Positions 1 to 64,000 of a stretch of DNA of 64,000 nucleotides are shown one piece after another (within the stretch, counting starts at the first letter, position 1; every line of letters starts with the position of its first letter). The notes beneath the pieces are model-generated. The model had not been told where the DNA came from, made no database searches, and saw only the letters and a list, made by a program, of their open reading frames with translations. Where the stretch lies: the NCBI RefSeq assembly GCF_016735515.1, contig NZ_JAERQZ010000001.1:2716746-2780745 (forward strand), read 5' to 3'. The stretch comes from Piscinibacter sp. HJYY11. GTDB taxonomy: Bacteria > Pseudomonadota > Gammaproteobacteria > Burkholderiales > Burkholderiaceae_C. The position numbers and the translations under genes are program-made.

Positions 1-424
1 CCTCCGGCACCCGCTTCACCTTGTAGGCCCACTTGCGTGCGGCCTTGATCGCTGTTTCCACCGCCTCGGCGCCGCTGTTCATCGGCAGCGCGCGCGCCAT
101 GCCGGTCATGCGGGAGAGGCGTTGCAGGAAGGGGCCGAGCTGGTCGGTGTGGAAGGCGCGGCTCGTGACGGCCAGGCGCCCGGCCTGCTCGGTCAGCGCG
201 CGCACCAGCACCGGGTGGCTGTGGCCGAAGCTCACCGCCGAGTAGGCCGACATCATGTCGAGGTAGCGACGGCCGGCGTCGTCGAACAGGTAGGCGCCGG
301 CGCCGCGCGTCAGCACGACCGGCAGCGGGTGGTAGTTGTGGGCGCCGTACTGGGCTTCGAGCGCGATCGGCGCGTCGCCGGGGGCGGCGGCGGGAAAGGC
401 GGCGTGGGGCGTGGCGGTGTGCAT
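1..424 (-). CDS. rocD: Ornithine aminotransferase, N-terminal part (cut by window edge)
   Basis: This is the first 141 codons of a class III PLP-dependent aminotransferase; the rest lies before the window. The N-terminal half carries the conserved stretch YGAHNYHPLPVV, then a glycine/tyrosine-rich segment around YLDMMSAYSAVSFGHSHP and the SGAEAVETAIKAARKW region that contacts the cofactor phosphate. These match ornithine--oxo-acid transaminases, which convert ornithine to glutamate semialdehyde. The PLP lysine is outside the window. The ATG at 424 has a GGAGG about 10 bases upstream. It is divergent from an Lrp/AsnC gene, a usual local-regulator layout for amino-acid catabolic genes. Confidence 0.85.
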   Translation of the reverse strand, partial: MHTATPHAAFPAAAPGDAPIALEAQYGAHNYHPLPVVLTRGAGAYLFDDAGRRYLDMMSAYSAVSFGHSHPVLVRALTEQAGRLAVTSRAFHTDQLGPFLQRLSRMTGMARALPMNSGAEAVETAIKAARKWAYKVKRVPE

Positions 425-539
425 GGGGCAAGTCCTCCGGATCGCGTCACCTTAGGCCTCCAGAGGCGAAATGTGCTTGCCACTTGTTGCGCGATTGAAG
501 GCAACGGCGCACGATCCGTTCACCACTGGAGGAATCAGC

Positions 540-1013
540 GTGCCCCACATCCCCCTCGACCTGATCGACCGCAAGATTCTCAAGGCGTTGCAAGCCGACG
601 GACGCGCCAGCAATGTGGAACTGGCGGCCCAGGTGCACCTGTCGGCGCCGCAGTGCTTCCGGCGCGTGCGGGCGCTGGAAGAGCGCGGGGTGCTGCGCGG
701 CGTCCGGGCGATGGTCGAGCCCGAGGCGCTGGGGCTTGGGGTGATGGCCTATGTCAGCCTCAACATCGACGGTGGCCAGTTCGGCCGCGTGCGCGAGATC
801 GAGGCCGACATCCGTGCATTTCCGCAGATCCTCGAGTGCCACACAGTGTCTGGCGACAGTGACTACTTGCTCAAGGTGGTCGCGCGCGACCTGAAGAGCC
901 TGAGCCAGTTCCTCACCGACCAGCTGATGCAGGTGCCCGGCGTGGACGACGTGCGCTCGATGATCTGCCTCGAAGAGGTGAAACCCCCCTCGCCGCTGCC
1001 CGTCGACCTGTAG
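540..1013 (+). CDS. Lrp/AsnC-family transcriptional regulator
   Basis: A 157-residue protein of standard Lrp/AsnC length. The N-terminal winged helix-turn-helix (about residues 5-60) contains LDLIDRKILKALQADGR and VHLSAPQCFRRVRALEERGV. The C-terminal half is the RAM ligand-binding/oligomerisation domain, with the typical VSGDSDYLLKVVARDL stretch. I chose the GTG at 540 because GGAGGA lies 5-10 bases upstream and because it starts at the expected family position; an upstream in-frame start at 471 would run into the divergent promoter. It is divergent from the ornithine aminotransferase gene and probably controls it in response to an amino acid, by inference from position. Confidence 0.88.
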   Translation: MPHIPLDLIDRKILKALQADGRASNVELAAQVHLSAPQCFRRVRALEERGVLRGVRAMVEPEALGLGVMAYVSLNIDGGQFGRVREIEADIRAFPQILECHTVSGDSDYLLKVVARDLKSLSQFLTDQLMQVPGVDDVRSMICLEEVKPPSPLPVDL

Positions 1014-1024
1014 CGCGCAAAGTC

Positions 1025-1053
1025 TGCCAATCGCACAACTGCGGCGATTAGCA
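1025..1053. promoter_or_regulatory. Candidate operator ahead of the IclR gene
   Basis: Inverted repeat with arms TGCCAATCGC (1025-1034) and GCGATTAGCA (1044-1053), one mismatch in ten. A second shorter repeat, ATTGAT-gatg-ATCAAT, follows at 1059-1074. Acinetobacter PobR and PcaU, which are IclR relatives, bind 10-bp repeated elements, so this is a plausible autoregulatory site. Assignment is inference. Confidence 0.35.
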
Positions 1054-1114
1054 ATGGCATTGATGATGATCAATAACTACATTGGGCGAATCATTCCACG
1101 AAGCGGAACCGCCC

Positions 1115-3131
<2,017 letters not shown>

Positions 3132-3269
3132 GACCGACTGCAGCTTCCAACGGTCCGGCGCGCAGGATGCGTTCGCCGCGCTCATCGATCAGGCCAGTCG
3201 GCCTGCTGCCCGACCACATGCAGATCGTCCGCCCCGGCAGGCCTTAGGCTGGCCGCGGCCACCAAGCCC

Positions 3270-3969
3270 TCAGGCCTTCGCCACCGCCAGCCAGCGCTCC
3301 AGTTGCTCGGGCGCGGCCAGCAGCGCTTCGCTGCGGTCGCGGTGCACCACCTGCCCCCGGTCGAGCACCACCGCCTGGTGGGTGATCGGCAGGATCATGC
3401 GCGGGTTCTGCTCCACGATGATGGCCGACATGCCTTCGTCCTTCACCACACGGGCGATGCTGCGCAGCAGCTCTTCCACGATGATGGGTGCGAGGCCTTC
3501 GAGCGGCTCGTCGAGCAGCAGCAGCTTGGGGTTCAGCACCAGCGCGCGCGCCACGGCGAGCATCTGCTGTTCGCCGCCCGAGAGCTGGTTGCCCATGTTG
3601 CTCTTGCGTTCGGCGAGGCGCGGAAACATCTCGTAGGCACGCTGCACGGTCCACGGCCCCGGCCGCGCGACGGCGGTCAGGTTCTCGTGCACCGTGAGCG
3701 ACTTGAAGATGTTGCGCTCCTGCGGCACCCAGCCGATGCCGGCACCGGCGCGCAGGTAGGCGGGCATCGTCGTGATGTCCTGCCCGGCGAGCGCGATGCG
3801 GCCGGCGTGGCGGCGCGTCACGCCCACGAGCGTGTTCATCAGCGTGGTCTTGCCGGTGCCGTTACGGCCGAGGAGCGCGAGCGACTGGCCGGCCTCGAGC
3901 GTGAGGTCGATGCCCTGCACCACCACCGCTTCGCCATAGCCTGATTTCAGGCCTTCGACCTTCAACAGT

Positions 3970-3977
<8 letters not shown>
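3270..3977 (-). CDS. livF: Branched-chain-type ABC transporter ATP-binding protein
   Basis: A 235-residue LivF-type ATPase. It has Walker A GRNGTGKTT (about residues 37-45), the signature LSGGEQQMLAVARAL, and Walker [14 protein letters not shown]. It is the last gene of a five-gene minus-strand operon and overlaps the upstream livG by 8 bases, indicating translational coupling. With LivG it powers import by the LivH/LivM channel. It converges on pobA, with about 140 bases between them that hold no gene I can see. Confidence 0.93.
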
Positions 3978-4718
<741 letters not shown>

Positions 4719-4722
<4 letters not shown>

Positions 4723-5717
4723 GCCTGCCCCCCGCGCTTGAACCACGTCCAGGGCCGGACGAGGCGGTCCCGCCCGACGAGCATGAGGACCACGAGGAAG
4801 AGGCCCAGCCAGAACATCCAGTACTGCGGGGTCCAGGCCGAGAGCACGTCGTGCAGCAGCTTGAAGGCGATGGCGCCGAAGATGCCGCCGTACAGGTACG
4901 CGGTGCCACCGATCACGAGCACCAGCACGAGCTCGGCGCTGCGGTGGAACTCCAGGCCGTCGAGTGAGGCGAAGCCCGAGGTTTGCGCCATCAGCGCACC
5001 AGCCGCGCCGGCGATGGCCGCGCCCAGCGTGTAGACCGCGACCAGCCGCAGGTGCACCGACAGGCCGATGCTCTGCGTGCGCAGGCGGTTGTCGCGCAGC
5101 GCCTTGAGCGAATAGCCGAAGGGCGAGTGGACGATGCGGCGGGTGATCAGCAGGCACACGAAGAGCACTGCCAGGCTGTAGGCATAGGCCGTCTTGCCGA
5201 AGAGGTCGAACTCGAAGGTGCCGAGCAGCTTGCCCATCACCACGCCCTGAAGGCCATCGGCGCCGCCGGTCAGCCAGTCGAGCTTGTTGGCCAGCTCATA
5301 CAGCACGGCCGCCACGCCGAGCGTGATCATCAGGCGCGTGAGGTCGGAGCCGCGCATCACGAGCACGCTGCACAGCGCGCCGAGCACGGCGGTGCTCGCG
5401 ATCGTGACCACGAGGCCCACCAGCGGGTCGGGCATCACATGCTTGGCGAAGAGCGCCGCCACGTAGGCACCAAAGCCGAAGAAGGCCGCATGGCCGAGCG
5501 AGACGATGCCCGCGTAGCCGAGGATCAGGTCGAGCGACAAGGCAAAGAGCGCGAGGATCGCGATCTCGTTCAAGAGCAGCGCATGGCTGCCCGAGAGGAA
5601 GACCGAGGCGATGGCCAACACGCCCAGCGCCAGCTCCCACCAGCGCCAGCCCGAGGCGGCGCGCAGCGAGGCCTGCACTTTCTCCAGGGATGCGGTTTGA
5701 CGATCCGGCGCGCTCAT
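4719..5717 (-). CDS. livM: Branched-chain-type ABC transporter permease
   Basis: A 332-residue LivM permease with about nine hydrophobic segments. It shows the family loop GYAGIVSLGHAAFFGFGAY near residue 70 and the cytoplasmic coupling region SPFGYSLKALRDN near 205. The start at 5717 gives the MSAPDRQ N-terminus and a 4-base overlap with livH; the longer in-frame reading is a shadow of livH. It forms the inner-membrane channel with LivH. Confidence 0.92.
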
Positions 5718-6574
5718 TTCGAGCCCTTCTGGCCGAACAGGCCCTGCGGACGCCAGGTGAGAATCGCGATCATCAGCGCGTAGACGATGAAGGCCCCGAG
5801 CTTGGGGGCGTAGTACTTGCCGAACACGTCGGCAATGCCGAGCAGGAGCGCCGCGAGCAGCGGGCCGGTGATGGTGGTGGTGCCGCCGACCGAGACGACG
5901 ATCAGGAAATACACCATGAACTTGAGCGGGAAGATCGGCTCCAGGCCCAGCACCTCGGCGCCGAGCGCACCGCCCAGGCCGGCGAGGCCCGAGCCCACGG
6001 CGAAGGTCAGGAGGAACACCTGGTTCACGTTGATGCCGAGGCCTTGGGCCACTCGCGGGTCGTCGACCGCGGCGCGCAACCGGCTGCCAAACCGCGTGCG
6101 GCTCAGGATCATCTGCAGCGCGACCGTCAGCAGGCCGCACACGACGATGATGAAGAGGCGGTACTTGCCGATGCCGACGTCGGCCAGGTCGAAGCGGCCC
6201 TGCAGCCAGCTCGGCACCGAGATCATCTGCTGCTGCGAGCCGATGATGTAGTCGACCCCCGTCACCGCCATGAACACGAGGCCGATGGAGAACAGCACCT
6301 GGTCGAGGTGCGGCCGGTTGTACATCGGCCGGTACAGCGTGCGCTCGAAGGCCGCGCCGAGGATCGCCGTGAACAGGAAGGCGAGCGGCAGCGTGGCCAG
6401 GAAGGGCACGCCCAGGCGGTTCATCAGCAGCACGGTGGTGTAGCCACCGGCCATGGCGAACGCCCCGTGCGCGAGGTTGATGAAGTTCATCAGGCCCATC
6501 GTGACCGCGAGGCCGACGGACAGGACGAACAGCAGCATGCCGTAGGCGATGCCGTCGAAGAGGAGGGTCAGCAT
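5714..6574 (-). CDS. livH: Branched-chain-type ABC transporter permease
   Basis: A 286-residue LivH permease beginning LLFDGIAYGMLLFVLSVGL and containing MNFINLAHGAFAMAGGY, a hallmark of this family. The coupling region TRFGSRLRAAVDDPRVAQGLG contains the conserved R-A-x-x-x-D segment. The ATG at 6574 is chosen because the first transmembrane helix follows at once; no strong ribosome-binding site is visible. A longer start at 6628 would extend into an intergenic GC-rich repeat. Confidence 0.9.
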   Translation of the reverse strand: MLTLLFDGIAYGMLLFVLSVGLAVTMGLMNFINLAHGAFAMAGGYTTVLLMNRLGVPFLATLPLAFLFTAILGAAFERTLYRPMYNRPHLDQVLFSIGLVFMAVTGVDYIIGSQQQMISVPSWLQGRFDLADVGIGKYRLFIIVVCGLLTVALQMILSRTRFGSRLRAAVDDPRVAQGLGINVNQVFLLTFAVGSGLAGLGGALGAEVLGLEPIFPLKFMVYFLIVVSVGGTTTITGPLLAALLLGIADVFGKYYAPKLGAFIVYALMIAILTWRPQGLFGQKGSK

Positions 6575-6599
6575 GACGAGAAGAGCCGTGAACGTAGCG

Positions 6600-6679
6600 T
6601 TGCGCGCCGGAGCGCCGGGCCGCCCCAAGCCCGGCGCGCTCCCCCGCGGGGGGATGGCGCCGAAGGCGTCAGGGGGCCG
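6600..6679. repeat. GC-rich palindromic intergenic segment
   Basis: The gap between the binding-protein gene and livH holds GCTCCCCCGCGGGGGGA followed by GGCGCCgaaGGCG and CAGGGGGC. Similar G/C-run intergenic sequences recur in Burkholderiales genomes, by my recollection. It may act as an mRNA stabiliser or dispersed repeat. Only one copy is in this window. Confidence 0.35.
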
Positions 6680-7855
6680 TCACTTGGCGCCGAGCTTGCC
6701 CGGGTCCTTCACGGCTTTCTGCACGTCGAACTCCTGGTTCCAGAGCTGGCCGTTCACACGCTCGACCTTGCGGATGTAGATGTCGTGCACCACGTCGCGG
6801 GTCTGCGCGTCGATCATCACCTGGCCACGCGGGCTCTCGAAGACCTGGCCTTTCATGGCGGCCAGCAGGTCGTCGCCGCCGCCCTTGCCCTTGGTGGCTT
6901 CGAGCGCCTTGTAGATCACGCGCATGCCGTCGTAGCCGGCCACCGCCATGAAGTTGGGGCGGAACTTGTTGGCCGCCTCGAAGGCCTGCACGAACTTCTT
7001 GTTGGTCGGCGAGTTGTGCGAGGCCGAGTAGTGCTGCGCGGTCACCACGCCGAGTGCCACGTCGCCCATGTCGTTCAACTGGTCGTCGTCGGTGATGTCG
7101 CCGGTGCCGATGAGCTTGATGCCCGACTTGTCGAGGCCACGCTCGGCAAACTGCTTCATGAAGGCCGCGCCCTGGCCCGAGGGCAGGAAGACGAACACCG
7201 CATCGGGCTTGGCGTCACGCACGCGCTGCAGGAAGGGCGCGAAATCGGGGCTGCGCAGCGGCGAGCGGATCTCGGCCACGATCTCGCCGCCGTTCAGCAG
7301 GAACTGGCTCTTGAAGAACTTCTCGGCATCGATGCCAGGGGCGTAGTCGGTCACCAGCGTGACGACCTTCTTGATCTTGTTCTTGCCGGCCCACTCGCCC
7401 ATGGCGACCGCGGCCTGCGGCAGCGTGAAGCTGGTGCGCACGATGTAGGGCGAGGCGGTGGTGATGACCGAGGTGGCGGCGGCGGTCACGACCATCGGCA
7501 CCTTGGCCTGCGTGGCGATGGGCGCGGTGGCCATGGCCAGCGGCGTGAGGCCGAAGCCGGCCAGCACGTCGACCTTGTCGTTGACCACCAGCTCCTGCGC
7601 GATGCGGCGGGTGGAGTCGGCCACGCCAGCGTCGTCCTTGATGATGAGCTCGATCTTGCGGCCGGCGACGGTGCTGCCGTTCTGCGCCATGTAGAGCTTG
7701 GCGGCGGCCTCGATCTGGCGGCCGGTGGAGGCCGACTGGCCGGTCATGGGCAGGATGAAGCCGATCTTGAACGGGGCGTTCTGGGCGAACGCCTGCGCGG
7801 CAAACAGACCGAGTGCGAGGGGAAGAATCGCCTTCAAAACCTGGCGTTTTTGCAT
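6680..7855 (-). CDS. Periplasmic binding protein of the Liv-type ABC transporter
   Basis: A 391-residue LivK-like (Peripla_BP_6) protein. A signal peptide is clear: MQKRQVLKAILPLALGLFAAQAF with cleavage near AFAQ. The mature part starts FKIGFILPMTGQSASTG, typical of this class, and contains DDAGVADSTRRIAQELV and a second lobe around VAGYDGMRVIYKALEATKG. I chose the ATG at 7855 because it places the signal peptide first. It heads the liv operon. The ligand is not evident. The neighbouring pobA and van genes, and known members that bind benzoate-type acids, make an aromatic acid more likely than leucine, but this is inference. Confidence 0.88.
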   Translation of the reverse strand: MQKRQVLKAILPLALGLFAAQAFAQNAPFKIGFILPMTGQSASTGRQIEAAAKLYMAQNGSTVAGRKIELIIKDDAGVADSTRRIAQELVVNDKVDVLAGFGLTPLAMATAPIATQAKVPMVVTAAATSVITTASPYIVRTSFTLPQAAVAMGEWAGKNKIKKVVTLVTDYAPGIDAEKFFKSQFLLNGGEIVAEIRSPLRSPDFAPFLQRVRDAKPDAVFVFLPSGQGAAFMKQFAERGLDKSGIKLIGTGDITDDDQLNDMGDVALGVVTAQHYSASHNSPTNKKFVQAFEAANKFRPNFMAVAGYDGMRVIYKALEATKGKGGGDDLLAAMKGQVFESPRGQVMIDAQTRDVVHDIYIRKVERVNGQLWNQEFDVQKAVKDPGKLGAK

Positions 7856-7995
7856 GGATGGCTCCGGGTGAATCGCAAGGAGCGCACTGTGCGCCCCGGC
7901 CACGGTATTCGGCAATTGGGAACTTCAACTAGCAGCTATGCCGCTCCGGCATGTCGCTGAGGGAAACCCCTCGGGCCCGGGCCCTCCAGCGCCTT

Positions 7996-8388
7996 CTACG
8001 CCGGCAGCCTGGCGATCACCTTGATCTCGAAGTCGAAGCCCGACAGCCAGGTCACGCCGACGCCCGTGAGCGTGGGGTACGGCGGCTCACCCCAGTACTC
8101 CCCGACCACCGGCCAGATGGTCTCGAGCCGCCGCTCCGGGTCGACGACGAACACGGTCACGTCGACCACGTCGCGAAAGCTGCAGCCGGCCTCGGCAAGG
8201 ATGGCATTGAGGTTCTCGAAGGCCAGGCGCACCTGCGCCGACAGGTCCGGCTCGACCGAGCCGTCCGGGTGGCTGCCGACCTGCCCCGACACGAACAGGA
8301 AGCCGTTGGAACGGATGGCGGGCGAATAGCGGTTGCGCTCGTAAAGCGCCTGGCGTCCGGGCGGGAAGACAACATCGCGTGCAGACAT
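7996..8388 (-). CDS. RidA/YjgF/Rid-family protein
   Basis: A 130-residue Rid-family (YjgF/YER057c/UK114) protein. The family pattern is visible: YSPAIRSNGFLFVSGQVG, a central VRLAFENLNAILAEAGCSFRDVV, and a C-terminal YPTLTGVGV with FEIKVIARL. Canonical RidA enamine/imine deaminases carry an arginine at a C-terminal R-V position. Here the equivalent segment reads PYPTLTGVGVTWL without that arginine, so RidA-type deaminase activity is doubtful and it may be one of the other Rid subgroups. It is divergent from a LysR gene that probably regulates it. Confidence 0.82.
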   Translation of the reverse strand: MSARDVVFPPGRQALYERNRYSPAIRSNGFLFVSGQVGSHPDGSVEPDLSAQVRLAFENLNAILAEAGCSFRDVVDVTVFVVDPERRLETIWPVVGEYWGEPPYPTLTGVGVTWLSGFDFEIKVIARLPA

Positions 8389-8461
8389 GAGAGCTCCGGG
8401 TGGGATGGGGGAATCCACTCTATGGACCCGCGGACGCCAAATAAACAGGCAACTCGCACAA

Positions 8462-8488
8462 TGATCGTTTGGCATTCGCAAACAATCA
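8462..8488. promoter_or_regulatory. Candidate LysR operator
   Basis: Inverted repeat TGATCGTTTG (8462-8471), 7-base spacer, CAAACAATCA (8479-8488), one mismatch in ten. It contains a T-N11-A LysR core (TTTG-N7-CAAA) and sits between the divergent Rid-family and lysR genes, 24 bases before the lysR ATG. Confidence 0.5.
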
Positions 8489-8511
8489 GCCGCGCCGATG
8501 AAGGAGAACCG

Positions 8512-9453
8512 ATGGACCGTTTCGATGCGCTGAGGGCCTTCGCCCGGGTGGTCGAGGCTGGCAGCTTCACCAAGGCCGCGCAGACGCTGCACCTGAGCAA
8601 GACCACGGTGACCCAGCTCGTGCAGCAGCTGGAGTCGCGGCTGCGCGTGCGGCTGCTCCACCGCACCACGCGCCGCGTGGCGGTCACCGTCGAGGGGGCG
8701 GCCTACTACCAGCGGGTGGTGCGGCTGCTGGACGACCTGGACGAGGCCGACAGCAGCGTCTCGAGCGCGCTGGGGTCGCCCAAGGGCCGGCTGCGCGTGG
8801 ACGTGCCCAGCCCGATCGCCCGGCTGCTGCTGATGCCGGCGCTGCCGGCGTTCCACACACGCTACCCCGAGATCCAGATCGACATGGGCGTGAGCGACCG
8901 GCGGGTCGACGTGATCGGCGACCACGTCGACTGCGTGCTGCGCGGCGGCGAGGTCTCCGACCTCTCGCTCAGCGCGCGGCGCGTGGGGGAGCTCGCCCTC
9001 GGCGTCTATGCCGCGCCGGCCTACCTGGCGCGCGCCGGCCACCCGGACCACCCGGCCGAGCTGCAGGACCCGCGCCACCACATCGTCGGCTACCTGCTCG
9101 CCAGCAGCGGCACGGTCGCGACCCAGGCGATGCAACGCGGGCCGGAGCGCGTCGACCTGCAGGGCCGCTACGTGGTGGCGGTGGACGATGGCAACGCCTA
9201 CCTCGCCGCCGGACTGGCCGGCATGGGCGTGCTGTGCCTGCCCACCTACATGGCCGATGCGCACGAGCGGCGCGGCGCCCTGCACCGGCTCTTCGCCGAC
9301 TGGCAGCTCGCCCCGATGCCGGTGCACGCGGCGTGGCCGCAGAACCGCTACCTCGGCGCCCGGCTGCGGGTCTTCATCGACTGGGTCGCCGAGCTCATGG
9401 CCCGGCATGCGCCGTTGGCTGCGGGCGGCGTGTCGGATCAGTCGGCGCGGTAA
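8512..9453 (+). CDS. LysR-family transcriptional regulator
   Basis: A 313-residue LysR regulator. The N-terminal HTH shows FDALRAFARVVEAGSFTKAAQ and LHLSKTTVTQLVQQLESRL. The substrate-binding domain starts GRLRVDVPSPIARLLLMPAL. The AAGGAGAA sequence lies 5-12 bases before the ATG at 8512. It is divergent from the Rid-family gene with a LysR-like palindrome between them. Its 3' end overlaps the convergent vanB-like gene by 16 bases. The effector is unknown. Confidence 0.9.
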   Translation: MDRFDALRAFARVVEAGSFTKAAQTLHLSKTTVTQLVQQLESRLRVRLLHRTTRRVAVTVEGAAYYQRVVRLLDDLDEADSSVSSALGSPKGRLRVDVPSPIARLLLMPALPAFHTRYPEIQIDMGVSDRRVDVIGDHVDCVLRGGEVSDLSLSARRVGELALGVYAAPAYLARAGHPDHPAELQDPRHHIVGYLLASSGTVATQAMQRGPERVDLQGRYVVAVDDGNAYLAAGLAGMGVLCLPTYMADAHERRGALHRLFADWQLAPMPVHAAWPQNRYLGARLRVFIDWVAELMARHAPLAAGGVSDQSAR

Positions 9454-10412
9454 GCGCTGTCGAGCACCACGCCGCCGCCGCTCACGCGCGACACGCAGGC
9501 GCACAGTCGCTGGTTGGCCTGGTGCTCGTGCGGGCTGAAGAACACGTCGCGGTGGTCGATCTGGCCCTGCACCGAGATCACGTCCATCGCACACAGCCCG
9601 CATTCGCCCTTGCAGCAGTCGGACAGGGTCTCGACGCCGTGCTCTTCCAGCACGTCGAGCAGCGTGCGATCGGGTGGCACCTCGATGCGCAGCTTGTGGC
9701 GGGGCAGCTCCACCCAGAAGGGCTCGGCCGCATGGTGGCCGCTGTTGCCGAAGGTCTCGAAGCGCAGGTCGGCTGGCGCGCGGCCCGCGGCAGCCCAGGC
9801 GTCGCGTGCGGCATCGAGCATGCCGAGCGGGCCGCAGACGAGCATCCGCGCACCCGGAGCGAGCGCGGCGATCTCGCGGTCGAGGCTCAGGCGCTCGTCG
9901 GCATCGCTGCAGTAGGTCTGCAGGCGCTCGCCCAGGCTTTGCTGCAGCACGTCGGCGTAGACGAGCTCGGCCGCATTGCGCGCGGCGTAGCGCATGCGCA
10001 CGTCGGCACCCTTGGCCGCGAGCATCTGCGCCATGCCGACCAGCGGGGTGATGCCGATGCCGCCGGCCACGAGCAGGAACTGCGGCGCGTTGAAGGCCAG
10101 CTCGAAATGGTTGTCGGGTTCGCCGATGGTCAGCTCTTCGCCGGCTTCGAGCGACCACATGTGACGCGAGCCGCCGTGGCCCGGCTCGGCACGCTTCACC
10201 GCGATGCGATAGACCGCCGGGTCGTGCAGGCCCACCAGTGAATAGGAGCGTGTCTCTTCACGCCCGTCGATCATCACCTTGACCTTGAGGTGGCTGCCGA
10301 CCGTCCACGGCTTCACGCCGCCTTCCGGGCGGATCTCGAACTCGCGCACCGTGGGGCTGAGGTCGCGGTGGGCGCGGATGTGCGCGGGGTGCCAGGTGTT
10401 GCTGCTCTTCAT
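9438..10412 (-). CDS. vanB: Vanillate O-demethylase reductase subunit
   Basis: A 324-residue iron-sulfur flavoprotein reductase of the phthalate-dioxygenase-reductase type. Domain order is flavin-binding (about 10-105, with RSYSLVG), NAD-binding (about 108-220, with GGIGITPLVGM and CGPLGMLDA), and a C-terminal plant-type [2Fe-2S] ferredoxin (about 240-324) with CCKGECGLC and a distal Cys in RLCACV. It passes electrons from NADH to the Rieske centre of VanA. It is the third gene of vanA-vanR-vanB, 19 bases after vanR. Confidence 0.9.
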   Translation of the reverse strand: MKSSNTWHPAHIRAHRDLSPTVREFEIRPEGGVKPWTVGSHLKVKVMIDGREETRSYSLVGLHDPAVYRIAVKRAEPGHGGSRHMWSLEAGEELTIGEPDNHFELAFNAPQFLLVAGGIGITPLVGMAQMLAAKGADVRMRYAARNAAELVYADVLQQSLGERLQTYCSDADERLSLDREIAALAPGARMLVCGPLGMLDAARDAWAAAGRAPADLRFETFGNSGHHAAEPFWVELPRHKLRIEVPPDRTLLDVLEEHGVETLSDCCKGECGLCAMDVISVQGQIDHRDVFFSPHEHQANQRLCACVSRVSGGGVVLDSAYRAD

Positions 10413-10431
10413 CTGTCGGTTGCTTCCAGGT

Positions 10432-11190
10432 CTATCGGGTGGCGCGGCGGCGGATCAGGCTCGCGCCGGGCAGGCGCTGCAGGCTCTGGTGGCTTTGCAG
10501 CGCTTCGCGCAGGTTCTGGTGGGCGATGCGCGCGTGTTCGCGCATCAGGGCTTCGGCGCGCGCGCCTTCGCGCTGCACGATGGCGTTGAGCACCGCGCGA
10601 TGCTGGGCCTGCGCGACGACGAGCGTGTCGCGCGCATCGGGGCCGGTGGAGCGGGCGAGCACGAAGCCGTTGGGCGAGGCGAAGGGCAAGGTCTTGGCGC
10701 GTTCGAGTTGCCGCGAGACGAGGTCGCTGCCGGCCATCTCGCTCAAGAGGTCATGGAAGCGCCCGTTCTGTTCGACATAGCCGTTGAACGAGTCTTCGCT
10801 CAGCTCGGGCTGGGCCAGCAGGTCGTCGATGCGGGCGATGCAGTCGCGCGCTTCGGCGAGCAACACGGACGTGACGCCGCGCTCGGCCGCAAGCCGTGCA
10901 GCCAGCCCTTCGAGCGTGCCGCGCACTTCGATCGCGTCGTGGATGTCGGCTTCGGAGAAGTCCTTCACCGCGAAGCCACCGTTGGGCAGCGCTTCGAGCA
11001 GGCCTTCTTCCTGCAGGCGCACCAGCGCCATGCGGATCGGCGTGCGCGAGGCGCCGAGCAGGTCGACGAGCGTGAGCTCGGCGATGCGGCTGCCGGGCTT
11101 CAGCTCGCCGCCGACGATCAGCTCGCGCAGCTTCAGCTGCACGCGCACTGTCTGCGAGGTGCCGATGTCGTCGTCGAGCTTGGCGCTCAT
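10432..11190 (-). CDS. vanR: GntR-family (FadR/VanR type) regulator
   Basis: A 252-residue GntR regulator. The winged HTH (about residues 15-80) contains LRELIVGGELKPGSRI and LLGASRTPIRMALVRLQEEG. The all-helical FCD effector domain has HDAIEVRGTLEGLAARLAAERG, a conserved metal-site-type histidine region in NGRFHDLL, and a final EHARIAHQNL. The start at 11190 overlaps the vanA stop by 4 bases. In other organisms VanR is a repressor released by vanillate, usually encoded beside vanAB rather than between the two subunit genes as here. Confidence 0.87.
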   Translation of the reverse strand: MSAKLDDDIGTSQTVRVQLKLRELIVGGELKPGSRIAELTLVDLLGASRTPIRMALVRLQEEGLLEALPNGGFAVKDFSEADIHDAIEVRGTLEGLAARLAAERGVTSVLLAEARDCIARIDDLLAQPELSEDSFNGYVEQNGRFHDLLSEMAGSDLVSRQLERAKTLPFASPNGFVLARSTGPDARDTLVVAQAQHRAVLNAIVQREGARAEALMREHARIAHQNLREALQSHQSLQRLPGASLIRRRATR

Positions 11191-12260
11191 GCGGCGGTCC
11201 GCAGCGGGATCACACGCGGTGCATCGGGCGGCGTCTCTTTCACCACCATCTTGTCGATCAGCCTGCGCGCCCACATCGAGCCGGCGTCGATGTTGAGGTT
11301 GTAGAACTTGTAGCCCGGGTGTTCGTCGATCGCCTGCTGCTGGGCTTCAAGAATCGTCTCGTCCTCGCGGAAGATGCCGGCCACGCCTTCGCGCAGCTCG
11401 TGCGTGAGGCGCTGCTCGCCCAGGCAGTAGTTGCGCGCGAAAGCCCAGAAGTAGTGGCAGGTGGTCTCGGTCTCGGGCGTGATCGTGTTGAGCACGAAGC
11501 CGTTCACGCCCTGCGACCGATCGCCCTGCGGTGCGCCCGTGCCGGCCTTGGCCACCCCCACGTCGATGGTGATGGTGCACGGCGCCTCGAAGCGGATGAT
11601 CTGCCAGCGGTCCACCTTGCCCTCGTAGCCGGTCGCGTGCTTCAACTGGCTGGCCCAGAAGGGCGGCGCGTCGATGCCTTCCATCCAGCGGGTGACGGTG
11701 GCGAACTTGTCGCTGTGCGTGGCCACGAAGGGCGCTTCGGCCACGGCGCGCTGGCCGATGGACGAGCCGTGCACGAAGGTCTCGTGCGTCAGGTCCATCA
11801 GGTTGTCGAGCACCAGGCGGTAGTCGCACTTCACCTGGATCAGCTTGCCGTCGCCGGCCCATTCGGGGTGGTCGTTCCAGTGCAGGTCGGGCACCTTCGA
11901 TGCGTCGGCCAGCGCCGGGTCGCCGGGCCAGATCCAGATAAAGCGGTGCTTCTGCACGACCGGAAAGGAACGCACGCAGGCCGAGGGGTTGATCGTCTCC
12001 TGCGAGGGCATGTGGGTGCAGCGGCCATCGCCGTTGAAGACCAGGCCGTGGTAGCCGCAGGTGATCTCGTCGTCGTGCAGCGTGCCCTTGGACAACGGCA
12101 GCAGGCGGTGCCAGCAGGCGTCTTCCAGCGCGGCCACCGAGCCGTCCTTGCGGCGGAACATGACGATCTTCTGGCCGCAGATGGTGCGGCTCAGCAGGGC
12201 CGGTTTCACCTCCACGTCGTAGGCGGCGGCATACCAGGCGTTGAGGGGGAAGGTCTTCAT
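11187..12260 (-). CDS. vanA: Vanillate O-demethylase oxygenase subunit
   Basis: A 357-residue Rieske non-heme-iron oxygenase. The Rieske ligands are Cys-x-His in CWHRLLPLSKG and Cys-x2-His in CGYHGLVF (about residues 47-70). The mononuclear iron motif is DNLMDLTHETFVHGSS, which in detail matches vanillate demethylases. VanAB converts vanillate to protocatechuate and formaldehyde. The ATG at 12260 follows GGCAGGC-poor sequence without a strong ribosome site. It heads the operon, with a palindromic operator just upstream. Confidence 0.92.
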   Translation of the reverse strand: MKTFPLNAWYAAAYDVEVKPALLSRTICGQKIVMFRRKDGSVAALEDACWHRLLPLSKGTLHDDEITCGYHGLVFNGDGRCTHMPSQETINPSACVRSFPVVQKHRFIWIWPGDPALADASKVPDLHWNDHPEWAGDGKLIQVKCDYRLVLDNLMDLTHETFVHGSSIGQRAVAEAPFVATHSDKFATVTRWMEGIDAPPFWASQLKHATGYEGKVDRWQIIRFEAPCTITIDVGVAKAGTGAPQGDRSQGVNGFVLNTITPETETTCHYFWAFARNYCLGEQRLTHELREGVAGIFREDETILEAQQQAIDEHPGYKFYNLNIDAGSMWARRLIDKMVVKETPPDAPRVIPLRTAA

Positions 12261-12268
12261 GGCAGGCA

Positions 12269-12297
12269 CTTTCTGAATACGCGCTGTATACAGAAAG
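12269..12297. promoter_or_regulatory. Candidate VanR operator upstream of vanA
   Basis: CTTTCTG (12269-12275) and CAGAAAG (12291-12297) form a perfect inverted repeat. Inside it is the self-complementary CTGTATACAG (12284-12293). It begins 8 bases upstream of the vanA ATG, so a bound repressor would block transcription. It lies between the divergent vanA and MetE-like genes and could control both. VanR binding is inferred. Confidence 0.55.
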
Positions 12298-12420
12298 AGT
12301 CTATCCGGGCTGCCAGATGGAACAAAACGCGGGTAAACCCGGATCTTCAGGGCGCTCCTGTATCCATTCACAGGCCTCCGCCGCTAACATCGCCGTCTTT
12401 CCTGGATTCCGGAGACGACC

Positions 12421-13539
12421 ATGAGTGCACGCCCCACCCCACCCTTCCGCGCCGACCACGTGGGCAGCTTCCTGCGCCCCAAGCGCCTGCTCGAAGCCCG
12501 CGAAAAGAAGGCCAAGGGCGAACTCTCGGCCGCCGAGCTGCGCCGGGTGGAAGACGAGTGCATCACCGAGATCGTCAAGTTCCAGGAAGACGTGGGCCTG
12601 AAGTCGATCACCGACGGGGAGTTCCGCCGCACCTATTTCCACATCGACTTCCTCGAGCAGCTCGGCGGCGTGAAGACCGACATCCCGGTCACCGTGGTCC
12701 GCCCCGACGGCACCGAGGAGCTGGCGCCGCCGGTCATGCGCGTGATCGACAAGGTGAAGCACGCGAAGGACATCCAGCTCGCCGACTTCCAGTACCTGAA
12801 GAGCCAGATCGCCCCCGGCAGCACCGCCAAGGTGACCATCCCCTCGCCGACCATGCTGCACTTCCGCGGCGGCCGCGCGGGCATCAGCCGCGAGGCCTAC
12901 CCCGAGCTCGAGCCCGACTTCTACCAGGACGTGGCCAATGCCTACGGCGACGAGCTGCGCTCGCTGGCCGCCGCCGGCTGCACCTACGTGCAGATGGACG
13001 ACACCAACCTCGCCTACCTGTGCGACGAGAAGATGCGTGAGGCCGCCCGCCAGCGCGGCGACGACCCCAACGAGCTGCCGCACCGCTACGCCAAGTTCAT
13101 CAACCTCGTGGTCGCGCAGAAACCTGCCGGCATGACGCTCGCGATGCACCTGTGCCGCGGCAACTTCAAGAGCACGCACGCCGCGGCCGGCAATTACGAG
13201 CCGGTGGCCGAAGCCCTGCTGTCGGAGATGAAGCTCGACGCCTACTTCCTCGAGTACGACGACGACCGCTCCGGCGACTTCCGCCCGCTGCGCTACCTCG
13301 CCAAGGGCAAGACGGTGGTGCTGGGCCTCGTCACCACCAAGTTCGGCGAGATGGAGAGCAAGGACGCCCTGAAGCGACGCATCGACGAAGCCTCGAAGTA
13401 CGCGCCGATCGAGCAGCTGTGCCTGTCGCCGCAATGTGGCTTCTCATCCACGGTGCACGGCAACAACATCGCCGTGGAGGCGCAGCGCAACAAGCTCAAG
13501 CTGGTCGTCGAAACCGCACGCGAGGTGTGGGGAGACTGA
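12421..13539 (+). CDS. MetE-like (cobalamin-independent methionine synthase family) methyltransferase
   Basis: A 372-residue single-barrel protein resembling the C-terminal catalytic half of MetE and the YxjG/YxjH group. It shows RADHVGSFLRP at the N-terminus, ITDGEFRRTYFHIDF, and zinc-ligand-type residues in AMHLCRGN (His and Cys) and LSPQCGF (second Cys). It lacks the N-terminal MetE domain. Members transfer a methyl group to a thiol, often from methyltetrahydrofolate. It is divergent from vanA, so it may handle C1 units from demethylation or be an unlinked S-methyltransferase; that link is inference. It stops 3 bases short of the convergent kinase gene. Confidence 0.82.
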   Translation: MSARPTPPFRADHVGSFLRPKRLLEAREKKAKGELSAAELRRVEDECITEIVKFQEDVGLKSITDGEFRRTYFHIDFLEQLGGVKTDIPVTVVRPDGTEELAPPVMRVIDKVKHAKDIQLADFQYLKSQIAPGSTAKVTIPSPTMLHFRGGRAGISREAYPELEPDFYQDVANAYGDELRSLAAAGCTYVQMDDTNLAYLCDEKMREAARQRGDDPNELPHRYAKFINLVVAQKPAGMTLAMHLCRGNFKSTHAAAGNYEPVAEALLSEMKLDAYFLEYDDDRSGDFRPLRYLAKGKTVVLGLVTTKFGEMESKDALKRRIDEASKYAPIEQLCLSPQCGFSSTVHGNNIAVEAQRNKLKLVVETAREVWGD

Positions 13540-13542
13540 CGA

Positions 13543-15447
13543 TCAGGGTGCCGCGTCGAACTCCACCTCGACGCGCGTCCCGCCCCGCGGCTCGCTCGTG
13601 ATCTCGATCGAGCCGCCCATGCGCTCCACCAGCCCGCGCGTGACCACGAGGCCAAGCCCCGTGCCGACGATGTTCGAGTGCTCCTGGCCCAGTCGTTCGT
13701 AGGGCTGGTACAGCCGCTCCAGCTGGTCGGGCGTCATGCCCACGCCTTCGTCGACGACCGAGAACTTCACGCGCCCTGCGTCAGACGGCTCGAGCGCCCA
13801 GCGCACGAAGCCCTGCGGCTTGTTGTACTTGATGGCGTTGGAGCCCACGTTGAGCAGCGCCTGGCGTAGCCGCAGCGGGTCGGCCATCACGCGCACCTCG
13901 GGGCGCACGCGGTTGTCGAGCCAGAGGTGGTGCGCCTGCGCGCTCGGCTTCAGCAGGCCGATCGCTTCGTCGATCGCGTCGTGCAGGCCCACGGGCTCCA
14001 GCGGCACCGCGAGGCCCTTGGTGTAGCCGGGCGGCGCCTCCAGCACTTCGCGCACCAGCGACAGCATGTGCCGCCCGGCGCTCACCACCTGCTCGGCATA
14101 CCCATGCAGCTGGGCGCTGCTGCCCATCGACATGACCTTCATCAGCTCCCCATAGCCGAGCACCGCGTTGAGCGGCGTGCGCATCTCGTGCGTCACACGC
14201 GCCAGCACATCGCGGGTGGCGCGGTTCTGCGCATCGCTTGCCTGGCGTCGCATGCGCTCGACGGCCAGCTCGGCCGCCTTGCCGGCGATCTCGCGCTGCG
14301 CCTGCTGATCGTGCACCTGGTAGAGGAAGCACACCAGCTCCTCGTCTTCACGCACCACCGTCACCACCACCAGCACCGGCGAGCCGTCCATCGCCGTGCC
14401 GTCGGCATGCAGGTAGCGCTTCTCGAACTGCACCATCGGCTCGTGGCCGAGCACCAGCTCCTGCAGCCGCTCCTCTTCAAAGGGCAGGTCCTCGGCGAGC
14501 GTGAGGCTGTCGCTCGACATGCCGATCAGCGCCGACACCTCGTGCCCCACCATGCGCGCAAACGCTTCGTTGGCGAGCAGCACGCGCCGGTCCAGCGAGA
14601 CCAGCGCCATGCCGATGGGCGCAAAGTCGAAGGCCGAGCGGAAACGGTCCTGCGCCTCCAGCAGCCGCTGCTCCTGCACGAGCCGGTGCGAGGCGTTGCG
14701 CAGCAGCACGATGCCGCCGGTCTTCTGGCCCTGCGCATCGCGGATCGGGCCCGTCCATTCGTCGATGTGCAGCGCGCTGCCGTCGCGCCGGTGCAGCGTC
14801 ATCGCGTTGGCCATCGCCACACGCTGCTGCGTCGACACCTCCTCGGCCGGCGCGAGGTGGCCGAGCGAGTGCAGCTCCTGCTCGGCGATGCTGATGCTCA
14901 CCACCTCGTCGACGCTCCGGCCCACCGCATCGCGCAGGTCCCAGCCGGTCAGCTGCTCGGCGGCCGGGTTCATGAAGCGCACCTGGTGCTGCTCGTTGGT
15001 GAGCACCACGCCGTCGGTCACGCATTGCAGGGCAAACGCGAGCGATCGTTCGGTGCCGCGCTCGGCGCGCTCCATCTGCGCCTTGGTCAGCGCCACCTCC
15101 ACGCCGGCCGCCACTTCCTTGATCTGGAAGGGCTTGGTCAGGTAGCCGTACGGCGCGGTCCCGGCCGCGCGGCGCACCGTCTGCGCATCGCTGAACGAGG
15201 TGAGGAAGATGACCGGCAGGTCCATCTGCCGGCGCAGCTGTGCCGCCACCTCCACGCCATCGACCGAGCCCTTGAGCTGGATGTCCATCAGCGCCAGAGA
15301 GGGCCGGTGCTTCGTGGCCAGCGCCACGGCCTGTTCGGCATCGTCGGCAATGCCGACGACGGTGTAGCCCAGGTCTTCGAGCTGCATCTTCAGGTCGAGG
15401 GCGACGACCGCTTCGTCTTCCACGATCAAGATCGACGATGGCGACAT
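13543..15447 (-). CDS. Hybrid sensor histidine kinase with N-terminal receiver domain
   Basis: A 634-residue protein in the order receiver (about 5-125), PAS (about 140-260), PAS (about 270-390), HisKA (about 405-470) and HATPase (about 510-634). The receiver has ILIVEDEAVVAL, phospho-acceptor Asp in LALMDIQLKG, and the lysine in YLTKPF. The H-box is VTHEMRTPLNAVLGYGELM, the N-box NVGSNAIKYN, then DEGVGM and GTGLGL. There is no transmembrane segment. The ATG at 15447 follows GAGGAG by about 9 bases. It is the last of five co-directional genes, 20 bases after the upstream kinase, which probably phosphorylates its receiver. Confidence 0.88.
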   Translation of the reverse strand: MSPSSILIVEDEAVVALDLKMQLEDLGYTVVGIADDAEQAVALATKHRPSLALMDIQLKGSVDGVEVAAQLRRQMDLPVIFLTSFSDAQTVRRAAGTAPYGYLTKPFQIKEVAAGVEVALTKAQMERAERGTERSLAFALQCVTDGVVLTNEQHQVRFMNPAAEQLTGWDLRDAVGRSVDEVVSISIAEQELHSLGHLAPAEEVSTQQRVAMANAMTLHRRDGSALHIDEWTGPIRDAQGQKTGGIVLLRNASHRLVQEQRLLEAQDRFRSAFDFAPIGMALVSLDRRVLLANEAFARMVGHEVSALIGMSSDSLTLAEDLPFEEERLQELVLGHEPMVQFEKRYLHADGTAMDGSPVLVVVTVVREDEELVCFLYQVHDQQAQREIAGKAAELAVERMRRQASDAQNRATRDVLARVTHEMRTPLNAVLGYGELMKVMSMGSSAQLHGYAEQVVSAGRHMLSLVREVLEAPPGYTKGLAVPLEPVGLHDAIDEAIGLLKPSAQAHHLWLDNRVRPEVRVMADPLRLRQALLNVGSNAIKYNKPQGFVRWALEPSDAGRVKFSVVDEGVGMTPDQLERLYQPYERLGQEHSNIVGTGLGLVVTRGLVERMGGSIEITSEPRGGTRVEVEFDAAP

Positions 15448-15467
15448 GGGGACTCTTCTCCTCTGCG

Positions 15468-17786
15468 TCAAAGGCGCTTCAATACCGCGCTGAAGCGCGT
15501 GCCATGTTCGGAATGCACCTGCAGCTCGCCGCCCAGCTGGCGCGCGAGCGAGGCTGCCAGCTGCAGGCCCATCTTGGAGGTCGTGCGGCTCGGGCCGTCG
15601 ATCTCGAAACCCTCAGGCAGGCCGACGCCGTCGTCGCTGACCGAGAGCTCCGCACCGCCAGGCCCTGGCCGCAGCACCACGTGCACCTCGCCTTCCTTGC
15701 GGCCGCGGAAGCCATGCTTGTAGGCATTGCCCACGAGTTCGGCCACCAGCAGGCCGAAGGGGATGGCGCCGTCGAGCCCGGCGTGGGCCACCTCGATGTC
15801 GGCACGCACCGCGATGTGCCGTTGGCAGGCCACCTCGCCGATCTGGAACAACAGGTCACGCGTGTACTCGGGCAGCGACACCGAGGCGAGGCTGCCCGAC
15901 TGGTAAAGCTTCTCGTGCACGAGCGCGATGGCGCGCACGCGCTGCACGCTGTCGTCGAGCGCCGCACGCGCCGGCCCGTCGGGCACGCTGCGCCGCTGCA
16001 GCGCGAGCAGGCTCTGAACGACCTGCAGGTTGTTCTTCACACGGTGGTAGACCTCCTTCAGCAAGGTCTCCTTCTCGTCGAGCGCATGCGTGAGCCGCTC
16101 CTGCTGGCGCTGCACCAGCGCCTCGGCGGCCTTGCGTGCGCTGATGTCCTGCACGAGCAGCGCGAACTGGCCGGCCGTCGGCTGGTAGGCCACCACCTCC
16201 AGCCAGCGTTCGCCGCCGCCCAGCTGGTGCTCGCCGCGGTAGGCCAGGCCCTTGAGCGCGACCTCGCCGAAGCGCTGGATCCAGCCCTCGCGCGTGCCGT
16301 CGAGGTCGGGTGCGAGCTCGGTCGAGCCACGGCCCAAGGCTTCGCCGCGGCTCACGCCCAGCAGCTCGGCATACACCGCGTTCATCGCCAGCACCTTGTA
16401 GCCGCGTGCACGGCCATCGCTGCCGACGATGATCTCGTGCAGCGCGAAGCCGTGGTCCAGGTGGTCGAAGAGCGCCCGGTAGCGCATCTCGCTGTCCGAC
16501 AGGCGCAGCTCCAGCGCCTTGCGCCCGGTGATGTCGTAGCCGAGGCCGTAGAAGCCCGACACCTGCCCCGCCTGCACCGACTGGTCGGGCACCAGCGTCA
16601 CGCGCAGCTGGCGCAGGCCGCTGGTGGTGAGCATCGCCAGCTCGAACTCCTGGCGCTGGCCTTCCAGCACGCGCGCGATGTAGGGCGCCATCACGCCATA
16701 GGCCACCGGGTCGACGACGTCGAAGATGTCCTGCAGGCGCTGGCCGACGATCTGCCGCACCGGCAGGCCCACCGAGGCCTGGAACTCGCGGTTGGCCAGG
16801 CGGGTGACGCCGTTGCGGTCCCAGTAGCCGAGCGTGGCGGGCACGTTGTCGATGATGGCGTTCAGGTCGCCCAGCGTGCGCTGCAGCTCGGCGGCGAGGC
16901 GCTTGCGCTCGGTGATGTCCTGCAGCACCGCGAGCGAGCGCAGTGGCTGGCCAGCGTCGTCGCGCTCGAGCGTGGCCGACAGCAGCATGTCGACCACCCG
17001 CCCATCCTTGCGCACGAATTCGTATTCGATGTCATCGCAGCGCCCGCTGCGAAAGAAGGCCGGCAGCACCTCGTCACGCGCACGCGCTTGCGAGGCGGGC
17101 GTGAGGAATTCCGACGACTTGCGCCCCACGACCTCGGAGCGCTCGTAGCCGAGGTGGGCGAGCCAGGCATCGCTCACCTCGATGATGCGGCCCTCGCCGT
17201 CGATCGAATGCAGCAGCGCCGGCGTGGCCTCGTACAGCCAGTGGTGGCGCCGGTCGCCATCGGCCAGGTGCCGGGCCCGGTCGAGCAGGCTCGCCACCGC
17301 CACGCGCGCCAGCGCCGCCAGGGCCTCGCGCTGCGCGGGCTCGAGCACGCGCGGGCTGCGGTCGAGCACGCACAGGCAACCGACCGTCTCGCCGCCCGGC
17401 AACACCAGCGGTGCGCCTGCGTAGAAGCCGATGTGCAGACCGGCCTGCGCGAGGCCGCTCTCTGCGGAGCGGGCGTCCTGCCGGACGTCGGGGATCTCCA
17501 CCACACCCGGGCCCTGCAACACACGTTCGCAGAGCGAAGCGGCACGCGGCAGCTCGCGCAAGCCGGCCAGCCCCGTTTGCGACTTGACCCACTCGCGCTG
17601 CGCACCCAGGAACGACAGCATCGCCATCGGCGCGCCGCACAGCGTGGCGGCCGACTGCACCAGCGTGTCGAACACCGGCTCGGGCTGGGTGTCGAGGATG
17701 GACAGGAACGACAGCGCCCGCAGGCGGCGCAGCTCGACTTCGTCGGCAGGCGGGGCGGAAACGGCGATGCCGAGGGTGGATTCCAT
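15468..17786 (-). CDS. GAF-PAS sensor histidine kinase, HisKA_2 type
   Basis: A 772-residue soluble kinase. An N-terminal GAF domain (about 20-180) begins RALSFLSILDTQPEPVFD and includes MLSFLGAQREWVKSQTGL. Three PAS/PAC units follow (about 190-560). The transmitter is of HisKA_2 type, with EVYHRVKNNLQVVQSLLALQ as H-box, AELVGNAYKHGF as N-box and DDGVGLPEGF as G-box. The ATG at 17786 is 8 bases after the stop of the upstream binding-protein gene. Such kinases often lack a cognate receiver in cis; here the next gene starts with one. Confidence 0.88.
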   Translation of the reverse strand: MESTLGIAVSAPPADEVELRRLRALSFLSILDTQPEPVFDTLVQSAATLCGAPMAMLSFLGAQREWVKSQTGLAGLRELPRAASLCERVLQGPGVVEIPDVRQDARSAESGLAQAGLHIGFYAGAPLVLPGGETVGCLCVLDRSPRVLEPAQREALAALARVAVASLLDRARHLADGDRRHHWLYEATPALLHSIDGEGRIIEVSDAWLAHLGYERSEVVGRKSSEFLTPASQARARDEVLPAFFRSGRCDDIEYEFVRKDGRVVDMLLSATLERDDAGQPLRSLAVLQDITERKRLAAELQRTLGDLNAIIDNVPATLGYWDRNGVTRLANREFQASVGLPVRQIVGQRLQDIFDVVDPVAYGVMAPYIARVLEGQRQEFELAMLTTSGLRQLRVTLVPDQSVQAGQVSGFYGLGYDITGRKALELRLSDSEMRYRALFDHLDHGFALHEIIVGSDGRARGYKVLAMNAVYAELLGVSRGEALGRGSTELAPDLDGTREGWIQRFGEVALKGLAYRGEHQLGGGERWLEVVAYQPTAGQFALLVQDISARKAAEALVQRQQERLTHALDEKETLLKEVYHRVKNNLQVVQSLLALQRRSVPDGPARAALDDSVQRVRAIALVHEKLYQSGSLASVSLPEYTRDLLFQIGEVACQRHIAVRADIEVAHAGLDGAIPFGLLVAELVGNAYKHGFRGRKEGEVHVVLRPGPGGAELSVSDDGVGLPEGFEIDGPSRTTSKMGLQLAASLARQLGGELQVHSEHGTRFSAVLKRL

Positions 17787-17794
17787 GCCTCGGC

Positions 17795-18772
17795 TCACTG
17801 CACCAGGCTCACCGCGCGCGGGAACGACTTGCGCAGCAGCGAGGGCTCGATGGTGTGCAAGAGGCTCGCGGGCCGCTGCCGCGCTTCGACCAGCCCTTCG
17901 CGGATGGCCCAGCGCGCCTGCTCCTCCATCGTGCTGATCAGCGACTGGTCGAGGCGGATGCGGTAGTCGTGCTCCTTGAGGTGGGTGGCCGATGCATCCG
18001 GCAGCCGCGCCTGCAGCACCGCCAAGGCCTCGGCCGGCTTGTCGGCGATGAAGCGCTCGGCCTTCACCAGTGCCTGCAGCAGCCGCGTCATCTCGGCGCC
18101 GCGGCCCTGCAGCCGCAGGCGGTCGGTGACCACGGTGAAATGCTGCGTGTAGACACGCGGGTTGGGCATCACCACCGCGTCGGCGCCCAGCGCCTCGATC
18201 GCGCGCGACGCATGCGGCTCCCACACCGCCACCGCATCGATGCGCCCGGCACGCAAGGCCTCGACCATCTTGTCGGGATCCATCGGCGCCTTGGTCATGT
18301 CGCGTGGGTCGATGCCGTGGAAGGTCATCCAGGTGTCGAGGAAATACTGCGACGAGCTGGCCTCGACGTAGGCCACCCGGCGGCCCTTCAGGTCGCCCGC
18401 GCCCTGCACGCCGGTGCTGCGGCGGGCGACGAGCTTGATCTGGTGCGACGAGGTGCTGAGCGAGCCGATGATGGCGAGGTCGCTGCGCTTGAAGCTCGCC
18501 AGCGTGACCGCGAGCTCGGCGGCAGTGGCCACGTCCGCCTGCTCCTGCATCATCAGCTCGAGGCAGCTGCGGCCGCTGCTGCAATCGCGAAAGCGCAGCG
18601 CGAGGCCTTCGGCCTCGAAGAAGCCCTTGGCCTGCGCCACGTAGACCGGCAGCGACACCGGCCCGCGCGACACCGCCACCACCAGCGGCTCAGCGCCCTG
18701 CACGAGCCCCATCGTCAGCGCCAGCGCGACCGCCAGCAGCCCACGCCTCAGCATGCGCACCTGCCACCTCAT
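17795..18772 (-). CDS. NMT1/SsuA-type periplasmic binding protein (first of two paralogues)
   Basis: A 325-residue binding protein with a signal peptide (LRRGLLAVALALTMGLVQG). The mature part has VAVSRGPVSLPVYVAQAKGFF, typical of NMT1/SsuA-like folds. A Cys pair in DCSSGRSCLELM is shared by position with the paralogue at 21145-22122 and may form a disulfide. The ATG overlaps the GGDEF-gene stop (ATGA). No permease or ATPase gene accompanies it. Lying between a diguanylate-cyclase gene and a kinase gene, it probably delivers a ligand signal rather than nutrients; that is inference. Confidence 0.85.
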   Translation of the reverse strand: MRWQVRMLRRGLLAVALALTMGLVQGAEPLVVAVSRGPVSLPVYVAQAKGFFEAEGLALRFRDCSSGRSCLELMMQEQADVATAAELAVTLASFKRSDLAIIGSLSTSSHQIKLVARRSTGVQGAGDLKGRRVAYVEASSSQYFLDTWMTFHGIDPRDMTKAPMDPDKMVEALRAGRIDAVAVWEPHASRAIEALGADAVVMPNPRVYTQHFTVVTDRLRLQGRGAEMTRLLQALVKAERFIADKPAEALAVLQARLPDASATHLKEHDYRIRLDQSLISTMEEQARWAIREGLVEARQRPASLLHTIEPSLLRKSFPRAVSLVQ

Positions 18773-21129
18773 GCCGCCTCCTGCGCGAAGCGGTAGGTGT
18801 TGCGGCCGGCGCGCTTGGCCACGTAGAGCGCCTTGTCGGCGTGGGCCAGCAGCTCTGAGACGCTCAGCTGCGCCCGCCCCGGCGCGCAATAGGCCACGCC
18901 CACGCTGGTGCTGATGACAATGCGCCCGCCGCCTTGCAACGCCACGGGCTCTTCCATGCACGCGATGATCTTCTGGGCCACCTGCTCGGGCTCCGCGTCG
19001 CCGCGCAGGCCTTCGAGCAGGATCACGAACTCGTCGCCGGCGAAACGCGCCACGGTGTCGGTCATGCGCACGCAGCGGCGCAGCCGGTCGGCAAAGAGCC
19101 TGAGCACCTCGTCGCCGGCCACGTGGCCGTGCGTGTCGTTGATCTCCTTGAATCGGTCGACGTCGAGGAACATCAGCGCCGTGCCGGTGCCGGCACGCTC
19201 GCCACGCATCAGCGCCATCGGCAGCACCTCGTTGAACTGGTAGCGGTTGGCCAGGCCGGTGAGCGTGTCGATCCGGACGAGCTCGCTCAGCCGCTGCTGC
19301 ACCTGCTTCATGGCCGACACGTCGGTGCTCAGCGCGTAGACGCCCGCCACGCTGCCGTCGGGCTGGATGTCGGGCAGGTAGGTGCCCTGCAGGCTGCGCT
19401 TCACGCCCAGCAGCTCGGACTCGATTTCGAACGTGACCCGCTCACCCATCAGCGCCCGCTGCAGGAAGGGCTGCACCTGCGCATAGTGCGCGGCCGTCAC
19501 CACCTCGGCCTTGCGCCGTCCGATCGCCGCGGCCGGCTCCACGCCCATCCATTCGCGCAGCGTCTGGTTGGCGAAGCGGTAGCGCTCGTCCTGGTCGATG
19601 TAGGCAATGAGCACCGGCAGGTTGTCGGTGATGGCGCGCAGCCGGCCTTCCGCACGGGCCTGCTCCAGCTGGGCCTCCTTCATCGCGGTGATGTCGAAGG
19701 TCATCAGGTAGAAGCCGCGCTGGGCGCCGCCTTCCAGCCGGTCGGGGATCAGGTGCGCCTGGAAATGCGCGGTGCGGCCCTGGAACGGCAGCTTGCCCTG
19801 GAAGCGCGCACGCCGACCCTGCAGCACCTCCTGCACGGAGGGCTCGTGCTGCGCGTAGTTGGCATCGCCGAGCGCCGCGCGCATCGAGAGGCCGGGAATC
19901 TGCGAGCGCTCCAGGCCGTTGGACTTGAGGCCGGCGTCGTTCGCATAGAGGCAGCGCTCCTGCATGTCGAAGTAGCCCACCATCGCGGGGATGCTGTTGA
20001 GCAGGTCCAGCAGGCGCTGCTCGCTCGCGGCCACGCGCTGCTCGGCTTCGTGGCGCTCGGTGATGTCGACCATCATCGCGTAGCAGCCGCGCACGCTGCC
20101 GTCGGGGGCGACGTCGGGGATGTAGTCGATCTGGTAGTGCCGCTCGCTGCCGCTGCGGCGGGAGCTGCTCGTCCACTGCACGCGCTGGCCGGCGAGCGCC
20201 TCCTCGATGCGCTCGCGCACCTTGCCCTCGTAGATCTCGGGGGTCAGCATCTCGCGCATGTGCCGCCCCAGCATCGACGCCGGGTCGGTGTTCCACCAGT
20301 CGAGGTAGCGCTGGTTGGCGAACTCGTAGCGCTGGTCGCGGTTCACATAGGCGATGAGCGCCGGCATGTTGTCGGTGATGGCGCGCAGCTGCTGCTCGGA
20401 GCGCTGCAGCCGCTCGCGGCTCTCCGACAGCGCGACCGACATCGCGTCGAACTGCCGCGCCAGGTCGCCGAGCTCGTTGCGCTCGGTGCTGGCGATGCGG
20501 TGGGCCATGTCGCCCGCACCGAGGGCGCGGGCGGCGGCCTCCAGGCGCGTGAGCGGCACCAGCACGCGCTGGCGCACCAGCAGCGCCACGCCGCAGAGAA
20601 AGGCCAGCAGCAGGCCGGGCACGAAGAAGGCGACGGCCCGGAACTGCTCGTCGGCCTGGGCCTTCACCTGCGAGGCGTCGAGGAACCACTGGTAGGCGTA
20701 GTCGCTCATCGCCTGCGTGCTGGTGAGCAGCTGGTCGACCAGCATCTCCTTGCGCCGGGCGGCGAATGCTTCACCGCCGGGCGGCAGCGATTCGAGCTTG
20801 AAGAAGAGCGGCGGCAGCGCGCCCACCACCGAGTGGAGCTCGGTGAGCGCCATGCTGTCGATCACGCCCGAGCGGCCTTCGCCGAGCGTCTTCGCGATGG
20901 TGGCGTGGCGCTGGTGCCACTGCTGGGCGGCACGCGGCTCGGCGTAGCGCGCGTATTCCTGCGTGAGCGTGAGCAGGCCCGCCACCTCGTGCGCGGTGAC
21001 CTGGGCGCGGCGCTGCGCCTCGCCCGCCGCATCGCTCTGTCGCGCGGCCGCCATCACCACCGCGAGCGAGGCCAGGCCCGCCACCAGCGAGGTGGCGACG
21101 GCAGCGATGACCTGGACGCGGATGCGCAT
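18769..21129 (-). CDS. Membrane-bound PAS-GGDEF diguanylate cyclase
   Basis: A 786-residue protein. TM1 (about 7-29) and TM2 (about 168-187) enclose a helical periplasmic domain; a HAMP linker (about 188-240) and three PAS domains (about 250-620) follow. The C-terminal GGDEF domain (about 625-780) has the active-site variant AGDEF in RFAGDEFVILLE. The inhibitory RxxD site is intact five residues upstream (RMTD), and DVDRFKEINDTHGH is also present. So it probably makes c-di-GMP and is product-inhibited. It is sandwiched between two binding-protein genes, 15 bases after one and overlapping the other. The periplasmic domain is a candidate docking site for them. Confidence 0.88.
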   Translation of the reverse strand: MRIRVQVIAAVATSLVAGLASLAVVMAAARQSDAAGEAQRRAQVTAHEVAGLLTLTQEYARYAEPRAAQQWHQRHATIAKTLGEGRSGVIDSMALTELHSVVGALPPLFFKLESLPPGGEAFAARRKEMLVDQLLTSTQAMSDYAYQWFLDASQVKAQADEQFRAVAFFVPGLLLAFLCGVALLVRQRVLVPLTRLEAAARALGAGDMAHRIASTERNELGDLARQFDAMSVALSESRERLQRSEQQLRAITDNMPALIAYVNRDQRYEFANQRYLDWWNTDPASMLGRHMREMLTPEIYEGKVRERIEEALAGQRVQWTSSSRRSGSERHYQIDYIPDVAPDGSVRGCYAMMVDITERHEAEQRVAASEQRLLDLLNSIPAMVGYFDMQERCLYANDAGLKSNGLERSQIPGLSMRAALGDANYAQHEPSVQEVLQGRRARFQGKLPFQGRTAHFQAHLIPDRLEGGAQRGFYLMTFDITAMKEAQLEQARAEGRLRAITDNLPVLIAYIDQDERYRFANQTLREWMGVEPAAAIGRRKAEVVTAAHYAQVQPFLQRALMGERVTFEIESELLGVKRSLQGTYLPDIQPDGSVAGVYALSTDVSAMKQVQQRLSELVRIDTLTGLANRYQFNEVLPMALMRGERAGTGTALMFLDVDRFKEINDTHGHVAGDEVLRLFADRLRRCVRMTDTVARFAGDEFVILLEGLRGDAEPEQVAQKIIACMEEPVALQGGGRIVISTSVGVAYCAPGRAQLSVSELLAHADKALYVAKRAGRNTYRFAQEAA

Positions 21130-21144
21130 GTTCGCCCCTTCCCC

Positions 21145-22122
21145 CTATCGCCCGATCGTGGCGGCGGTCGGCTTCACCTTGCGCAAGGGCGCGGCGTGCA
21201 CGAGCGACAGGTAGTTGGGCGGCGCCTTGCCCGCGATCTGCCCTTCCCTCAGGGCCCAGCGGGCCTGGCTTTCCATGGTGGCGATGAGCGCCTGGTCGAG
21301 CCCGAGGCGATACGAGAAGCTCGGCCACGAGAACTCGAGGAAGTCGCTCTCCATCGCGAGCCGGCGGCGCAGGATCGCCTTGGCCGCGTCGGGCTCCTGC
21401 TGGATGAAGAGCTCGGCGCGGCGCAGCGCGCGCAGCAGGCGCTCGAACGCCACGTCCTGCACCCCGACCAGGCGGCGTTGCACCGCGAGGTTGAAGGTCT
21501 GGATGTAGCCGTTCGAGGCCGAGAGGGCGTGCCCGCCACCGTTGAGCGCCTTCAGCGCCTGGTAGCCATAGGGCTCCCAGCAGGCGATGGCGTCGACCTT
21601 GCCCGACACGAGGTTCTCGACCAGCTGCTCGGGCCGCAGGTCGACGATGCGCACCGTGCGCGGGTCGATGCCCGAGACGATGAGGAAGAGGTCGAGGTAG
21701 TACTGCGCCGCCGAGCCGATGGGCACGCCGATGCGGCGCGAGGTGAGGCTCGCGTCGCCGCCCTTGGGGCCGCGCATGATGATCTTGAGGTCTTCGCTCG
21801 CATGCACGAAGGAGGCGATGATGGCGAAGTCGGTGCGCCGGAAGGCGGTGAGCGCCATCGGCAGGTCGGCCACGGTCGCCACGTCGGCGCGGCCCTCGAG
21901 CATCTGGGCGAGGCAGCGCTGGCCGCCCAGGCATTCCTGCAGCTGGACCTCGACCGACTCGGCGGAAAAGTAGCCCTTCTCCTCGGCCACGTAGAGCGGC
22001 AAGGACAACGGCGTGCGAGAGACCGCCAGGCGGAGCGGCTCGGCACAGGCGAGGCCCGGCACGAGCAGAGCCCACACGGCCCACCCCCACACCACTCGCC
22101 GAAGACACATTGCTATTCGCAT
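21145..22122 (-). CDS. NMT1/SsuA-type periplasmic binding protein (second paralogue)
   Basis: A 325-residue protein, the same length as its paralogue at 17795-18772. It has a signal peptide (about 1-27, ending GLACAEP) and LRLAVSRTPLSLPLYVAEEKGYF. The Cys pair ECLGGQRCLAQM aligns with that of the paralogue. The following DVATVADLPMALTAFRRTDFAIIAS also matches segment by segment. It is the first gene of the five-gene sensory operon. Its ligand is unknown and no transporter genes are nearby. Confidence 0.86.
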   Translation of the reverse strand: MRIAMCLRRVVWGWAVWALLVPGLACAEPLRLAVSRTPLSLPLYVAEEKGYFSAESVEVQLQECLGGQRCLAQMLEGRADVATVADLPMALTAFRRTDFAIIASFVHASEDLKIIMRGPKGGDASLTSRRIGVPIGSAAQYYLDLFLIVSGIDPRTVRIVDLRPEQLVENLVSGKVDAIACWEPYGYQALKALNGGGHALSASNGYIQTFNLAVQRRLVGVQDVAFERLLRALRRAELFIQQEPDAAKAILRRRLAMESDFLEFSWPSFSYRLGLDQALIATMESQARWALREGQIAGKAPPNYLSLVHAAPLRKVKPTAATIGR

Positions 22123-22295
22123 GGTTCACCCTCGACGAACGCGCCGATTGCAGAACGACCAGCTCAGGGCGGCAGTTCCGCAGAGCACGGCCAGCATGCT
22201 ACTGAGTCGGCATGCGCGGGGGTGGGAAAGCGAGATGTATCTCTGCGCATTTCCGGCAATACGGCCGGCTTGTGAGGAGTTGCTGTCGCGCCGAC

Positions 22296-22730
22296 TCAGG
22301 CCGGCTCGTCGTCCAGCAGGGCCTGTGTACGTAGATCCCGCAATCCGCCGTACCAGCGGTCGAGCGCCATCGACCAGACCGGCTCGCCCGGGGCGACGGT
22401 CTCGAAAAGCGTGAGGCAGGAGCAGAACTTCAGGTCGTCGGGCGAGCCGAAGATCTCGTGGGCGCTCTTGTGCGGCACGGCCAGCACACGCTGCACCGAG
22501 CGCTTGAGCCGCGGGCCGAGCACCGGGTGCGCCCAGTACGCCGCGGCCTCCTGGCGCGAGGCGATGCCGTAGCGCCGCGCCATGTCGCTTCGGCCCAGCG
22601 CTTTCAGTTGCGGGAAGACGAACCACATCCAGTGGCTGGTCTTCGCGCCGGCGTTCAGTTCCGCGTCGACTTGCGCCATCACCGGCGCTTGGGCGTCGAC
22701 AAAACGTTGCAGGTCATGCGGGTCGCTCAT
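22296..22730 (-). CDS. DUF1810 family protein
   Basis: A 144-residue cytoplasmic protein with the full DUF1810 pattern: DLQRFVDAQAPV near the N-terminus, KTSHWMWFVFPQLKALGRSD in the middle, and IFGSPDDLKFCSCLTLFE towards the end. The function of the family is not established. It appears to be a single-gene unit. The 173 bases upstream of the next gene to the right and left hold only short dyads (for example CATGC...GCATG near 22195-22217). Confidence 0.88.
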   Translation of the reverse strand: MSDPHDLQRFVDAQAPVMAQVDAELNAGAKTSHWMWFVFPQLKALGRSDMARRYGIASRQEAAAYWAHPVLGPRLKRSVQRVLAVPHKSAHEIFGSPDDLKFCSCLTLFETVAPGEPVWSMALDRWYGGLRDLRTQALLDDEPA

Positions 22731-22807
22731 CAGGCTCTCCTCGGGCTCGCTGGGGTCAAGGGAAGCGCAGAATATTCCGCCGGATTGGCGGCCGGCATGG
22801 GGAAAGC

Positions 22808-23095
22808 TCAGGCCGGATCAGGGAAATGTGACCAGCGCCGCAACACCGTCACGAAAGTCACCGCATAACAGCCGGCCACGTTGCCGATGCACACCCAGGT
22901 GTAGTTCGGGTCTTCACTGACGAAGTGCGCGTAGAGCAGCGACACGGTGGACGAGGCGCACCACAGGCCCCAGGTGGGCAGCGACACGTCGGCCGCGCCA
23001 TTGCGGCTCTTCCACACGGCCCGCACCTGCGGCACGTAGCCGATCACGAAGACCACCCCGAACAGCGCATACAACGCGCTCACGACACCCAGCAC
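22808..23095 (-). CDS. Small PQ-loop membrane protein (SemiSWEET-like)
   Basis: A 95-residue protein with three predicted transmembrane helices (about 4-22, 40-58, 66-84). The first helix carries GYVPQVRAVWKSRNG followed by VSLPTWGLW, matching the PQ-loop repeat, in which the Pro-Gln pair hinges the helix. SemiSWEET sugar transporters are of this size and work as dimers, but many bacterial PQ-loop proteins have no known substrate. The start is a GTG at 23095. No operon partner. Confidence 0.7.
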   Translation of the reverse strand: MLGVVSALYALFGVVFVIGYVPQVRAVWKSRNGAADVSLPTWGLWCASSTVSLLYAHFVSEDPNYTWVCIGNVAGCYAVTFVTVLRRWSHFPDPA

Positions 23096-23174
23096 GACGA
23101 CACCTCAAGACTGCTGGCGGCAGTGTCGCGCAGCGCCCCGCGGCAGAAGGGCTGAACAAGCGGGCTGAGACCGC

Positions 23175-24659
23175 CTACTTGCGCCTGAGCCCGCGCTCGG
23201 CCAGCTCGAACACCCCCTGCGTGGCCAGCGCCAGCACCGCCGCCGGGATGGCCCCGGCCAGCAGCGTCGTGTGGTCGTTGAGCGCGAGGCCGGTGACGAT
23301 GCGCTCGCCGTAGCCGCCGGCGCCGATGAAGGCAGCGATGGTCGCCGTGCCCACGCTGATCACCGCCGCGGTCTTGATGCCGGCGAGCAGCACGGGCGCG
23401 GCGAGCGGCAGGTCGACGCTGCGCCAGCGCTGCGAGGCCGTGAGGCCGAGCGCCGTGCCGGCCTCGCGCAGGCCGGCCGGCACCTGCTGCAGGCCGGTCG
23501 CGGTGTTGCGCACGATGGGCAAGAGCGCATAGAGCGCCAGCGCCACCAGCGCCGGCACGGTGCCGATGCGCCCGAGCAGCGGGATCAGCATGGCCAGCAA
23601 CGCGAGCGACGGCACCGTCTGCAGGAGGCCCACCGCCGCCATCACCGGCTGCTCGACCCGCGGCAGTGCCGCCGCTGCCGCGCCGAGCGGGATGCCGACG
23701 ATGCAGGCCGCGAGCACCGCCACGGCGACGAGCAGCAGGTGCTGCGCGGTGAGGCGCCCGAGGTCATCGGCGAAGAGGCGGTCGAGCAGGCCGGTGCGGG
23801 CGGCTGCTGCCTGAGTGGGTGCCAGGAAACCCCGCGCCACCTCGGCGAACGGCTGGCCCTTCAGCTCGGCCTGGCCGTTCATCTCGATCATGCGTGCGAC
23901 GCCGATGCGGCCTTCGAGGGCCTTCAATGCCTGCCACGCCGCGGGAAAGCGCTGCGGCAGGTCGAGCCGGTAGAGCAGCACCGCGTCGTAGCGCGGGAAG
24001 AAGCCGAGGTCGTCGTCGAGCACGCGCAGGCCGAGCGTCGCGATCTTGGCGTCGGTGGTGTAGATGTCGGTGGCGGCGATGCGGCCGCTCGCGAGCGCCT
24101 CGTAGGCGATGCCGTGGTCGATGCCCACCGGTTTGTGGGGCAGGCCGTAGCGCGCGGCGAGGCCGGGCCAGCCGTCCTGCCGGCCGAGGAACTCGTGCGA
24201 CAGCCCGAGCGCGAGGGCGGGGTGCGCCTGGAGGTCGCTGAGTCGCGCGATGTTCAGCCGCCGCGCCTCGGCTTCGGTCATCGCCAGCGCGTAGCCGTTG
24301 GAGAAGCCGAGCGTGCCGGTGACGCCGAGGCCCTGCTGCGCGAGCCCCGCGCGCAGCGCGTCCTCGCTGTTGAGCTGCGGCTGCTTAAGGATCTCGGCCG
24401 CGATGGTGCCGAGGTACTCGGGATAGACATCGATCGCGCCGGCCTTCAGCGCCTCGAACACCACCGCGGTGTTGCCCAGCCCCTGGCGGTGCTGCGCCGC
24501 CGTGCCGGCCTGCTGCGCCGTCTGCGCGACGATCTCGCCGAGGATGTACGACTCGGTGAAGCGTTTCGAGCCGACCTGCAACTCCGCAGCACCGGCCGGA
24601 GCTGCGATGCAGAGGACCAGGGCGCAGCACAGCAGGCGTAGGGCAGACACGATGGGCAT
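23175..24659 (-). CDS. Osmoprotectant/choline-type ABC transporter: fused binding protein and permease
   Basis: A 494-residue fusion. A signal peptide (about 1-25) leads into an OpuAC-like binding domain (about 27-290) beginning LQVGSKRFTESYILGEIV and containing YPEYLGTIAAEIL. A permease domain follows (about 310-490) with about six hydrophobic helices and the EAA-type loop GLREAGTALGLTASQRWRSV. The binding domain comes first, whereas many OpuA/ProWX-type fusions have it last. No ATPase gene is adjacent, so the transporter needs one from elsewhere. A GTG at 24686 is an alternative start; the ATG at 24659 gives a better signal peptide. Confidence 0.82.
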   Translation of the reverse strand: MPIVSALRLLCCALVLCIAAPAGAAELQVGSKRFTESYILGEIVAQTAQQAGTAAQHRQGLGNTAVVFEALKAGAIDVYPEYLGTIAAEILKQPQLNSEDALRAGLAQQGLGVTGTLGFSNGYALAMTEAEARRLNIARLSDLQAHPALALGLSHEFLGRQDGWPGLAARYGLPHKPVGIDHGIAYEALASGRIAATDIYTTDAKIATLGLRVLDDDLGFFPRYDAVLLYRLDLPQRFPAAWQALKALEGRIGVARMIEMNGQAELKGQPFAEVARGFLAPTQAAAARTGLLDRLFADDLGRLTAQHLLLVAVAVLAACIVGIPLGAAAAALPRVEQPVMAAVGLLQTVPSLALLAMLIPLLGRIGTVPALVALALYALLPIVRNTATGLQQVPAGLREAGTALGLTASQRWRSVDLPLAAPVLLAGIKTAAVISVGTATIAAFIGAGGYGERIVTGLALNDHTTLLAGAIPAAVLALATQGVFELAERGLRRK

Positions 24660-24703
24660 GCCCCATCTTGCCAAGACCTCCCGCACCCCTCACACAGGAA
24701 GGG

Positions 24704-25591
24704 TCAGCGCAAGGCCTGCGGCGCCAGCGCCTGCCGGTAGCGCCGGCTGCACGGCACGGTGCCGCCGCTGCGCATGTGCAAGCGGGCATCGCCGCTGTCC
24801 TGCGGCTCGATCTCACGCACGTGGTCGAGGTTGACGGCCCAACTGCGGTGGACGCGCACGAAGCGCGCAGGGTCCAGTTGCGCGAGGACGTCCGCCAGGG
24901 GAGACCGCAGCAGGTAGTCGTGGCCGTTCACACGCAGGCCCACATAGTTGCCCTGCGCCTGCAGCCACTCGATGTCGCCGGCCGCGACGAGAAATTCCCT
25001 GCGCAGCTTGCGCACCAGGAAGCGCTCTGGCCGCGGCGGCTCGGGCACGGCGGGAGCCGGCGCACCGGGGGCCGGCTCGGGGGCATCCAACACACGGGCT
25101 TCGCCCTGCAGGCGCAGCAGGAACAGCTGGTAGGTCCACAGCGCCAGCATGCACAGCCCATAGCTGCGCGCATCCTTCAGGTACTCGTAGCGCAGCATCG
25201 CAAGCCACGGCCCCTGGTCGTACTGATCGCCGAGCGCGGCATACGCGAGCTTGCGCAGCGCGACCATGGCGGCCACGTGCACCGCGCAGAAGACCAGCGA
25301 GCCCAGCAGGTGCGCGACCAGGTGCCGGCGCCAGCGCGCATGCGGCAGCGGGTAGCGCCGGTACATCGCCACCAGGGCCGGCAACAGCGCGAGCAACACC
25401 AGGTTGCTGGTGAGTTCCCACACCAGGGGCCGCCAGTACGGCGCCTGCGGCTCGGTGCTGCGCAGGTCGGCCCAGCTCACCAGGCTGTTGGTCACCATCT
25501 GGAAGAGCACCACCAGCACCCAGAACGCTGGCTCGGCCACGGGGCGCCAGGGCTGGTAGCGGGCGAACCAGTTGTCGTGCTGCGGCGGCAT
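24704..25591 (-). CDS. Membrane-anchored LytTR-type DNA-binding regulator
   Basis: A 295-residue protein. Four hydrophobic segments fill the N-terminal half (about 18-40, 55-78, 90-112, 145-165). A proline/alanine linker (about 175-195) joins them to a C-terminal LytTR DNA-binding domain (about 200-290) with FLVAAGDIEWLQAQGNYV and FVRVHRSWAVNLDHVREIE. The family normally acts as a response-regulator output; here sensing may be direct through the membrane part. Its stop lies 44 bases before the SBP-permease fusion gene in the same direction, so it may control it. Confidence 0.82.
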   Translation of the reverse strand: MPPQHDNWFARYQPWRPVAEPAFWVLVVLFQMVTNSLVSWADLRSTEPQAPYWRPLVWELTSNLVLLALLPALVAMYRRYPLPHARWRRHLVAHLLGSLVFCAVHVAAMVALRKLAYAALGDQYDQGPWLAMLRYEYLKDARSYGLCMLALWTYQLFLLRLQGEARVLDAPEPAPGAPAPAVPEPPRPERFLVRKLRREFLVAAGDIEWLQAQGNYVGLRVNGHDYLLRSPLADVLAQLDPARFVRVHRSWAVNLDHVREIEPQDSGDARLHMRSGGTVPCSRRYRQALAPQALR

Positions 25592-25754
25592 GGGCGACGA
25601 GTCTAGGGCTCGGACGGATGGGAAGCACGCCGTTCGTCCCGGCCGGCCACCGCTCGTCCCGGGGCCGCCGCGATTGGCCCCACCGCGCACAACCGCCGGC
25701 GTGTGCCGCTGCATCGTGCAGGCCTCACCACCACGTTTTCCACAGGAGGATCGC

Positions 25755-26660
25755 ATGTCACAGGCTTTCGTCGAGACCGTTCGTTTTCGGTCGGGTGGCG
25801 CTGAGCTGGTCGGCCATCTGCATCGACCCGCGGCACCACCACGCCCTGGCACACCGGCCCCGGCCGTCGTCGTCACCGGCTCGTGGCTGACCGTCAAGGA
25901 ACAGATGGCCAGCACCTACTGCGCGCAACTGGCGGCGCGCGGCCTGCCCGCCCTGTGTTTCGACTTCCGCAACTTCGGCGAAAGCGGTGGCGAGCCGAGG
26001 CAGCATGAATCTCCCACGCTGAAGGCAGCCGACATCCATGCTGCCGTGGACTGGCTGGCGCGACAGGCAGGCATCGACGGCCAGCGCATCGGCGGCCTGA
26101 GCATCTGCGCCAGCGCAGGCTACATGGCCCAGGCCGTGGCCCACGGGGCCCCGCTCGCAGCGCTGGTGATGGTGGCACCCTGGCTGCACGACGCCCAGGC
26201 CGTGCGCGCCATCTACGGCGGCGAACCGGGCGTGCAGGCGCGGCTGGCCGCAGCCCAGGCGGCGCTGGCCGGCACCGGCCCCAGCCATGCGCCCGCCGCC
26301 AGCCTGACGGACCCGTCGGCGGCGATGCACGGCCCCTTCGACTACTACCTCGATGCCACCCGCGGCGCCGTGCCCGCGTGGACCAACCAGTTCGCACTGC
26401 GCTCCTGGGCCGACTGGCTGGCCTTCGACCCGACGCCGTCGGCCGAGCGCATCACCGTCCCGGTCGCCCTGGTCCACAGCCAGCAGGCCGCTCTGCCCGA
26501 GAGTGCGCAGCGCTTCCATGACAAGCTGAGAGGGCCGAAGTCCATCACCTGGCTGGAGGGTGCCTCGCAGTTCGACTTCTACGACAACCCCGCCGTGGTG
26601 CGCGAGGCGGTGGCCATCGCGGCGCGACATTTCCAACAGGGAGAAGCCAGCCATGCGTGA
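25755..26660 (+). CDS. Alpha/beta hydrolase
   Basis: A 301-residue hydrolase related to the YcjY/dienelactone-hydrolase-like group. It shows PAVVVTGSWLTVKEQM, the oxyanion-type FDFRNFGESGGEPRQ, and a nucleophile elbow in GGLSICASAGYMAQ (Ser in C-A-S-A-G). A perfect AGGAGG precedes the ATG at 25755. It overlaps the next gene by 8 bases, so the two are translationally coupled. The substrate cannot be read from the sequence. It is divergent from the LytTR gene. Confidence 0.83.
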   Translation: MSQAFVETVRFRSGGAELVGHLHRPAAPPRPGTPAPAVVVTGSWLTVKEQMASTYCAQLAARGLPALCFDFRNFGESGGEPRQHESPTLKAADIHAAVDWLARQAGIDGQRIGGLSICASAGYMAQAVAHGAPLAALVMVAPWLHDAQAVRAIYGGEPGVQARLAAAQAALAGTGPSHAPAASLTDPSAAMHGPFDYYLDATRGAVPAWTNQFALRSWADWLAFDPTPSAERITVPVALVHSQQAALPESAQRFHDKLRGPKSITWLEGASQFDFYDNPAVVREAVAIAARHFQQGEASHA

Positions 26661-27219
26661 ACGACTGTTCGCACCGCTGGCCGCCGTCGCCATGGGGGCC
26701 TGCCTGATGCTCCCGGCCACGCCCGCCACCGGACAGCCCGCCGGGCAACGGCTGAGCGCGGCCGACCGCTTGGACATCCAGGACGCCATCGCCAACATGC
26801 TGCTCGCCATCGACCAGTGCGACTGGGCGCGCGTGCGTGCGGCCTTCGCCGACGAGGTGCTCGTGGACTACACCGCACTCTCAGGCGGCAGCCCGAGCCG
26901 CGTGCGGGCCGACGCGCTGATGGCGAGCTGGCAGGCGCTGGTGCCGGGTTTCGAGGCGACCCAGCACCTGGTCGGGCCGGTGGTGGCGCAGCGGCGAGAC
27001 ACCGAGGTCGTGGCCCACACCGCCGTGCGCGGCTACCACCACATCGCAGGCGCAGCACCGCCGGTCTGGATGGTGGCAGGCCGCTACACCTTTGCGCTGA
27101 CGCGGCGGGGCGCGCACTGGCGCATCAGCGCCATCCGGCTGCACGTGGCCTATCAGGAAGGCAACCTCGGACTGCCCGCCCTGGCGCAGCAGCGGGTGCG
27201 GGAAGGCAAAGGGCGCTGA
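26653..27219 (+). CDS. Secreted SnoaL/NTF2-like protein
   Basis: A 188-residue protein. A signal peptide (about 1-28, ending ATPATGQP) precedes a SnoaL-like fold with LDIQDAIANMLLAIDQCDWARVRAAFADE and a C-terminal YTFALTRRGAHWRISAIRLHVAY. This fold serves isomerases, dehydratases and ligand-binding proteins, so no activity is assigned. The start ATG lies inside the 3' end of the hydrolase gene, indicating a two-gene operon. Confidence 0.8.
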   Translation: MRERLFAPLAAVAMGACLMLPATPATGQPAGQRLSAADRLDIQDAIANMLLAIDQCDWARVRAAFADEVLVDYTALSGGSPSRVRADALMASWQALVPGFEATQHLVGPVVAQRRDTEVVAHTAVRGYHHIAGAAPPVWMVAGRYTFALTRRGAHWRISAIRLHVAYQEGNLGLPALAQQRVREGKGR

Positions 27220-27223
27220 GGGG

Positions 27224-27721
27224 TCAGCGCCAGGCGCCGCGATGCGGCTGCGAGGCCTCCTCCACCAGGGCCGGGCCGATGGTCTCGATGGCGTGCGGCG
27301 AAGCGGCGAACACGTCGCGGCACGACAGCTCGGCGTCACGCTGCGTGGCGAGCTCGCCTCGGAAGACGCGCAGCCGCACCGCGTCGATGCCGTAGACCAC
27401 GCGCCCGATGCCCGACCAGAAGATGCCGCCGGCGCACATCACGCAGGGCTCTCCCGAGGCATACATCGTGGCGGTGGCGAGCGTCGCGCGTGGCACACGC
27501 GGCGTGGCCTCGCGCAGCGCGCCCATCTCGGCGTGGGCCGTGCAGTCGCCGCTCTCGCCGTTGCGGTTGGTCGCTTCGGCCAGCACGGTGCCATCGGCCC
27601 CGACGATCACCGCGCCGAACGGCCGGTTGCCCCGCTCGCGCGCCAGCGCCGAGAGGCCGATGGCGCGCCGCAGGTACAGCGCATCGCGTTCGCCGAGCGC
27701 CACTTCGTCCGGCGCGCTCAC
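27224..27721 (-). CDS. CMP/dCMP-type nucleoside or nucleobase deaminase
   Basis: A 165-residue zinc deaminase. The catalytic site is HAEMGAL (zinc His and proton-shuttle Glu) plus GEPCVMCAGGIFWSGI (the Pro-Cys-x-x-Cys pair). Its length and the RPFGAVIVGADG segment fit guanine deaminase/nucleoside deaminase relatives. The start overlaps the upstream binding-protein gene by 4 bases. With that gene and the Rieske oxygenase it forms a three-gene operon, which suggests a nitrogen-containing ring or amino group in the substrate; this is inference. Confidence 0.85.
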   Translation of the reverse strand: MSAPDEVALGERDALYLRRAIGLSALARERGNRPFGAVIVGADGTVLAEATNRNGESGDCTAHAEMGALREATPRVPRATLATATMYASGEPCVMCAGGIFWSGIGRVVYGIDAVRLRVFRGELATQRDAELSCRDVFAASPHAIETIGPALVEEASQPHRGAWR

Positions 27722-28752
27722 GCCTTCACCATGCGCTCGGCCTTGGGCGGCAGGAACGCCAGGTTGTAGACGGTGGCCGGGTCGGGCTTGGCCTTGAGGC
27801 CGAAGGTCTGCGCCACCTCGTGGACCTGGGCCTCGACGAACGCCCGCTTCACGTCGCCCACGCCGTGCTCGCGCGTGTCGGCGGCGAGCACGTAGCCCTG
27901 GGTGATGCGCCAGCGCTCGAGCTCGACCTTCTCGTCGACCATGGGTTCGCGCTGCTTCACGTAGGCCATCGCCGCCTGAGGATTGGCGACGGTCTCGAGC
28001 AGCGCCTTGTTGGTCGCGCGCAGGAAACCGGCCACCGCCAAGGGCCGCTCGGCGATGAACTTGCTCGACGCCAGCACGGCGTTGCCGTACACCGCGAGGC
28101 CGGTGCTGGCGAACGACAGCACCGACAGGTCCTCGGGCTTGATGCGCTGGAAGAGCGAGACGGCCGAATCGTGGAAGTAGGTCGCGCCGTCGACGTCGCC
28201 GCGCACCACCACGTTGTCACGCTGGCTGAAGTCGGTCGTCACCCATTCGATGGCCTCCGGCTTCACGCCGGCATGCTTGGCCGCCATGGGCCAGCAGCGC
28301 TTGGTCGACTCGACCGCGGCGGCAGCGATGCGCTTGCCTTGCAGGCTCTTGAAGTCGGCGGTGATGCCGCGGTCCTTGCGCCCGATGATCGCGAAGGGCG
28401 CGCGGTTGTAGTACTGGTAGACCGCCTGCACCAGCGGCGCGCCGGCTTGTGCACCCGTTTGTGCGGCGTTGAACTCGATCAGCGAGCTCACGTCGCCGAA
28501 GCCCATGTCGTAGGCGCCGCTCGCGGTGCGGGTGATCGAGGCGACCGAGCCGCTGCCGACGTCGATGCTGACGTCGAGCCCTTCGGCCGTGTAGTAGCCC
28601 TTGTAGAGCGCCACGAGGAAGGGCGCGGTCTGGCCGCTGATGCGGAAGTCGAGCGTGAAGCGCAGCTTGACGGGCGCTTGTGCGCGCACGACGAAAGGCG
28701 AGGCGAAGGCGGCAGTGGCCGCGCCGAGTTGCAGAAGTTGACGGCGTTTCAT
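27718..28752 (-). CDS. NMT1/TauA-type ABC transporter binding protein
   Basis: A 344-residue periplasmic binding protein with a twin-arginine-like signal (KRRQLLQLGAATAAFASPF, cleavage near VRAQA). It shows RFTLDFRISGQTAPFLVALY, FVEAEG-type positioning in YYTAEGLDVSIDVG, and YDMGFGDVSSLIEF. Such proteins bind sulfonates, taurine, pyrimidine precursors and similar compounds. It sits between a Rieske oxygenase and a deaminase gene. No permease or ATPase is in this operon; SsuB/SsuC encoded at 30882-32520 are possible partners. Confidence 0.85.
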   Translation of the reverse strand: MKRRQLLQLGAATAAFASPFVVRAQAPVKLRFTLDFRISGQTAPFLVALYKGYYTAEGLDVSIDVGSGSVASITRTASGAYDMGFGDVSSLIEFNAAQTGAQAGAPLVQAVYQYYNRAPFAIIGRKDRGITADFKSLQGKRIAAAAVESTKRCWPMAAKHAGVKPEAIEWVTTDFSQRDNVVVRGDVDGATYFHDSAVSLFQRIKPEDLSVLSFASTGLAVYGNAVLASSKFIAERPLAVAGFLRATNKALLETVANPQAAMAYVKQREPMVDEKVELERWRITQGYVLAADTREHGVGDVKRAFVEAQVHEVAQTFGLKAKPDPATVYNLAFLPPKAERMVKA

Positions 28753-28777
28753 GGTGGGCTCCAGAGAAAAGTGAAAT

Positions 28778-29842
28778 TCAGGCGACGGCCTGGATGGGGA
28801 TGACGGCCGGCTGGTCCGCATTGCCGCGGTGGATCTCGCGCTCGCCGTGCCGGGCCAGGTGCTCCATCAGCTTCTTGCGGATGAGCATGCCGGGGCGGTC
28901 GCTTTCCATCGAGTACTCGACGCCGCGCCGGCGCGTGTCGATCACCGCATCGGGGTCGGTGGACTCGAGGATGTCCTTGTCTTCGCGGGTGATCTCTTCG
29001 TCGAAGTCGATCAGCATCTGCGCCGGGCAGTCGTCTTCCGTGTCGTTGCGGAAGAGCCACTGGCACAACTGGATGCGCCCGTCGTCGATGGGCGTGAAGC
29101 AGTTGATGATGATGTGGCGGATGCCCGATGGGTATTCGATGTCGAGCCGCCGCGAGAAGGGCATGAAGTAGGCGTTGCGCATGTGGCGCGTGGTCACCGG
29201 GTCGGTCACGCCGCTGATGCGCTGGTAGCGCTCGGGGTTGGCGGCGGGGATCACCGTCTCGGCGTAGAAGCCTTCGGCGTTCTCCACCAGCTCGTACTTG
29301 CTTGGCTTCGGTTGCGCGGCCACGCCGAAGGTGGCGCGGTGCACGAAGCTGAAGTGCGAGTTGTCGAAGCTGTTTTCCAGCGCCCGCATCGGGCTCGTGT
29401 TCCAGGTCTCGTAGAACTGGAAGATGGTGCGCCAGCCGGGCGCGCCGAACTCGGGCACGGCGGGGATGTCGGCGATCGGCTCCTCGAGCGCCACCCAGGC
29501 GTAGCCGTAGCGTGCCGTGCAGCGGTAGGCCGGCGTGCAGTAGTCAGGCGGTATGGGTTTGTCGTCGGCGTACTGCGGGATGCGCACGACACGGCCGCTG
29601 CGGTCGTAGGTCCAGCCGTGGTAGCCGCATTCGAGACGGCCTTCGACACAGCGGCCTTTCGAGAGCTTGGCCGTGCGGTGGCAGCAGCGGTCCTTCAGTG
29701 CCGCGGGCTCGCCGCGTTCATCGAGGAAGAGGACGATGTTTTCGCCCAGCAGCGTGAAGGGCTGCGGCCCCTCGGCCAACTGGGCGAGCGGCATCACCGC
29801 ATGCCAGTGCTTGCGGAAGACGGGTTGGCGGGTGGTCAGCAT
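28778..29842 (-). CDS. Rieske aromatic-ring-hydroxylating-type oxygenase, alpha subunit
   Basis: A 354-residue Rieske oxygenase. Rieske ligands are in CCHRTAKLSKG (Cys-x-His) and CGYHGWTY (Cys-x2-His), about residues 52-75. The iron-binding helix reads ENSFDNSHFSFVHRATFG, with Asp and two His. It differs from VanA (11187-12260) throughout. No reductase gene is beside it, so electrons must come from VanB or another reductase. It leads an operon with the binding protein and deaminase, behind a sigma54-type promoter and a structured leader. The substrate is unknown. Confidence 0.88.
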   Translation of the reverse strand: MLTTRQPVFRKHWHAVMPLAQLAEGPQPFTLLGENIVLFLDERGEPAALKDRCCHRTAKLSKGRCVEGRLECGYHGWTYDRSGRVVRIPQYADDKPIPPDYCTPAYRCTARYGYAWVALEEPIADIPAVPEFGAPGWRTIFQFYETWNTSPMRALENSFDNSHFSFVHRATFGVAAQPKPSKYELVENAEGFYAETVIPAANPERYQRISGVTDPVTTRHMRNAYFMPFSRRLDIEYPSGIRHIIINCFTPIDDGRIQLCQWLFRNDTEDDCPAQMLIDFDEEITREDKDILESTDPDAVIDTRRRGVEYSMESDRPGMLIRKKLMEHLARHGEREIHRGNADQPAVIPIQAVA

Positions 29843-29855
29843 GGAAGCGCTCCGA

Positions 29856-29915
29856 CTCTCGAAGTGATGAACCTCCTGCGTGGTGCGGGGGCACCAGCAC
29901 AGGGCACTTCGAGAG
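29856..29915 (-). promoter_or_regulatory. Nested hairpin in the leader of the Rieske operon
   Basis: A perfect 11-bp inverted repeat, CTCTCGAAGTG (29856-29866) and CACTTCGAGAG (29905-29915), encloses TGGTGC-gggg-GCACCA (29881-29896). On the minus-strand transcript the loop also carries AGGAGG (29872-29877). The repeat ends 13 bases before the start codon, so folding could affect ribosome access or mark an operator. Confidence 0.6.
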
Positions 29916-30003
29916 CAATTTCCGGCCGCTTCGGCTCAGGCAGCACCGTGGCGGTGCCGCGAGCGCGGGGCGGTGAACGCTTCTACTCTCGTGAACGCGA
30001 TGA

Positions 30004-30020
30004 ATGCAGCTAGCGTGCCA
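30004..30020 (-). promoter_or_regulatory. Sigma54 promoter of the Rieske operon
   Basis: On the minus strand the sequence reads TGGCACG-CTAG-CTGCAT. The -24 element is perfect and the -12 element has one change (CTGC for TTGC), with exactly 10 bases between the invariant GG and GC. It lies just after the stop of the upstream hydrolase gene. The transcript would start near 29994, giving a leader of about 150 bases. Confidence 0.65.
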
Positions 30021-30033
30021 GCGTCTGTTCCAA

Positions 30034-30624
30034 CTAGATCGCGAAAGACCATTCAGCCAGCGACGCGTGTTCGGCGCGGTGGACGCGCGAATGCTGCTGG
30101 CGCTGGCGCCGCACCCACTGGGCGGCGAGGGGCAACGGGCCGAAGCCCGACTCCGCGTTGATGTGTCCGGCATCGCCGAGGTTGTGGACATGGCTGCCCC
30201 ATCGGCGGGCCCAGCGTTGCGCCTCGTCGGCGCTCATCCACGGGTCGGTGTCGCTGGCGATGAGCGTGGTGCGCGCGCCGAGCGGCGCAGCATGCAGCCG
30301 CTGCTGCAGGCCGAAGCGCTGCGGGTCGGCCGGCGCGACGAGCAGCGCCGCCGCAATGCGCGACTCGCCCCAGCCCAGCAGCTGCGCGAGCGCCAGGCAG
30401 CCGAAGCTGTGCGCCACCGCGATCACCGGGCCGCGCACGCCTTCGAGCGTCTCGCCGATGCGGTCGGCCCAGCGCTCGAGCTCGGGCACCGACCAGTCGT
30501 CCTGGCGCACGCGCAGCGCATCGGGGTGCAGCGCGTGCAGCCAGGTCTGCCAGTGCGCCGGCCCACTGTCGTGCAGGCCGGGCACGATCAGCAGGCGCGG
30601 CACCGCGGCTTCAGAGAGCGGCAT
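30034..30624 (-). CDS. RBBP9/YdeN-type alpha/beta hydrolase
   Basis: A 196-residue small hydrolase. It starts LLIVPGLHDSGPAHWQTWL, typical of the RBBP9/YdeN (DUF1234-like) group. The nucleophile elbow is VAHSFGCLA (Gly-x-Ser replaced by His-Ser-Phe-Gly context), with Asp in ASDTDPWM and His in GDAGHINAESG. Its start overlaps the stop of the TOBE gene by one base. It is the last gene of the ssu block. The role in sulfonate use is unknown. Confidence 0.85.
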   Translation of the reverse strand: MPLSEAAVPRLLIVPGLHDSGPAHWQTWLHALHPDALRVRQDDWSVPELERWADRIGETLEGVRGPVIAVAHSFGCLALAQLLGWGESRIAAALLVAPADPQRFGLQQRLHAAPLGARTTLIASDTDPWMSADEAQRWARRWGSHVHNLGDAGHINAESGFGPLPLAAQWVRRQRQQHSRVHRAEHASLAEWSFAI

Positions 30625-30842
30625 CACAGTGCAGCGATGGAGACCTCGGTCGACTTGACCAGCGCGATGACCTCGCGGCCGACTTCCAGCTTGAGCTCCT
30701 TGACCGAGCGGGTGGTGATGACCGAGGTGACGACCAGGCCGGACGGCGTCTCGACGTCGATCTCCGAGACGACCGGTCCTTCGATGATTTCCTTGACCTT
30801 GCCGCGGAACTGGTTGCGCACGTTGATGGCGGTGATGCTCAT
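30624..30842 (-). CDS. Single TOBE-domain (molbindin/Mop-like) protein
   Basis: A 72-residue protein made of one TOBE domain: ITAINVRNQFRGKVKEIIEG and SVKELKLEVGREVIALVKST are the Mop signature. Free Mop proteins oligomerise and bind molybdate or tungstate. Here it follows ssuB by 39 bases and is coupled to the hydrolase gene. Stand-alone TOBE proteins occur beside ssu genes in some proteobacteria, by my recollection; whether it binds an oxyanion such as sulfate is open. Confidence 0.88.
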   Translation of the reverse strand: MSITAINVRNQFRGKVKEIIEGPVVSEIDVETPSGLVVTSVITTRSVKELKLEVGREVIALVKSTEVSIAAL

Positions 30843-30881
30843 GGGTGTCCTCGTGGGATGTGGGAGAGAAAAACAATAGGG

Positions 30882-31730
30882 TCAGAGTGCGAAGCGCCAG
30901 CCGCCGAAGCCCGAGGGCACGGCGGTCTCGGCTTCGGGTGGCAGCTCGGCCGCAGGCTGCTGCAGCACGCGCAGCAACACCCGCTCTTCGAGCGCCGCAA
31001 ACGTGGCGTTGCCACGCGAGCGCGGGCGCGCGAGGGGAATGACTTCGTCGAGCGCGATGTGGTGGTCTTCGATCAGGATCACGCGGTCGGCCAGCGCCAC
31101 GGCCTCCGACACGTCGTGCGTGATGAGGATGGCGGTGAAGCCATGCTCCTTCCACAGGCGCTCGATCAGGCCGTGCATCTCGATGCGGGTCAGTGCATCC
31201 AGCGCACCCAGCGGCTCGTCGAGCAGCAGCAGGCGCGGGCGGTGCACCAGCGCGCGGGCGAGCGCCACACGCTGGCGCTGTCCGCCCGAGAGCACCGCCG
31301 GCCATTCGTGGGCGCGGTCGGCCAGGCCCACGTCGGCCAGGGCCTCGAGCGCACGCGCCTTCGCATCGGGGCCTTCGAGGCCGAGCGCGATGTTGTCGAG
31401 CACGCGCTTCCACGGCAGCAGGCGCGCGTCCTGGAACATGATGCGCACGTCGTCGCGGTGCTTCGCGAGCGGCTCGCCGTCGAGCGTGAGCGTGCCGGCC
31501 TGCGCCGATTCGAGCGCGGCGACCAGGCGCAAGAGCGTGCTCTTGCCGCAGCCGCTGCGGCCGACGATGGCGATGAATTCGCCGGGGGCGACGTCGAGGT
31601 TCACGCCGTCGAGCACGACACGCTCGCCGTAGACCTTGCGCAGCTCGCGCACCGCGAGGGCGAGGCCCTGGGGTCGCGAGGTGGTCTTCACGTGGTGCAG
31701 CGCAGGGCTTGCGATTTCGGTGCGGGCCAT
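30882..31730 (-). CDS. ssuB: Aliphatic sulfonate ABC transporter ATP-binding protein
   Basis: A 282-residue SsuB ATPase with Walker [11 protein letters not shown]-loop [10 protein letters not shown], signature [15 protein letters not shown] and Walker [14 protein letters not shown], followed by [24 protein letters not shown] is typical of the nitrate/sulfonate/taurine subfamily. It begins 1 base after the ssuC stop. It energises uptake through SsuC for the sulfonates bound by the SsuA paralogues. Confidence 0.92.
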
Positions 31731-31731
31731 C

Positions 31732-32520
31732 TCAGGCCTCCTTCACTTGGTAGCCCGGGTGCCAGCGCAGCCACCAGCGCTCGAGTGCCTTGGCCAGCAC
31801 GTCGGCCAGCTTGCCGAGCAAGGCGTAGAGCAGGATGCCCACGAGCACCACGTCGGTCTGCAGGAACTCGCGCGCATTCATCGTGAGGTAGCCGATGCCG
31901 GACTGCGCCGAGATCGTCTCGGCCACGATGAGCAGCACCCACATCAGGCCCAGCGAGAAACGCAGGCCCACCAGCACCGAGGGCAGCGCGCCGGGCAGGA
32001 TCACCTGGCGGTAGAGCTGCCAGCCGCTCAAGCCGTAGCTGCGCGCCATCTCGATCAGGCCCTTGTCGACCGAGCGGATGCCGTGGAAGGTGTTGAGGTA
32101 AATCGGGAAGAAGACCCCCACCGACACCAGGAAGAGCTTGGCGCTCTCGTCGATGCCGAACCACAGGATGACGAGCGGGATCAGCGCGAGCGCCGGGATG
32201 TTGCGCACCATCTGCAGCGTGGTGTCGAGCAGCGTCTCGCCGATGCGGAAGGTGCCGGTGAAGAGGCCGAGGACGAGGCCGAGCCCGCCACCGATGGCCA
32301 GGCCCGCGAGGGCACGGCCGGTGCTCACCGCCACGTGCTGGATCAGCTCGCCCGAGGCGAGCAGTTTCCAGAAGGCGGTGATGACCGACAGCGGCTCGGG
32401 CAGCACGCGCGTGGAGAGCCAGCCGCCACGCGACGACAGCTCCCACAGCACGAGGATCAGCACCGGCACCAGCCAGGGCAGCGCCCGCTGCCTGAACGAA
32501 GACGTGTTGGGGCGGCTCAT
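31732..32520 (-). CDS. ssuC: Aliphatic sulfonate ABC transporter permease
   Basis: A 262-residue permease with six hydrophobic segments. The coupling (EAA) region reads [24 protein letters not shown], split here around residue 160, and the C-terminus has [20 protein letters not shown], both typical of SsuC. It begins 4 bases after ssuD. Confidence 0.92.
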
Positions 32521-32524
32521 GGCA

Positions 32525-33694
32525 TCAGCTCTGCGAGACCTTCGGCACGTAGGTGTTGGCGACGATCTCGCCGAACGGCCCGGTGAGCGTGCGGCCGGGC
32601 AGCTTGTTCTGCACGTCCAGCGGCAGGAGCGGGAACACCAGCTCGGCGAAGCGGTGCGCTTCCTCGAGGTGCGGGTAGCCGCTCAGGATGAAGTAGTCAA
32701 GGCCCAGCGCGGCGTACTCCTTGATGCGCTCGGCCACCTGCTCGGGGTTGCCCACGAGGGCCGTGCCGGCACCGCCGCGCACCAGGCCCACGCCGGCCCA
32801 CAGGTTGGGCGAGATCTCCAGGCCCTCGCGGATGTTGGCCTTGTTGAACTTGCCCTTGTGCAGCTCGGCCATGCGGCGCTGGCCCACCGAGTCCATCTGC
32901 GCGAACTTGGCCTGCGCAGCAGCGACCACGCTCTCGTCGAGGTGCGAGACGAGCTCGGCCGCGGCACGCCACGCTTCCTCTTCGGTCTCGCGCACGATCA
33001 CGTGCAGGCGGATGCCGAAGCTGAGCTTGCGGCCGTGCCTGGCGGCACGCCCGCCCACGTCGGCCACCTTCGCGGCCACGGCGGCGGGCGGCTCGCCCCA
33101 GGTGAGGTAGGTGTCGACCTGCTCGGCAGCGAGGTCGTGCGCCTCTTCCGACGAGCCGCCGAAGAAGACCTGCGGATACGGCTTGTTGATGGGCGGGTAC
33201 AGCAGCTTGGCGCCCTGCACCTTGAGGTGCTGGCCTTCGAAGTCGAGCTCTTCGCCGTCGTGGCTGCGCGCGAGGATCTCGCGCCAGATCTTCAGGAACT
33301 CGGCACTCTCTTCATAGCGGGCCTTGTGGCTGAGGAACTGGCCGTCGCCGGCGAGCTCCTGCGCATCGCCACCGGTCACCAGGTTGACGATCAGGCGGCC
33401 ACCCGAGAGGCGATCGAGCGTCGCGGCCATGCGGGCCGATTGCGAGGGCTGAACGAGGCCCGGCCGCAGCGCGACCAGGAACTTGAGGCGCTTGGTCGCG
33501 TCGATCAGGCTCGCGGCGGTGACCCACGAGTCTTCGCAGGAACGGCCGGTGGGCAGCAGCACGCCTTCGTAGCCCAGCGTGTCGGCGGCGACGGCCACCT
33601 GCTTGAAGTAGTCGAAGGTGGCGGCGCGGGCGCCCTTGCTCGTGCCGAGGTAGCGGCTGTCGCCGTGGGTGGGGATGAACCAGAGGATCTTCAT
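32525..33694 (-). CDS. ssuD: FMNH2-dependent alkanesulfonate monooxygenase
   Basis: A 389-residue luciferase-like flavin monooxygenase. It releases sulfite from alkanesulfonates using FMNH2 from SsuE. It has [13 protein letters not shown] at the N-terminus, the active-site Cys in GRSCEDSW (residue 53), the Arg/His pair in [11 protein letters not shown], and [20 protein letters not shown]. Length and motifs match SsuD rather than other luciferase-like desulfonating enzymes. Confidence 0.94.
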
Positions 33695-33740
33695 GGGCTC
33701 GTGCTCGTGGGGGTTGTGGCGTGATGGGTTGTTCTGGGTG

Positions 33741-34685
33741 TCAGGCGGGTTGCCAGACGATGTCGGCCACGCGGATGGCCTTGGGGATCAGGCCCAGCTC
33801 GTGGAAGGCGTCGGCCACCTTCTGCTGCTCGGCGACAAGCGCCGGCGTCAGCGGGCCGACTGGCGAACGCGGGCGCCGCTCCAGGACGCGCAGCACGGTG
33901 GCGAGGCCGAGGCCGGAGAACTCGGCGTACTGCTTCGCGGTGTCGGCGCGGTTCCTGTGGACGTAGACGTCGGCCTCGGTGAGCGCGGCGAAGAGATGGC
34001 GCAGCACCGCCTCCTGCTGCACCAGGCCGCGCGAGGCGAGGTAGAAGGAGTTGTTGCTCGTGAGCCCGCGGCTCGTGACGAGCGGGCGCGCCTTGCCATC
34101 GAGCTCGGCGGCGGCGTAGTACGGGTCCCAGATCGACCACGCATCCACCGAGCCGCGCTCGAAGGCCGCGCGGGCATCGGCCGGCGCCAGGTAGATCGGC
34201 TGGATGTCGCTCCACTGGAGGCCGGCCTTCCTGACGATCTGCACCAGGAGGTGGTGCGCGCTCGAGCCCTTCTGCAGCGCGATGCGCTTGGCCCTAAGGT
34301 CGGCGATCGACTTGAGCGGCGAGCCTTCGCGCACCAGCAGCGCCGAGGTGTCGGGCTTGCTGGGCTCGGCGCCGACGTAGACGATGTCCTTGCCGGCGGC
34401 CTGCGCAAAGACGGGCGGCGAGTCGCCGACCGAGCCGAACTCGATGCTGCCCACCGCCAGCGCTTCCAGCAGCTGCGGGCCGGCGGGGAACTCGACCCAC
34501 TGCACCGGCGTGCCGGGCAGTCGCTGCTCGACCAGCTTCAGCGACCGGGTGATCGTGAGGTTGATCGAGCCCTTCTGGAAGCCGATGCGCAGCGGGGCGC
34601 TGCTGGCACGGGCCTGGGGCCACCAGCTCGCGGCCGTCACCGAGAGGATGCCACCCAGGACGGAGCGCCTGTTCGGAGTGCTCAT
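33741..34685 (-). CDS. ssuA: Sulfonate-binding protein, SsuA type (paralogue 1)
   Basis: A 314-residue binding protein with a twin-arginine-type signal ([19 protein letters not shown]). [18 protein letters not shown] and [20 protein letters not shown] are diagnostic of Ssu[22 protein letters not shown] contacts substrate in relatives. It lies between ssuD and a second ssuA. The divergence between the two suggests different sulfonate preferences. Confidence 0.9.
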
Positions 34686-34705
34686 GGGCGTCTCCCTTCG
34701 TGCGC

Positions 34706-35695
34706 TCAGTTGCTCTTGGCCACCGCCACGCCGCGCGGCAGCGCGTCGCTCACGCGGATGGCCTTGGGGATGAGCTTCAGCTCATGGAAGACGTCGGCGA
34801 TCTTCTGCTGCTCGGCGGCCACCTGGGCGCTGATGGGCACGATGCCGTAGGCGAAGCGGCCGGCGGCCACCTCGGTGATCGACGGATCGAGGCCGATCTG
34901 CGGCGCGAGCAGCTCGGCCACGGCCTTCGGGTTGGTGGCGGCCCAGCGGTCGAGCTTGGCCAGCTCGTCGATGATGGCCTGGATCACCTGCGGATGCTTC
35001 TCGGCGTAGGGGCGTGCGGCCAGGTAGAACTGGTGGTTGGCGACGATGCCCTTGCCATCGGCGAGCTGGCGTGCGCCGAGCTGCTTCTCGGCGGCGGCGA
35101 GGAAAGGATCCCAGATCACCCAGGCGTCGACCGAGCCGCGCTCGAAGGCCGCGCGGGCATCGGCCGGCGGCAGGAAGACGACCTGCACGTCACCGTACTT
35201 GAGGCCGGCCTTCTCGAGCGCCTTCACCAGCAGGAAGTGCACGTTGGAGCCCTTGTTGAGCGCGACCTTCTTGCCCTTGAGCTCGGCCACGTTCTTCAGC
35301 CCCGAGTCCTTGGGCACGATGATGGCTTCGCCACCCGGTGCGGGCGGCTGGTTGGCCACGTACACGAGGTCGGCACCGGCCGCCTGCGCAAAGATCGGCG
35401 GCGCTTCGCCCACGGTGCCGAAGTCGATCGAGCCGACGTTCAGGCCTTCGAGCAACTGCGGGCCGGCGGGGAACTCGGTCCACTTGACGGTGATGCCCTG
35501 CGCGGCGAGGCGCTTGTCGAGGTCGCCCTTGGCCTTGAGGATGGTGAGCGTGCCGTACTTCTGGAAGCCGATGCGCAGCTCCTTGGGCGCGGTCTGCGCG
35601 TGTGCGCCGAGCGAGAGCGTGGCGCCGAGCGCGGCCAGGCCGGCGGTGACGAGGTGCAGCCAGCGGCGGCGCGATGGGGCGTGATTCGAGTTCAT
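34706..35695 (-). CDS. ssuA: Sulfonate-binding protein, SsuA type (paralogue 2)
   Basis: A 329-residue binding protein, 20 bases before its paralogue. An N-terminal arginine run (SRRRWLHLVTAGLAALGA) leads a signal peptide cut near AHAQ. It has [40 protein letters not shown] and [20 protein letters not shown]. The ATG at 35695 is chosen as the signal-peptide start. It is closer to textbook SsuA than paralogue 1. Confidence 0.92.
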   Translation of the reverse strand: MNSNHAPSRRRWLHLVTAGLAALGATLSLGAHAQTAPKELRIGFQKYGTLTILKAKGDLDKRLAAQGITVKWTEFPAGPQLLEGLNVGSIDFGTVGEAPPIFAQAAGADLVYVANQPPAPGGEAIIVPKDSGLKNVAELKGKKVALNKGSNVHFLLVKALEKAGLKYGDVQVVFLPPADARAAFERGSVDAWVIWDPFLAAAEKQLGARQLADGKGIVANHQFYLAARPYAEKHPQVIQAIIDELAKLDRWAATNPKAVAELLAPQIGLDPSITEVAAGRFAYGIVPISAQVAAEQQKIADVFHELKLIPKAIRVSDALPRGVAVAKSN

Positions 35696-35725
35696 GTGAT
35701 GTGTGCTTTCGTCAGGAAAAGGGGC

Positions 35726-35749
35726 GCCCGACCCGACGGGGCGTCGGGC
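35726..35749 (-). promoter_or_regulatory. Alternative hairpins between ssuE and ssuA
   Basis: CCCGACG (35732-35738) can pair with CGTCGGG (35742-35748), and GCCCGAC (35726-35732) can pair with GTCGGGC (35743-35749). The two left arms share one right arm. On the minus-strand transcript a CCCCTTTTCC run follows. This may be an attenuator or partial terminator separating ssuE from the transporter genes. Confidence 0.45.
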
Positions 35750-35833
35750 ACCGAAGTCGCCCACGAGGGCGAGGAGACAACCGGGAAACTGGAAACTGCG
35801 GAGGTCTGCGCGAGCCGGGGCCGGCTCAGCCGG

Positions 35834-36400
35834 TCAACATCGCGCCGGTTCGGCGCTGCGCATTCGGTCGGTGGCGGCGAGCAGCGGCTGCAGCGCGCGG
35901 TCGAGCCGCTCCAGCAGGGCATCGTCGGGCGCATAGCCCCCGGTGGCGCTACCCGCGGGCAGCGAGGGCAGCTGCGCATCGGTGGCATAGACACCGTCGA
36001 GGATGTTGCGCGCGCCCAGGGCCGAGAGCACCGGCTTCAGCGCGTAGTCGACCGCCAGCAGGTGGGCGATGCTGCCCCCGGTGGCCAGCGGCAGCACGGT
36101 CTTGCCGCGCAGCGCGTCCTGCGGCAGCAAGTCGAGCCAGAGCTTGAGCAGGCCGCTGTAGGCCGCCTTGTAGATGGGCGTGGAGACGATCAGCACGTCG
36201 GCCTCGGCCACACGCGCGACGCTCGCCGCCACGTCGGGGTGCGACGCATCGGCGGCCACCAGCGCGTGCGCCGGCAGCTCGCGCACATAGACACGGTGGC
36301 GCTCGTGCGCCGCGTTTTCGAGCCGGGCCTGCGCCAGCTCGAGCAGCCAGCCGGAGCGCGAGCGTTGTGAGGGACTGCCTGAAATGCTGAGGATCTTCAT
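35834..36400 (-). CDS. ssuE: NADPH-dependent FMN reductase
   Basis: A 188-residue flavodoxin-like reductase supplying FMNH2 to SsuD. It shows KILSISGSPSQRSRSGWLL at the FMN phosphate site, TPIYKAAYSGLLKLWLDLLP, and LATGGSIAHLLAVDYALKPV, all typical of SsuE/MsuE. It is the first gene of the ssu block; the gap of 138 bases to the second gene holds alternative hairpins. It is divergent from the yitT-like gene. Confidence 0.92.
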   Translation of the reverse strand: MKILSISGSPSQRSRSGWLLELAQARLENAAHERHRVYVRELPAHALVAADASHPDVAASVARVAEADVLIVSTPIYKAAYSGLLKLWLDLLPQDALRGKTVLPLATGGSIAHLLAVDYALKPVLSALGARNILDGVYATDAQLPSLPAGSATGGYAPDDALLERLDRALQPLLAATDRMRSAEPARC

Positions 36401-36471
36401 GGTGACTGCACGATAGCCAACAGCCCGCACGCTGCCTACGAACGAAATCGAGCATCGATATCGCTTTGGCG

Positions 36472-36486
36472 GCCAGGCCGATGCCA
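36472..36486 (-). promoter_or_regulatory. Weak sigma54-like site ahead of ssuE
   Basis: The minus strand reads TGGCAT-CGGCC-TGGCC with the correct 10-base spacing between GG and GC. The -24 half is good, but the -12 half has G in place of the second T. It lies 72 bases before the ssuE ATG. It is supported mainly by the two better sites nearby. Confidence 0.25.
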
Positions 36487-36513
36487 CTTCCACACGCGTG
36501 GAGAATCCGCCCC

Positions 36514-37128
36514 ATGGCAGACCCCGACCCCTCGACGCTTCGGCACACGCCGCTGGAAGACCTGCAGGCACTGCTGATCGGCACCCTGCTCGTGTCGCTG
36601 GCGGTCACGCTCTTCCAGCATGCCGGGCTGCTGTCGGGCGGCACCGCGGGCATCGCCTTCCTCGCGCACTACCTCGGCGGCTGGTCGTTCGGCCTCGCCT
36701 ACTTCGTCATCAACCTGCCCTTCTATTGGCTGGCGTGGCGGCACATGGGCAAGAGCTTCACGCTGCGCACGCTGGCGGCGGTGGTGCTCGTGGCGGTGAT
36801 GAGCGACTGGCTGCCGCGCCACCTCGTGCTGGCCTCGCTCGACGCATGGCTGGCCGCGCTGCTCGGCGGCGTGCTGATGGGCAACGGTTTCCTGGTGCTG
36901 TTCCGGCACCAGGCGAGCCTGGGCGGCCTGGGCATCCTCGCGCTGCTCGCCCAGAAGAAGAAGGGCTGGCGGGCCGGGCACGTGCAGATGGCGATGGACG
37001 CGGCGATCGTGTGCGCGGCGCTGGCCACCGTGCCGCTCGACCGGGTCGCCCTCTCGGTGGCGGCCGCCGTGGTGCTCAACCTCGTGATCGCCACCAACCA
37101 CCGCCCCGGGCGCTACGTGGCCCAGTAG
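36514..37128 (+). CDS. YitT-family (DUF161) membrane protein
   Basis: A 204-residue inner-membrane protein with about five or six helices. AGLLSGGTAGIAFLAHYLGG and FGLAYFVINLPFYWLAWRHMGK match the YitT family; GNGFLVLFRHQASLGGLGIL is the second conserved block. The C-terminal DUF2179 domain present in many YitT proteins is absent. Its function is not established. The ATG at 36514 follows GGAGA. It is divergent from ssuE. Confidence 0.82.
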   Translation: MADPDPSTLRHTPLEDLQALLIGTLLVSLAVTLFQHAGLLSGGTAGIAFLAHYLGGWSFGLAYFVINLPFYWLAWRHMGKSFTLRTLAAVVLVAVMSDWLPRHLVLASLDAWLAALLGGVLMGNGFLVLFRHQASLGGLGILALLAQKKKGWRAGHVQMAMDAAIVCAALATVPLDRVALSVAAAVVLNLVIATNHRPGRYVAQ

Positions 37129-37183
37129 CCCGGCGGCCGCCTGCGCGTCGACACCGCCCCCGACACACCCTAGGATCCGGCGC

Positions 37184-38272
37184 ATGGCCGCGAACCCCGT
37201 TCCGTTGCGCAGCGAACTGCGCTTCGCCACCCTGGCCTCGGGCGCACGCATCGCCTGGGCCGAGAGTGGCCGCAGCGTGGCCGGCCAGCCGCCGCTGGTG
37301 CGCGCCGCGCACTGGATGACGCATGTGGAACACGATGCGCAGTCGCCGCTGTGGCAACCCTGGCTCACACGCCTGGGCCGCTCGCTGCGGGTGGTGCGCT
37401 ACGACGAACGCGGCTGCGGTTCGTCGTCGGGCGACGACACACCACCCGGCCTCGCCGCGGCCACCGAGGAACTGGCCGCGGTGGTCGACGCCTGCGGCAG
37501 CCCGCGCGTGGCCGTGCTGGGCCTGTCGGGCTCGTGCGCCGCGGCGGTGGCGTATGCGGCGCGCCACCCCGAACGTGTCAGCCACCTGGTATTGCACGGC
37601 GGCTACACCCACGGCCTGCTGCACCGCGAGCCCAGTGCCGACGCCCTCGCCTACCACCGTGCGCAGCTGCAGCTGATGGCGCTCGGCTGGGGCCGCCACC
37701 ATTCGGCGGTGCAGCAGTTCTTCACCAGCACGCTGCTGCCCGAGGCCACGCCCGAGCAGGCGGCGGCGCTGAACGAGCAGCAGCGCCTGTCGTGCGATGG
37801 CGCGCGGGCCGCGGCCATCCTCGATGCACGCGCGGCGCTCGACGTGCGGCCCTTCCTGCCGCAGGTGCGCTGCCCCACGCTCGTGCTGCATTGCGACGGC
37901 GAGGCGATGGTGCCGGTGGAGCGCGGCCGCGAGCTGGCCGCGGCCATCGCCGGCGCGCGCTTCGAGCCGCTGCGCAGCCGCAACCACATTCCGCTGGCAG
38001 GCGAAGCGGCGTTCGAACGCTTCTGCGATGCCATCACCGAGTTCGTCGGCGGGTCGTCGTCCATCGGTCCGGGCCCGCAGTTCACCCGCCGCGAACGCGA
38101 GCTGCTCGACGCGGTCGCACGAGGTCTCGACAACCTGCAGATCGCCGCCCATCTCGGCGTGGCCGACAAGACGGTGCGCAACGCGCTCTCGCAGCTGTAC
38201 GCCAAGCTCGGCGTCGAAGGCCGACCGCAGGCCATCGTGCGGGCCCGCGAGATGGGCCACGGCCAAGGCTGA
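37184..38272 (+). CDS. Alpha/beta hydrolase fused to a LuxR-type HTH
   Basis: A 362-residue fusion. The hydrolase domain (about 15-285) has YDERGCGSSSGDD, a nucleophile elbow GLSGSCAAAVAYAA, an acid in HCDGEAMVPVERG and His in SRNHIPLAG. The elbow reads G-L-S-G-S, with Ser in place of the usual final Gly. The C-terminal domain (about 295-358) is a LuxR/GerE HTH: FTRRERELLDAVARGLDNLQ and VADKTVRNALSQLYAKLGV. Such proteins may sense a ligand through the hydrolase fold while binding DNA. The target and ligand are unknown. Confidence 0.85.
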   Translation: MAANPVPLRSELRFATLASGARIAWAESGRSVAGQPPLVRAAHWMTHVEHDAQSPLWQPWLTRLGRSLRVVRYDERGCGSSSGDDTPPGLAAATEELAAVVDACGSPRVAVLGLSGSCAAAVAYAARHPERVSHLVLHGGYTHGLLHREPSADALAYHRAQLQLMALGWGRHHSAVQQFFTSTLLPEATPEQAAALNEQQRLSCDGARAAAILDARAALDVRPFLPQVRCPTLVLHCDGEAMVPVERGRELAAAIAGARFEPLRSRNHIPLAGEAAFERFCDAITEFVGGSSSIGPGPQFTRRERELLDAVARGLDNLQIAAHLGVADKTVRNALSQLYAKLGVEGRPQAIVRAREMGHGQG

Positions 38273-38279
38273 AGCACGG

Positions 38280-38297
38280 GCGGGACGCGGGTCCCGC
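38280..38297. other. GC-rich hairpin after the hydrolase-LuxR gene
   Basis: GCGGGAC (38280-38286), loop GCGG, GTCCCGC (38291-38297) lies 8 bases after the stop codon. There is no T-run, so it is at most a weak terminator. Confidence 0.25.
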
Positions 38298-38397
38298 TCC
38301 GCGACGAGATCCACGCAGCCTTCGGGGCGCTTGTCCCGTGGCCCGCGTCGGCACCGCGCGCTGCAATGAAGCTCCCCAGTCCGACGAGGAGCCCACC

Positions 38398-38769
38398 ATG
38401 TCACCCGCCGCCCGTTCCCTGCAGGCCTTCGGTCTCTATCTGTGTGTGCTGGGCCCCGGCCTGCTCGTCGCGCCCGGGCCGCTGCTCGCGCCCTTCGGCA
38501 TCGCCGCGCCGCAGGAGGTGTGGGTGCGTGTGGCCGGCCTGCTCGCGTTGGTGATCGGCGCGTACTACCTGGTCGCAGCGCGGCACGAGTTCGTGCCGTT
38601 GATGCAGGCGAGCGTGGTGGCGCGCTTCGGCGTGCTGGTGGTGTTCACCGGCCTCGTGCTCGCGGCCGGGGCGCCGCCCGCGTTGATCGCCTTCGGCCTG
38701 GTGGACGCGGCGGCCGCCACCTGGACGGCCGTGGCCCTGCGCCGCAGCCTCAGGCCAGCGTGCGCTTGA
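38398..38769 (+). CDS. Small four-helix membrane protein
   Basis: A 123-residue protein with four hydrophobic segments (about 8-28, 42-62, 73-95, 98-115) and short charged loops. An ACGAGGAG-type ribosome site lies just before the ATG. I recognise no specific family; the pattern resembles small uncharacterised membrane proteins of proteobacteria. Its end overlaps the convergent dienelactone-hydrolase gene by 20 bases. Confidence 0.7.
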   Translation: MSPAARSLQAFGLYLCVLGPGLLVAPGPLLAPFGIAAPQEVWVRVAGLLALVIGAYYLVAARHEFVPLMQASVVARFGVLVVFTGLVLAAGAPPALIAFGLVDAAAATWTAVALRRSLRPACA

Positions 38770-39637
38770 AGAACGCGACCGTGCGCTGCCACGCCAGCTT
38801 GGCGGCGGCCTCGTCGTAGCGCGGCGTGGTGTCGTTGTTGAAGCCGTGCTGCGTGTTCGGGTAGACGTGCGCCTCGTAGGGGACGCCGGCCGCCTTCAGC
38901 GCGGCTTCATACGCGGGCCAGCCGGCGTTGATGCGCTCGTCGTTGCTTGCGTACTGGATCAAGAGCTGCGCCTTGATGCGCGGCACCTGGTCGGCCGGCG
39001 GCTGCACGCCGTAGAAGGGCACGCCGGCCGCGAGCTCGGGCACACGCGTCGCGAGGAAGTTGACGATGCCCCCGCCGTAGCAGAAGCCCACCGCGCCCAC
39101 CTTGCCGTTGCCCGCCGGCAGCGCCTTCAGGTAGCTGGTGGCGACGAGGAAGTCTTCGCGTGTCTTGGCCTGGTCGAGCTTGGGGAAGAGCTCGCGCGCT
39201 TTGTCCTCGTCACCGGGGTAGCCGCCCAGCGGGGCAAGCGCATCGGGGGCGAGCGCGATGAAGCCGTCGACCGCGAGGCGGCGGGTGATGTCTTCGATGT
39301 GCGGGTTCAAGCCGCGGTTCTCGTGGATCACGAGCACGGTGGGCAGCTTGCCGGAGGCATTGGCCGGCTGCGCGAGGTAGGCCTTCACGGTGCCGTGGCC
39401 CTGCGGCGACGGGATCTCGACACGGGTCGTCTTGATGCGCGCATCGGTGGGCGCGACCTGCTGCGCGGCGGCGAAGTTGGGGCTGAGCGAGGCCAGCAGG
39501 CCGGCAGCGGAGGCACCGGCGGTGGCGTAGCGCGAGGCGCCGTCGAGGAAGCCGCGGCGGCTCAAGCCACCGTGCACGTACTGGTCGAAAAGCTTCAAGA
39601 CTTCGGGATGGAAGTCTTGCGCGGTGAGTCGGGACAT
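38750..39637 (-). CDS. Tat-exported dienelactone hydrolase family protein
   Basis: A 295-residue YghX-type dienelactone hydrolase. A twin-arginine signal (LSRRGFLDGASRYATAGASA) lies at about residues 24-55, so it is probably periplasmic. The catalytic Cys is in VGFCYGGGIVN, with Asp in QYASNDERINAGW and His in NTQHGFNNDT. It also has VIHENRGLNPHIED. It lies 115 bases downstream of the sigma54 regulator gene, in the same direction, and may be co-transcribed. The substrate is unknown. Confidence 0.87.
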   Translation of the reverse strand: MSRLTAQDFHPEVLKLFDQYVHGGLSRRGFLDGASRYATAGASAAGLLASLSPNFAAAQQVAPTDARIKTTRVEIPSPQGHGTVKAYLAQPANASGKLPTVLVIHENRGLNPHIEDITRRLAVDGFIALAPDALAPLGGYPGDEDKARELFPKLDQAKTREDFLVATSYLKALPAGNGKVGAVGFCYGGGIVNFLATRVPELAAGVPFYGVQPPADQVPRIKAQLLIQYASNDERINAGWPAYEAALKAAGVPYEAHVYPNTQHGFNNDTTPRYDEAAAKLAWQRTVAFFKRTLA

Positions 39638-39752
39638 GTCGTGTGCCTCCTGGTTGGTGTGATGGGCGTGGACGAGGCGCGTCGAAGGCCAGGCAGGGCC
39701 GCGCACGCGAATGTAGGCCGCGCCTGCAGCGCGGTCCATCACGGGGAGCGGC

Positions 39753-40931
<1,179 letters not shown>

Positions 40932-41118
40932 GCCGCGGACCATAGTCCGCACGGCACGCATCGCCAATGCCTTTTTTCGGCTTTCGATATATGCGAATCG
41001 TGGCCTGCTGCATTCGCGGCAGCACCCGGCGGCTCGCTGCTGAAAACACACACGCGCGCTGAGCGCTTCGCCACAGGCGACACCTCGTTTTTCCAACGCT
41101 TCCCTCGTGGGGCGGCGA

Positions 41119-41134
41119 TGGCACAACCGTTGCA
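41119..41134 (+). promoter_or_regulatory. Sigma54 -24/-12 promoter of the TonB-receptor operon
   Basis: TGGCAC (41119-41124), AACCG, TTGCA (41130-41134): both elements match the sigma54 consensus, with 10 bases between GG and GC. Transcription should start near 41145. The activator gene is 190 bases away and divergent. Confidence 0.87.
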
Positions 41135-41160
41135 ATGCAGCGCGTTCGCCATCGCCACCC

Positions 41161-41167
41161 GGAAGGA
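41161..41167 (+). promoter_or_regulatory. Ribosome-binding site deciding the receptor start
   Basis: GGAAGGA lies 7 bases before the in-frame TTG at 41174. Because the ATG at 41135 overlaps the -12 promoter element, this site supports translation from the TTG. Confidence 0.55.
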
Positions 41168-41173
41168 AAACCG

Positions 41174-44005
41174 TTGCAGATTCACCGAAAGAGCCCCACG
41201 TCGCGGACGACATCGCAAGGGGCCCCGTTCAAGCGCCGCGCGCTGAACACCGCCGTTCTCGCCATCTTCGGATCGGCCTCGCTCCTGCACCCGGCCGTCA
41301 GCCAGACCGCGACGCCCACCGACCCCGCACTCGAAGCCCTGCAGAAGGAAAACGCGGCGCTGCGTGCGCAACTCGAAGCGCTGAAAGCGGCCACGGCCGC
41401 ATCGGCACCCGCCGCCGCATCGGCGTCTGCATCGGCCCCCGCGGCGGCGGCCTCCGCGCCCGCATCCGCGCCGGACGCCACGCCTGCACAAGCGCCCGGC
41501 CTGAGCGTCACCGTGCGCAGCCGCAAGCCGCTGCAGACGGTGAAGGAGATCCCGCAGTCGATCTCGGTCGTGAGCGGCGACGACCTGAAGCAGGAGGACT
41601 CCACGTCGCTCGAAGCCATCACCAAGCGGCTGTCGAACGTGAAGTGGAACTACGGCAACAGCCAGACCAGCAACTACTCCATCCGCGGCCTCGGCAAGAT
41701 CGCCAACAGCCAGGCGGCCGACCCGAGCGTGGGCCTGTACGTCGACGGCGTGGCCTTCGCCTACAACCCGCTGGCGAGCTTCGAGTTCTACGACGTCGAC
41801 ACCGCGGCCGTGTCGCGCGGACCGCAGGGCTTCGCCTACGGCAAGAACGCAACCATCGGTGCGATCCAGCTCCGCTACAAGCGCCCGTCCTTCGTGCCGT
41901 CGACCGAGGTCTCGCTCGGCTACAACCTCTACGAGAAGCAGACCTGGGGCGAGTCGAACGGCAACGTGACCGCCACCGCCGTGGCCACCGGCCCGATCGA
42001 GGACGGCCTGCTCGCCTACCGCACCTCGCTGCGCGTGAACAAGGGCGGCGGCTGGATCTACAACAGCTACAACCCCGACAACCAGTACATCAACTCCGAC
42101 CGTGTGTCGGGCCGCCTGCAGCTGCTGGCCACGCCCTCGGCCGACTTCGACGCGCGCATCGCACTCGAGGTCAACCCGCGCATGAGCGAGAACGCCAACA
42201 TCGGGTCGACCAACTTCTTCTTCAAGCAAACGCCGGCCACCTACTGGAACGGCGCCTCGACGAGCACGCTGCTCACCACCGAAGCCCGCCTCTCGCGGCC
42301 CTGGTTCACCCGCAACGCGAGCTACACCGTCACCGGCAACTACTACAGCGACGAGTTCATCGCGAGCGACACGCAGCAGGGCCTCGTGACCGGCAGCAAC
42401 GGCCTGTGGGCCGAGCTCAACTGGACGCTCAACGACTCGAACAAGCTGACCTCGGTCACCGCCTTCAAGGACTACTACTTCAACGCCTTCCGCGACGATG
42501 AAGGCACCGTGTTCGACGTGCAGACGGCGGCCGGCCAGAACATCAAGCACACGCAGTACAGCCAGGAACTGCGGCTGAAGTCGAAGCTCTCCGAGTCGGT
42601 GGACCTCACCACCGGCCTCTTCGCGCTGCGCTCGGTGAACGACAGCGGCAGCAATGCGGTGTTCGGCAGCGATGCGGGGGCGTGGTTCGCGAGCAATGCG
42701 CAGTACGGACGACTCGACGCCGATTCCGCCGGGCGGCAGCTGCTGGTCGACTCGCTGGCCGACCTGTGGCGCAAATCGCCGCAGCGGGCGATCAACAAGA
42801 CGCTCGCGTTCTACAGCAGCAGCGACTGGAAGCTCAGCGACGACCTGAGCCTCAACACCGGCGCCCGCTTCTCGCACGAGAGCCGCCGGCTGCAGCAGGA
42901 GTCGAAGATCATCCAGCAGGGCTACGGCGTTGACCTGAACCCGGGCAACATCGGCGGCTTCAACACCACCGCGACCGGCGCGCTCGGCACCAACACGGCC
43001 GATCAGATCGCCGTCGCCAACCGCGTGGCGCTGCGCTATTTCGGCGTGGCCAACTACGCCTCGCTCACGCCCGACCAGCAGCGCCAGGTCGCCGACGCCA
43101 AGGCGATTCGCGCCGGCCGCATCGGCACGCTGCACCCGCTCTTCGAAGCCGATCGCGCCAGCAAGAACCAGATCACCTGGAGCGTGAGCCCGAGCCTCAA
43201 GCTCAGCACCGACAGCACCGCCTACCTGACGCTCGCACACGGCGAGAAGTCGGGCGTGCCCGGCATCCTCACCACCTCGGGCTCGCCGGTGCAGTACGAA
43301 GTGCGGCCGGAGAAGAACAACGCGGCCGAGCTGGGCGTGAAGAACACCCTCTTCGGCGGCCAGCTGGTGCTCAACGCGGCGGCCTTCATCAACGACATCA
43401 AGGACTACCAGCAGACCGTGTCGTTCTACGACGCGGCCGCCACCGCCGCCAACGGCCAGACCACCTACACCTCGGCCCCAGGCAACGTGCCGAAGGTGCG
43501 AGCGAAGGGCCTGGAGCTGGATGCGGCGTACACCGGCTTCCAGAACTTTGAGCTGCGCTTCTCGGGCGCCTACAACGACGCGCGCTACAGGAGCTACCCG
43601 ACGGCAGCACTGCCGGTCGAGCGGGCCAATGAAGCCTCGGGGGCAACCCCGATCTACTACTACGACGCCTCCGGCAAGACCCTCCCCGGCGCGTCCAAGC
43701 TGTCGCTCAACCTCGGCGTGTCGTTCCGCAAGAACATCTCCGAGACCCAACAGTTCCACGCGAGCTGGAACACCTCCTACAACGGCCGCTACAACTCGGA
43801 CAACAACCTCTCCGAGTACGCGTGGATCCCCGCCTCGAGCGTCACCGACGTCTCGCTCGGCGTGGGCGCGGTGGGTGGCCGCTGGGACTTCAACTTCTAC
43901 GTGAAGAACCTGTTCGACGACGACACCCCCCGCAACGTGACCTGGAACGCGTGGGCGCCGACCTTCCCTCGCCTCTTCGGCATCACCTTGTCCACGAAGC
44001 TCTGA
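41174..44005 (+). CDS. TonB-dependent outer-membrane receptor
   Basis: About 943 residues from the TTG. A basic N-terminus and hydrophobic segment (FKRRALNTAVLAIFGSASLL) act as signal. A coiled-coil/Ala-rich linker (about 45-110) includes LEALQKENAALRAQLEALKA. The plug (about 115-240) starts SVTVRSRKPLQTVKEIPQSI and contains YSIRGLGKIANS and PSVGLYVDGV. The rest is a barrel, with the TonB-receptor C-terminal type VKNLFDDDTPRNVTW. It ends STKL instead of an aromatic residue. It resembles FecA/iron-complex-type receptors of broad specificity. It heads a sigma54-driven six-gene operon; its ligand is unknown. Confidence 0.88.
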   Translation: MQIHRKSPTSRTTSQGAPFKRRALNTAVLAIFGSASLLHPAVSQTATPTDPALEALQKENAALRAQLEALKAATAASAPAAASASASAPAAAASAPASAPDATPAQAPGLSVTVRSRKPLQTVKEIPQSISVVSGDDLKQEDSTSLEAITKRLSNVKWNYGNSQTSNYSIRGLGKIANSQAADPSVGLYVDGVAFAYNPLASFEFYDVDTAAVSRGPQGFAYGKNATIGAIQLRYKRPSFVPSTEVSLGYNLYEKQTWGESNGNVTATAVATGPIEDGLLAYRTSLRVNKGGGWIYNSYNPDNQYINSDRVSGRLQLLATPSADFDARIALEVNPRMSENANIGSTNFFFKQTPATYWNGASTSTLLTTEARLSRPWFTRNASYTVTGNYYSDEFIASDTQQGLVTGSNGLWAELNWTLNDSNKLTSVTAFKDYYFNAFRDDEGTVFDVQTAAGQNIKHTQYSQELRLKSKLSESVDLTTGLFALRSVNDSGSNAVFGSDAGAWFASNAQYGRLDADSAGRQLLVDSLADLWRKSPQRAINKTLAFYSSSDWKLSDDLSLNTGARFSHESRRLQQESKIIQQGYGVDLNPGNIGGFNTTATGALGTNTADQIAVANRVALRYFGVANYASLTPDQQRQVADAKAIRAGRIGTLHPLFEADRASKNQITWSVSPSLKLSTDSTAYLTLAHGEKSGVPGILTTSGSPVQYEVRPEKNNAAELGVKNTLFGGQLVLNAAAFINDIKDYQQTVSFYDAAATAANGQTTYTSAPGNVPKVRAKGLELDAAYTGFQNFELRFSGAYNDARYRSYPTAALPVERANEASGATPIYYYDASGKTLPGASKLSLNLGVSFRKNISETQQFHASWNTSYNGRYNSDNNLSEYAWIPASSVTDVSLGVGAVGGRWDFNFYVKNLFDDDTPRNVTWNAWAPTFPRLFGITLSTKL

Positions 44006-44024
44006 CCTCACTGGGAGAAGCAGC

Positions 44025-46430
44025 ATGAAAGCCTCACGACTCACCGCCGTCCTGGCGCTGGGCACGTTCACGGCCCTCCTGGGCCTGACCGTGTCCTCGC
44101 AGGAGAAGCCCAACCCCGTGCCCACCAGCGGGCCACGCGCGATCTCGCCGACCTGGGCCTACCAGCCCATCAAGGAACCCGCCGTGCCCGCGGTGCAGGA
44201 CGCCCGCTGGGCGCGCACCTCGATCGACCGCTTCGTGCTCGCCAAGCTCGAAGCGAACCAGCTCAAGCCCTCCGGCGAGGCCGACCGTGCCACGCTGATC
44301 CGAAGGCTCTACCTCGACGTCCACGGCGTGATCCCCACGCCCGAGCAGGTGCAGGCCTTCGTCAAGGACCGCAGCCCCAATGCCTACGAGAAGGTGGTCG
44401 ACGAGGTGCTCGCGTCGCCGCGCTACGGCGAGCGCCAGGGCCGCCGCTGGCTCGACCTTGCGCGTTACGCCGACACCACCGGCTACTCCGACGACGAGCA
44501 ACGCCCCGGCATGTGGCGCTACCGCGACTACGTGATCAAGTCGTTCAACGAGGACAAGCCCTTCGACCGCTTCGTGCGCGAGCAGATCGCCGGCGACGAG
44601 CTGTGGCCCAACAAGCAGGAGGCCGTGGTCGCGACCGGCTTCCTGCGCGGCTACCCCGACGCACCCGACCACCGCGACCTGGTGCAGAAGCGCTACCAGA
44701 GCATCACCGACATGACCGACACGGTGGGCACGGTGCTGCTGGGCCAGTCGCTCGAATGCGCGCGCTGCCACAACCACAAGGCCGACCGCATCTCGCAGAA
44801 GGAATACTTCCAGCTGCAGGCCTTCTTCGCCAACACCATCCCAAGCGACACGCTGCCGGTGCTCGAGAAGGGCGAACGCGAGCGCAAGTTCGAGGCCGAC
44901 TTCGCGGCCTGGCAGGCCGCCACCGCGCCGGTGCGCAAGAAGCTCGACGCCTTCATCGCACCGCACAAGGAAGAGGTCGACCAGTACGGCCGCGAGCGCT
45001 TCTACGAAGACGGCCGCGTGGCGCTCTTCAAGCCCGAGAAGGAGTGGACCGCGCTCGACCGCTGGCTGAACTACCGCTACAACCAGTACGTGGTCAAGGA
45101 CAACCCCGACTACGGCTGGGACTACAGCTACTACGGGATGTCGAATGCGGCCTTCCGCAACGCCTACGACCAGGCGCTGGCCGACAAGAGCTTCGACCCC
45201 AAGAAGCTTGCCGAGCTGAAGACGCGCTACGACGAGTACGCGAAGCTGCTGCGCGAGTACCGCGCCTTCAACGACAAGCGCCCGCAGGGCGGCGCCACGA
45301 TCCTCTCGGCCCTCACCGAGCTGGGCAAGACCGACGCGGCCAAGCAGCACGTCTACGAAGGCGGCAACCACGAGCGGCCGCTGGAGGAAGTGCAGCCCGG
45401 CTTCCCGGCGCTCATCACGCCCAAGTACACGCAGCCGAAGATCGTGCCGACCGGTCACTCGTCGGGCCGGCGTGTGGCGCTGGCCGAATGGCTGCTCGAT
45501 GCGCAGAACCCGCTCACCACGCGCGTGTTTGTTAACCGCCTGTGGGCCAGCTACTTCGGCGACGGCATCGTGCCGACGGTCAGCGACTTCGGCCGCGCCG
45601 GCCAGCGCCCCTCGCACCCCGAGCTGCTCGACCACCTGGCGACCAACTTCGTCAAGAACGGCTGGAGCGTGAAGAAGCTCACCCGCGAGATCGTGCTGTC
45701 GGCCGCCTACCGGCAGTCGTCGGTGGTGCGTGACGACGCGATCAAGACCGACCCCGACAACCGCCTGCTCGCCTACTACCCGCGCAAGCGGCTCGACTCC
45801 GAGCAGGTGCGCGACTCGCTGCTCGCCGCGGCCGGCCTGCTGCAGGAGCGCAACGGGGGCCCGGGCGTCTACCCGCCCATCCCCGAGGCGGTGATGAAGC
45901 AGTCGACGCGCCGTGTCGAGGCCTTCTGGCCGGTGTCGAAGAACGTGGCCGACCACCACACCCGCAGCGTCTACGTCTACGTGCGCCGCAGCGTGCCCTA
46001 TCCGATCTTCGAGAACTTCGACGGCGCCTCGCCGCAGAACCCGCACAGCAAGCGCGAGGTGACGACCACGCCGCAGCAGTCGCTCACGCTCTTCAACAAC
46101 GAGCTGGTGTACGAGTGGTCGAAGGCACTCGCGGGACGCGTGATCCGCGAAACCGGCGCGAGCGCCAAGGACAGCGAAGACGCGCAGCTCGACCGCCTGT
46201 TCCAGGTGCTCTTTGCCCGTGCGCCGAGCAAGGCCGAGCGCGACAGCGCCCGCGCCTTCCTCGCCCGCCACGACAAGAGCCTGCGCGCCGAAGCGACCAG
46301 CGGCCGCCTCGCGGTCGCCGTGCCGGTGGGCTTGAAGGAGCTACCCGACACACCGGCCACGCGACTGGCGGCGTTCGTCGACCTGACCCACGCACTCGCC
46401 AATTCCAACGAATTCATCTACCGCTTCTGA
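44025..46430 (+). CDS. DUF1549/DUF1553 (PSCyt2/PSD1-type) protein with CxxCH motif
   Basis: An 801-residue exported protein with a signal peptide (about 1-25). The DUF1549 part (about 60-270) has SIDRFVLAKLEANQLKPSGE, RRLYLDVHGVIPTP, RRWLDLARYADT, and a haem-type motif CARCHNHK (Cys245, Cys248, His249). The C-terminal DUF1553 part (about 480-740) has RRVALAEWLLDAQNPLTTR, VNRLWASYFGDGIV and PQQSLTLFNNELVYEW. These paired domains are abundant in Planctomycetes and are usually followed by DUF1501, as here. The function is not known. Confidence 0.88.
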   Translation: MKASRLTAVLALGTFTALLGLTVSSQEKPNPVPTSGPRAISPTWAYQPIKEPAVPAVQDARWARTSIDRFVLAKLEANQLKPSGEADRATLIRRLYLDVHGVIPTPEQVQAFVKDRSPNAYEKVVDEVLASPRYGERQGRRWLDLARYADTTGYSDDEQRPGMWRYRDYVIKSFNEDKPFDRFVREQIAGDELWPNKQEAVVATGFLRGYPDAPDHRDLVQKRYQSITDMTDTVGTVLLGQSLECARCHNHKADRISQKEYFQLQAFFANTIPSDTLPVLEKGERERKFEADFAAWQAATAPVRKKLDAFIAPHKEEVDQYGRERFYEDGRVALFKPEKEWTALDRWLNYRYNQYVVKDNPDYGWDYSYYGMSNAAFRNAYDQALADKSFDPKKLAELKTRYDEYAKLLREYRAFNDKRPQGGATILSALTELGKTDAAKQHVYEGGNHERPLEEVQPGFPALITPKYTQPKIVPTGHSSGRRVALAEWLLDAQNPLTTRVFVNRLWASYFGDGIVPTVSDFGRAGQRPSHPELLDHLATNFVKNGWSVKKLTREIVLSAAYRQSSVVRDDAIKTDPDNRLLAYYPRKRLDSEQVRDSLLAAAGLLQERNGGPGVYPPIPEAVMKQSTRRVEAFWPVSKNVADHHTRSVYVYVRRSVPYPIFENFDGASPQNPHSKREVTTTPQQSLTLFNNELVYEWSKALAGRVIRETGASAKDSEDAQLDRLFQVLFARAPSKAERDSARAFLARHDKSLRAEATSGRLAVAVPVGLKELPDTPATRLAAFVDLTHALANSNEFIYRF

Positions 46431-46442
46431 ACGGAGACCCAC

Positions 46443-47882
46443 ATGTCACATCACGACCATCAACGCCGCAACTTCCTCGGCTCCGCGCTCGCAGTGGGTG
46501 GCCTCGTCGGCACCGGCGGCGTCTTCTCTGAAGTGCACGCAGCCGAACCACAGGCCGCCGATGCTCCCGTCGACCCGCTCGCCCCCAAGCAGCCCCACCA
46601 CACGCCGAAGGCGAAGTCGGTGATCTGGCTGCACATGAACGGCGCGCCGTCCACGCTCGACCTCTTCGACTACAAGCCCGAGCTCGTCAAGCTGCACGGT
46701 CAGGACGTGCCGGCCTCCTTCCTCAAGGGCGTGCAGGTCAACACGCAGGGCGGCGCCGGCAAGCTGCTCGCGAGCAAGCGCACCTGGAAGCAGCACGGCC
46801 AGAGCGGCAAGTACGTCTCGGACCTCTTGCCCAACCTCGCGCGCCATGTGGACGACATCGCCTTCATCCACAACAGCACGACCGTCGGCGCCACGCACGA
46901 CATCTCGACCATCAAGCTCAACACCGGCGCCCTCACGCCGGGCCGCCCCTCGCTCGGCGCCTGGGTGCAATACGCGCTCGGCACCAACAACCGCGACCTG
47001 CCCGCCTACATCGTGCTGAGCAACGGTGGCCGCGGCCTGGAGAGCGGCTCGGTGAACTACACCGCGGGCTTCCTGCCGGCGGTGTACCAGGGCATCCCGC
47101 TGCAGCTGGGCAACACGCCCATCCTCTACCTCGACCGGCCCGACCTGCTGGCCGCCAAGCAGCAGCGCGAGGCGCTCGACTTCCTGCGCGAGTTCAACAA
47201 GTCGCACGCCAAGGCCCGCCCCAACGACAGCGAGCTGCGTGCGCGCATCGAGGCCTATGAGCTCGCCTACCGCATGCAGAGCACGGTGCCCGAGGTGGTC
47301 GACATCCGCAAGGAGACCGCCGCCACCCGCACCGCCTACGGCATCGGCGAAGAAGCGACCAACGACTACGGCACCAACCTGCTGCGAGCGCGCCGCCTCG
47401 TCGAGAACGGCGTGCGCTTCGTGCAGGTGGTCTCGGGCCAGGCGGGCAAGTACCGCGACTGGGACGCGCACGAAGACCTGGAAGGCAACCACGCCGCGCA
47501 GTCGCGCATGATCGACAAGCCGGTCGCAGCATTGCTGGCCGACCTGAAGCAGCGGGGCCTGCTCGACTCGACGCTCGTCGTGTGGACCTCCGAATTCGGC
47601 CGCACCTCGTACGGCCAGTCGGGCACCGGGCGCGACCACAACCCCTGGGGCTACACGCAGTGGTTCGCCGGCGCCGGCATCAAGGCCGGCACCACGTACG
47701 GCCAGACCGACGAGATCGGCCTCAAGTCGGTGGGCGACAACGCCGTCGACACCTACGACATCCACGCCACGGTGCTGCAGCTGCTGGGCCTGAACCACCT
47801 GAAGACGACCTACCTGCACCTCGGCCGCTCCGAGCGCCCGACGGTGGTCTACGGCCGGGTGGTGCAGGAGGTGCTGGCATGA
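46443..47882 (+). CDS. DUF1501 family protein (Tat-exported, phosphatase/sulfatase-fold)
   Basis: A 479-residue protein with a Tat signal: QRRNFLGSALAVGGLVGTGG. It shows VIWLHMNGAPSTLDLFDYKPE, HNSTTVGATHDISTIKLNTG, LDSTLVVWTSEFGRTSYGQS and GRDHNPWGYTQWFAGAGIK, the DUF1501 hallmarks. DUF1501 is grouped with the alkaline phosphatase/sulfatase fold, so metal-dependent hydrolysis of an ester (possibly sulfate) is conceivable but unproven. It starts 12 bases after the DUF1549/DUF1553 gene; the two are usual neighbours. Confidence 0.88.
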   Translation: MSHHDHQRRNFLGSALAVGGLVGTGGVFSEVHAAEPQAADAPVDPLAPKQPHHTPKAKSVIWLHMNGAPSTLDLFDYKPELVKLHGQDVPASFLKGVQVNTQGGAGKLLASKRTWKQHGQSGKYVSDLLPNLARHVDDIAFIHNSTTVGATHDISTIKLNTGALTPGRPSLGAWVQYALGTNNRDLPAYIVLSNGGRGLESGSVNYTAGFLPAVYQGIPLQLGNTPILYLDRPDLLAAKQQREALDFLREFNKSHAKARPNDSELRARIEAYELAYRMQSTVPEVVDIRKETAATRTAYGIGEEATNDYGTNLLRARRLVENGVRFVQVVSGQAGKYRDWDAHEDLEGNHAAQSRMIDKPVAALLADLKQRGLLDSTLVVWTSEFGRTSYGQSGTGRDHNPWGYTQWFAGAGIKAGTTYGQTDEIGLKSVGDNAVDTYDIHATVLQLLGLNHLKTTYLHLGRSERPTVVYGRVVQEVLA

Positions 47883-48478
47883 CACGCGCTGCGCGCTACG
47901 CTGCACTCGCCGCAGTGCTGGCCGCCGCGACGCTGGCCCTGCCCGCCTCGGCGGCGCTGAAGGAAGGCGACACCGCGCCCGACTTCCAGGCCCCTGCCGC
48001 ACTTGCCGGCAAGGCCTACACCTTCGAGCTCAAGCAGGCCCTGAAGAAGGGCCCGGTGGTCGTGTACTTCTACCCTGCGGCCTTTACGAACGGCTGCAGC
48101 CTGCAAGCGCACACCTTCGCCGTCAACGCCGAGCAGTTCGCGGCAGCCAACGCCACCGTGATCGGCCTCTCGCTCGACACGCCCGAACAGCTGCGCGAGT
48201 TCTCCGCCGACCCGCAGACCTGCGCCGGCAAGGTACCCGTGGCCTCCGACACCGACGGCCGCATCGCGCGCGCCTTCGACATTGGCGTGAGCGCGCCGGT
48301 CGCCGGCCGCAAGAACAACCGCGGCCAGGAGATCACCCACGGCCGCGCCGAGCGCACCACCTTCGTGGTGGCACCCAACGGCAAGGTGGGCGCCACCATC
48401 GGTGGCGTGGCCCCCGAAGAGAACGTGCTGCAGGCCCTGGCCGCGGTCCGCAAGATTTCTTCCACATCCAAACCATGA
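47879..48478 (+). CDS. Exported peroxiredoxin (AhpC/TSA family)
   Basis: A 199-residue thioredoxin-fold peroxiredoxin with a signal peptide (about 1-25, ending PASAA). The peroxidatic Cys is in YPAAFTNGCSLQAH and a possible resolving Cys in DPQTCAGKVP. Its ATG overlaps the DUF1501 stop by 4 bases. A periplasmic peroxidase in this operon suggests that the pathway makes peroxide or reactive oxygen. Confidence 0.87.
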   Translation: MTRAARYAALAAVLAAATLALPASAALKEGDTAPDFQAPAALAGKAYTFELKQALKKGPVVVYFYPAAFTNGCSLQAHTFAVNAEQFAAANATVIGLSLDTPEQLREFSADPQTCAGKVPVASDTDGRIARAFDIGVSAPVAGRKNNRGQEITHGRAERTTFVVAPNGKVGATIGGVAPEENVLQALAAVRKISSTSKP

Positions 48479-49458
48479 GAACACCGCACCACACCATGAC
48501 CCGCCTGGCCCTCGCGGCTGGCCTTTGCGCCCTCTTCACCGCCTGCGCGACCAAGCCGCAGGTCGCGGCCCTCACGCCCGCCATTCCTGGCGTGGTGAGC
48601 GGCGGCACGCCGATCGAGGTGATCAAGGAAGGCTTCGCCGGCACCGAAGGCCCGGTGACGCTGCCCGACGGCAGTCTGATCTTCACCGAGACCCCGGCCA
48701 ACCGCATCACGCGCATCGCCGACGATGGCAGCACCTCGACCTGGCTCGAGAACAGCAACGGCTCCAACGGCCTGGGCTTCACCGCCAACGGCGACCTCTA
48801 CGCCGTGCAGGTGCTGAAGACGCGCGTGGGCATCGTGCACCCGCCCGAGCGCGCCCGCACGCTGGCCGACAACTTCGAAGGCGCCCCCTTCGGCCGCCCC
48901 AACGACCTGGTGGTGGCGAAGGACGGCACCGTCTACTTCACCGACTCGGGCGCGCGCCTCGGCCCCAACGACCCGAAGCCCACGGTCACGCCCGCCAAGC
49001 CCGCGGTCTACCGCATCACCAAGCAGGGCCAGCTGCAACGCCTGGCCGACGACATCACCCGCCCCAACGGCATCCAGCTGAGCCCCGACGAGAAGGTGCT
49101 CTACGTCGCCAACACGGCGGGCGAACACGTGCTCGCCTTCGACCTGGGCGCCGACGGCAAGGTCGGCCCCAAGCGTAACTTCGCCAAGCTCGCCGGCTTC
49201 CGCCAGACCGACACCGGCCCGAGCAGCGGCGCCGATGGCCTGGCCGTCGACGCGGTGGGCCGCTTGTACGTGGCCTCGACCGCCGGCATCCAGGTGTTCG
49301 AAGCCGACGGCACGGCGCTGGGCGTCATCCCGCTGCCCAAGTCGCCGCAGAACCTCGCCTTCGCCGGCCGCGACAAGCGCACGCTCTACGCGGTGGGCCG
49401 CGGCTCGGCCTACCGCATCGCCGCGCTGACGTCGGGCCTGACCGAGCGCGCCAAGTGA
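48475..49458 (+). CDS. SMP-30/gluconolactonase-like beta-propeller, probable lipoprotein
   Basis: A 327-residue protein. The N-terminus has a lipobox-like LFTAC after a hydrophobic stretch. The SGL (SMP-30/gluconolactonase/LRE-like) region shows GFAGTEGPVTLPDGSLIFTE (metal-site Glu), APFGRPNDLVVAKDGTVYFT (metal-site Asn-Asp), DDITRPNGIQLSPDEKVLYV and SGADGLAVDAVGRLYVA. The family hydrolyses lactones and related esters. It overlaps the peroxiredoxin gene by 4 bases. It probably acts on a product of the operon's oxidative steps, by inference. Confidence 0.88.
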   Translation: MRTPHHTMTRLALAAGLCALFTACATKPQVAALTPAIPGVVSGGTPIEVIKEGFAGTEGPVTLPDGSLIFTETPANRITRIADDGSTSTWLENSNGSNGLGFTANGDLYAVQVLKTRVGIVHPPERARTLADNFEGAPFGRPNDLVVAKDGTVYFTDSGARLGPNDPKPTVTPAKPAVYRITKQGQLQRLADDITRPNGIQLSPDEKVLYVANTAGEHVLAFDLGADGKVGPKRNFAKLAGFRQTDTGPSSGADGLAVDAVGRLYVASTAGIQVFEADGTALGVIPLPKSPQNLAFAGRDKRTLYAVGRGSAYRIAALTSGLTERAK

Positions 49459-49481
49459 TCTTCGAATCCTCACGACCGTTC

Positions 49482-49946
49482 ATGAACCACAAGCTCGCCA
49501 TCGTCACGCTCGCCACCACGCTCTCGATCAGCAGCCTGGCCTTCGGCCAGGCGGCCCCCAAGCCCGAGAACCAGATCAAGTGGCGACAGTCCAACTACCA
49601 GGTGCTCGCCTGGAACGCCGGGCGCATCAAAGCCTCGGTCGACGGCACCTACAACAAGGACGAAGTCCTGCGCGCCGCCAACAGCATCGCGGCGGTCGCC
49701 AACAGCAACCTGCTCGCGCTCTTCACCCCGGGCAGCGAAACGGGCAAGGGCTGGCGCGACACCACCGTCAAGCCCGCCTTCTTCACCGACAAGCGGGCAG
49801 CCGAGTTGAACAACGCCTTCATCAAGGAGGCAAACGAGCTGGTGAAAGTCGCTCAGTCAGGTGACGTGGCGGCGGTGAAGGAGCAGCACGGGAAGCTGGC
49901 GAAGGCCTGCAAGGCTTGCCATGATGATTTCCGTGTCACGAACTGA
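49482..49946 (+). CDS. Cytochrome c' (class II cytochrome c)
   Basis: A 154-residue exported haem protein. A signal peptide (about 1-24, ending LAFGQ) leads a four-helix protein with the single haem motif CKACHDDFR at the extreme C-terminus (Cys143, Cys146, His147), the class II arrangement. A GTG at 49455, overlapping the preceding stop, is an alternative start; the ATG at 49482 gives a cleaner signal peptide. It could take electrons from the CxxCH DUF1549 protein or bind a small ligand such as NO. It is the last gene of the operon. Confidence 0.88.
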   Translation: MNHKLAIVTLATTLSISSLAFGQAAPKPENQIKWRQSNYQVLAWNAGRIKASVDGTYNKDEVLRAANSIAAVANSNLLALFTPGSETGKGWRDTTVKPAFFTDKRAAELNNAFIKEANELVKVAQSGDVAAVKEQHGKLAKACKACHDDFRVTN

Positions 49947-49968
49947 TCTTGTTCGTTCGTTCTGCTCG

Positions 49969-50080
49969 GGACAGGAACGTGGGGCAAGGGGCTCCGTTCA
50001 TGTCCCTCCTTGATCGACGCTCCCGCGTCGATCAATTCCTTCCTTTACTTCACTGCGCCCCTTGCCCCACGTTCCTGTCC
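49969..50080. repeat. 24-bp perfect inverted repeat
   Basis: The arms at 49969-49992 (starting GGACAGGAACGTGGGGC) and 50057-50080 (ending CCCCACGTTCCTGTCC) are perfect reverse complements over 24 bases. They enclose a second hairpin at 50010-50035. This is part of a 344-base gap (49947-50290) without a convincing gene. It may be a dispersed palindromic element. Confidence 0.85.
50010..50035 (+). terminator. Candidate terminator of the receptor operon
   Basis: TTGATCGACGC, loop TCCC, GCGTCGATCAA form a perfect 11-bp stem, followed on the plus strand by the T-rich TTCCTTCCTTTACTT. It lies 63 bases after the cytochrome c' stop. Confidence 0.5.
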
Positions 50081-50125
50081 TGGCACTGCCTCCGCGTACC
50101 CCCTGCATGCCTCGGCCGTGCACGA

Positions 50126-50232
50126 GCGCTGGGTCGGGGTGTCGCATGGAGCGAAGTAAAGGAGGAGACGAGGCTCGCGGGAGCGATCCTCGTCGGGGGA
50201 CATGAGCGGAATGCGACACCCCGGCCCAGCGC
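50126..50232. repeat. 22-bp inverted repeat with inner hairpin
   Basis: Arms at 50126-50147 (GCGCTGGGTCGGGGTG...) and 50211-50232 (...CACCCCGGCCCAGCGC) pair with one mismatch. Between them GACGAGG (50167-50173) pairs with CCTCGTC (50188-50194). CCTTTACTTC (50042-50051) also pairs with GAAGTAAAGG (50153-50162), linking this element to the one before it. Confidence 0.8.
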
Positions 50233-50240
50233 GGACGAAA

Positions 50241-50272
50241 GAAAAGAAAAAAGGCCGCTCAAACAAGCGGCC
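50241..50272 (-). terminator. Intrinsic terminator of the exbB-exbD-exbD-tonB operon
   Basis: GGCCGCT (50253-50259), loop CAAACA, AGCGGCC (50266-50272). On the minus strand the stem is followed at once by TTTTTTCTTTTCTTTC. It starts 18 bases after the tonB stop. Confidence 0.87.
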
Positions 50273-50290
50273 AAAAGAAGCGCATCTCGC

Positions 50291-50989
50291 TCAACGAGCG
50301 AAGGTCACATCCAACGTCACCTGCACTTCATCGGCCCCCCCGGCCGAGCACTTCATCTGCTTGATCGCGCCCTGCACGTACTTGTAGTACTGGCTGGGCC
50401 CTGACTGCGGGATCGCATCGACCACCTGCGCGCCACGCACCTTGATCAAGGCGCGCACCGTGCCGGCGATGCCGACCCGATCGAAGGCATCGCCCAGCAC
50501 GTTGGCCAGCACGTTCTGGTAGCCCGGGCAGGCGAGGCTGATCTCGCGCTTGACCACCGCCGGCGGTGCGGGCGGGGCAGGCGGCGCGGGCGGTGCGATC
50601 ACCACCGGCTCCTTCGGCGGCTCGGCCTGCACGGCGGTGATCACCGGTGCCGGAGGCGGTGCGACCGGCACCACCTCGGGCGGTGGCACGTACGCGGGTG
50701 GCGGTGGTGTCTGCGGCTTGGGCAGCTCGCGGATCTTTTCGATCTTGGGCGGCGGAGGTGGAGGCGGAGGTGGCGCGACCTCGGGCACGATGGCCAGCTG
50801 GATCGGCTTCTTCACCACCTCGACGGCCTCGCGCGCCAGGCCCGAGGCCAGCGCCCACGCGGCGAACACATGCAGCCCGACCACGACCGCGAGGCCGGTG
50901 CTGCTGCGCCCCGAGGCGCGCTTCTCGAATTCGGGCACCACCACCTCGCGCCATGGCAAGGAACCGGTGGTGGGGAGTACTGCGCTCAT
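50291..50989 (-). CDS. tonB: TonB-like energy transducer
   Basis: A 232-residue protein. A single N-terminal membrane anchor (about 32-50, GLAVVVGLHVFAAWALASGL) precedes a long proline-rich spacer (about 70-150, including a run of nine prolines). The C-terminal domain (about 155-232) has ALIKVRGAQVVDAIPQSGPS. TonB carries inner-membrane proton-motive energy to outer-membrane receptors. It is the last gene of a four-gene operon and ends in a clear terminator. The receptor at 41174-44005 may be one client. Confidence 0.85.
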   Translation of the reverse strand: MSAVLPTTGSLPWREVVVPEFEKRASGRSSTGLAVVVGLHVFAAWALASGLAREAVEVVKKPIQLAIVPEVAPPPPPPPPPKIEKIRELPKPQTPPPPAYVPPPEVVPVAPPPAPVITAVQAEPPKEPVVIAPPAPPAPPAPPAVVKREISLACPGYQNVLANVLGDAFDRVGIAGTVRALIKVRGAQVVDAIPQSGPSQYYKYVQGAIKQMKCSAGGADEVQVTLDVTFAR

Positions 50990-51013
50990 GTTCGGGCCCT
51001 CACGTCTCTTGGG

Positions 51014-51460
51014 TCATTTGTCGATGAACTGCTCGCTGCCCACCACGCCGAGCTTGTGCAGCCCGGCCTGGTTGATGGCCACCATCACCTCGGCGAAACG
51101 GTCGTAGCGAGCATGCTGGTCGGGGCGCACGTGCACCTCGGGCGGCGTGGCCTGCGTGGCGGCCGATTGCAGCTTGTGCTGCAGCTCGGCCACATCGGGC
51201 ACGGCCACGCCGTTCCAATGCACGACGCTGCCCGCGTCGATGTCGATGCGCACGACCTCGGGCTTCACGTCGGCCGGGGGCGGCGGCGTGCCGACCGGCA
51301 GGTTGAGGTTGACGTTGTGCAGCTGGATGGGGATGGTGATGATGAGCATCACCAGCAGCACCAGCATCACGTCGATCAGCGGCGTGGTGTTGATGTCGGA
51401 GAGCGGCGCGGCGTCGGCCACCTGGCGGCGGGCGATGCGCGGGTTGTTGCGTGCAGCCAT
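51014..51460 (-). CDS. exbD: ExbD/TolR-family biopolymer transport protein (second ExbD)
   Basis: A 148-residue protein with one transmembrane helix (about 25-45). The conserved SDINTTPLIDVMLVLLVMLI carries the essential Asp. It has an alanine/proline linker and a periplasmic domain. It lies between the other exbD and tonB, 24 bases before tonB. Paired ExbD proteins in one operon are common in Burkholderiales and Xanthomonads. Confidence 0.9.
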   Translation of the reverse strand: MAARNNPRIARRQVADAAPLSDINTTPLIDVMLVLLVMLIITIPIQLHNVNLNLPVGTPPPPADVKPEVVRIDIDAGSVVHWNGVAVPDVAELQHKLQSAATQATPPEVHVRPDQHARYDRFAEVMVAINQAGLHKLGVVGSEQFIDK

Positions 51461-51467
51461 GTCGTGC

Positions 51468-51896
51468 TCAACCCCGCGGCGGTGGTTCGGTGATGAAGCC
51501 CAGCTTCATGATGCCGGCGCGCTGGCAGGCGAGCAGGATGCGGCCCACCGGCGCATACGAGCCGCGGCTGTCGCCCCGCACGTGCACTTCGGGCTGCGGG
51601 TTCTGCTGGGCGACGACCTTGAGGCGCTGCACGAGGTCTTCGGTGCCGTTCAACTTGGCGTCGAACCAGAAGATGCCGCCTTGCGAGTCGACGCTGATCA
51701 CGATGTCTTTCGGCGTGCTCTCGCGCAGCTCGTTGCGCTGCTTCGGCAGGTCGACCGGCACGTTGAAGTTCACCACCGGGATGGTGATGAGGAAGATGAT
51801 CAGGAGGACCAGCATCACGTCGACGAGCGGCGTGGTGTTGATCTCCGAGACCACCTGCTCTGCGCCGCCACCGGCGCCTGGCAGGGTCATCGCCAT
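51468..51896 (-). CDS. exbD: ExbD/TolR-family biopolymer transport protein (first ExbD)
   Basis: A 142-residue protein with SEINTTPLVDVMLVLLIIFL around the single membrane helix, including the functional Asp. The sequence is clearly different from the second copy beyond the helix. Alternative start at 51890. It follows exbB by 19 bases and precedes the second exbD by 7. Confidence 0.9.
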   Translation of the reverse strand: MAMTLPGAGGGAEQVVSEINTTPLVDVMLVLLIIFLITIPVVNFNVPVDLPKQRNELRESTPKDIVISVDSQGGIFWFDAKLNGTEDLVQRLKVVAQQNPQPEVHVRGDSRGSYAPVGRILLACQRAGIMKLGFITEPPPRG

Positions 51897-51915
51897 GGGG
51901 ATGCTCCTGCTGCGA

Positions 51916-52719
51916 TCAGGCGGGCTGCGGCACGGCCGACACCGACGCCGCCTCGGGCGCCGCGGCGGCCGACGAAGCCGCCGACGACGAGCCGAGCAGC
52001 ACCGAGTGCAGCTCGCCGGAGAAGTCGCGCACCTCGTCCATCACCGCCGAGTTGCGGCGCAGCAGCCAGTTGTAGCCGAGCACCGCCGGCACGGCGACCG
52101 CGAGGCCGATGGCCGTCATGATGAGCGCCTCGCCCACGGGGCCGGCGACCTTGTCGATCGACGCCTGGCCCGCCACGCCGATGGCCGTGAGCGCGTGGTA
52201 GATGCCCCAGACGGTGCCGAAGAGACCGATGAAGGGCGAGGTGGAGCCCACGGTCGCGAGCACGCTCAGGCCCGACGAGAGCTTGCGCTGCACGCGCTCG
52301 GTGGCACGATGCAGCGACAGGTCGACCCACTCGTTGAAATCGACCTTGGCATGCAGGCCGCTATGCTTCTTCGACGACGCGAGGCCGCTCTCGGCGATGA
52401 AGCGGAAGGGGCTGCTGCTCGCGAGCCTGGCGGCACCGGCCTGCACCGTGCCGGCATTCCAGAACTCGCGCCCGGCGGCCTTGGCGTGGCGGCCGATGCG
52501 GGTCTGCTCGAGCAGCTTGGTGATGATCACGTACCAGCTGGCGATGCTCATCACACCGAGGATCGCGAGCACGGCCTTGGCGACGAAGTCGCTCTGCGAC
52601 CACAGCGCACTGAGGCCATAGGGGTTGTCGGTGGCGCCGGGTTGGGCGTGGGCCAGGCTGCAGGTCAGGGCAAGCAGCAGCGGCGCCCAGGTGCGCGCGG
52701 TCTTCAAGGAGAGAGTCAT
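51916..52719 (-). CDS. exbB: ExbB/TolQ-family proton channel protein
   Basis: A 267-residue protein. A signal-like first segment (ending SLAHAQ) is followed by three membrane helices. The MotA/TolQ/ExbB domain (about 110-235) shows LSVLATVGSTSPFIGLFGTV, GIYHALTAIG and EALIMTAIGLAVAVPAVLGYN. It forms the proton channel with the ExbD proteins. It is the first gene of the operon. The 236 bases upstream hold no gene; I see no clear Fur box there, only a TGCTGC-gcat-GCAGCA dyad at 52833-52848. Confidence 0.9.
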   Translation of the reverse strand: MTLSLKTARTWAPLLLALTCSLAHAQPGATDNPYGLSALWSQSDFVAKAVLAILGVMSIASWYVIITKLLEQTRIGRHAKAAGREFWNAGTVQAGAARLASSSPFRFIAESGLASSKKHSGLHAKVDFNEWVDLSLHRATERVQRKLSSGLSVLATVGSTSPFIGLFGTVWGIYHALTAIGVAGQASIDKVAGPVGEALIMTAIGLAVAVPAVLGYNWLLRRNSAVMDEVRDFSGELHSVLLGSSSAASSAAAAPEAASVSAVPQPA

Positions 52720-52955
52720 CGAAACATCCCGATGTGGTGACGGAGTCGAACGAGTGTCGATGCGGTGCAGCGCCTCGTGAAGAAAGCGTTTTGCAGATGA
52801 ATATTCGGCAGGGATCGCGGCCAGCGACGGCTTGCTGCGCATGCAGCAGATGAAGGTCGTGGGGTGCTGCCTCCGATGCAGGGGGTGTGGAAGTTCAACA
52901 CCTGCCCGACTGGCTACGATGAAGACCCGTTTGCATGACGCAGGAAGGAGCCCGC

Positions 52956-53660
52956 ATGTCACCCGAAAAAGTAGCCGTCGTGGTCGCTGGCGGCAGCGGC
53001 ATGGGCGCCGCAGCAGCGCGCCGGCTGGCGCGAGACGGTTTCAAGCTCGCCATCCTGTCGTCGTCCGGCAAGGGCGAAGCCCTGGCCCGCGAACTCGGCG
53101 GCGTCGGGGTGACCGGGTCGAACCAGTCGACCGAGGACCTGGCGCGACTGGTGGATCTCACAATTGCGCGCTGGGGCCGCATCGACGTGCTGGTCAACGG
53201 CGCTGGGCACGGCCCGCGTGCGCCGGTGCTGGAGCTCACCGACGAGCAGTGGCATACCGGCCTCGACGTCTACCTGCTCAACGTGATCCGCGGGACACGG
53301 CTCGTCGCCCCCTTCATGGTGAAACAACAAGGTGGCGCCATCGTCAACATCTCCACCGCATGGGTGGCCGAGCCGAGCCCGATGTTCCCGACCTCGGCCG
53401 TGTTCCGGGCGGGGCTCGCCGCCTTCACCAAGCTCTTCGCCGACGAGCATGCGGCGCACAACGTGCGCATGAACAACGTGCTGCCCGGCTGGATCGACAG
53501 CCTGCCCGCACGCGAAGAGCGCCGCCAGAGTGTGCCGATGCAGCGCTACGGCACGAGCGACGAGATCGCCGCGACGATCGCCTTCCTCGCGTCGGACGGC
53601 GCGGCCTACATCACGGGACAGAGCATCCGCGTGGATGGCGGCCTGATGCGATCGATCTGA
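52956..53660 (+). CDS. SDR-fold protein with degenerate catalytic site
   Basis: A 234-residue Rossmann-fold protein. The nucleotide motif is GGSGMGAAAARRLA, and NGAGHGPRAPVLELTDEQW and GQSIRVDGGLMRSI are typical of short-chain dehydrogenases. The catalytic YxxxK appears lost: the aligned segment reads TSAVFRAGLAAFTK, with Phe for Tyr and Leu for Lys. The Ser in VNISTAW remains. It may bind a cofactor or ligand without standard dehydrogenase activity. The ATG at 52956, after GGAAGGAG, is preferred over 52935. Confidence 0.85.
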   Translation: MSPEKVAVVVAGGSGMGAAAARRLARDGFKLAILSSSGKGEALARELGGVGVTGSNQSTEDLARLVDLTIARWGRIDVLVNGAGHGPRAPVLELTDEQWHTGLDVYLLNVIRGTRLVAPFMVKQQGGAIVNISTAWVAEPSPMFPTSAVFRAGLAAFTKLFADEHAAHNVRMNNVLPGWIDSLPAREERRQSVPMQRYGTSDEIAATIAFLASDGAAYITGQSIRVDGGLMRSI

Positions 53661-53677
53661 CTCCTGCCCCGCCGCAT

Positions 53678-54130
53678 TCAGCCGCGTTCCAGCCGCGCTT
53701 TCAGGCGCCGCAGGCCGACCGCCGCGCGCCGGGCCATGACCCTGCGCGCGAGGGGCAGCACCGTCCAGCGCGGCAGCAGCGCACGGTTGCGGCTCAGCAT
53801 GCGCCACGTCATCTCGCAGGCGTCGGGCCCGCGCTCATGGAAATCGATCTCCATGCGCGGCAGCAGGGTGGCCAGCGCCCCCTCCGTCACCAGCCGGTGC
53901 GGCGACACCGCCTCCTTCACCCGGATGCTCACTTCGCGCCGGCCGCGCAGCGGCATGGCCACCGTCTCGCGGTACTGCTTGCCGACCGCGGTGAATGGCA
54001 AGCCGTCGTCGGACGCGATGGCGATGACACCCGGAAACCAGGTGGAGAAGTTCTCGAGGTTGGCGGCGAAGTCGAAGGCCCGTTGCACGGGGCATGAGAT
54101 CAGGATGGAGGTGTGGGCGAGCAGGTACAT
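53678..54130 (-). CDS. SRPBCC (START/Bet v1-like) family protein
   Basis: A 150-residue protein of the polyketide-cyclase/SRPBCC fold: TSILISCPVQRAFDFAANLE at the N-terminus, NFSTWFPGVIAIAS, then the YRETVAMPLRGRREV beta-sheet region and a basic C-terminus. The fold binds hydrophobic ligands. It is divergent from a MerR gene with a palindromic operator between them, so it is probably the MerR target. No activity is assigned. Confidence 0.8.
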   Translation of the reverse strand: MYLLAHTSILISCPVQRAFDFAANLENFSTWFPGVIAIASDDGLPFTAVGKQYRETVAMPLRGRREVSIRVKEAVSPHRLVTEGALATLLPRMEIDFHERGPDACEMTWRMLSRNRALLPRWTVLPLARRVMARRAAVGLRRLKARLERG

Positions 54131-54163
54131 GCGGCTCCTTGCGAATGGAGCCGGAGGCTAAAG

Positions 54164-54181
54164 TGTGGACCTAGGTCCACA
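54164..54181. promoter_or_regulatory. MerR operator, 18-bp perfect palindrome
   Basis: TGTGGACC-TA-GGTCCACA is perfectly self-complementary. It lies between the SRPBCC gene and the merR gene, 17 bases before the latter's ATG. The core TGGACC-N2-GGTCCA recurs at 56434-56447 beside another merR. Confidence 0.72.
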
Positions 54182-54198
54182 GTCAAGAGGTGTCGCCC

Positions 54199-54567
54199 AT
54201 GAACGTCGGCGAGCTGGAAGCACAGACCGGCCTGGGCCGCGACGCGATCCGCTTCTACGAGCGCAAGGGCCTGTTGGGCAAGATTCCCCGCAGCGCCAAC
54301 AACTACCGCGACTACCCGCCGGCCCTGGTCAAGGAGATCAAGCTCTTGCGCAGCATGCAGTCGCTCGGTTTCTCGCTCGACGAGATCGGGCAGGTGCTGC
54401 GCGGCTTGCGGGCCCGCGGGCTGGACTGCCGGGACGGCGCGCGCCTGCTGGCCACCAAGCGCGAGCGCATCGAGGCGCAGATCCGGGATCTGCGCAAGGT
54501 GAGCCGTGTCTTGCAGCAAGAGCAGGCACGCCTGGAGGAACGGGCCCGACGGCACGGTCGCGTGTAG
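54199..54567 (+). CDS. MerR-family regulator (first)
   Basis: A 122-residue MerR regulator. The HTH (about 1-70) shows VGELEAQTGLGRDAIRFYER, KIPRSANNYRDYP and LLRSMQSLGFSLDEIGQVL. A C-terminal coiled coil (about 80-120) serves dimerisation. Apart from Cys in LDCRDGARL there is no paired-cysteine metal site. The ATG at 54199 follows AGAGG; a GTG at 54190 is possible. It is divergent from the SRPBCC gene. Confidence 0.88.
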   Translation: MNVGELEAQTGLGRDAIRFYERKGLLGKIPRSANNYRDYPPALVKEIKLLRSMQSLGFSLDEIGQVLRGLRARGLDCRDGARLLATKRERIEAQIRDLRKVSRVLQQEQARLEERARRHGRV

Positions 54568-54649
54568 CCCGGGCAAACCGCCTGGCCGGAGGGGGGCGTG
54601 GCACGCCGTTTGCCCCGTCTGGAACATGCTGAACATCGACCGGGGCTGC

Positions 54650-55087
54650 ATGCCCATCCGTGCGCTGGTTGTCGACGACCATGTCGACGTGGCCAACATC
54701 ACCTGCGAGCTCCTCCAGGAGCTGGGGTGCAAGACGGCCGCCGCGTTCGGCGGCATCACCGGGGCGCGCCTGGCCGAGCTGTTCAAGCCCGACATCGTCT
54801 TCCTCGACATCGGCATGCCTGACCTGGACGGCCACGGCGCCCTGTCGCGCATCCGCGACGCCGGGCGCGTGGATGCGGTGTTCGTCTGCATGACCGGGCG
54901 GGACGACCCGGAGCTGCGAGAGCGCAGCCTGCAGGCCGGCTTCGACCATTTCCTCACCAAGCCGGTGGAGCCCGAGGTGTTCGAGCGCCTGGTCGACCAG
55001 GTGCGCACGACACGGCGCAACGGGCCCGGCCCGGTGCCGCCGCTGGGATCGCAGCCGCACCAGCCGGTGCATCACGGCAAGCGCTGA
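54650..55087 (+). CDS. Single-domain response regulator
   Basis: A 145-residue receiver without an output domain. It has RALVVDDHVDVANITCELLQ with the acidic pair, the phospho-acceptor Asp in DIVFLDIGMPDLDGHGALS, Thr in CMTGRDDPE and Lys in FLTKPVEPEVF. Its C-terminal tail is short and Pro/Gly/His-rich. An ATG at 54626 is an alternative start. No kinase gene is adjacent; the orphan kinases at 13543-17786 are candidate partners only by co-occurrence in the window. Confidence 0.86.
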   Translation: MPIRALVVDDHVDVANITCELLQELGCKTAAAFGGITGARLAELFKPDIVFLDIGMPDLDGHGALSRIRDAGRVDAVFVCMTGRDDPELRERSLQAGFDHFLTKPVEPEVFERLVDQVRTTRRNGPGPVPPLGSQPHQPVHHGKR

Positions 55088-55088
55088 C

Positions 55089-55415
55089 TCACCCGCGCCG
55101 CCAGAACGCGCGCCGCGGCTCCTCGGCACCTTTGGCCAGCAGCGCCGGCACGAGCTCGTCGCGGCCGTGGCGGCGTGCGGCCTGCAGCGGCGTCATGCTG
55201 TCCATCTCTGACAGCAGGTTGGGGTTGGCGCCGTTCTCGAGCAGGTAGCGCGCCACTTCGGCGTGGCCGTAGATCAGGCTCGCCACCAGCGGCGTGCAGA
55301 GTATCTCGGGGTGCTGGTAATTCGGGTTCACGCCTTCGCTGATGTGGTACTTCACCAGCGCAAGATTGCCGGTCACGGCGGCCTGGTAGAGATCTTTCCA
55401 ATCACCTGCGGACAT
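55089..55415 (-). CDS. Ankyrin-repeat protein
   Basis: A 108-residue protein of about three ankyrin repeats: WKDLYQAAVTGNLALVKYHI, TPLVASLIYGHAEVARYLLE and TPLQAARRHGRDELVPALLA, with GVNPN and GANPN turns. No signal peptide. The partner is unknown. It converges with the response-regulator gene, 1 base apart. The ATG at 55415 is preferred over an upstream extension without repeats. Confidence 0.85.
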   Translation of the reverse strand: MSAGDWKDLYQAAVTGNLALVKYHISEGVNPNYQHPEILCTPLVASLIYGHAEVARYLLENGANPNLLSEMDSMTPLQAARRHGRDELVPALLAKGAEEPRRAFWRRG

Positions 55416-55476
55416 GCATGCCTCTTGATTCGAAGTGGATGGCGGGCCGCACTGTAGCGGCCGCCGTGACGGACTT

Positions 55477-56397
55477 CTACTCGACCCAGCGCGGGTAGTA
55501 GCCGAGCGCATCGTGCACCACCGCATCGTGCGCCGGGATGATGAGCAACCCGGGGTTCGCCTGCTGGATCGCGTGGAGCAGCTTCACCGTGTCGTGCGTC
55601 GCCTCGGCATCGTGGTCGACCACGCGCCGCGAGATGAAGGGCTTGGGAGCCTGGTGCGTCACGCCATCGACCCGCCAGGCCACGTCGCCGATGAAGAGCG
55701 CCTGCCGGCCCGAGCTCAATGTGAGCACGAGGCCCACCGAGCCCGGCGTGTGGCCGAAGAGCGGCACCAGCACCGCCGAGCCGTCGCCAAAGAGATCGAG
55801 GTGCTGCTCGAAGGGCCCGAAGCGCCGAGGCGCGAGCGCATAGGTGTGCCACCTGATGCCGGGCGCATTGACCTGCACCGGCAGCACCGCCGGCGGCTTG
55901 GCCGTGCGCACGAAATCGAGTTCGCCCGCGGTGAGCCACACCTCGGCCTCGGGGAAGTCGTGCAACGCCGCCACGTGGTCCCAGTGGCCATGCGTGAGCA
56001 CGATGCGCGAGATGGCCGGCTCGCCACGCGCGTCCAGCTGCGCCCGCGCCGGGCTGAAGCCCTGGTAGCGCATCAGCGGCTTCACCCACCACGGCATCTG
56101 GTCGTCGAAGTGCCGGCCGGTCTGGGTGCCGAGGCCGCTGTCGAGCAGGAAGCGGCCCGACGGGTGGCTCACGAGGATGGCCACATGGTTCGCCATCACC
56201 TTCTGCGACCAGCTGCCGCCGGCCCAGGTGAGTGCATCGCGCGTGGGCGTCTCGCCGGTCTTGATGATGGTGAACTTGACCGCCGGGGCGGGCCCGCTCG
56301 GGCGCGGCAGGATGGGGTCAGGTTGCGCGGCCATGCTCAGGATGGAGCACACCGCCAGCGCCACACCGGCAACGATGGAAAAAAGGGCCTTCGGCAC
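55477..56397 (-). CDS. Exported metallo-beta-lactamase-fold hydrolase
   Basis: A 306-residue MBL-fold protein with a signal peptide (KALFSIVAGVALAVCSILSM). The metal motif is THGHWDHVAAL, with further ligands in LFGHTPGSVGLV and FIGDVAWRVDG and the final His in IPAHDAVVHD. The GTG at 56397 has AAGGAGA 7 bases upstream; the ATG at 56469 lies before the MerR operator and is therefore unlikely. Lactonase/hydrolase relatives act on many substrates, so none is named. It is divergent from the second merR gene. Confidence 0.85.
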   Translation of the reverse strand: MPKALFSIVAGVALAVCSILSMAAQPDPILPRPSGPAPAVKFTIIKTGETPTRDALTWAGGSWSQKVMANHVAILVSHPSGRFLLDSGLGTQTGRHFDDQMPWWVKPLMRYQGFSPARAQLDARGEPAISRIVLTHGHWDHVAALHDFPEAEVWLTAGELDFVRTAKPPAVLPVQVNAPGIRWHTYALAPRRFGPFEQHLDLFGDGSAVLVPLFGHTPGSVGLVLTLSSGRQALFIGDVAWRVDGVTHQAPKPFISRRVVDHDAEATHDTVKLLHAIQQANPGLLIIPAHDAVVHDALGYYPRWVE

Positions 56398-56433
56398 GAA
56401 TCGTCTCCTTGTAGAGTCGCGCAGCGTAATCCC

Positions 56434-56447
56434 TGGACCTTGGTCCA
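56434..56447. promoter_or_regulatory. MerR operator, second copy of the same core
   Basis: TGGACC-TT-GGTCCA, the same half-sites and spacing as the palindrome at 54164-54181. It lies between the divergent MBL-fold and second merR genes. Confidence 0.68.
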
Positions 56448-56483
56448 AGGTCAAGCCCCATCCCTCCACGAACCCGCAGCCCC

Positions 56484-56840
56484 ATGCAAATCGGTGAACT
56501 CGCGCAACGTGCCGGCGTCAGCCGCGACGCCCTGCGCCTCTATGAAAGCGCCGGCCTCATCGAATCGACGCGCCGCGACAACGGCTACCGCGAGTACACC
56601 GAAGACACGGTCGTGCGACTGTTGCTCATCCGCACCGGGCAACGCTTGGGGCTGAGCCTGGCGCAGATCGGCGAGGCGGCGGCGGGGCTCAATGGCATCA
56701 CCGACGTGAAGCAGCGGGAGGCGGCGGTGACGCAGTTGCTGCGGGCACAGCTGGAGCGGGTGGACCAGCAGTTGCAGGAACTGCAGGCGCTCAAGCAGGA
56801 GCTGGTCGATCGGCTCGAGAGCGGCTGCCCGCTGTCGTGA
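56484..56840 (+). CDS. MerR-family regulator (second)
   Basis: A 118-residue MerR regulator: IGELAQRAGVSRDALRLYES, STRRDNGYREYTEDTVVRLL and GQRLGLSLAQIGEAAAGLNG form the HTH. A long C-terminal coiled coil (about 80-112, rich in Leu/Gln/Glu) follows. A Cys near the end (SGCPLS) could be a sensor residue. It is divergent from the MBL-fold gene, and shares an operator core with the first MerR region. Confidence 0.88.
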   Translation: MQIGELAQRAGVSRDALRLYESAGLIESTRRDNGYREYTEDTVVRLLLIRTGQRLGLSLAQIGEAAAGLNGITDVKQREAAVTQLLRAQLERVDQQLQELQALKQELVDRLESGCPLS

Positions 56841-56861
56841 GGTGATGCGCCGCGCAAGGGC

Positions 56862-57935
56862 TCAGACTTCGGCGACCTTCTCATCGGCCTCCTGGCGCTC
56901 GGCCGCATCGGCGTGCAGGTGCGGCTGCTCCCGGTCGGCATCGGGCTCGTAGCTCAGGCAGGTGTAGACGGGGAAGTGGTCGGAGCCCCAGGCCGGCAGC
57001 CGACGGAAGTCGACCAGCCGGAAATGCGGCGAATGAAAACAGTGGTCGAGCGGCCACCGCACCAGCGGCCACTTCGCGTTGAAGGTGTGGAAGAAGCCGC
57101 GGCCGATGCGCGGGTCCAGCAGGCCGCTGATGTCCTTGAAGAGGTCGTTGGTGTGCGACCACGCCACGTCGTTCAGGTCGCCAAACACCACCACCGGTCG
57201 TTGCCGCTCCCGGATCTCCTTGCCGACGATGAGGAGCTCGGCGTCGCGCTCGGTCGAGCGGTCGTTTTCACCGGGCGCAGGCGGCCGTGGGTGCAGGCAG
57301 CGCAGCTCGATCTCGTCGCCGCTGCGCAGCTGCACGCAGGCGTGGATGGACGGCACGTCGTCCTGCACCAGGAACTTCACCTCCGCGTTGCGCAGCGGCA
57401 GGCGCGAGTACAGCAGCATGCCGTAGGTGTTGTCCAGCGGCTGCTGCACGGTGTGCGGGTGCGTGCGTTCGAGGTCTCGCAGCTCCTGCTGCCACCAGGT
57501 GTCGGTCTCGACGGCGAGCACGATGTCGGGGTCCGCCTCGCGAACCAGCTCGCGCAAGCGTGAGGCCGCGCGGTTGTCCATCAGCACGTTGGAGAACAGG
57601 AGGCTCAGCCGCACCTGCGGGTCGCCGCGGCGGCTCATCTGCACTTGGGGTCGCGCCAGCCGCGTGAAGGGGCGCATGCGGTGGCACTGGTAGACGAAGG
57701 CCGCGCCCAGCAGTGCAAGCATCACCTCGGCCGTCACGCGGACGGGGCTTCCACCGGTGCGGTGCCGTACCCACCAGAGCGCGGCAAACGCCACCCCGGT
57801 GAGCACGGTGATCTGCAAGCGCGGGAAGTCGAAGATGCGGATCCACCAGTCGTCACGGCGCAGCAGCGGCAGCGCGGTCGCCACCAGCATCAAGCCGCCC
57901 AGGCCGACGGCTCCCCATCCGAGCAAGGCCAACAC
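56862..57935 (-). CDS. Endonuclease/exonuclease/phosphatase-family membrane protein
   Basis: A 357-residue protein. Three hydrophobic helices (about 5-23, 41-57, 68-83) anchor an EEP-domain (about 105-335). The fold motifs are DPDIVLAVETDTWW (metal Glu), VVVFGDLNDVAW (Asp-x-Asn) and WGSDHFPVYTCL (catalytic Asp-His). The GTG at 57935 has GGAG about 8 bases upstream. Members cleave phosphodiesters of nucleic acids or phospholipids; the membrane anchor favours a periplasmic site, but the substrate is unknown. Confidence 0.85.
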   Translation of the reverse strand: MLALLGWGAVGLGGLMLVATALPLLRRDDWWIRIFDFPRLQITVLTGVAFAALWWVRHRTGGSPVRVTAEVMLALLGAAFVYQCHRMRPFTRLARPQVQMSRRGDPQVRLSLLFSNVLMDNRAASRLRELVREADPDIVLAVETDTWWQQELRDLERTHPHTVQQPLDNTYGMLLYSRLPLRNAEVKFLVQDDVPSIHACVQLRSGDEIELRCLHPRPPAPGENDRSTERDAELLIVGKEIRERQRPVVVFGDLNDVAWSHTNDLFKDISGLLDPRIGRGFFHTFNAKWPLVRWPLDHCFHSPHFRLVDFRRLPAWGSDHFPVYTCLSYEPDADREQPHLHADAAERQEADEKVAEV

Positions 57936-57950
57936 GCTGGGGTCTCCGGC

Positions 57951-57998
57951 TCAGCGCGGCGAGGTGATGGCGAAGACGATCAGTTGGCGCAGCAGCAT
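57951..57998 (-). CDS. Possible 15-residue leader peptide
   Basis: A short minus-strand reading frame (MLLRQLIVFAITSPR) ends 15 bases before the EEP-family gene. It could be a translated leader or a gene relic. There is no strong ribosome site and no family recognised. Confidence 0.2.
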   Translation of the reverse strand: MLLRQLIVFAITSPR

Positions 57999-58270
57999 GG
58001 CGGGGCTCCGAAGTGATGCCGGGAAACTTATTCGAAGCACGACGCCGCAGGCATCAGGGGCCGACGCTTGACGCGGTAGGTCGCGGCCTACACGCTCGCC
58101 GATACGCAATCGCTCCACCTAGGACAAATACCAAGCCCCCGGTGCAAAACCGTATAGGCCACCGCCCCCAAAGTATCAGGAGTGGCACGGCAGGCCCTCT
58201 ATCTTTCGCCCTGTCCGCAGACCGCCGCGGCACCGCCCGACAACAGATCAGACGACAGGAGACGAACACA

Positions 58271-59575
58271 ATGAAACTCAAGGCACTGGCCCTGATGTGC
58301 AGCCTGGCCGCAAGCGCCGCCACCGCATCGGCCACCGACCTCGTCATCGCGACCGTCAACAACGGCCACATGATCGAGATGCAGAAGCTGACCCCGCACT
58401 TCGAGAAAGAAAACCCGGGCATCAAGCTCAAGTGGGTGACGCTCGAAGAAGGCGTGCTGCGCCAGCGCGTGACGACCGACATCGCCACCAAGGGCGGCCA
58501 GTTCGACGTGATGACGATCGGCATGTACGAGACGCCGATCTGGGGCAAGAAGGGCTGGCTGCAGGAGATCAAGCCGACCGCCGCCTACGACGTCGACGAC
58601 CTGCTGCCCGCCATGCGCAATGGCCTGTCGGTCGACGGCAAGCTCTACGCCGTGCCCTTCTACGGCGAGAGCTCGATGCTCATGTACCGCAAGGACCTGG
58701 CCGACAAGGCCGGCATCAGCTTCCCCGAGCGCCCCACCTGGGCGCAGGTGACCGAGGCCGCGGCCAAGATGCACGACCCGAAGGCCGGCGTCTACGGCAT
58801 CTGCCTGCGCGGCAAGCCGGGCTGGGGCGACAACATGGCCTTCATCACCACCATGGCCAACAGCTTCGGCGGCCAGTGGTTCGACATGCAGTGGAAGCCG
58901 CAGCTGGAGAGCAAGCCCTGGAAGGACGCGATCGCGCTGTATGTGGACCTCTTGAAGAAGTACGGCCCGCCCGGCTCCAGCGCCAACAGCTTCAACGAGA
59001 TCCTCGCGCTCTACAACGAAGGCAAGTGCGGCATGTGGATCGACGCGACCATCGCCGCCTCGTTCATCACCGACCCGAAGCAGAGCAAGGTGGCAGACAA
59101 GGTGGCCTTCGCGCAGGGCCCCTACCAGGCCACGCAGAAGGGCGCGAGCTGGCTGTGGGCCTGGGCGCTCGCGGTGCCGGCCGGCAGCAAGAACCCCGAG
59201 GCGGCGCAGAAGTTCGTGACCTGGGCGACGAGCAAGGCCTACATCAACCTCGTCGCGAAGGAGAAGGGCTGGGCAGCGGTGCCGACGGGCACGCGCAAGT
59301 CGACCTATGCGAACCCCGAGTTCGTGAAGGCGGCGAAGTTTGCCGAAGCCGAGAAGAAGGCGATCGACAGCGCCAACCCGACCGACAGCACGCTGCCCAA
59401 GAGCCCGTACGTGGGCGTGCAGTTCGCGACCATCCCCGAGTTCCAGGCGATCGGCCTCGCGGTGGGGCAGCAGATGAGCGCGGCGCTGTCGGGCAAGGCG
59501 ACGGTCGACCAGGCGCTGAAGGCGTCGCAGACCATCGCCGAGCGTGAGATGAAGAAGGGTGGGTATTACAAGTGA
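58271..59575 (+). CDS. Sugar-alcohol ABC transporter binding protein (SmoE/MtlE-like)
   Basis: A 434-residue extracellular solute-binding protein, family 1. A signal peptide (about 1-21, ending ASAT) leads into LVIATVNNGHMIEMQKLTPHF, then YAVPFYGESSMLMYRKDL and GASWLWAWALAVPAGSKNPE. These match binding proteins for mannitol/sorbitol/arabinitol. AGGAGACGAACACA precedes the ATG. It is first in a five-gene operon. The 272 bases upstream hold no gene; GTAGG...CCTAC at 58076-58091 is a short dyad there. Confidence 0.88.
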   Translation: MKLKALALMCSLAASAATASATDLVIATVNNGHMIEMQKLTPHFEKENPGIKLKWVTLEEGVLRQRVTTDIATKGGQFDVMTIGMYETPIWGKKGWLQEIKPTAAYDVDDLLPAMRNGLSVDGKLYAVPFYGESSMLMYRKDLADKAGISFPERPTWAQVTEAAAKMHDPKAGVYGICLRGKPGWGDNMAFITTMANSFGGQWFDMQWKPQLESKPWKDAIALYVDLLKKYGPPGSSANSFNEILALYNEGKCGMWIDATIAASFITDPKQSKVADKVAFAQGPYQATQKGASWLWAWALAVPAGSKNPEAAQKFVTWATSKAYINLVAKEKGWAAVPTGTRKSTYANPEFVKAAKFAEAEKKAIDSANPTDSTLPKSPYVGVQFATIPEFQAIGLAVGQQMSAALSGKATVDQALKASQTIAEREMKKGGYYK

Positions 59576-59632
59576 GGGAACGGCCCGTCATTCGCACGGT
59601 GCGGATGACGGGCGCTTCTGACTGAGCTCGCC

Positions 59633-60490
59633 ATGACCCGACTGCTCCCCCGTGCGCTCATGGCGCCGGCCGTCATCACGCTCTTCCTCTGGATGATCGT
59701 GCCGCTCGCGATGACGCTGTACTTCTCGGCGGTGCACTACAACCTGATGCAGCCCGGCGAGAAGACCTTCGCCGGCCTCGCCAACTTCGAATACTTCTTC
59801 ACCGACCCGGACTTCGGGCCTTCGGTGGTCAACACGCTGCTGCTGCTCGGCTCGGTGATCGCCATCACCGTGGTGATGGGCGTGGGCCTGGCACTGCTCG
59901 TCAACGAGCCCTTCCCCGGCCGCGGCATCGTGCGTGTGCTGCTGATCTCGCCCTTCTTCGTGATGCCCACGGCCAATGCGCTCCTGTGGAAGCACATGAT
60001 GATGAACCCGGTGTACGGCGTGCTCGCGCAGGTGGCGCTCTTCTTCGGCGTGCAGCCGGTCGACTGGCTCACCGAGCACCCGCTCTTCTCGGTGATCGTG
60101 ATGGTGTCGTGGCAGTGGCTGCCGTTTGCCTGCCTGATCTTCATCACCTCCTTGCAGTCGCTCGACCGCGACCAGATGGAAGCCGCCGGCATGGACGGCG
60201 CCAACGCGTTCCAGAAGTTCTGGTTCCTGGTGCTGCCGCACCTGGCGCGGCCGATCGCGGTGGTGGTGATGATCGAGATGATCTTCCTGCTCAGCATCTT
60301 TGCCGAGATCTTCACCACCACCGGTGGCGGGCCCGGCAACGAGAGCACCAACGTCGCCTTTCTGATCTTCAAGCAGGCGCTGATGAACTTCGACGTGGGC
60401 GTGGCCTCGGCCGGCGCGCTCTTCGCGGTGGTGCTGGCCAACATCGCGGCGGTGTTCCTGATCCGCATGATCGGCAAGAACCTGGATTGA
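59633..60490 (+). CDS. Sugar-alcohol ABC transporter permease (SmoF/MtlF-like)
   Basis: A 285-residue permease with six hydrophobic helices, beginning APAVITLFLWMIVPLAMTLYF. The EAA loop reads EAAGMDGANAFQKFWFLVLP. TTTGGGPGNESTNVAFLIFK is typical of the polyol subgroup. It partners the following permease. Confidence 0.9.
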   Translation: MTRLLPRALMAPAVITLFLWMIVPLAMTLYFSAVHYNLMQPGEKTFAGLANFEYFFTDPDFGPSVVNTLLLLGSVIAITVVMGVGLALLVNEPFPGRGIVRVLLISPFFVMPTANALLWKHMMMNPVYGVLAQVALFFGVQPVDWLTEHPLFSVIVMVSWQWLPFACLIFITSLQSLDRDQMEAAGMDGANAFQKFWFLVLPHLARPIAVVVMIEMIFLLSIFAEIFTTTGGGPGNESTNVAFLIFKQALMNFDVGVASAGALFAVVLANIAAVFLIRMIGKNLD

Positions 60491-60492
60491 GC

Positions 60493-61308
60493 ATGAAGCA
60501 ACTGGCCTTACTCATTCGCACGGTGCTCGCCTGGGGCCTCACGCTGCTCCTCGTGTTCCCGCTCATCTGGCTCGTGCTCACCGCCTTTAAGACCGAAGCG
60601 CAGGCCATCGCCATCCCGCCCGAGCTTTTCTTCTCGCCCACGCTCGAGAGCTTCGAGGAGGTGAACACGCGCAGCGACTACCTGCTCTTCGCGAAGAACT
60701 CGGTGATCACGAGCGTGCTGTCCACGGTCCTCGGCCTCTTGATCGCGGCACCCGCTGCGTACTCGATGGCCTTCTTCCGCACCGAGAAGACACGAGACAT
60801 CCTGATGTGGATGCTCTCCACCAAGATGATGCCGGCCGTGGGCGCGCTGGTGCCGGTCTATGTGATGGCGCAGACCGCCGGCCTGCTGGACACGCTCACC
60901 GGCCTCACCATCGTCTTCACGCTGTCCAACCTGCCGATCATGGTGTGGATGCTGTACTCGGGCTTCAAGGACATCCCGCCCGACATCCTGGAAGCCGCGC
61001 GCATGGACGGCGCCGGCGTGTGGGGCGAGTTCATGCACGTCATCCGCCCGCTGGCCATGGGCACCATCGCCTCCACCGGCCTGCTGTGCCTGGTGCTGAG
61101 CTGGAACGAGGCCTTCTGGTCGCTCAACCTCAGCTCCGCCAAGGCGGGCACGCTCGCCACGCTCATCGCGTCGTACTCCTCGCCCGAAGGCCTCTTCTGG
61201 GCCAAGTTGTCGGCCGCGTCGCTGATGGCCATCGCGCCCATCGTGGTCGTCGGCTGGTTCAGCCAAAAACAGCTCGTCCAGGGCCTCACCTTCGGCGCCG
61301 TCAAGTAA
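60493..61308 (+). CDS. Sugar-alcohol ABC transporter permease (SmoG/MtlG-like)
   Basis: A 271-residue permease starting 2 bases after the first permease gene. The EAA loop is [40 protein letters not shown] and [20 protein letters not shown] are close to those of mannitol/sorbitol transporters. Six membrane helices are expected. Confidence 0.9.
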
Positions 61309-61319
61309 GGACACCTTCC

Positions 61320-62363
61320 ATGGCATTCCTGCAACTCCAGCGTGTGGAGAAATCCTTCCACAACGTGCAGATGATCAAGGGCATCGACCTCGCGATCGAA
61401 AAGGGCGAGTTCATCGTCTTCGTCGGCCCGTCGGGCTGCGGCAAGTCGACGCTGCTGCGCATGATCGCGGGCCTCACCGAGACCGACGCCGGCAGCATCC
61501 ACCTCGACGGGCGAGACATCACCCGGCTGCCCTCCTCCAAGCGCGACCTCGCGATGGTGTTCCAGAGCTACGCGCTCTACCCGCACATGAGCGTGTTCGA
61601 CAACATGTCGTTCGCGCTGCGCTTGGCCAAGGCCGACCGGAAGCTGATCGAGGAGAAGGTGAACCGCGCAGCGGAGATCCTCAACCTCACGCGCTACCTG
61701 CAGCGCACGCCGAAGGAGCTGTCGGGCGGCCAGCGCCAGCGTGTCGCTATCGGCCGCGCCATCGTGCGGGCACCCAAGGTGTTTCTCTTCGACGAACCGC
61801 TGTCCAACCTCGACGCTGCGCTGCGCGGGCAGACGCGCGTCGAGATCGCCAAGCTGCACCGCGACCTGGGCGCCACCACCATCTACGTCACGCACGACCA
61901 GGTGGAGGCGATGACGCTCGCCGACCGCGTGGTGGTGCTGCGCGACGGCGCCATCGAGCAGGTCGGCTCGCCGCTGGAGCTGTACGACCGCCCGGCCAAC
62001 CAGTTCGTCGCGCAGTTCATCGGCATGCCGCAGATGAACGTGGTCGACACCGCCCAGCTGCCTGCACTGCGCGACGCCGCGGGCGCCACCGCCGCGCCCG
62101 ACGGCTTCATCGGCGTGCGGCCGGAGAACGTGAAGGTGCGGCCGGCCGGTGCGGGCCAGCTGATGGGGCGGGTGGAGCTCGTCGAATCGCTGGGCGCCGA
62201 CACCCTGATCCACGCCAGCGTGGGTGCCGAGAGCGTGCACCTGGTCGCACGCCAGGCCGAGCGCACCACGCTCACGCCCGGCGACACCGTGGGCCTCGAC
62301 ATCGCGCCCGCGTCCTTCCACCTCTTCGACCGCCAGGGCAAGGCCGTGGCCACGCACGCGTGA
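61320..62363 (+). CDS. Sugar-alcohol ABC transporter ATP-binding protein (SmoK/MalK-like)
   Basis: A 347-residue CUT1-type ATPase: Walker [11 protein letters not shown]-loop [14 protein letters not shown], signature [15 protein letters not shown], Walker [18 protein letters not shown]-loop [10 protein letters not shown]. The C-terminal TOBE/regulatory region starts near residue 240 ([11 protein letters not shown]). It overlaps the dehydrogenase gene by 4 bases. Confidence 0.92.
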
Positions 62364-63736
62364 ACACCATCCTCCACATCGGCCTGGGGTCCTTCCACCG
62401 GGCGCATCAGGCCGTCTACCTGCACCACCTGCGCCAGCTCGGCGACACATCGTGGTCCATCGTCGGCGGCAATATCCGCGGCGACATGGCCGACACGATG
62501 GCCGCACTTGCGGCGCAGCAGGGCCAGTACACGCTGGAGACCGTCTCGCCCGCGGGCGATCGGCACTACGAGCGCATCACCTCCATCCGCGAAGTGCTCC
62601 CCTATGACCGCAGCCTCGGCCAGCTCATCGCCGTGGGGGCCGACGACGCGACGCGCATCATCAGCTTCACCGTCACCGAGGCCGGCTACTACCTCGACAG
62701 CCAGCACCACCTCGACCTCACCCACACCGACCTGCGCTGCGACATCGAGCACGGCACGCGCCACACGATCTACGGCGCCGTCGGTGCCATCCTGCGCGAG
62801 CGCATGCAGCGCGGCAGCGGGCCGGTCACGCTGCTCACCTGCGACAACCTGCGCAGCAACGGCACCCGCTTCCGCGCCGGGCTGCTGCAGTTCCTGATGC
62901 TGCGTGCCGAGATGCCGCTGCGCAACTGGGTGGAGGCGAACACGCGCAGCCCCTGCAACATGGTCGACCGCATCACGCCGCGCCCTTCGCCCGAGGTGGC
63001 CGAGCGTGTGCGGGCGGTCACCGGCTGGGACGACCACGCGCCGGTGATGGGCGAGAGCTTCATCCAGTGGGTGATCGAAGACGACTTCATCGCCGGCCGT
63101 CCCGCGTGGGAGCGGGTGGGCGCCGAGATGGTCGCCTCGGTGCACGCGCACGAAGAGGCCAAGATCCGCATCCTCAACGCCACCCACAGCTGCGTGGCCT
63201 GGGCAGGCACCTTGAAGGGCCTGTCCTTCATCCACGAAGACATGGCCGTGCCGGCGATCCGCCAGATGGCACACGACTACGTGACGAACGATGTGATCCC
63301 CTGCCTTCACACGGCAGAGCACCCGAGCCCGATCGACCTCGCCGCCTACCGCGACGTGGTGCTGGATCGCTTCGGCAATCCGCATGTGCGCGACACCAAC
63401 CAGCGTGTCGCGATGGACGGTTTCTCGAAAGTGCCGGGATTCATCGTGCCCACGCTGCGCGAGTGCCTCGCACGTGGGGCCTCCATGGACAGCACCGCGA
63501 TGCTGCCCGCGCTCTTCTTCACCTTCCTCGGCCGCTGGCACCGCGGCGAGCTGGCGTACGACTACCAGGACGGCGTCATGGACCGCGAAGCCGCCCACGC
63601 CTTCTTCAAGAGCGCCGACCCGCTGTCCGCCTTCTGCGGTGACCCGCTGCTGTGGGGCGACCTGGCCGGCAACCCCACGCTCGAAGCCGCCATCCGCGCC
63701 GCCGAGCGGCGCGTGAAAGCCTTCCTGGCGGGCTGA
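62360..63736 (+). CDS. dalD: Polyol dehydrogenase, mannitol-dehydrogenase family (D-arabinitol 4-dehydrogenase type)
   Basis: A 458-residue long-chain polyol dehydrogenase. The N-terminal NAD site is [18 protein letters not shown], the central catalytic region is [20 protein letters not shown] (Lys-x4-Asn-x2-His), and [18 protein letters not shown] is also present. The catalytic region and length fit D-arabinitol 4-dehydrogenase (D-arabinitol to D-xylulose) better than mannitol 2-dehydrogenase, but substrate cannot be fixed from sequence alone. It is coupled to the transporter ATPase. No xylulokinase gene is in the window. Confidence 0.82.
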
Positions 63737-63777
63737 CCCTGATGCCGAGACGCCCCCCTTGATCTAAGGTCGCTGCC

Positions 63778-64000
63778 ATGCCCACGCTACGCCCTCGCCA
63801 CCTGCCCCGCCAGCGCCAGCCCGAGCTGGAGCTCGACTACGCCCGCCCCACCTCGCTCGGCTACGAGGCCGCCGAAGACATCGGCATGCTGCGCTGCCTG
63901 TCGCACGGCTTCCCCACGCCGCTCGCACGCTGGCACTTCCACGACGAGTACGAGCTGCACCTCATCACCGCCACCTCGGGCAAGGCTTTCGTCGGCGACT
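63778..64000 (+). CDS. AraC-type regulator, N-terminal part (cut by window edge)
   Basis: The first 74 codons show a cupin-type sensor domain: LARWHFHDEYELHLITATSG, common in AraC-family regulators of sugar-alcohol operons. The DNA-binding domain would lie beyond the window. It follows the polyol operon by 41 bases in the same direction and is probably its activator. Confidence 0.65.
   Translation, partial: MPTLRPRHLPRQRQPELELDYARPTSLGYEAAEDIGMLRCLSHGFPTPLARWHFHDEYELHLITATSGKAFVGD

What the first reader, a model, noticed from the sequence alone, without database searches (positions are those of the whole stretch)
41119..49946. Sigma54-driven operon: TonB receptor, DUF1549/DUF1553, DUF1501, peroxiredoxin, SMP-30, cytochrome c'
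Six co-directional genes with tight spacing (three 4-base overlaps or near-overlaps) form one unit. All products carry export signals: an outer-membrane receptor, a CxxCH-bearing DUF1549/DUF1553 protein, a Tat-exported DUF1501 protein with a phosphatase/sulfatase-type fold, a periplasmic peroxidase, a lactonase-like propeller and a class II cytochrome c. DUF1549/DUF1553 and DUF1501 pairs are mostly known from Planctomycetes and have no assigned function. The combination reads as uptake plus periplasmic redox conversion of a specific compound. With an SfnR-like activator beside it and ssu genes nearby, an organosulfur compound or sulfate ester is my leading hypothesis.
Basis: partly seen in the sequence, partly recalled or inferred. 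Interest (0 to 1): 0.87.

Follow-up and report, generated by a model that had tools for sequence, protein, structure and literature searches.

The report
Conserved sigma54-controlled periplasmic redox cassette
A group of uptake, haem and sulfatase-fold genes of unknown function proves to be one conserved, jointly switched cassette shared by distantly related bacteria, possibly used to scavenge sulfur from an organic compound.

Summary
Six co-directional genes (41174-49946) lie behind a sigma54 site (41119-41134). Two changes: the TonB receptor probably starts at TTG 41174, and the neighbouring activator (39753-40931) and exported hydrolase (38750-39658) belong to the unit.

The operon is one copy of a cassette built on the DUF1549/1553-DUF1501 pair, found in 16 further Burkholderiales-type loci and 15 loci of a second, methanotroph-rich order. 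Its redox partners were not detected in 73 loci of other phyla. Its switch is conserved: a sigma54 site plus an upstream palindrome CTGYTG-N6-CARCAG. Learnt in Burkholderiales, the palindrome recurs before 14 of 14 lead genes (c14) of the second order (background 8.5%), sigma54 sites before 13 (2.7%).

Sulfur is the best-supported theme, unproven. Relatives of the activator often sit beside sulfur-uptake or cassette genes; sulfur genes lie nearby in 8/17 loci against 6/40 controls, and 3/15 against 1/40. Against it: those sulfur genes and three sfnG genes lack the switch, the rhodanese-like partner lacks its catalytic cysteine, and one copy sits among pectin genes. DUF1501 as an ordinary sulfatase is disfavoured: an invariant histidine replaces the formylglycine cysteine.

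The parts
38750..39658 (-). exported (Tat-like, by eye) dienelactone-hydrolase-family protein, YghX-like
   Evidence: Pfam DLH and YqhI; NCBIfam YghX 425.5 bits against cut-off 460; homologues at 67-73% identity inside the operon in L005, L044, L093, L094, L106
39753..40931 (-). SfnR-like sigma54 activator, AAA+ domain without N-terminal sensor; start placed at ATG 40931
Evidence: Pfam Sigma54_activat 223 bits; HTH_8 21.1 bits, just under cut-off 22; only close homologue in the genome, other activators at most 51% and mostly partial.
41005..41022 (.). putative enhancer palindrome CTGCTG-N6-CGGCAG
   Evidence: third-best match of the motif in 64 kb, 114 bp upstream of the -24 site
41119..41134 (+). 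sigma54 -24/-12 promoter element TGGCACAACCGTTGCA
41174..44005 (+). TonB-dependent outer-membrane receptor, 943 aa from TTG 41174
   Evidence: Pfam Plug and barrel; start from promoter spacing
44025..46430 (+). DUF1549/DUF1553 (PSCyt2-PSD1) protein, one CxxCH
   Evidence: Pfam; CxxCH invariant in 28 sequences; no convincing PDB fold match
46443..47882 (+). DUF1501 protein, Tat-like signal (by eye), alkaline-phosphatase-superfamily fold
47879..48478 (+). exported peroxiredoxin (PxxxTxxC motif by eye)
   Evidence: Pfam AhpC-TSA, Redoxin
48475..49458 (+). SMP-30/gluconolactonase-like propeller, probable lipoprotein (by eye)
   Evidence: Pfam SGL 143 bits
49455..49946 (+). cytochrome c' (class II); start GTG 49455 or ATG 49482
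   Evidence: Pfam Cytochrom_C_2

Best explanation
The operon is one copy of a conserved cassette of Pseudomonadota. An SfnR-like activator binds a palindrome upstream of a sigma54 promoter and switches it on, most likely when preferred sulfur is short. The TonB receptor brings a scarce organic compound into the periplasm. There the haem-bearing DUF1549/1553 protein and the DUF1501 protein act as a pair to open it by a redox step. Cytochrome c' (with further small c-type cytochromes and a b561 or PepSY membrane protein in other copies) passes electrons to or from the membrane, the peroxiredoxin handles peroxide or thiol by-products, and the lactonase and DLH-type hydrolases open ester or lactone products. 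The released sulfur species would enter by sulfate or sulfonate carriers. Shown here: gene content, conserved association, conserved promoter plus palindrome, fold of the DUF1501 model, recurrent neighbourhood of SfnR-like genes. Inferred: that this activator binds the palindrome, sulfur as the signal, C-S chemistry, electron direction, substrate.
For: Cassette in 17 Burkholderiales-type loci, window included, and 15 loci of a methanotroph-rich order: D1549, D1501 and Prx in 17 of 17 and 15 of 15. In 73 loci of other phyla D1501 accompanies D1549 in 63, but Prx, cytochrome c', c6, c7, c14, this TonB receptor, DLH, b561 and PepSY gave no hit at E <= 1e-8 with Pseudomonadota queries. D1501 rows of Pseudomonadota form one clade, 100/100 (37 rows; 19 rows). 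Promoter and palindrome: 24 of 31 chosen promoters, 14 of the 21 not used for training, at a 1-per-10-kb threshold; before c14 in the second order 13 of 14 sigma54 sites (background 2.7%) and 14 of 14 palindromes (background 8.5%), 11 of 14 spaced 143-158 bp. SfnR-like homologues in 6 of 17 loci against 2 of 40 random regions, and 2 of 15 against 0 of 40. Of 22 SfnR-like hits in the family besides the window's, 10 have a sulfur or cassette marker within the stretch held, one of them (L319) weak; L313 has the activator gene divergent from D1549 with palindrome and sigma54 site between. Sulfur genes near the cassette: 8 of 17 against 6 of 40, p=0.014; 3 of 15 against 1 of 40, p=0.057. Type 2A encapsulin with its cysteine desulfurase in L094 and, by tblastn, L211; cysK-like and cysE-like genes and a truncated SrpI in L220.
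Against: The marker set was chosen from the Burkholderiales loci, so p=0.014 is optimistic; the independent test gave only p=0.057. No adjacent sulfur gene that could be tested had both sigma54 site and palindrome (Sbp in L005, L044, L326; SrpI clusters in L094, L211, L220, the last with a palindrome alone; SsuD in L318; ASST in L215, L006; TauE in L216), nor had the window's ssu operon or three sfnG genes, so control by sulfur is not shown. The rhodanese-like protein lacks its catalytic Cys in all 21 copies aligned, and no homologue was found in this genome. Cassette copies without the switch: L214 (0 of 4 promoters tested), L094 before D1549, and the Saccharobesus plasmid copy L209, which sits among pectin genes. 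In the second order only 3 of 29 tested promoters other than c14's (L209 included) carried both elements at the thresholds. 12 of the 22 SfnR-like hits showed no marker, mostly within 1.5 kb.
Confidence: 0.55

Rival explanations
1. The cassette takes up and opens a metal or haem complex: TonB receptor, PepSY membrane protein, cytochromes and b561 would reduce a chelate in the periplasm. The SfnR-like activator is then only a convenient sigma54 activator.
For: The three solved chains found by sequence are the pesticin and colicin I receptors, matching the plug region only; NCBIfam TonB-hemin below cut-off; PepSY_TM-type protein in 10 of 15 loci of the methanotroph-rich order; ExbB and ExbD genes follow the operon. 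That TonB/PepSY pairs occur in iron uptake is recalled.
Against: Several SfnR-like genes sit beside sulfate and sulfonate genes; the lactonase and DLH hydrolases do not fit a reductase. No iron-regulation site was looked for.
Confidence: 0.2
2. The cassette degrades an organic compound (plant, algal or humic polymer fragment) as a carbon source; sulfur genes nearby are incidental.
For: Saccharobesus copy among pectate lyase and GH88 genes; in Verrucomicrobia sulfatase genes lie near pectin-lyase-like, glycoside hydrolase and PSCyt genes (PMC5615132, passage); lactonase and DLH in the unit.
Against: No glycoside hydrolase or polysaccharide lyase turned up among the neighbours scanned (a selection of the neighbours); many carriers lie in a methanotroph-rich order; enrichment of SfnR-like and other sulfur genes.
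Confidence: 0.15
3. DUF1501 is a sulfate-ester hydrolase, releasing sulfate in the periplasm.
Against: His stands in the formylglycine column in 35 of 35 aligned sequences; simple hydrolysis does not need cytochromes.
Confidence: 0.08

Closest known systems
SfnR-controlled sulfone/sulfonate scavenging of Pseudomonas (sfnFG, msu)
   Same: sensor-less sigma54 activator, recurrent sulfur-gene neighbours
   Different: there (recalled, and passages of PMC8234197) the enzymes are cytoplasmic flavin monooxygenases; here exported haem and sulfatase-fold proteins. The palindrome with a sigma54 site was not found before three sfnG genes
PSCyt2-PSD1 (DUF1549/1553) with DUF1501 pairs of Planctomycetes, Verrucomicrobia and others
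   Same: same families, neighbouring genes
   Different: none of the peroxiredoxin, cytochromes, TonB receptor or DLH was detected there (0 of 73 loci), and only two general sigma54 activators at 39-40%; function unknown there too (PMC5615132, passage)
Alkaline-phosphatase superfamily (sulfatases, NPP phosphodiesterases, PafA)
   Same: fold of the DUF1501 model
   Different: no Cys, Ser or Thr at the nucleophile column; invariant His
Type 2A encapsulin SrpI with cysteine desulfurase (PMC8049743)
   Same: appears beside cassette copies L094, L211 and, truncated, L220; sulfur-starvation-induced in Synechococcus (abstract and passages)
   Different: a separate system that lacks the cassette's promoter signature and also occurs away from the cassette (SrpI in 3 of 80 random regions)

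Membership tests
SfnR-type activator | sigma54 AAA+ domain | tested here: met
   PF00158 223 bits
SfnR-type activator | no N-terminal sensor domain | tested here: met
   AAA+ match starts about residue 27 of 392; no other Pfam domain before it
SfnR-type activator | Fis-type DNA-binding domain | tested here: inconclusive
   HTH_8 21.1 bits against cut-off 22
SfnR-type activator | acts on sulfone or sulfonate genes | tested here: inconclusive
   homologues beside Sbp, SsuD, SsuA-type and sfnG genes; palindrome with sigma54 site absent before three sfnG genes
SfnR-type activator | closest characterised protein is SfnR | not tested
   no characterised SfnR sequence was at hand; no SfnR model among the NCBIfam hits shown
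SfnR-type activator | expression under CysB control | not tested
   known for P. putida from a paper title only (reference list of PMC8234197)
Formylglycine sulfatase (S1) | alkaline-phosphatase-superfamily fold | tested here: met
Formylglycine sulfatase (S1) | Cys (or Ser) of C-x-P-S-R as formylglycine precursor | tested here: not met
   His152 in that column in 35 of 35; the register rests on the global profile alignment, the local one covers only the C-terminal part
PSCyt2-PSD1 | both Pfam domains and a haem c site | tested here: met
PSCyt2-PSD1 | haem actually bound | not testable with these tools
   needs haem stain or spectroscopy
Rhodanese sulfurtransferase (c14, other copies of the cassette) | catalytic Cys in the active-site loop | tested here: not met
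   Ser in all 21 aligned copies; Cys present in the separate L094 rhodanese
TonB-dependent receptor | plug and beta-barrel domains | tested here: met
   PF07715 and PF00593 above cut-off
Peroxiredoxin | PxxxTxxC | tested here: met
   PAAFTNGC in the translation; AhpC-TSA 97.6 bits

The most novel reading that the evidence does not exclude
The DUF1549/1553-DUF1501 pair is a new kind of periplasmic enzyme: a haem protein without a matched fold coupled to a sulfatase-fold protein whose nucleophile position has become histidine, which breaks sulfur out of imported organosulfur compounds outside the cytoplasm. The same chemistry would then run in the dozens of copies carried by Planctomycetes.
Probability: 0.3. 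Interest if true: 0.88.

Novelty: new variant of a known kind. Interest (0 to 1): 0.66.

Why it matters
DUF1549, DUF1553 and DUF1501 are abundant, uncharacterised families (DUF1549 and DUF1553 are each represented 41 times in Rhodopirellula baltica; PMC2754498, passage). The cassette gives them a compact setting outside Planctomycetes, with a defined promoter, a likely regulator and a testable nutrient, in named organisms such as Zoogloea dura and Sapientia aquatica and in a methanotroph-rich order. If it scavenges organic sulfur, it would add an extracytoplasmic redox route beside the known cytoplasmic monooxygenases.

Full report
Observation. The sigma54 site is at 41119-41134, the very start of the finding. 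I place the TonB start at TTG 41174: it has a ribosome site and a -24-to-start distance of 55 bp, and seven other TonB genes of related cassettes (two each in L002 and L007, one each in L004, L005, L006) have 54-59 bp. Three further TonB genes with a nearby site (L006, L093, L095) have called starts that do not fit and are not counted. Export signals were judged by eye.

The unit is larger. On the minus strand lie the activator (39753-40931) and a DLH-family, YghX-like exported hydrolase (38750-39658). Homologues of that hydrolase at 67-73% identity are inside the operon in L005, L044, L093, L094 and L106.

Relatives. D1549 was sought in whole genomes: 6 of 398 other Burkholderiales; 6 of 99 other relatives, of which three have long matches in the same family (G437, G440, G449), G025 was already known, and G406 and G448 show fragments only; no full copy in the 10 other genomes of the same genus; one partial match among the 368 other genomes drawn from the class. 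The protein database then showed homologues named Methylomonas, Methylobacter, Methylomicrobium, Methylobacillus, Solimonas, Rubrivivax and Azonexus among the best 120, and the order of G702 gave 41 of 201 genomes, 13 of 48 genera.

Anatomy across loci. In 17 Burkholderiales-type loci (window included; one, L006, is titled Gammaproteobacteria): D1549, D1501 and Prx in all; cytochrome c' in 13; a TonB receptor in 11 (two cut at an edge); SMP-30 in 8; DLH in 6. A ~500-aa protein without a Pfam or NCBIfam match (c20) stands in L003, L090 and L106, where no TonB receptor was found in the stretch held. Other copies add c6 (a ~130-aa protein with a C-terminal CxxCH), c7 (a two-domain cytochrome c), c14 (rhodanese-like), b561 and PepSY proteins. 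In 15 loci of the second order: D1549, D1501, c6 and Prx in 15, c14 in 14, c7 in 11, PepSY in 10. In 73 loci of other phyla (Planctomycetes, Verrucomicrobia, Acidobacteria, Bacteroidota and others), D1501 accompanies D1549 in 63, but Prx, cytochrome c', c6, c7, c14, the TonB receptor, DLH, b561 and PepSY gave no hit at E <= 1e-8; SMP-30 gave one (27%) and the activator two (39-40%). The queries were single Pseudomonadota proteins and some contigs are short, so distant homologues could be missed. The D1501 tree puts all 37 Pseudomonadota rows in one clade with 100/100 support; Burkholderiales and second-order rows interleave, which suggests transfer between them. The tool warned of long branches, among them the window's row (0.71).

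Switch. From 31 promoters picked, an exploratory scan of palindromes found TGTT-N8-AACA in 11 of 31 against 0.05% of random pieces. A matrix built from 16 sites in 10 of the regions gives at least one site at the 1-per-10-kb threshold in 24 of 31, and in 14 of the 21 regions not used for training (divergent promoters share some regions). The window's copy, 41005-41022, is third best of the 64 kb and 114 bp upstream of the -24 site. Tested unchanged on the second order: of 14 c14 genes, 13 have a sigma54 site scoring >= 20.5 and 14 a palindrome >= 9.5 in the 450 bp upstream, against 2.7% and 8.5% of random 480-bp pieces of the same loci; spacing 101-179 bp, 11 of 14 within 143-158. L211 and L224 are near-identical. 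Of the 29 other promoters tested in that call (including L209), three carried both elements (TonB in L211 and L224, a second D1549 in L222); many of the rest are genes behind c14, but all four of L214 fail. Further fresh loci: L326, L321, L313 and L106 have at least one cassette gene with both elements; L107 falls just short on the sigma54 score and L108 on both; L094 fails.

Regulator. The genome has one close SfnR-like gene; the other sigma54 activators reach at most 51%, mostly over part of the length. In the family, 17 of 180 genomes (own included) have a homologue at E <= 1e-110, among them all three other family members with long D1549 matches (G437, G440, G449). Of the 22 hits other than the window's, flanks hold Sbp (L305, L306), SsuD (L318, L320), SsuA-type proteins (L315; L319 weakly), DLH (L308), D1549 (L313), c14 (L306) and b561 (L305, L306, L309, L311); 12 showed no marker, mostly within 1.5 kb. 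Wider stretches for six of them gave TonB and c14 in L321, Sbp, b561, c14 and TonB in L326, a weak SsuE in L323, and nothing in L322, L324 and L325. In genome G590 an SfnR-like gene (52%) lies in a cluster with SsuD-type, SsuA-type and sfnG genes. That the activator binds the palindrome is inferred: sfnG genes of three genomes do not carry it with a sigma54 site.

Sulfur link, counted. Markers SfnR-like, Sbp, SsuA types, SsuD, SrpI, CyD, ASST within the locus: 8 of 17 against 6 of 40 random 20-kb regions of seven of the same genomes (p=0.014), and 3 of 15 against 1 of 40 (p=0.057) in the second order, where the markers had been fixed beforehand. L220 also has cysK-like and cysE-like genes and a truncated SrpI that the rule did not count; TauE-family genes lie in L216 and L220. 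c14 is frequent (22 of 32 against 0 of 80) but has Ser for the catalytic Cys in all 21 copies aligned, so it says little about sulfur. Promoters of the adjacent sulfur genes tested lack the full signature, and the Saccharobesus plasmid copy lies among pectin genes. Hence about 0.55 for sulfur scavenging.

Papers. [quoted passage not shown] PMC2754498 (passage): 41 copies of each domain in R. baltica. [quoted passage not shown] a knockout showed no growth defect. [quoted passage not shown] titles of the SfnR papers in its reference list. PMC12581299 (passages): SfnR1 and msu/ssu proteins rise on sulfur starvation in P. aeruginosa. General knowledge of SfnR, Tat, TonB and peroxiredoxin motifs is recalled.

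Verdict. A real, conserved and coherently regulated cassette that I did not find described in the library searched; sulfur scavenging is the leading but unproven function; the chemistry is unknown.

Noticed in passing
window 50291-52962 (-): An ExbB-type gene, two ExbD genes (Pfam) and a proline-rich TonB-like protein (no Pfam hit) lie just downstream and convergent; they may energise the receptor of the operon.
   Followed up: partly
window 41114-41156: A perfect 9-bp inverted repeat, GGCGATGGC and GCCATCGCC, flanks the sigma54 site and would overlap the transcription start.
   Followed up: no
L099, L102 (genome G406, same genus): Fragments of the D1549 gene, one with an in-frame stop, stand before a D1501 gene: the cassette seems to be decaying in this relative.
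   Followed up: no
L002, L007 (Zoogloea): Two tandem copies of the D1549-D1501 unit, the second followed by a [2Fe-2S] protein (L002 copy with Fer2 and Fer2_2 domains).
   Followed up: partly
L005, L044, L090, L093, L095, L106, L107 and L210-L224 except L214: c14: a small exported rhodanese-like protein with a conserved SNHAGR-type loop and no catalytic Cys; in the second order it lies directly upstream of D1549 on the same strand in 13 of 14 loci.
   Followed up: yes
window 30882-36571 (-): ssu-type cluster (ABC ATPase and permease, SsuD, two SsuA-type proteins, FMN reductase); SsuD above the NCBIfam equivalog cut-off; no sigma54 site or palindrome upstream.
   Followed up: partly
L214 (genome G843): Three D1549-D1501 copies within 16 kb in one genome, without c14 and without the promoter signature.
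   Followed up: no
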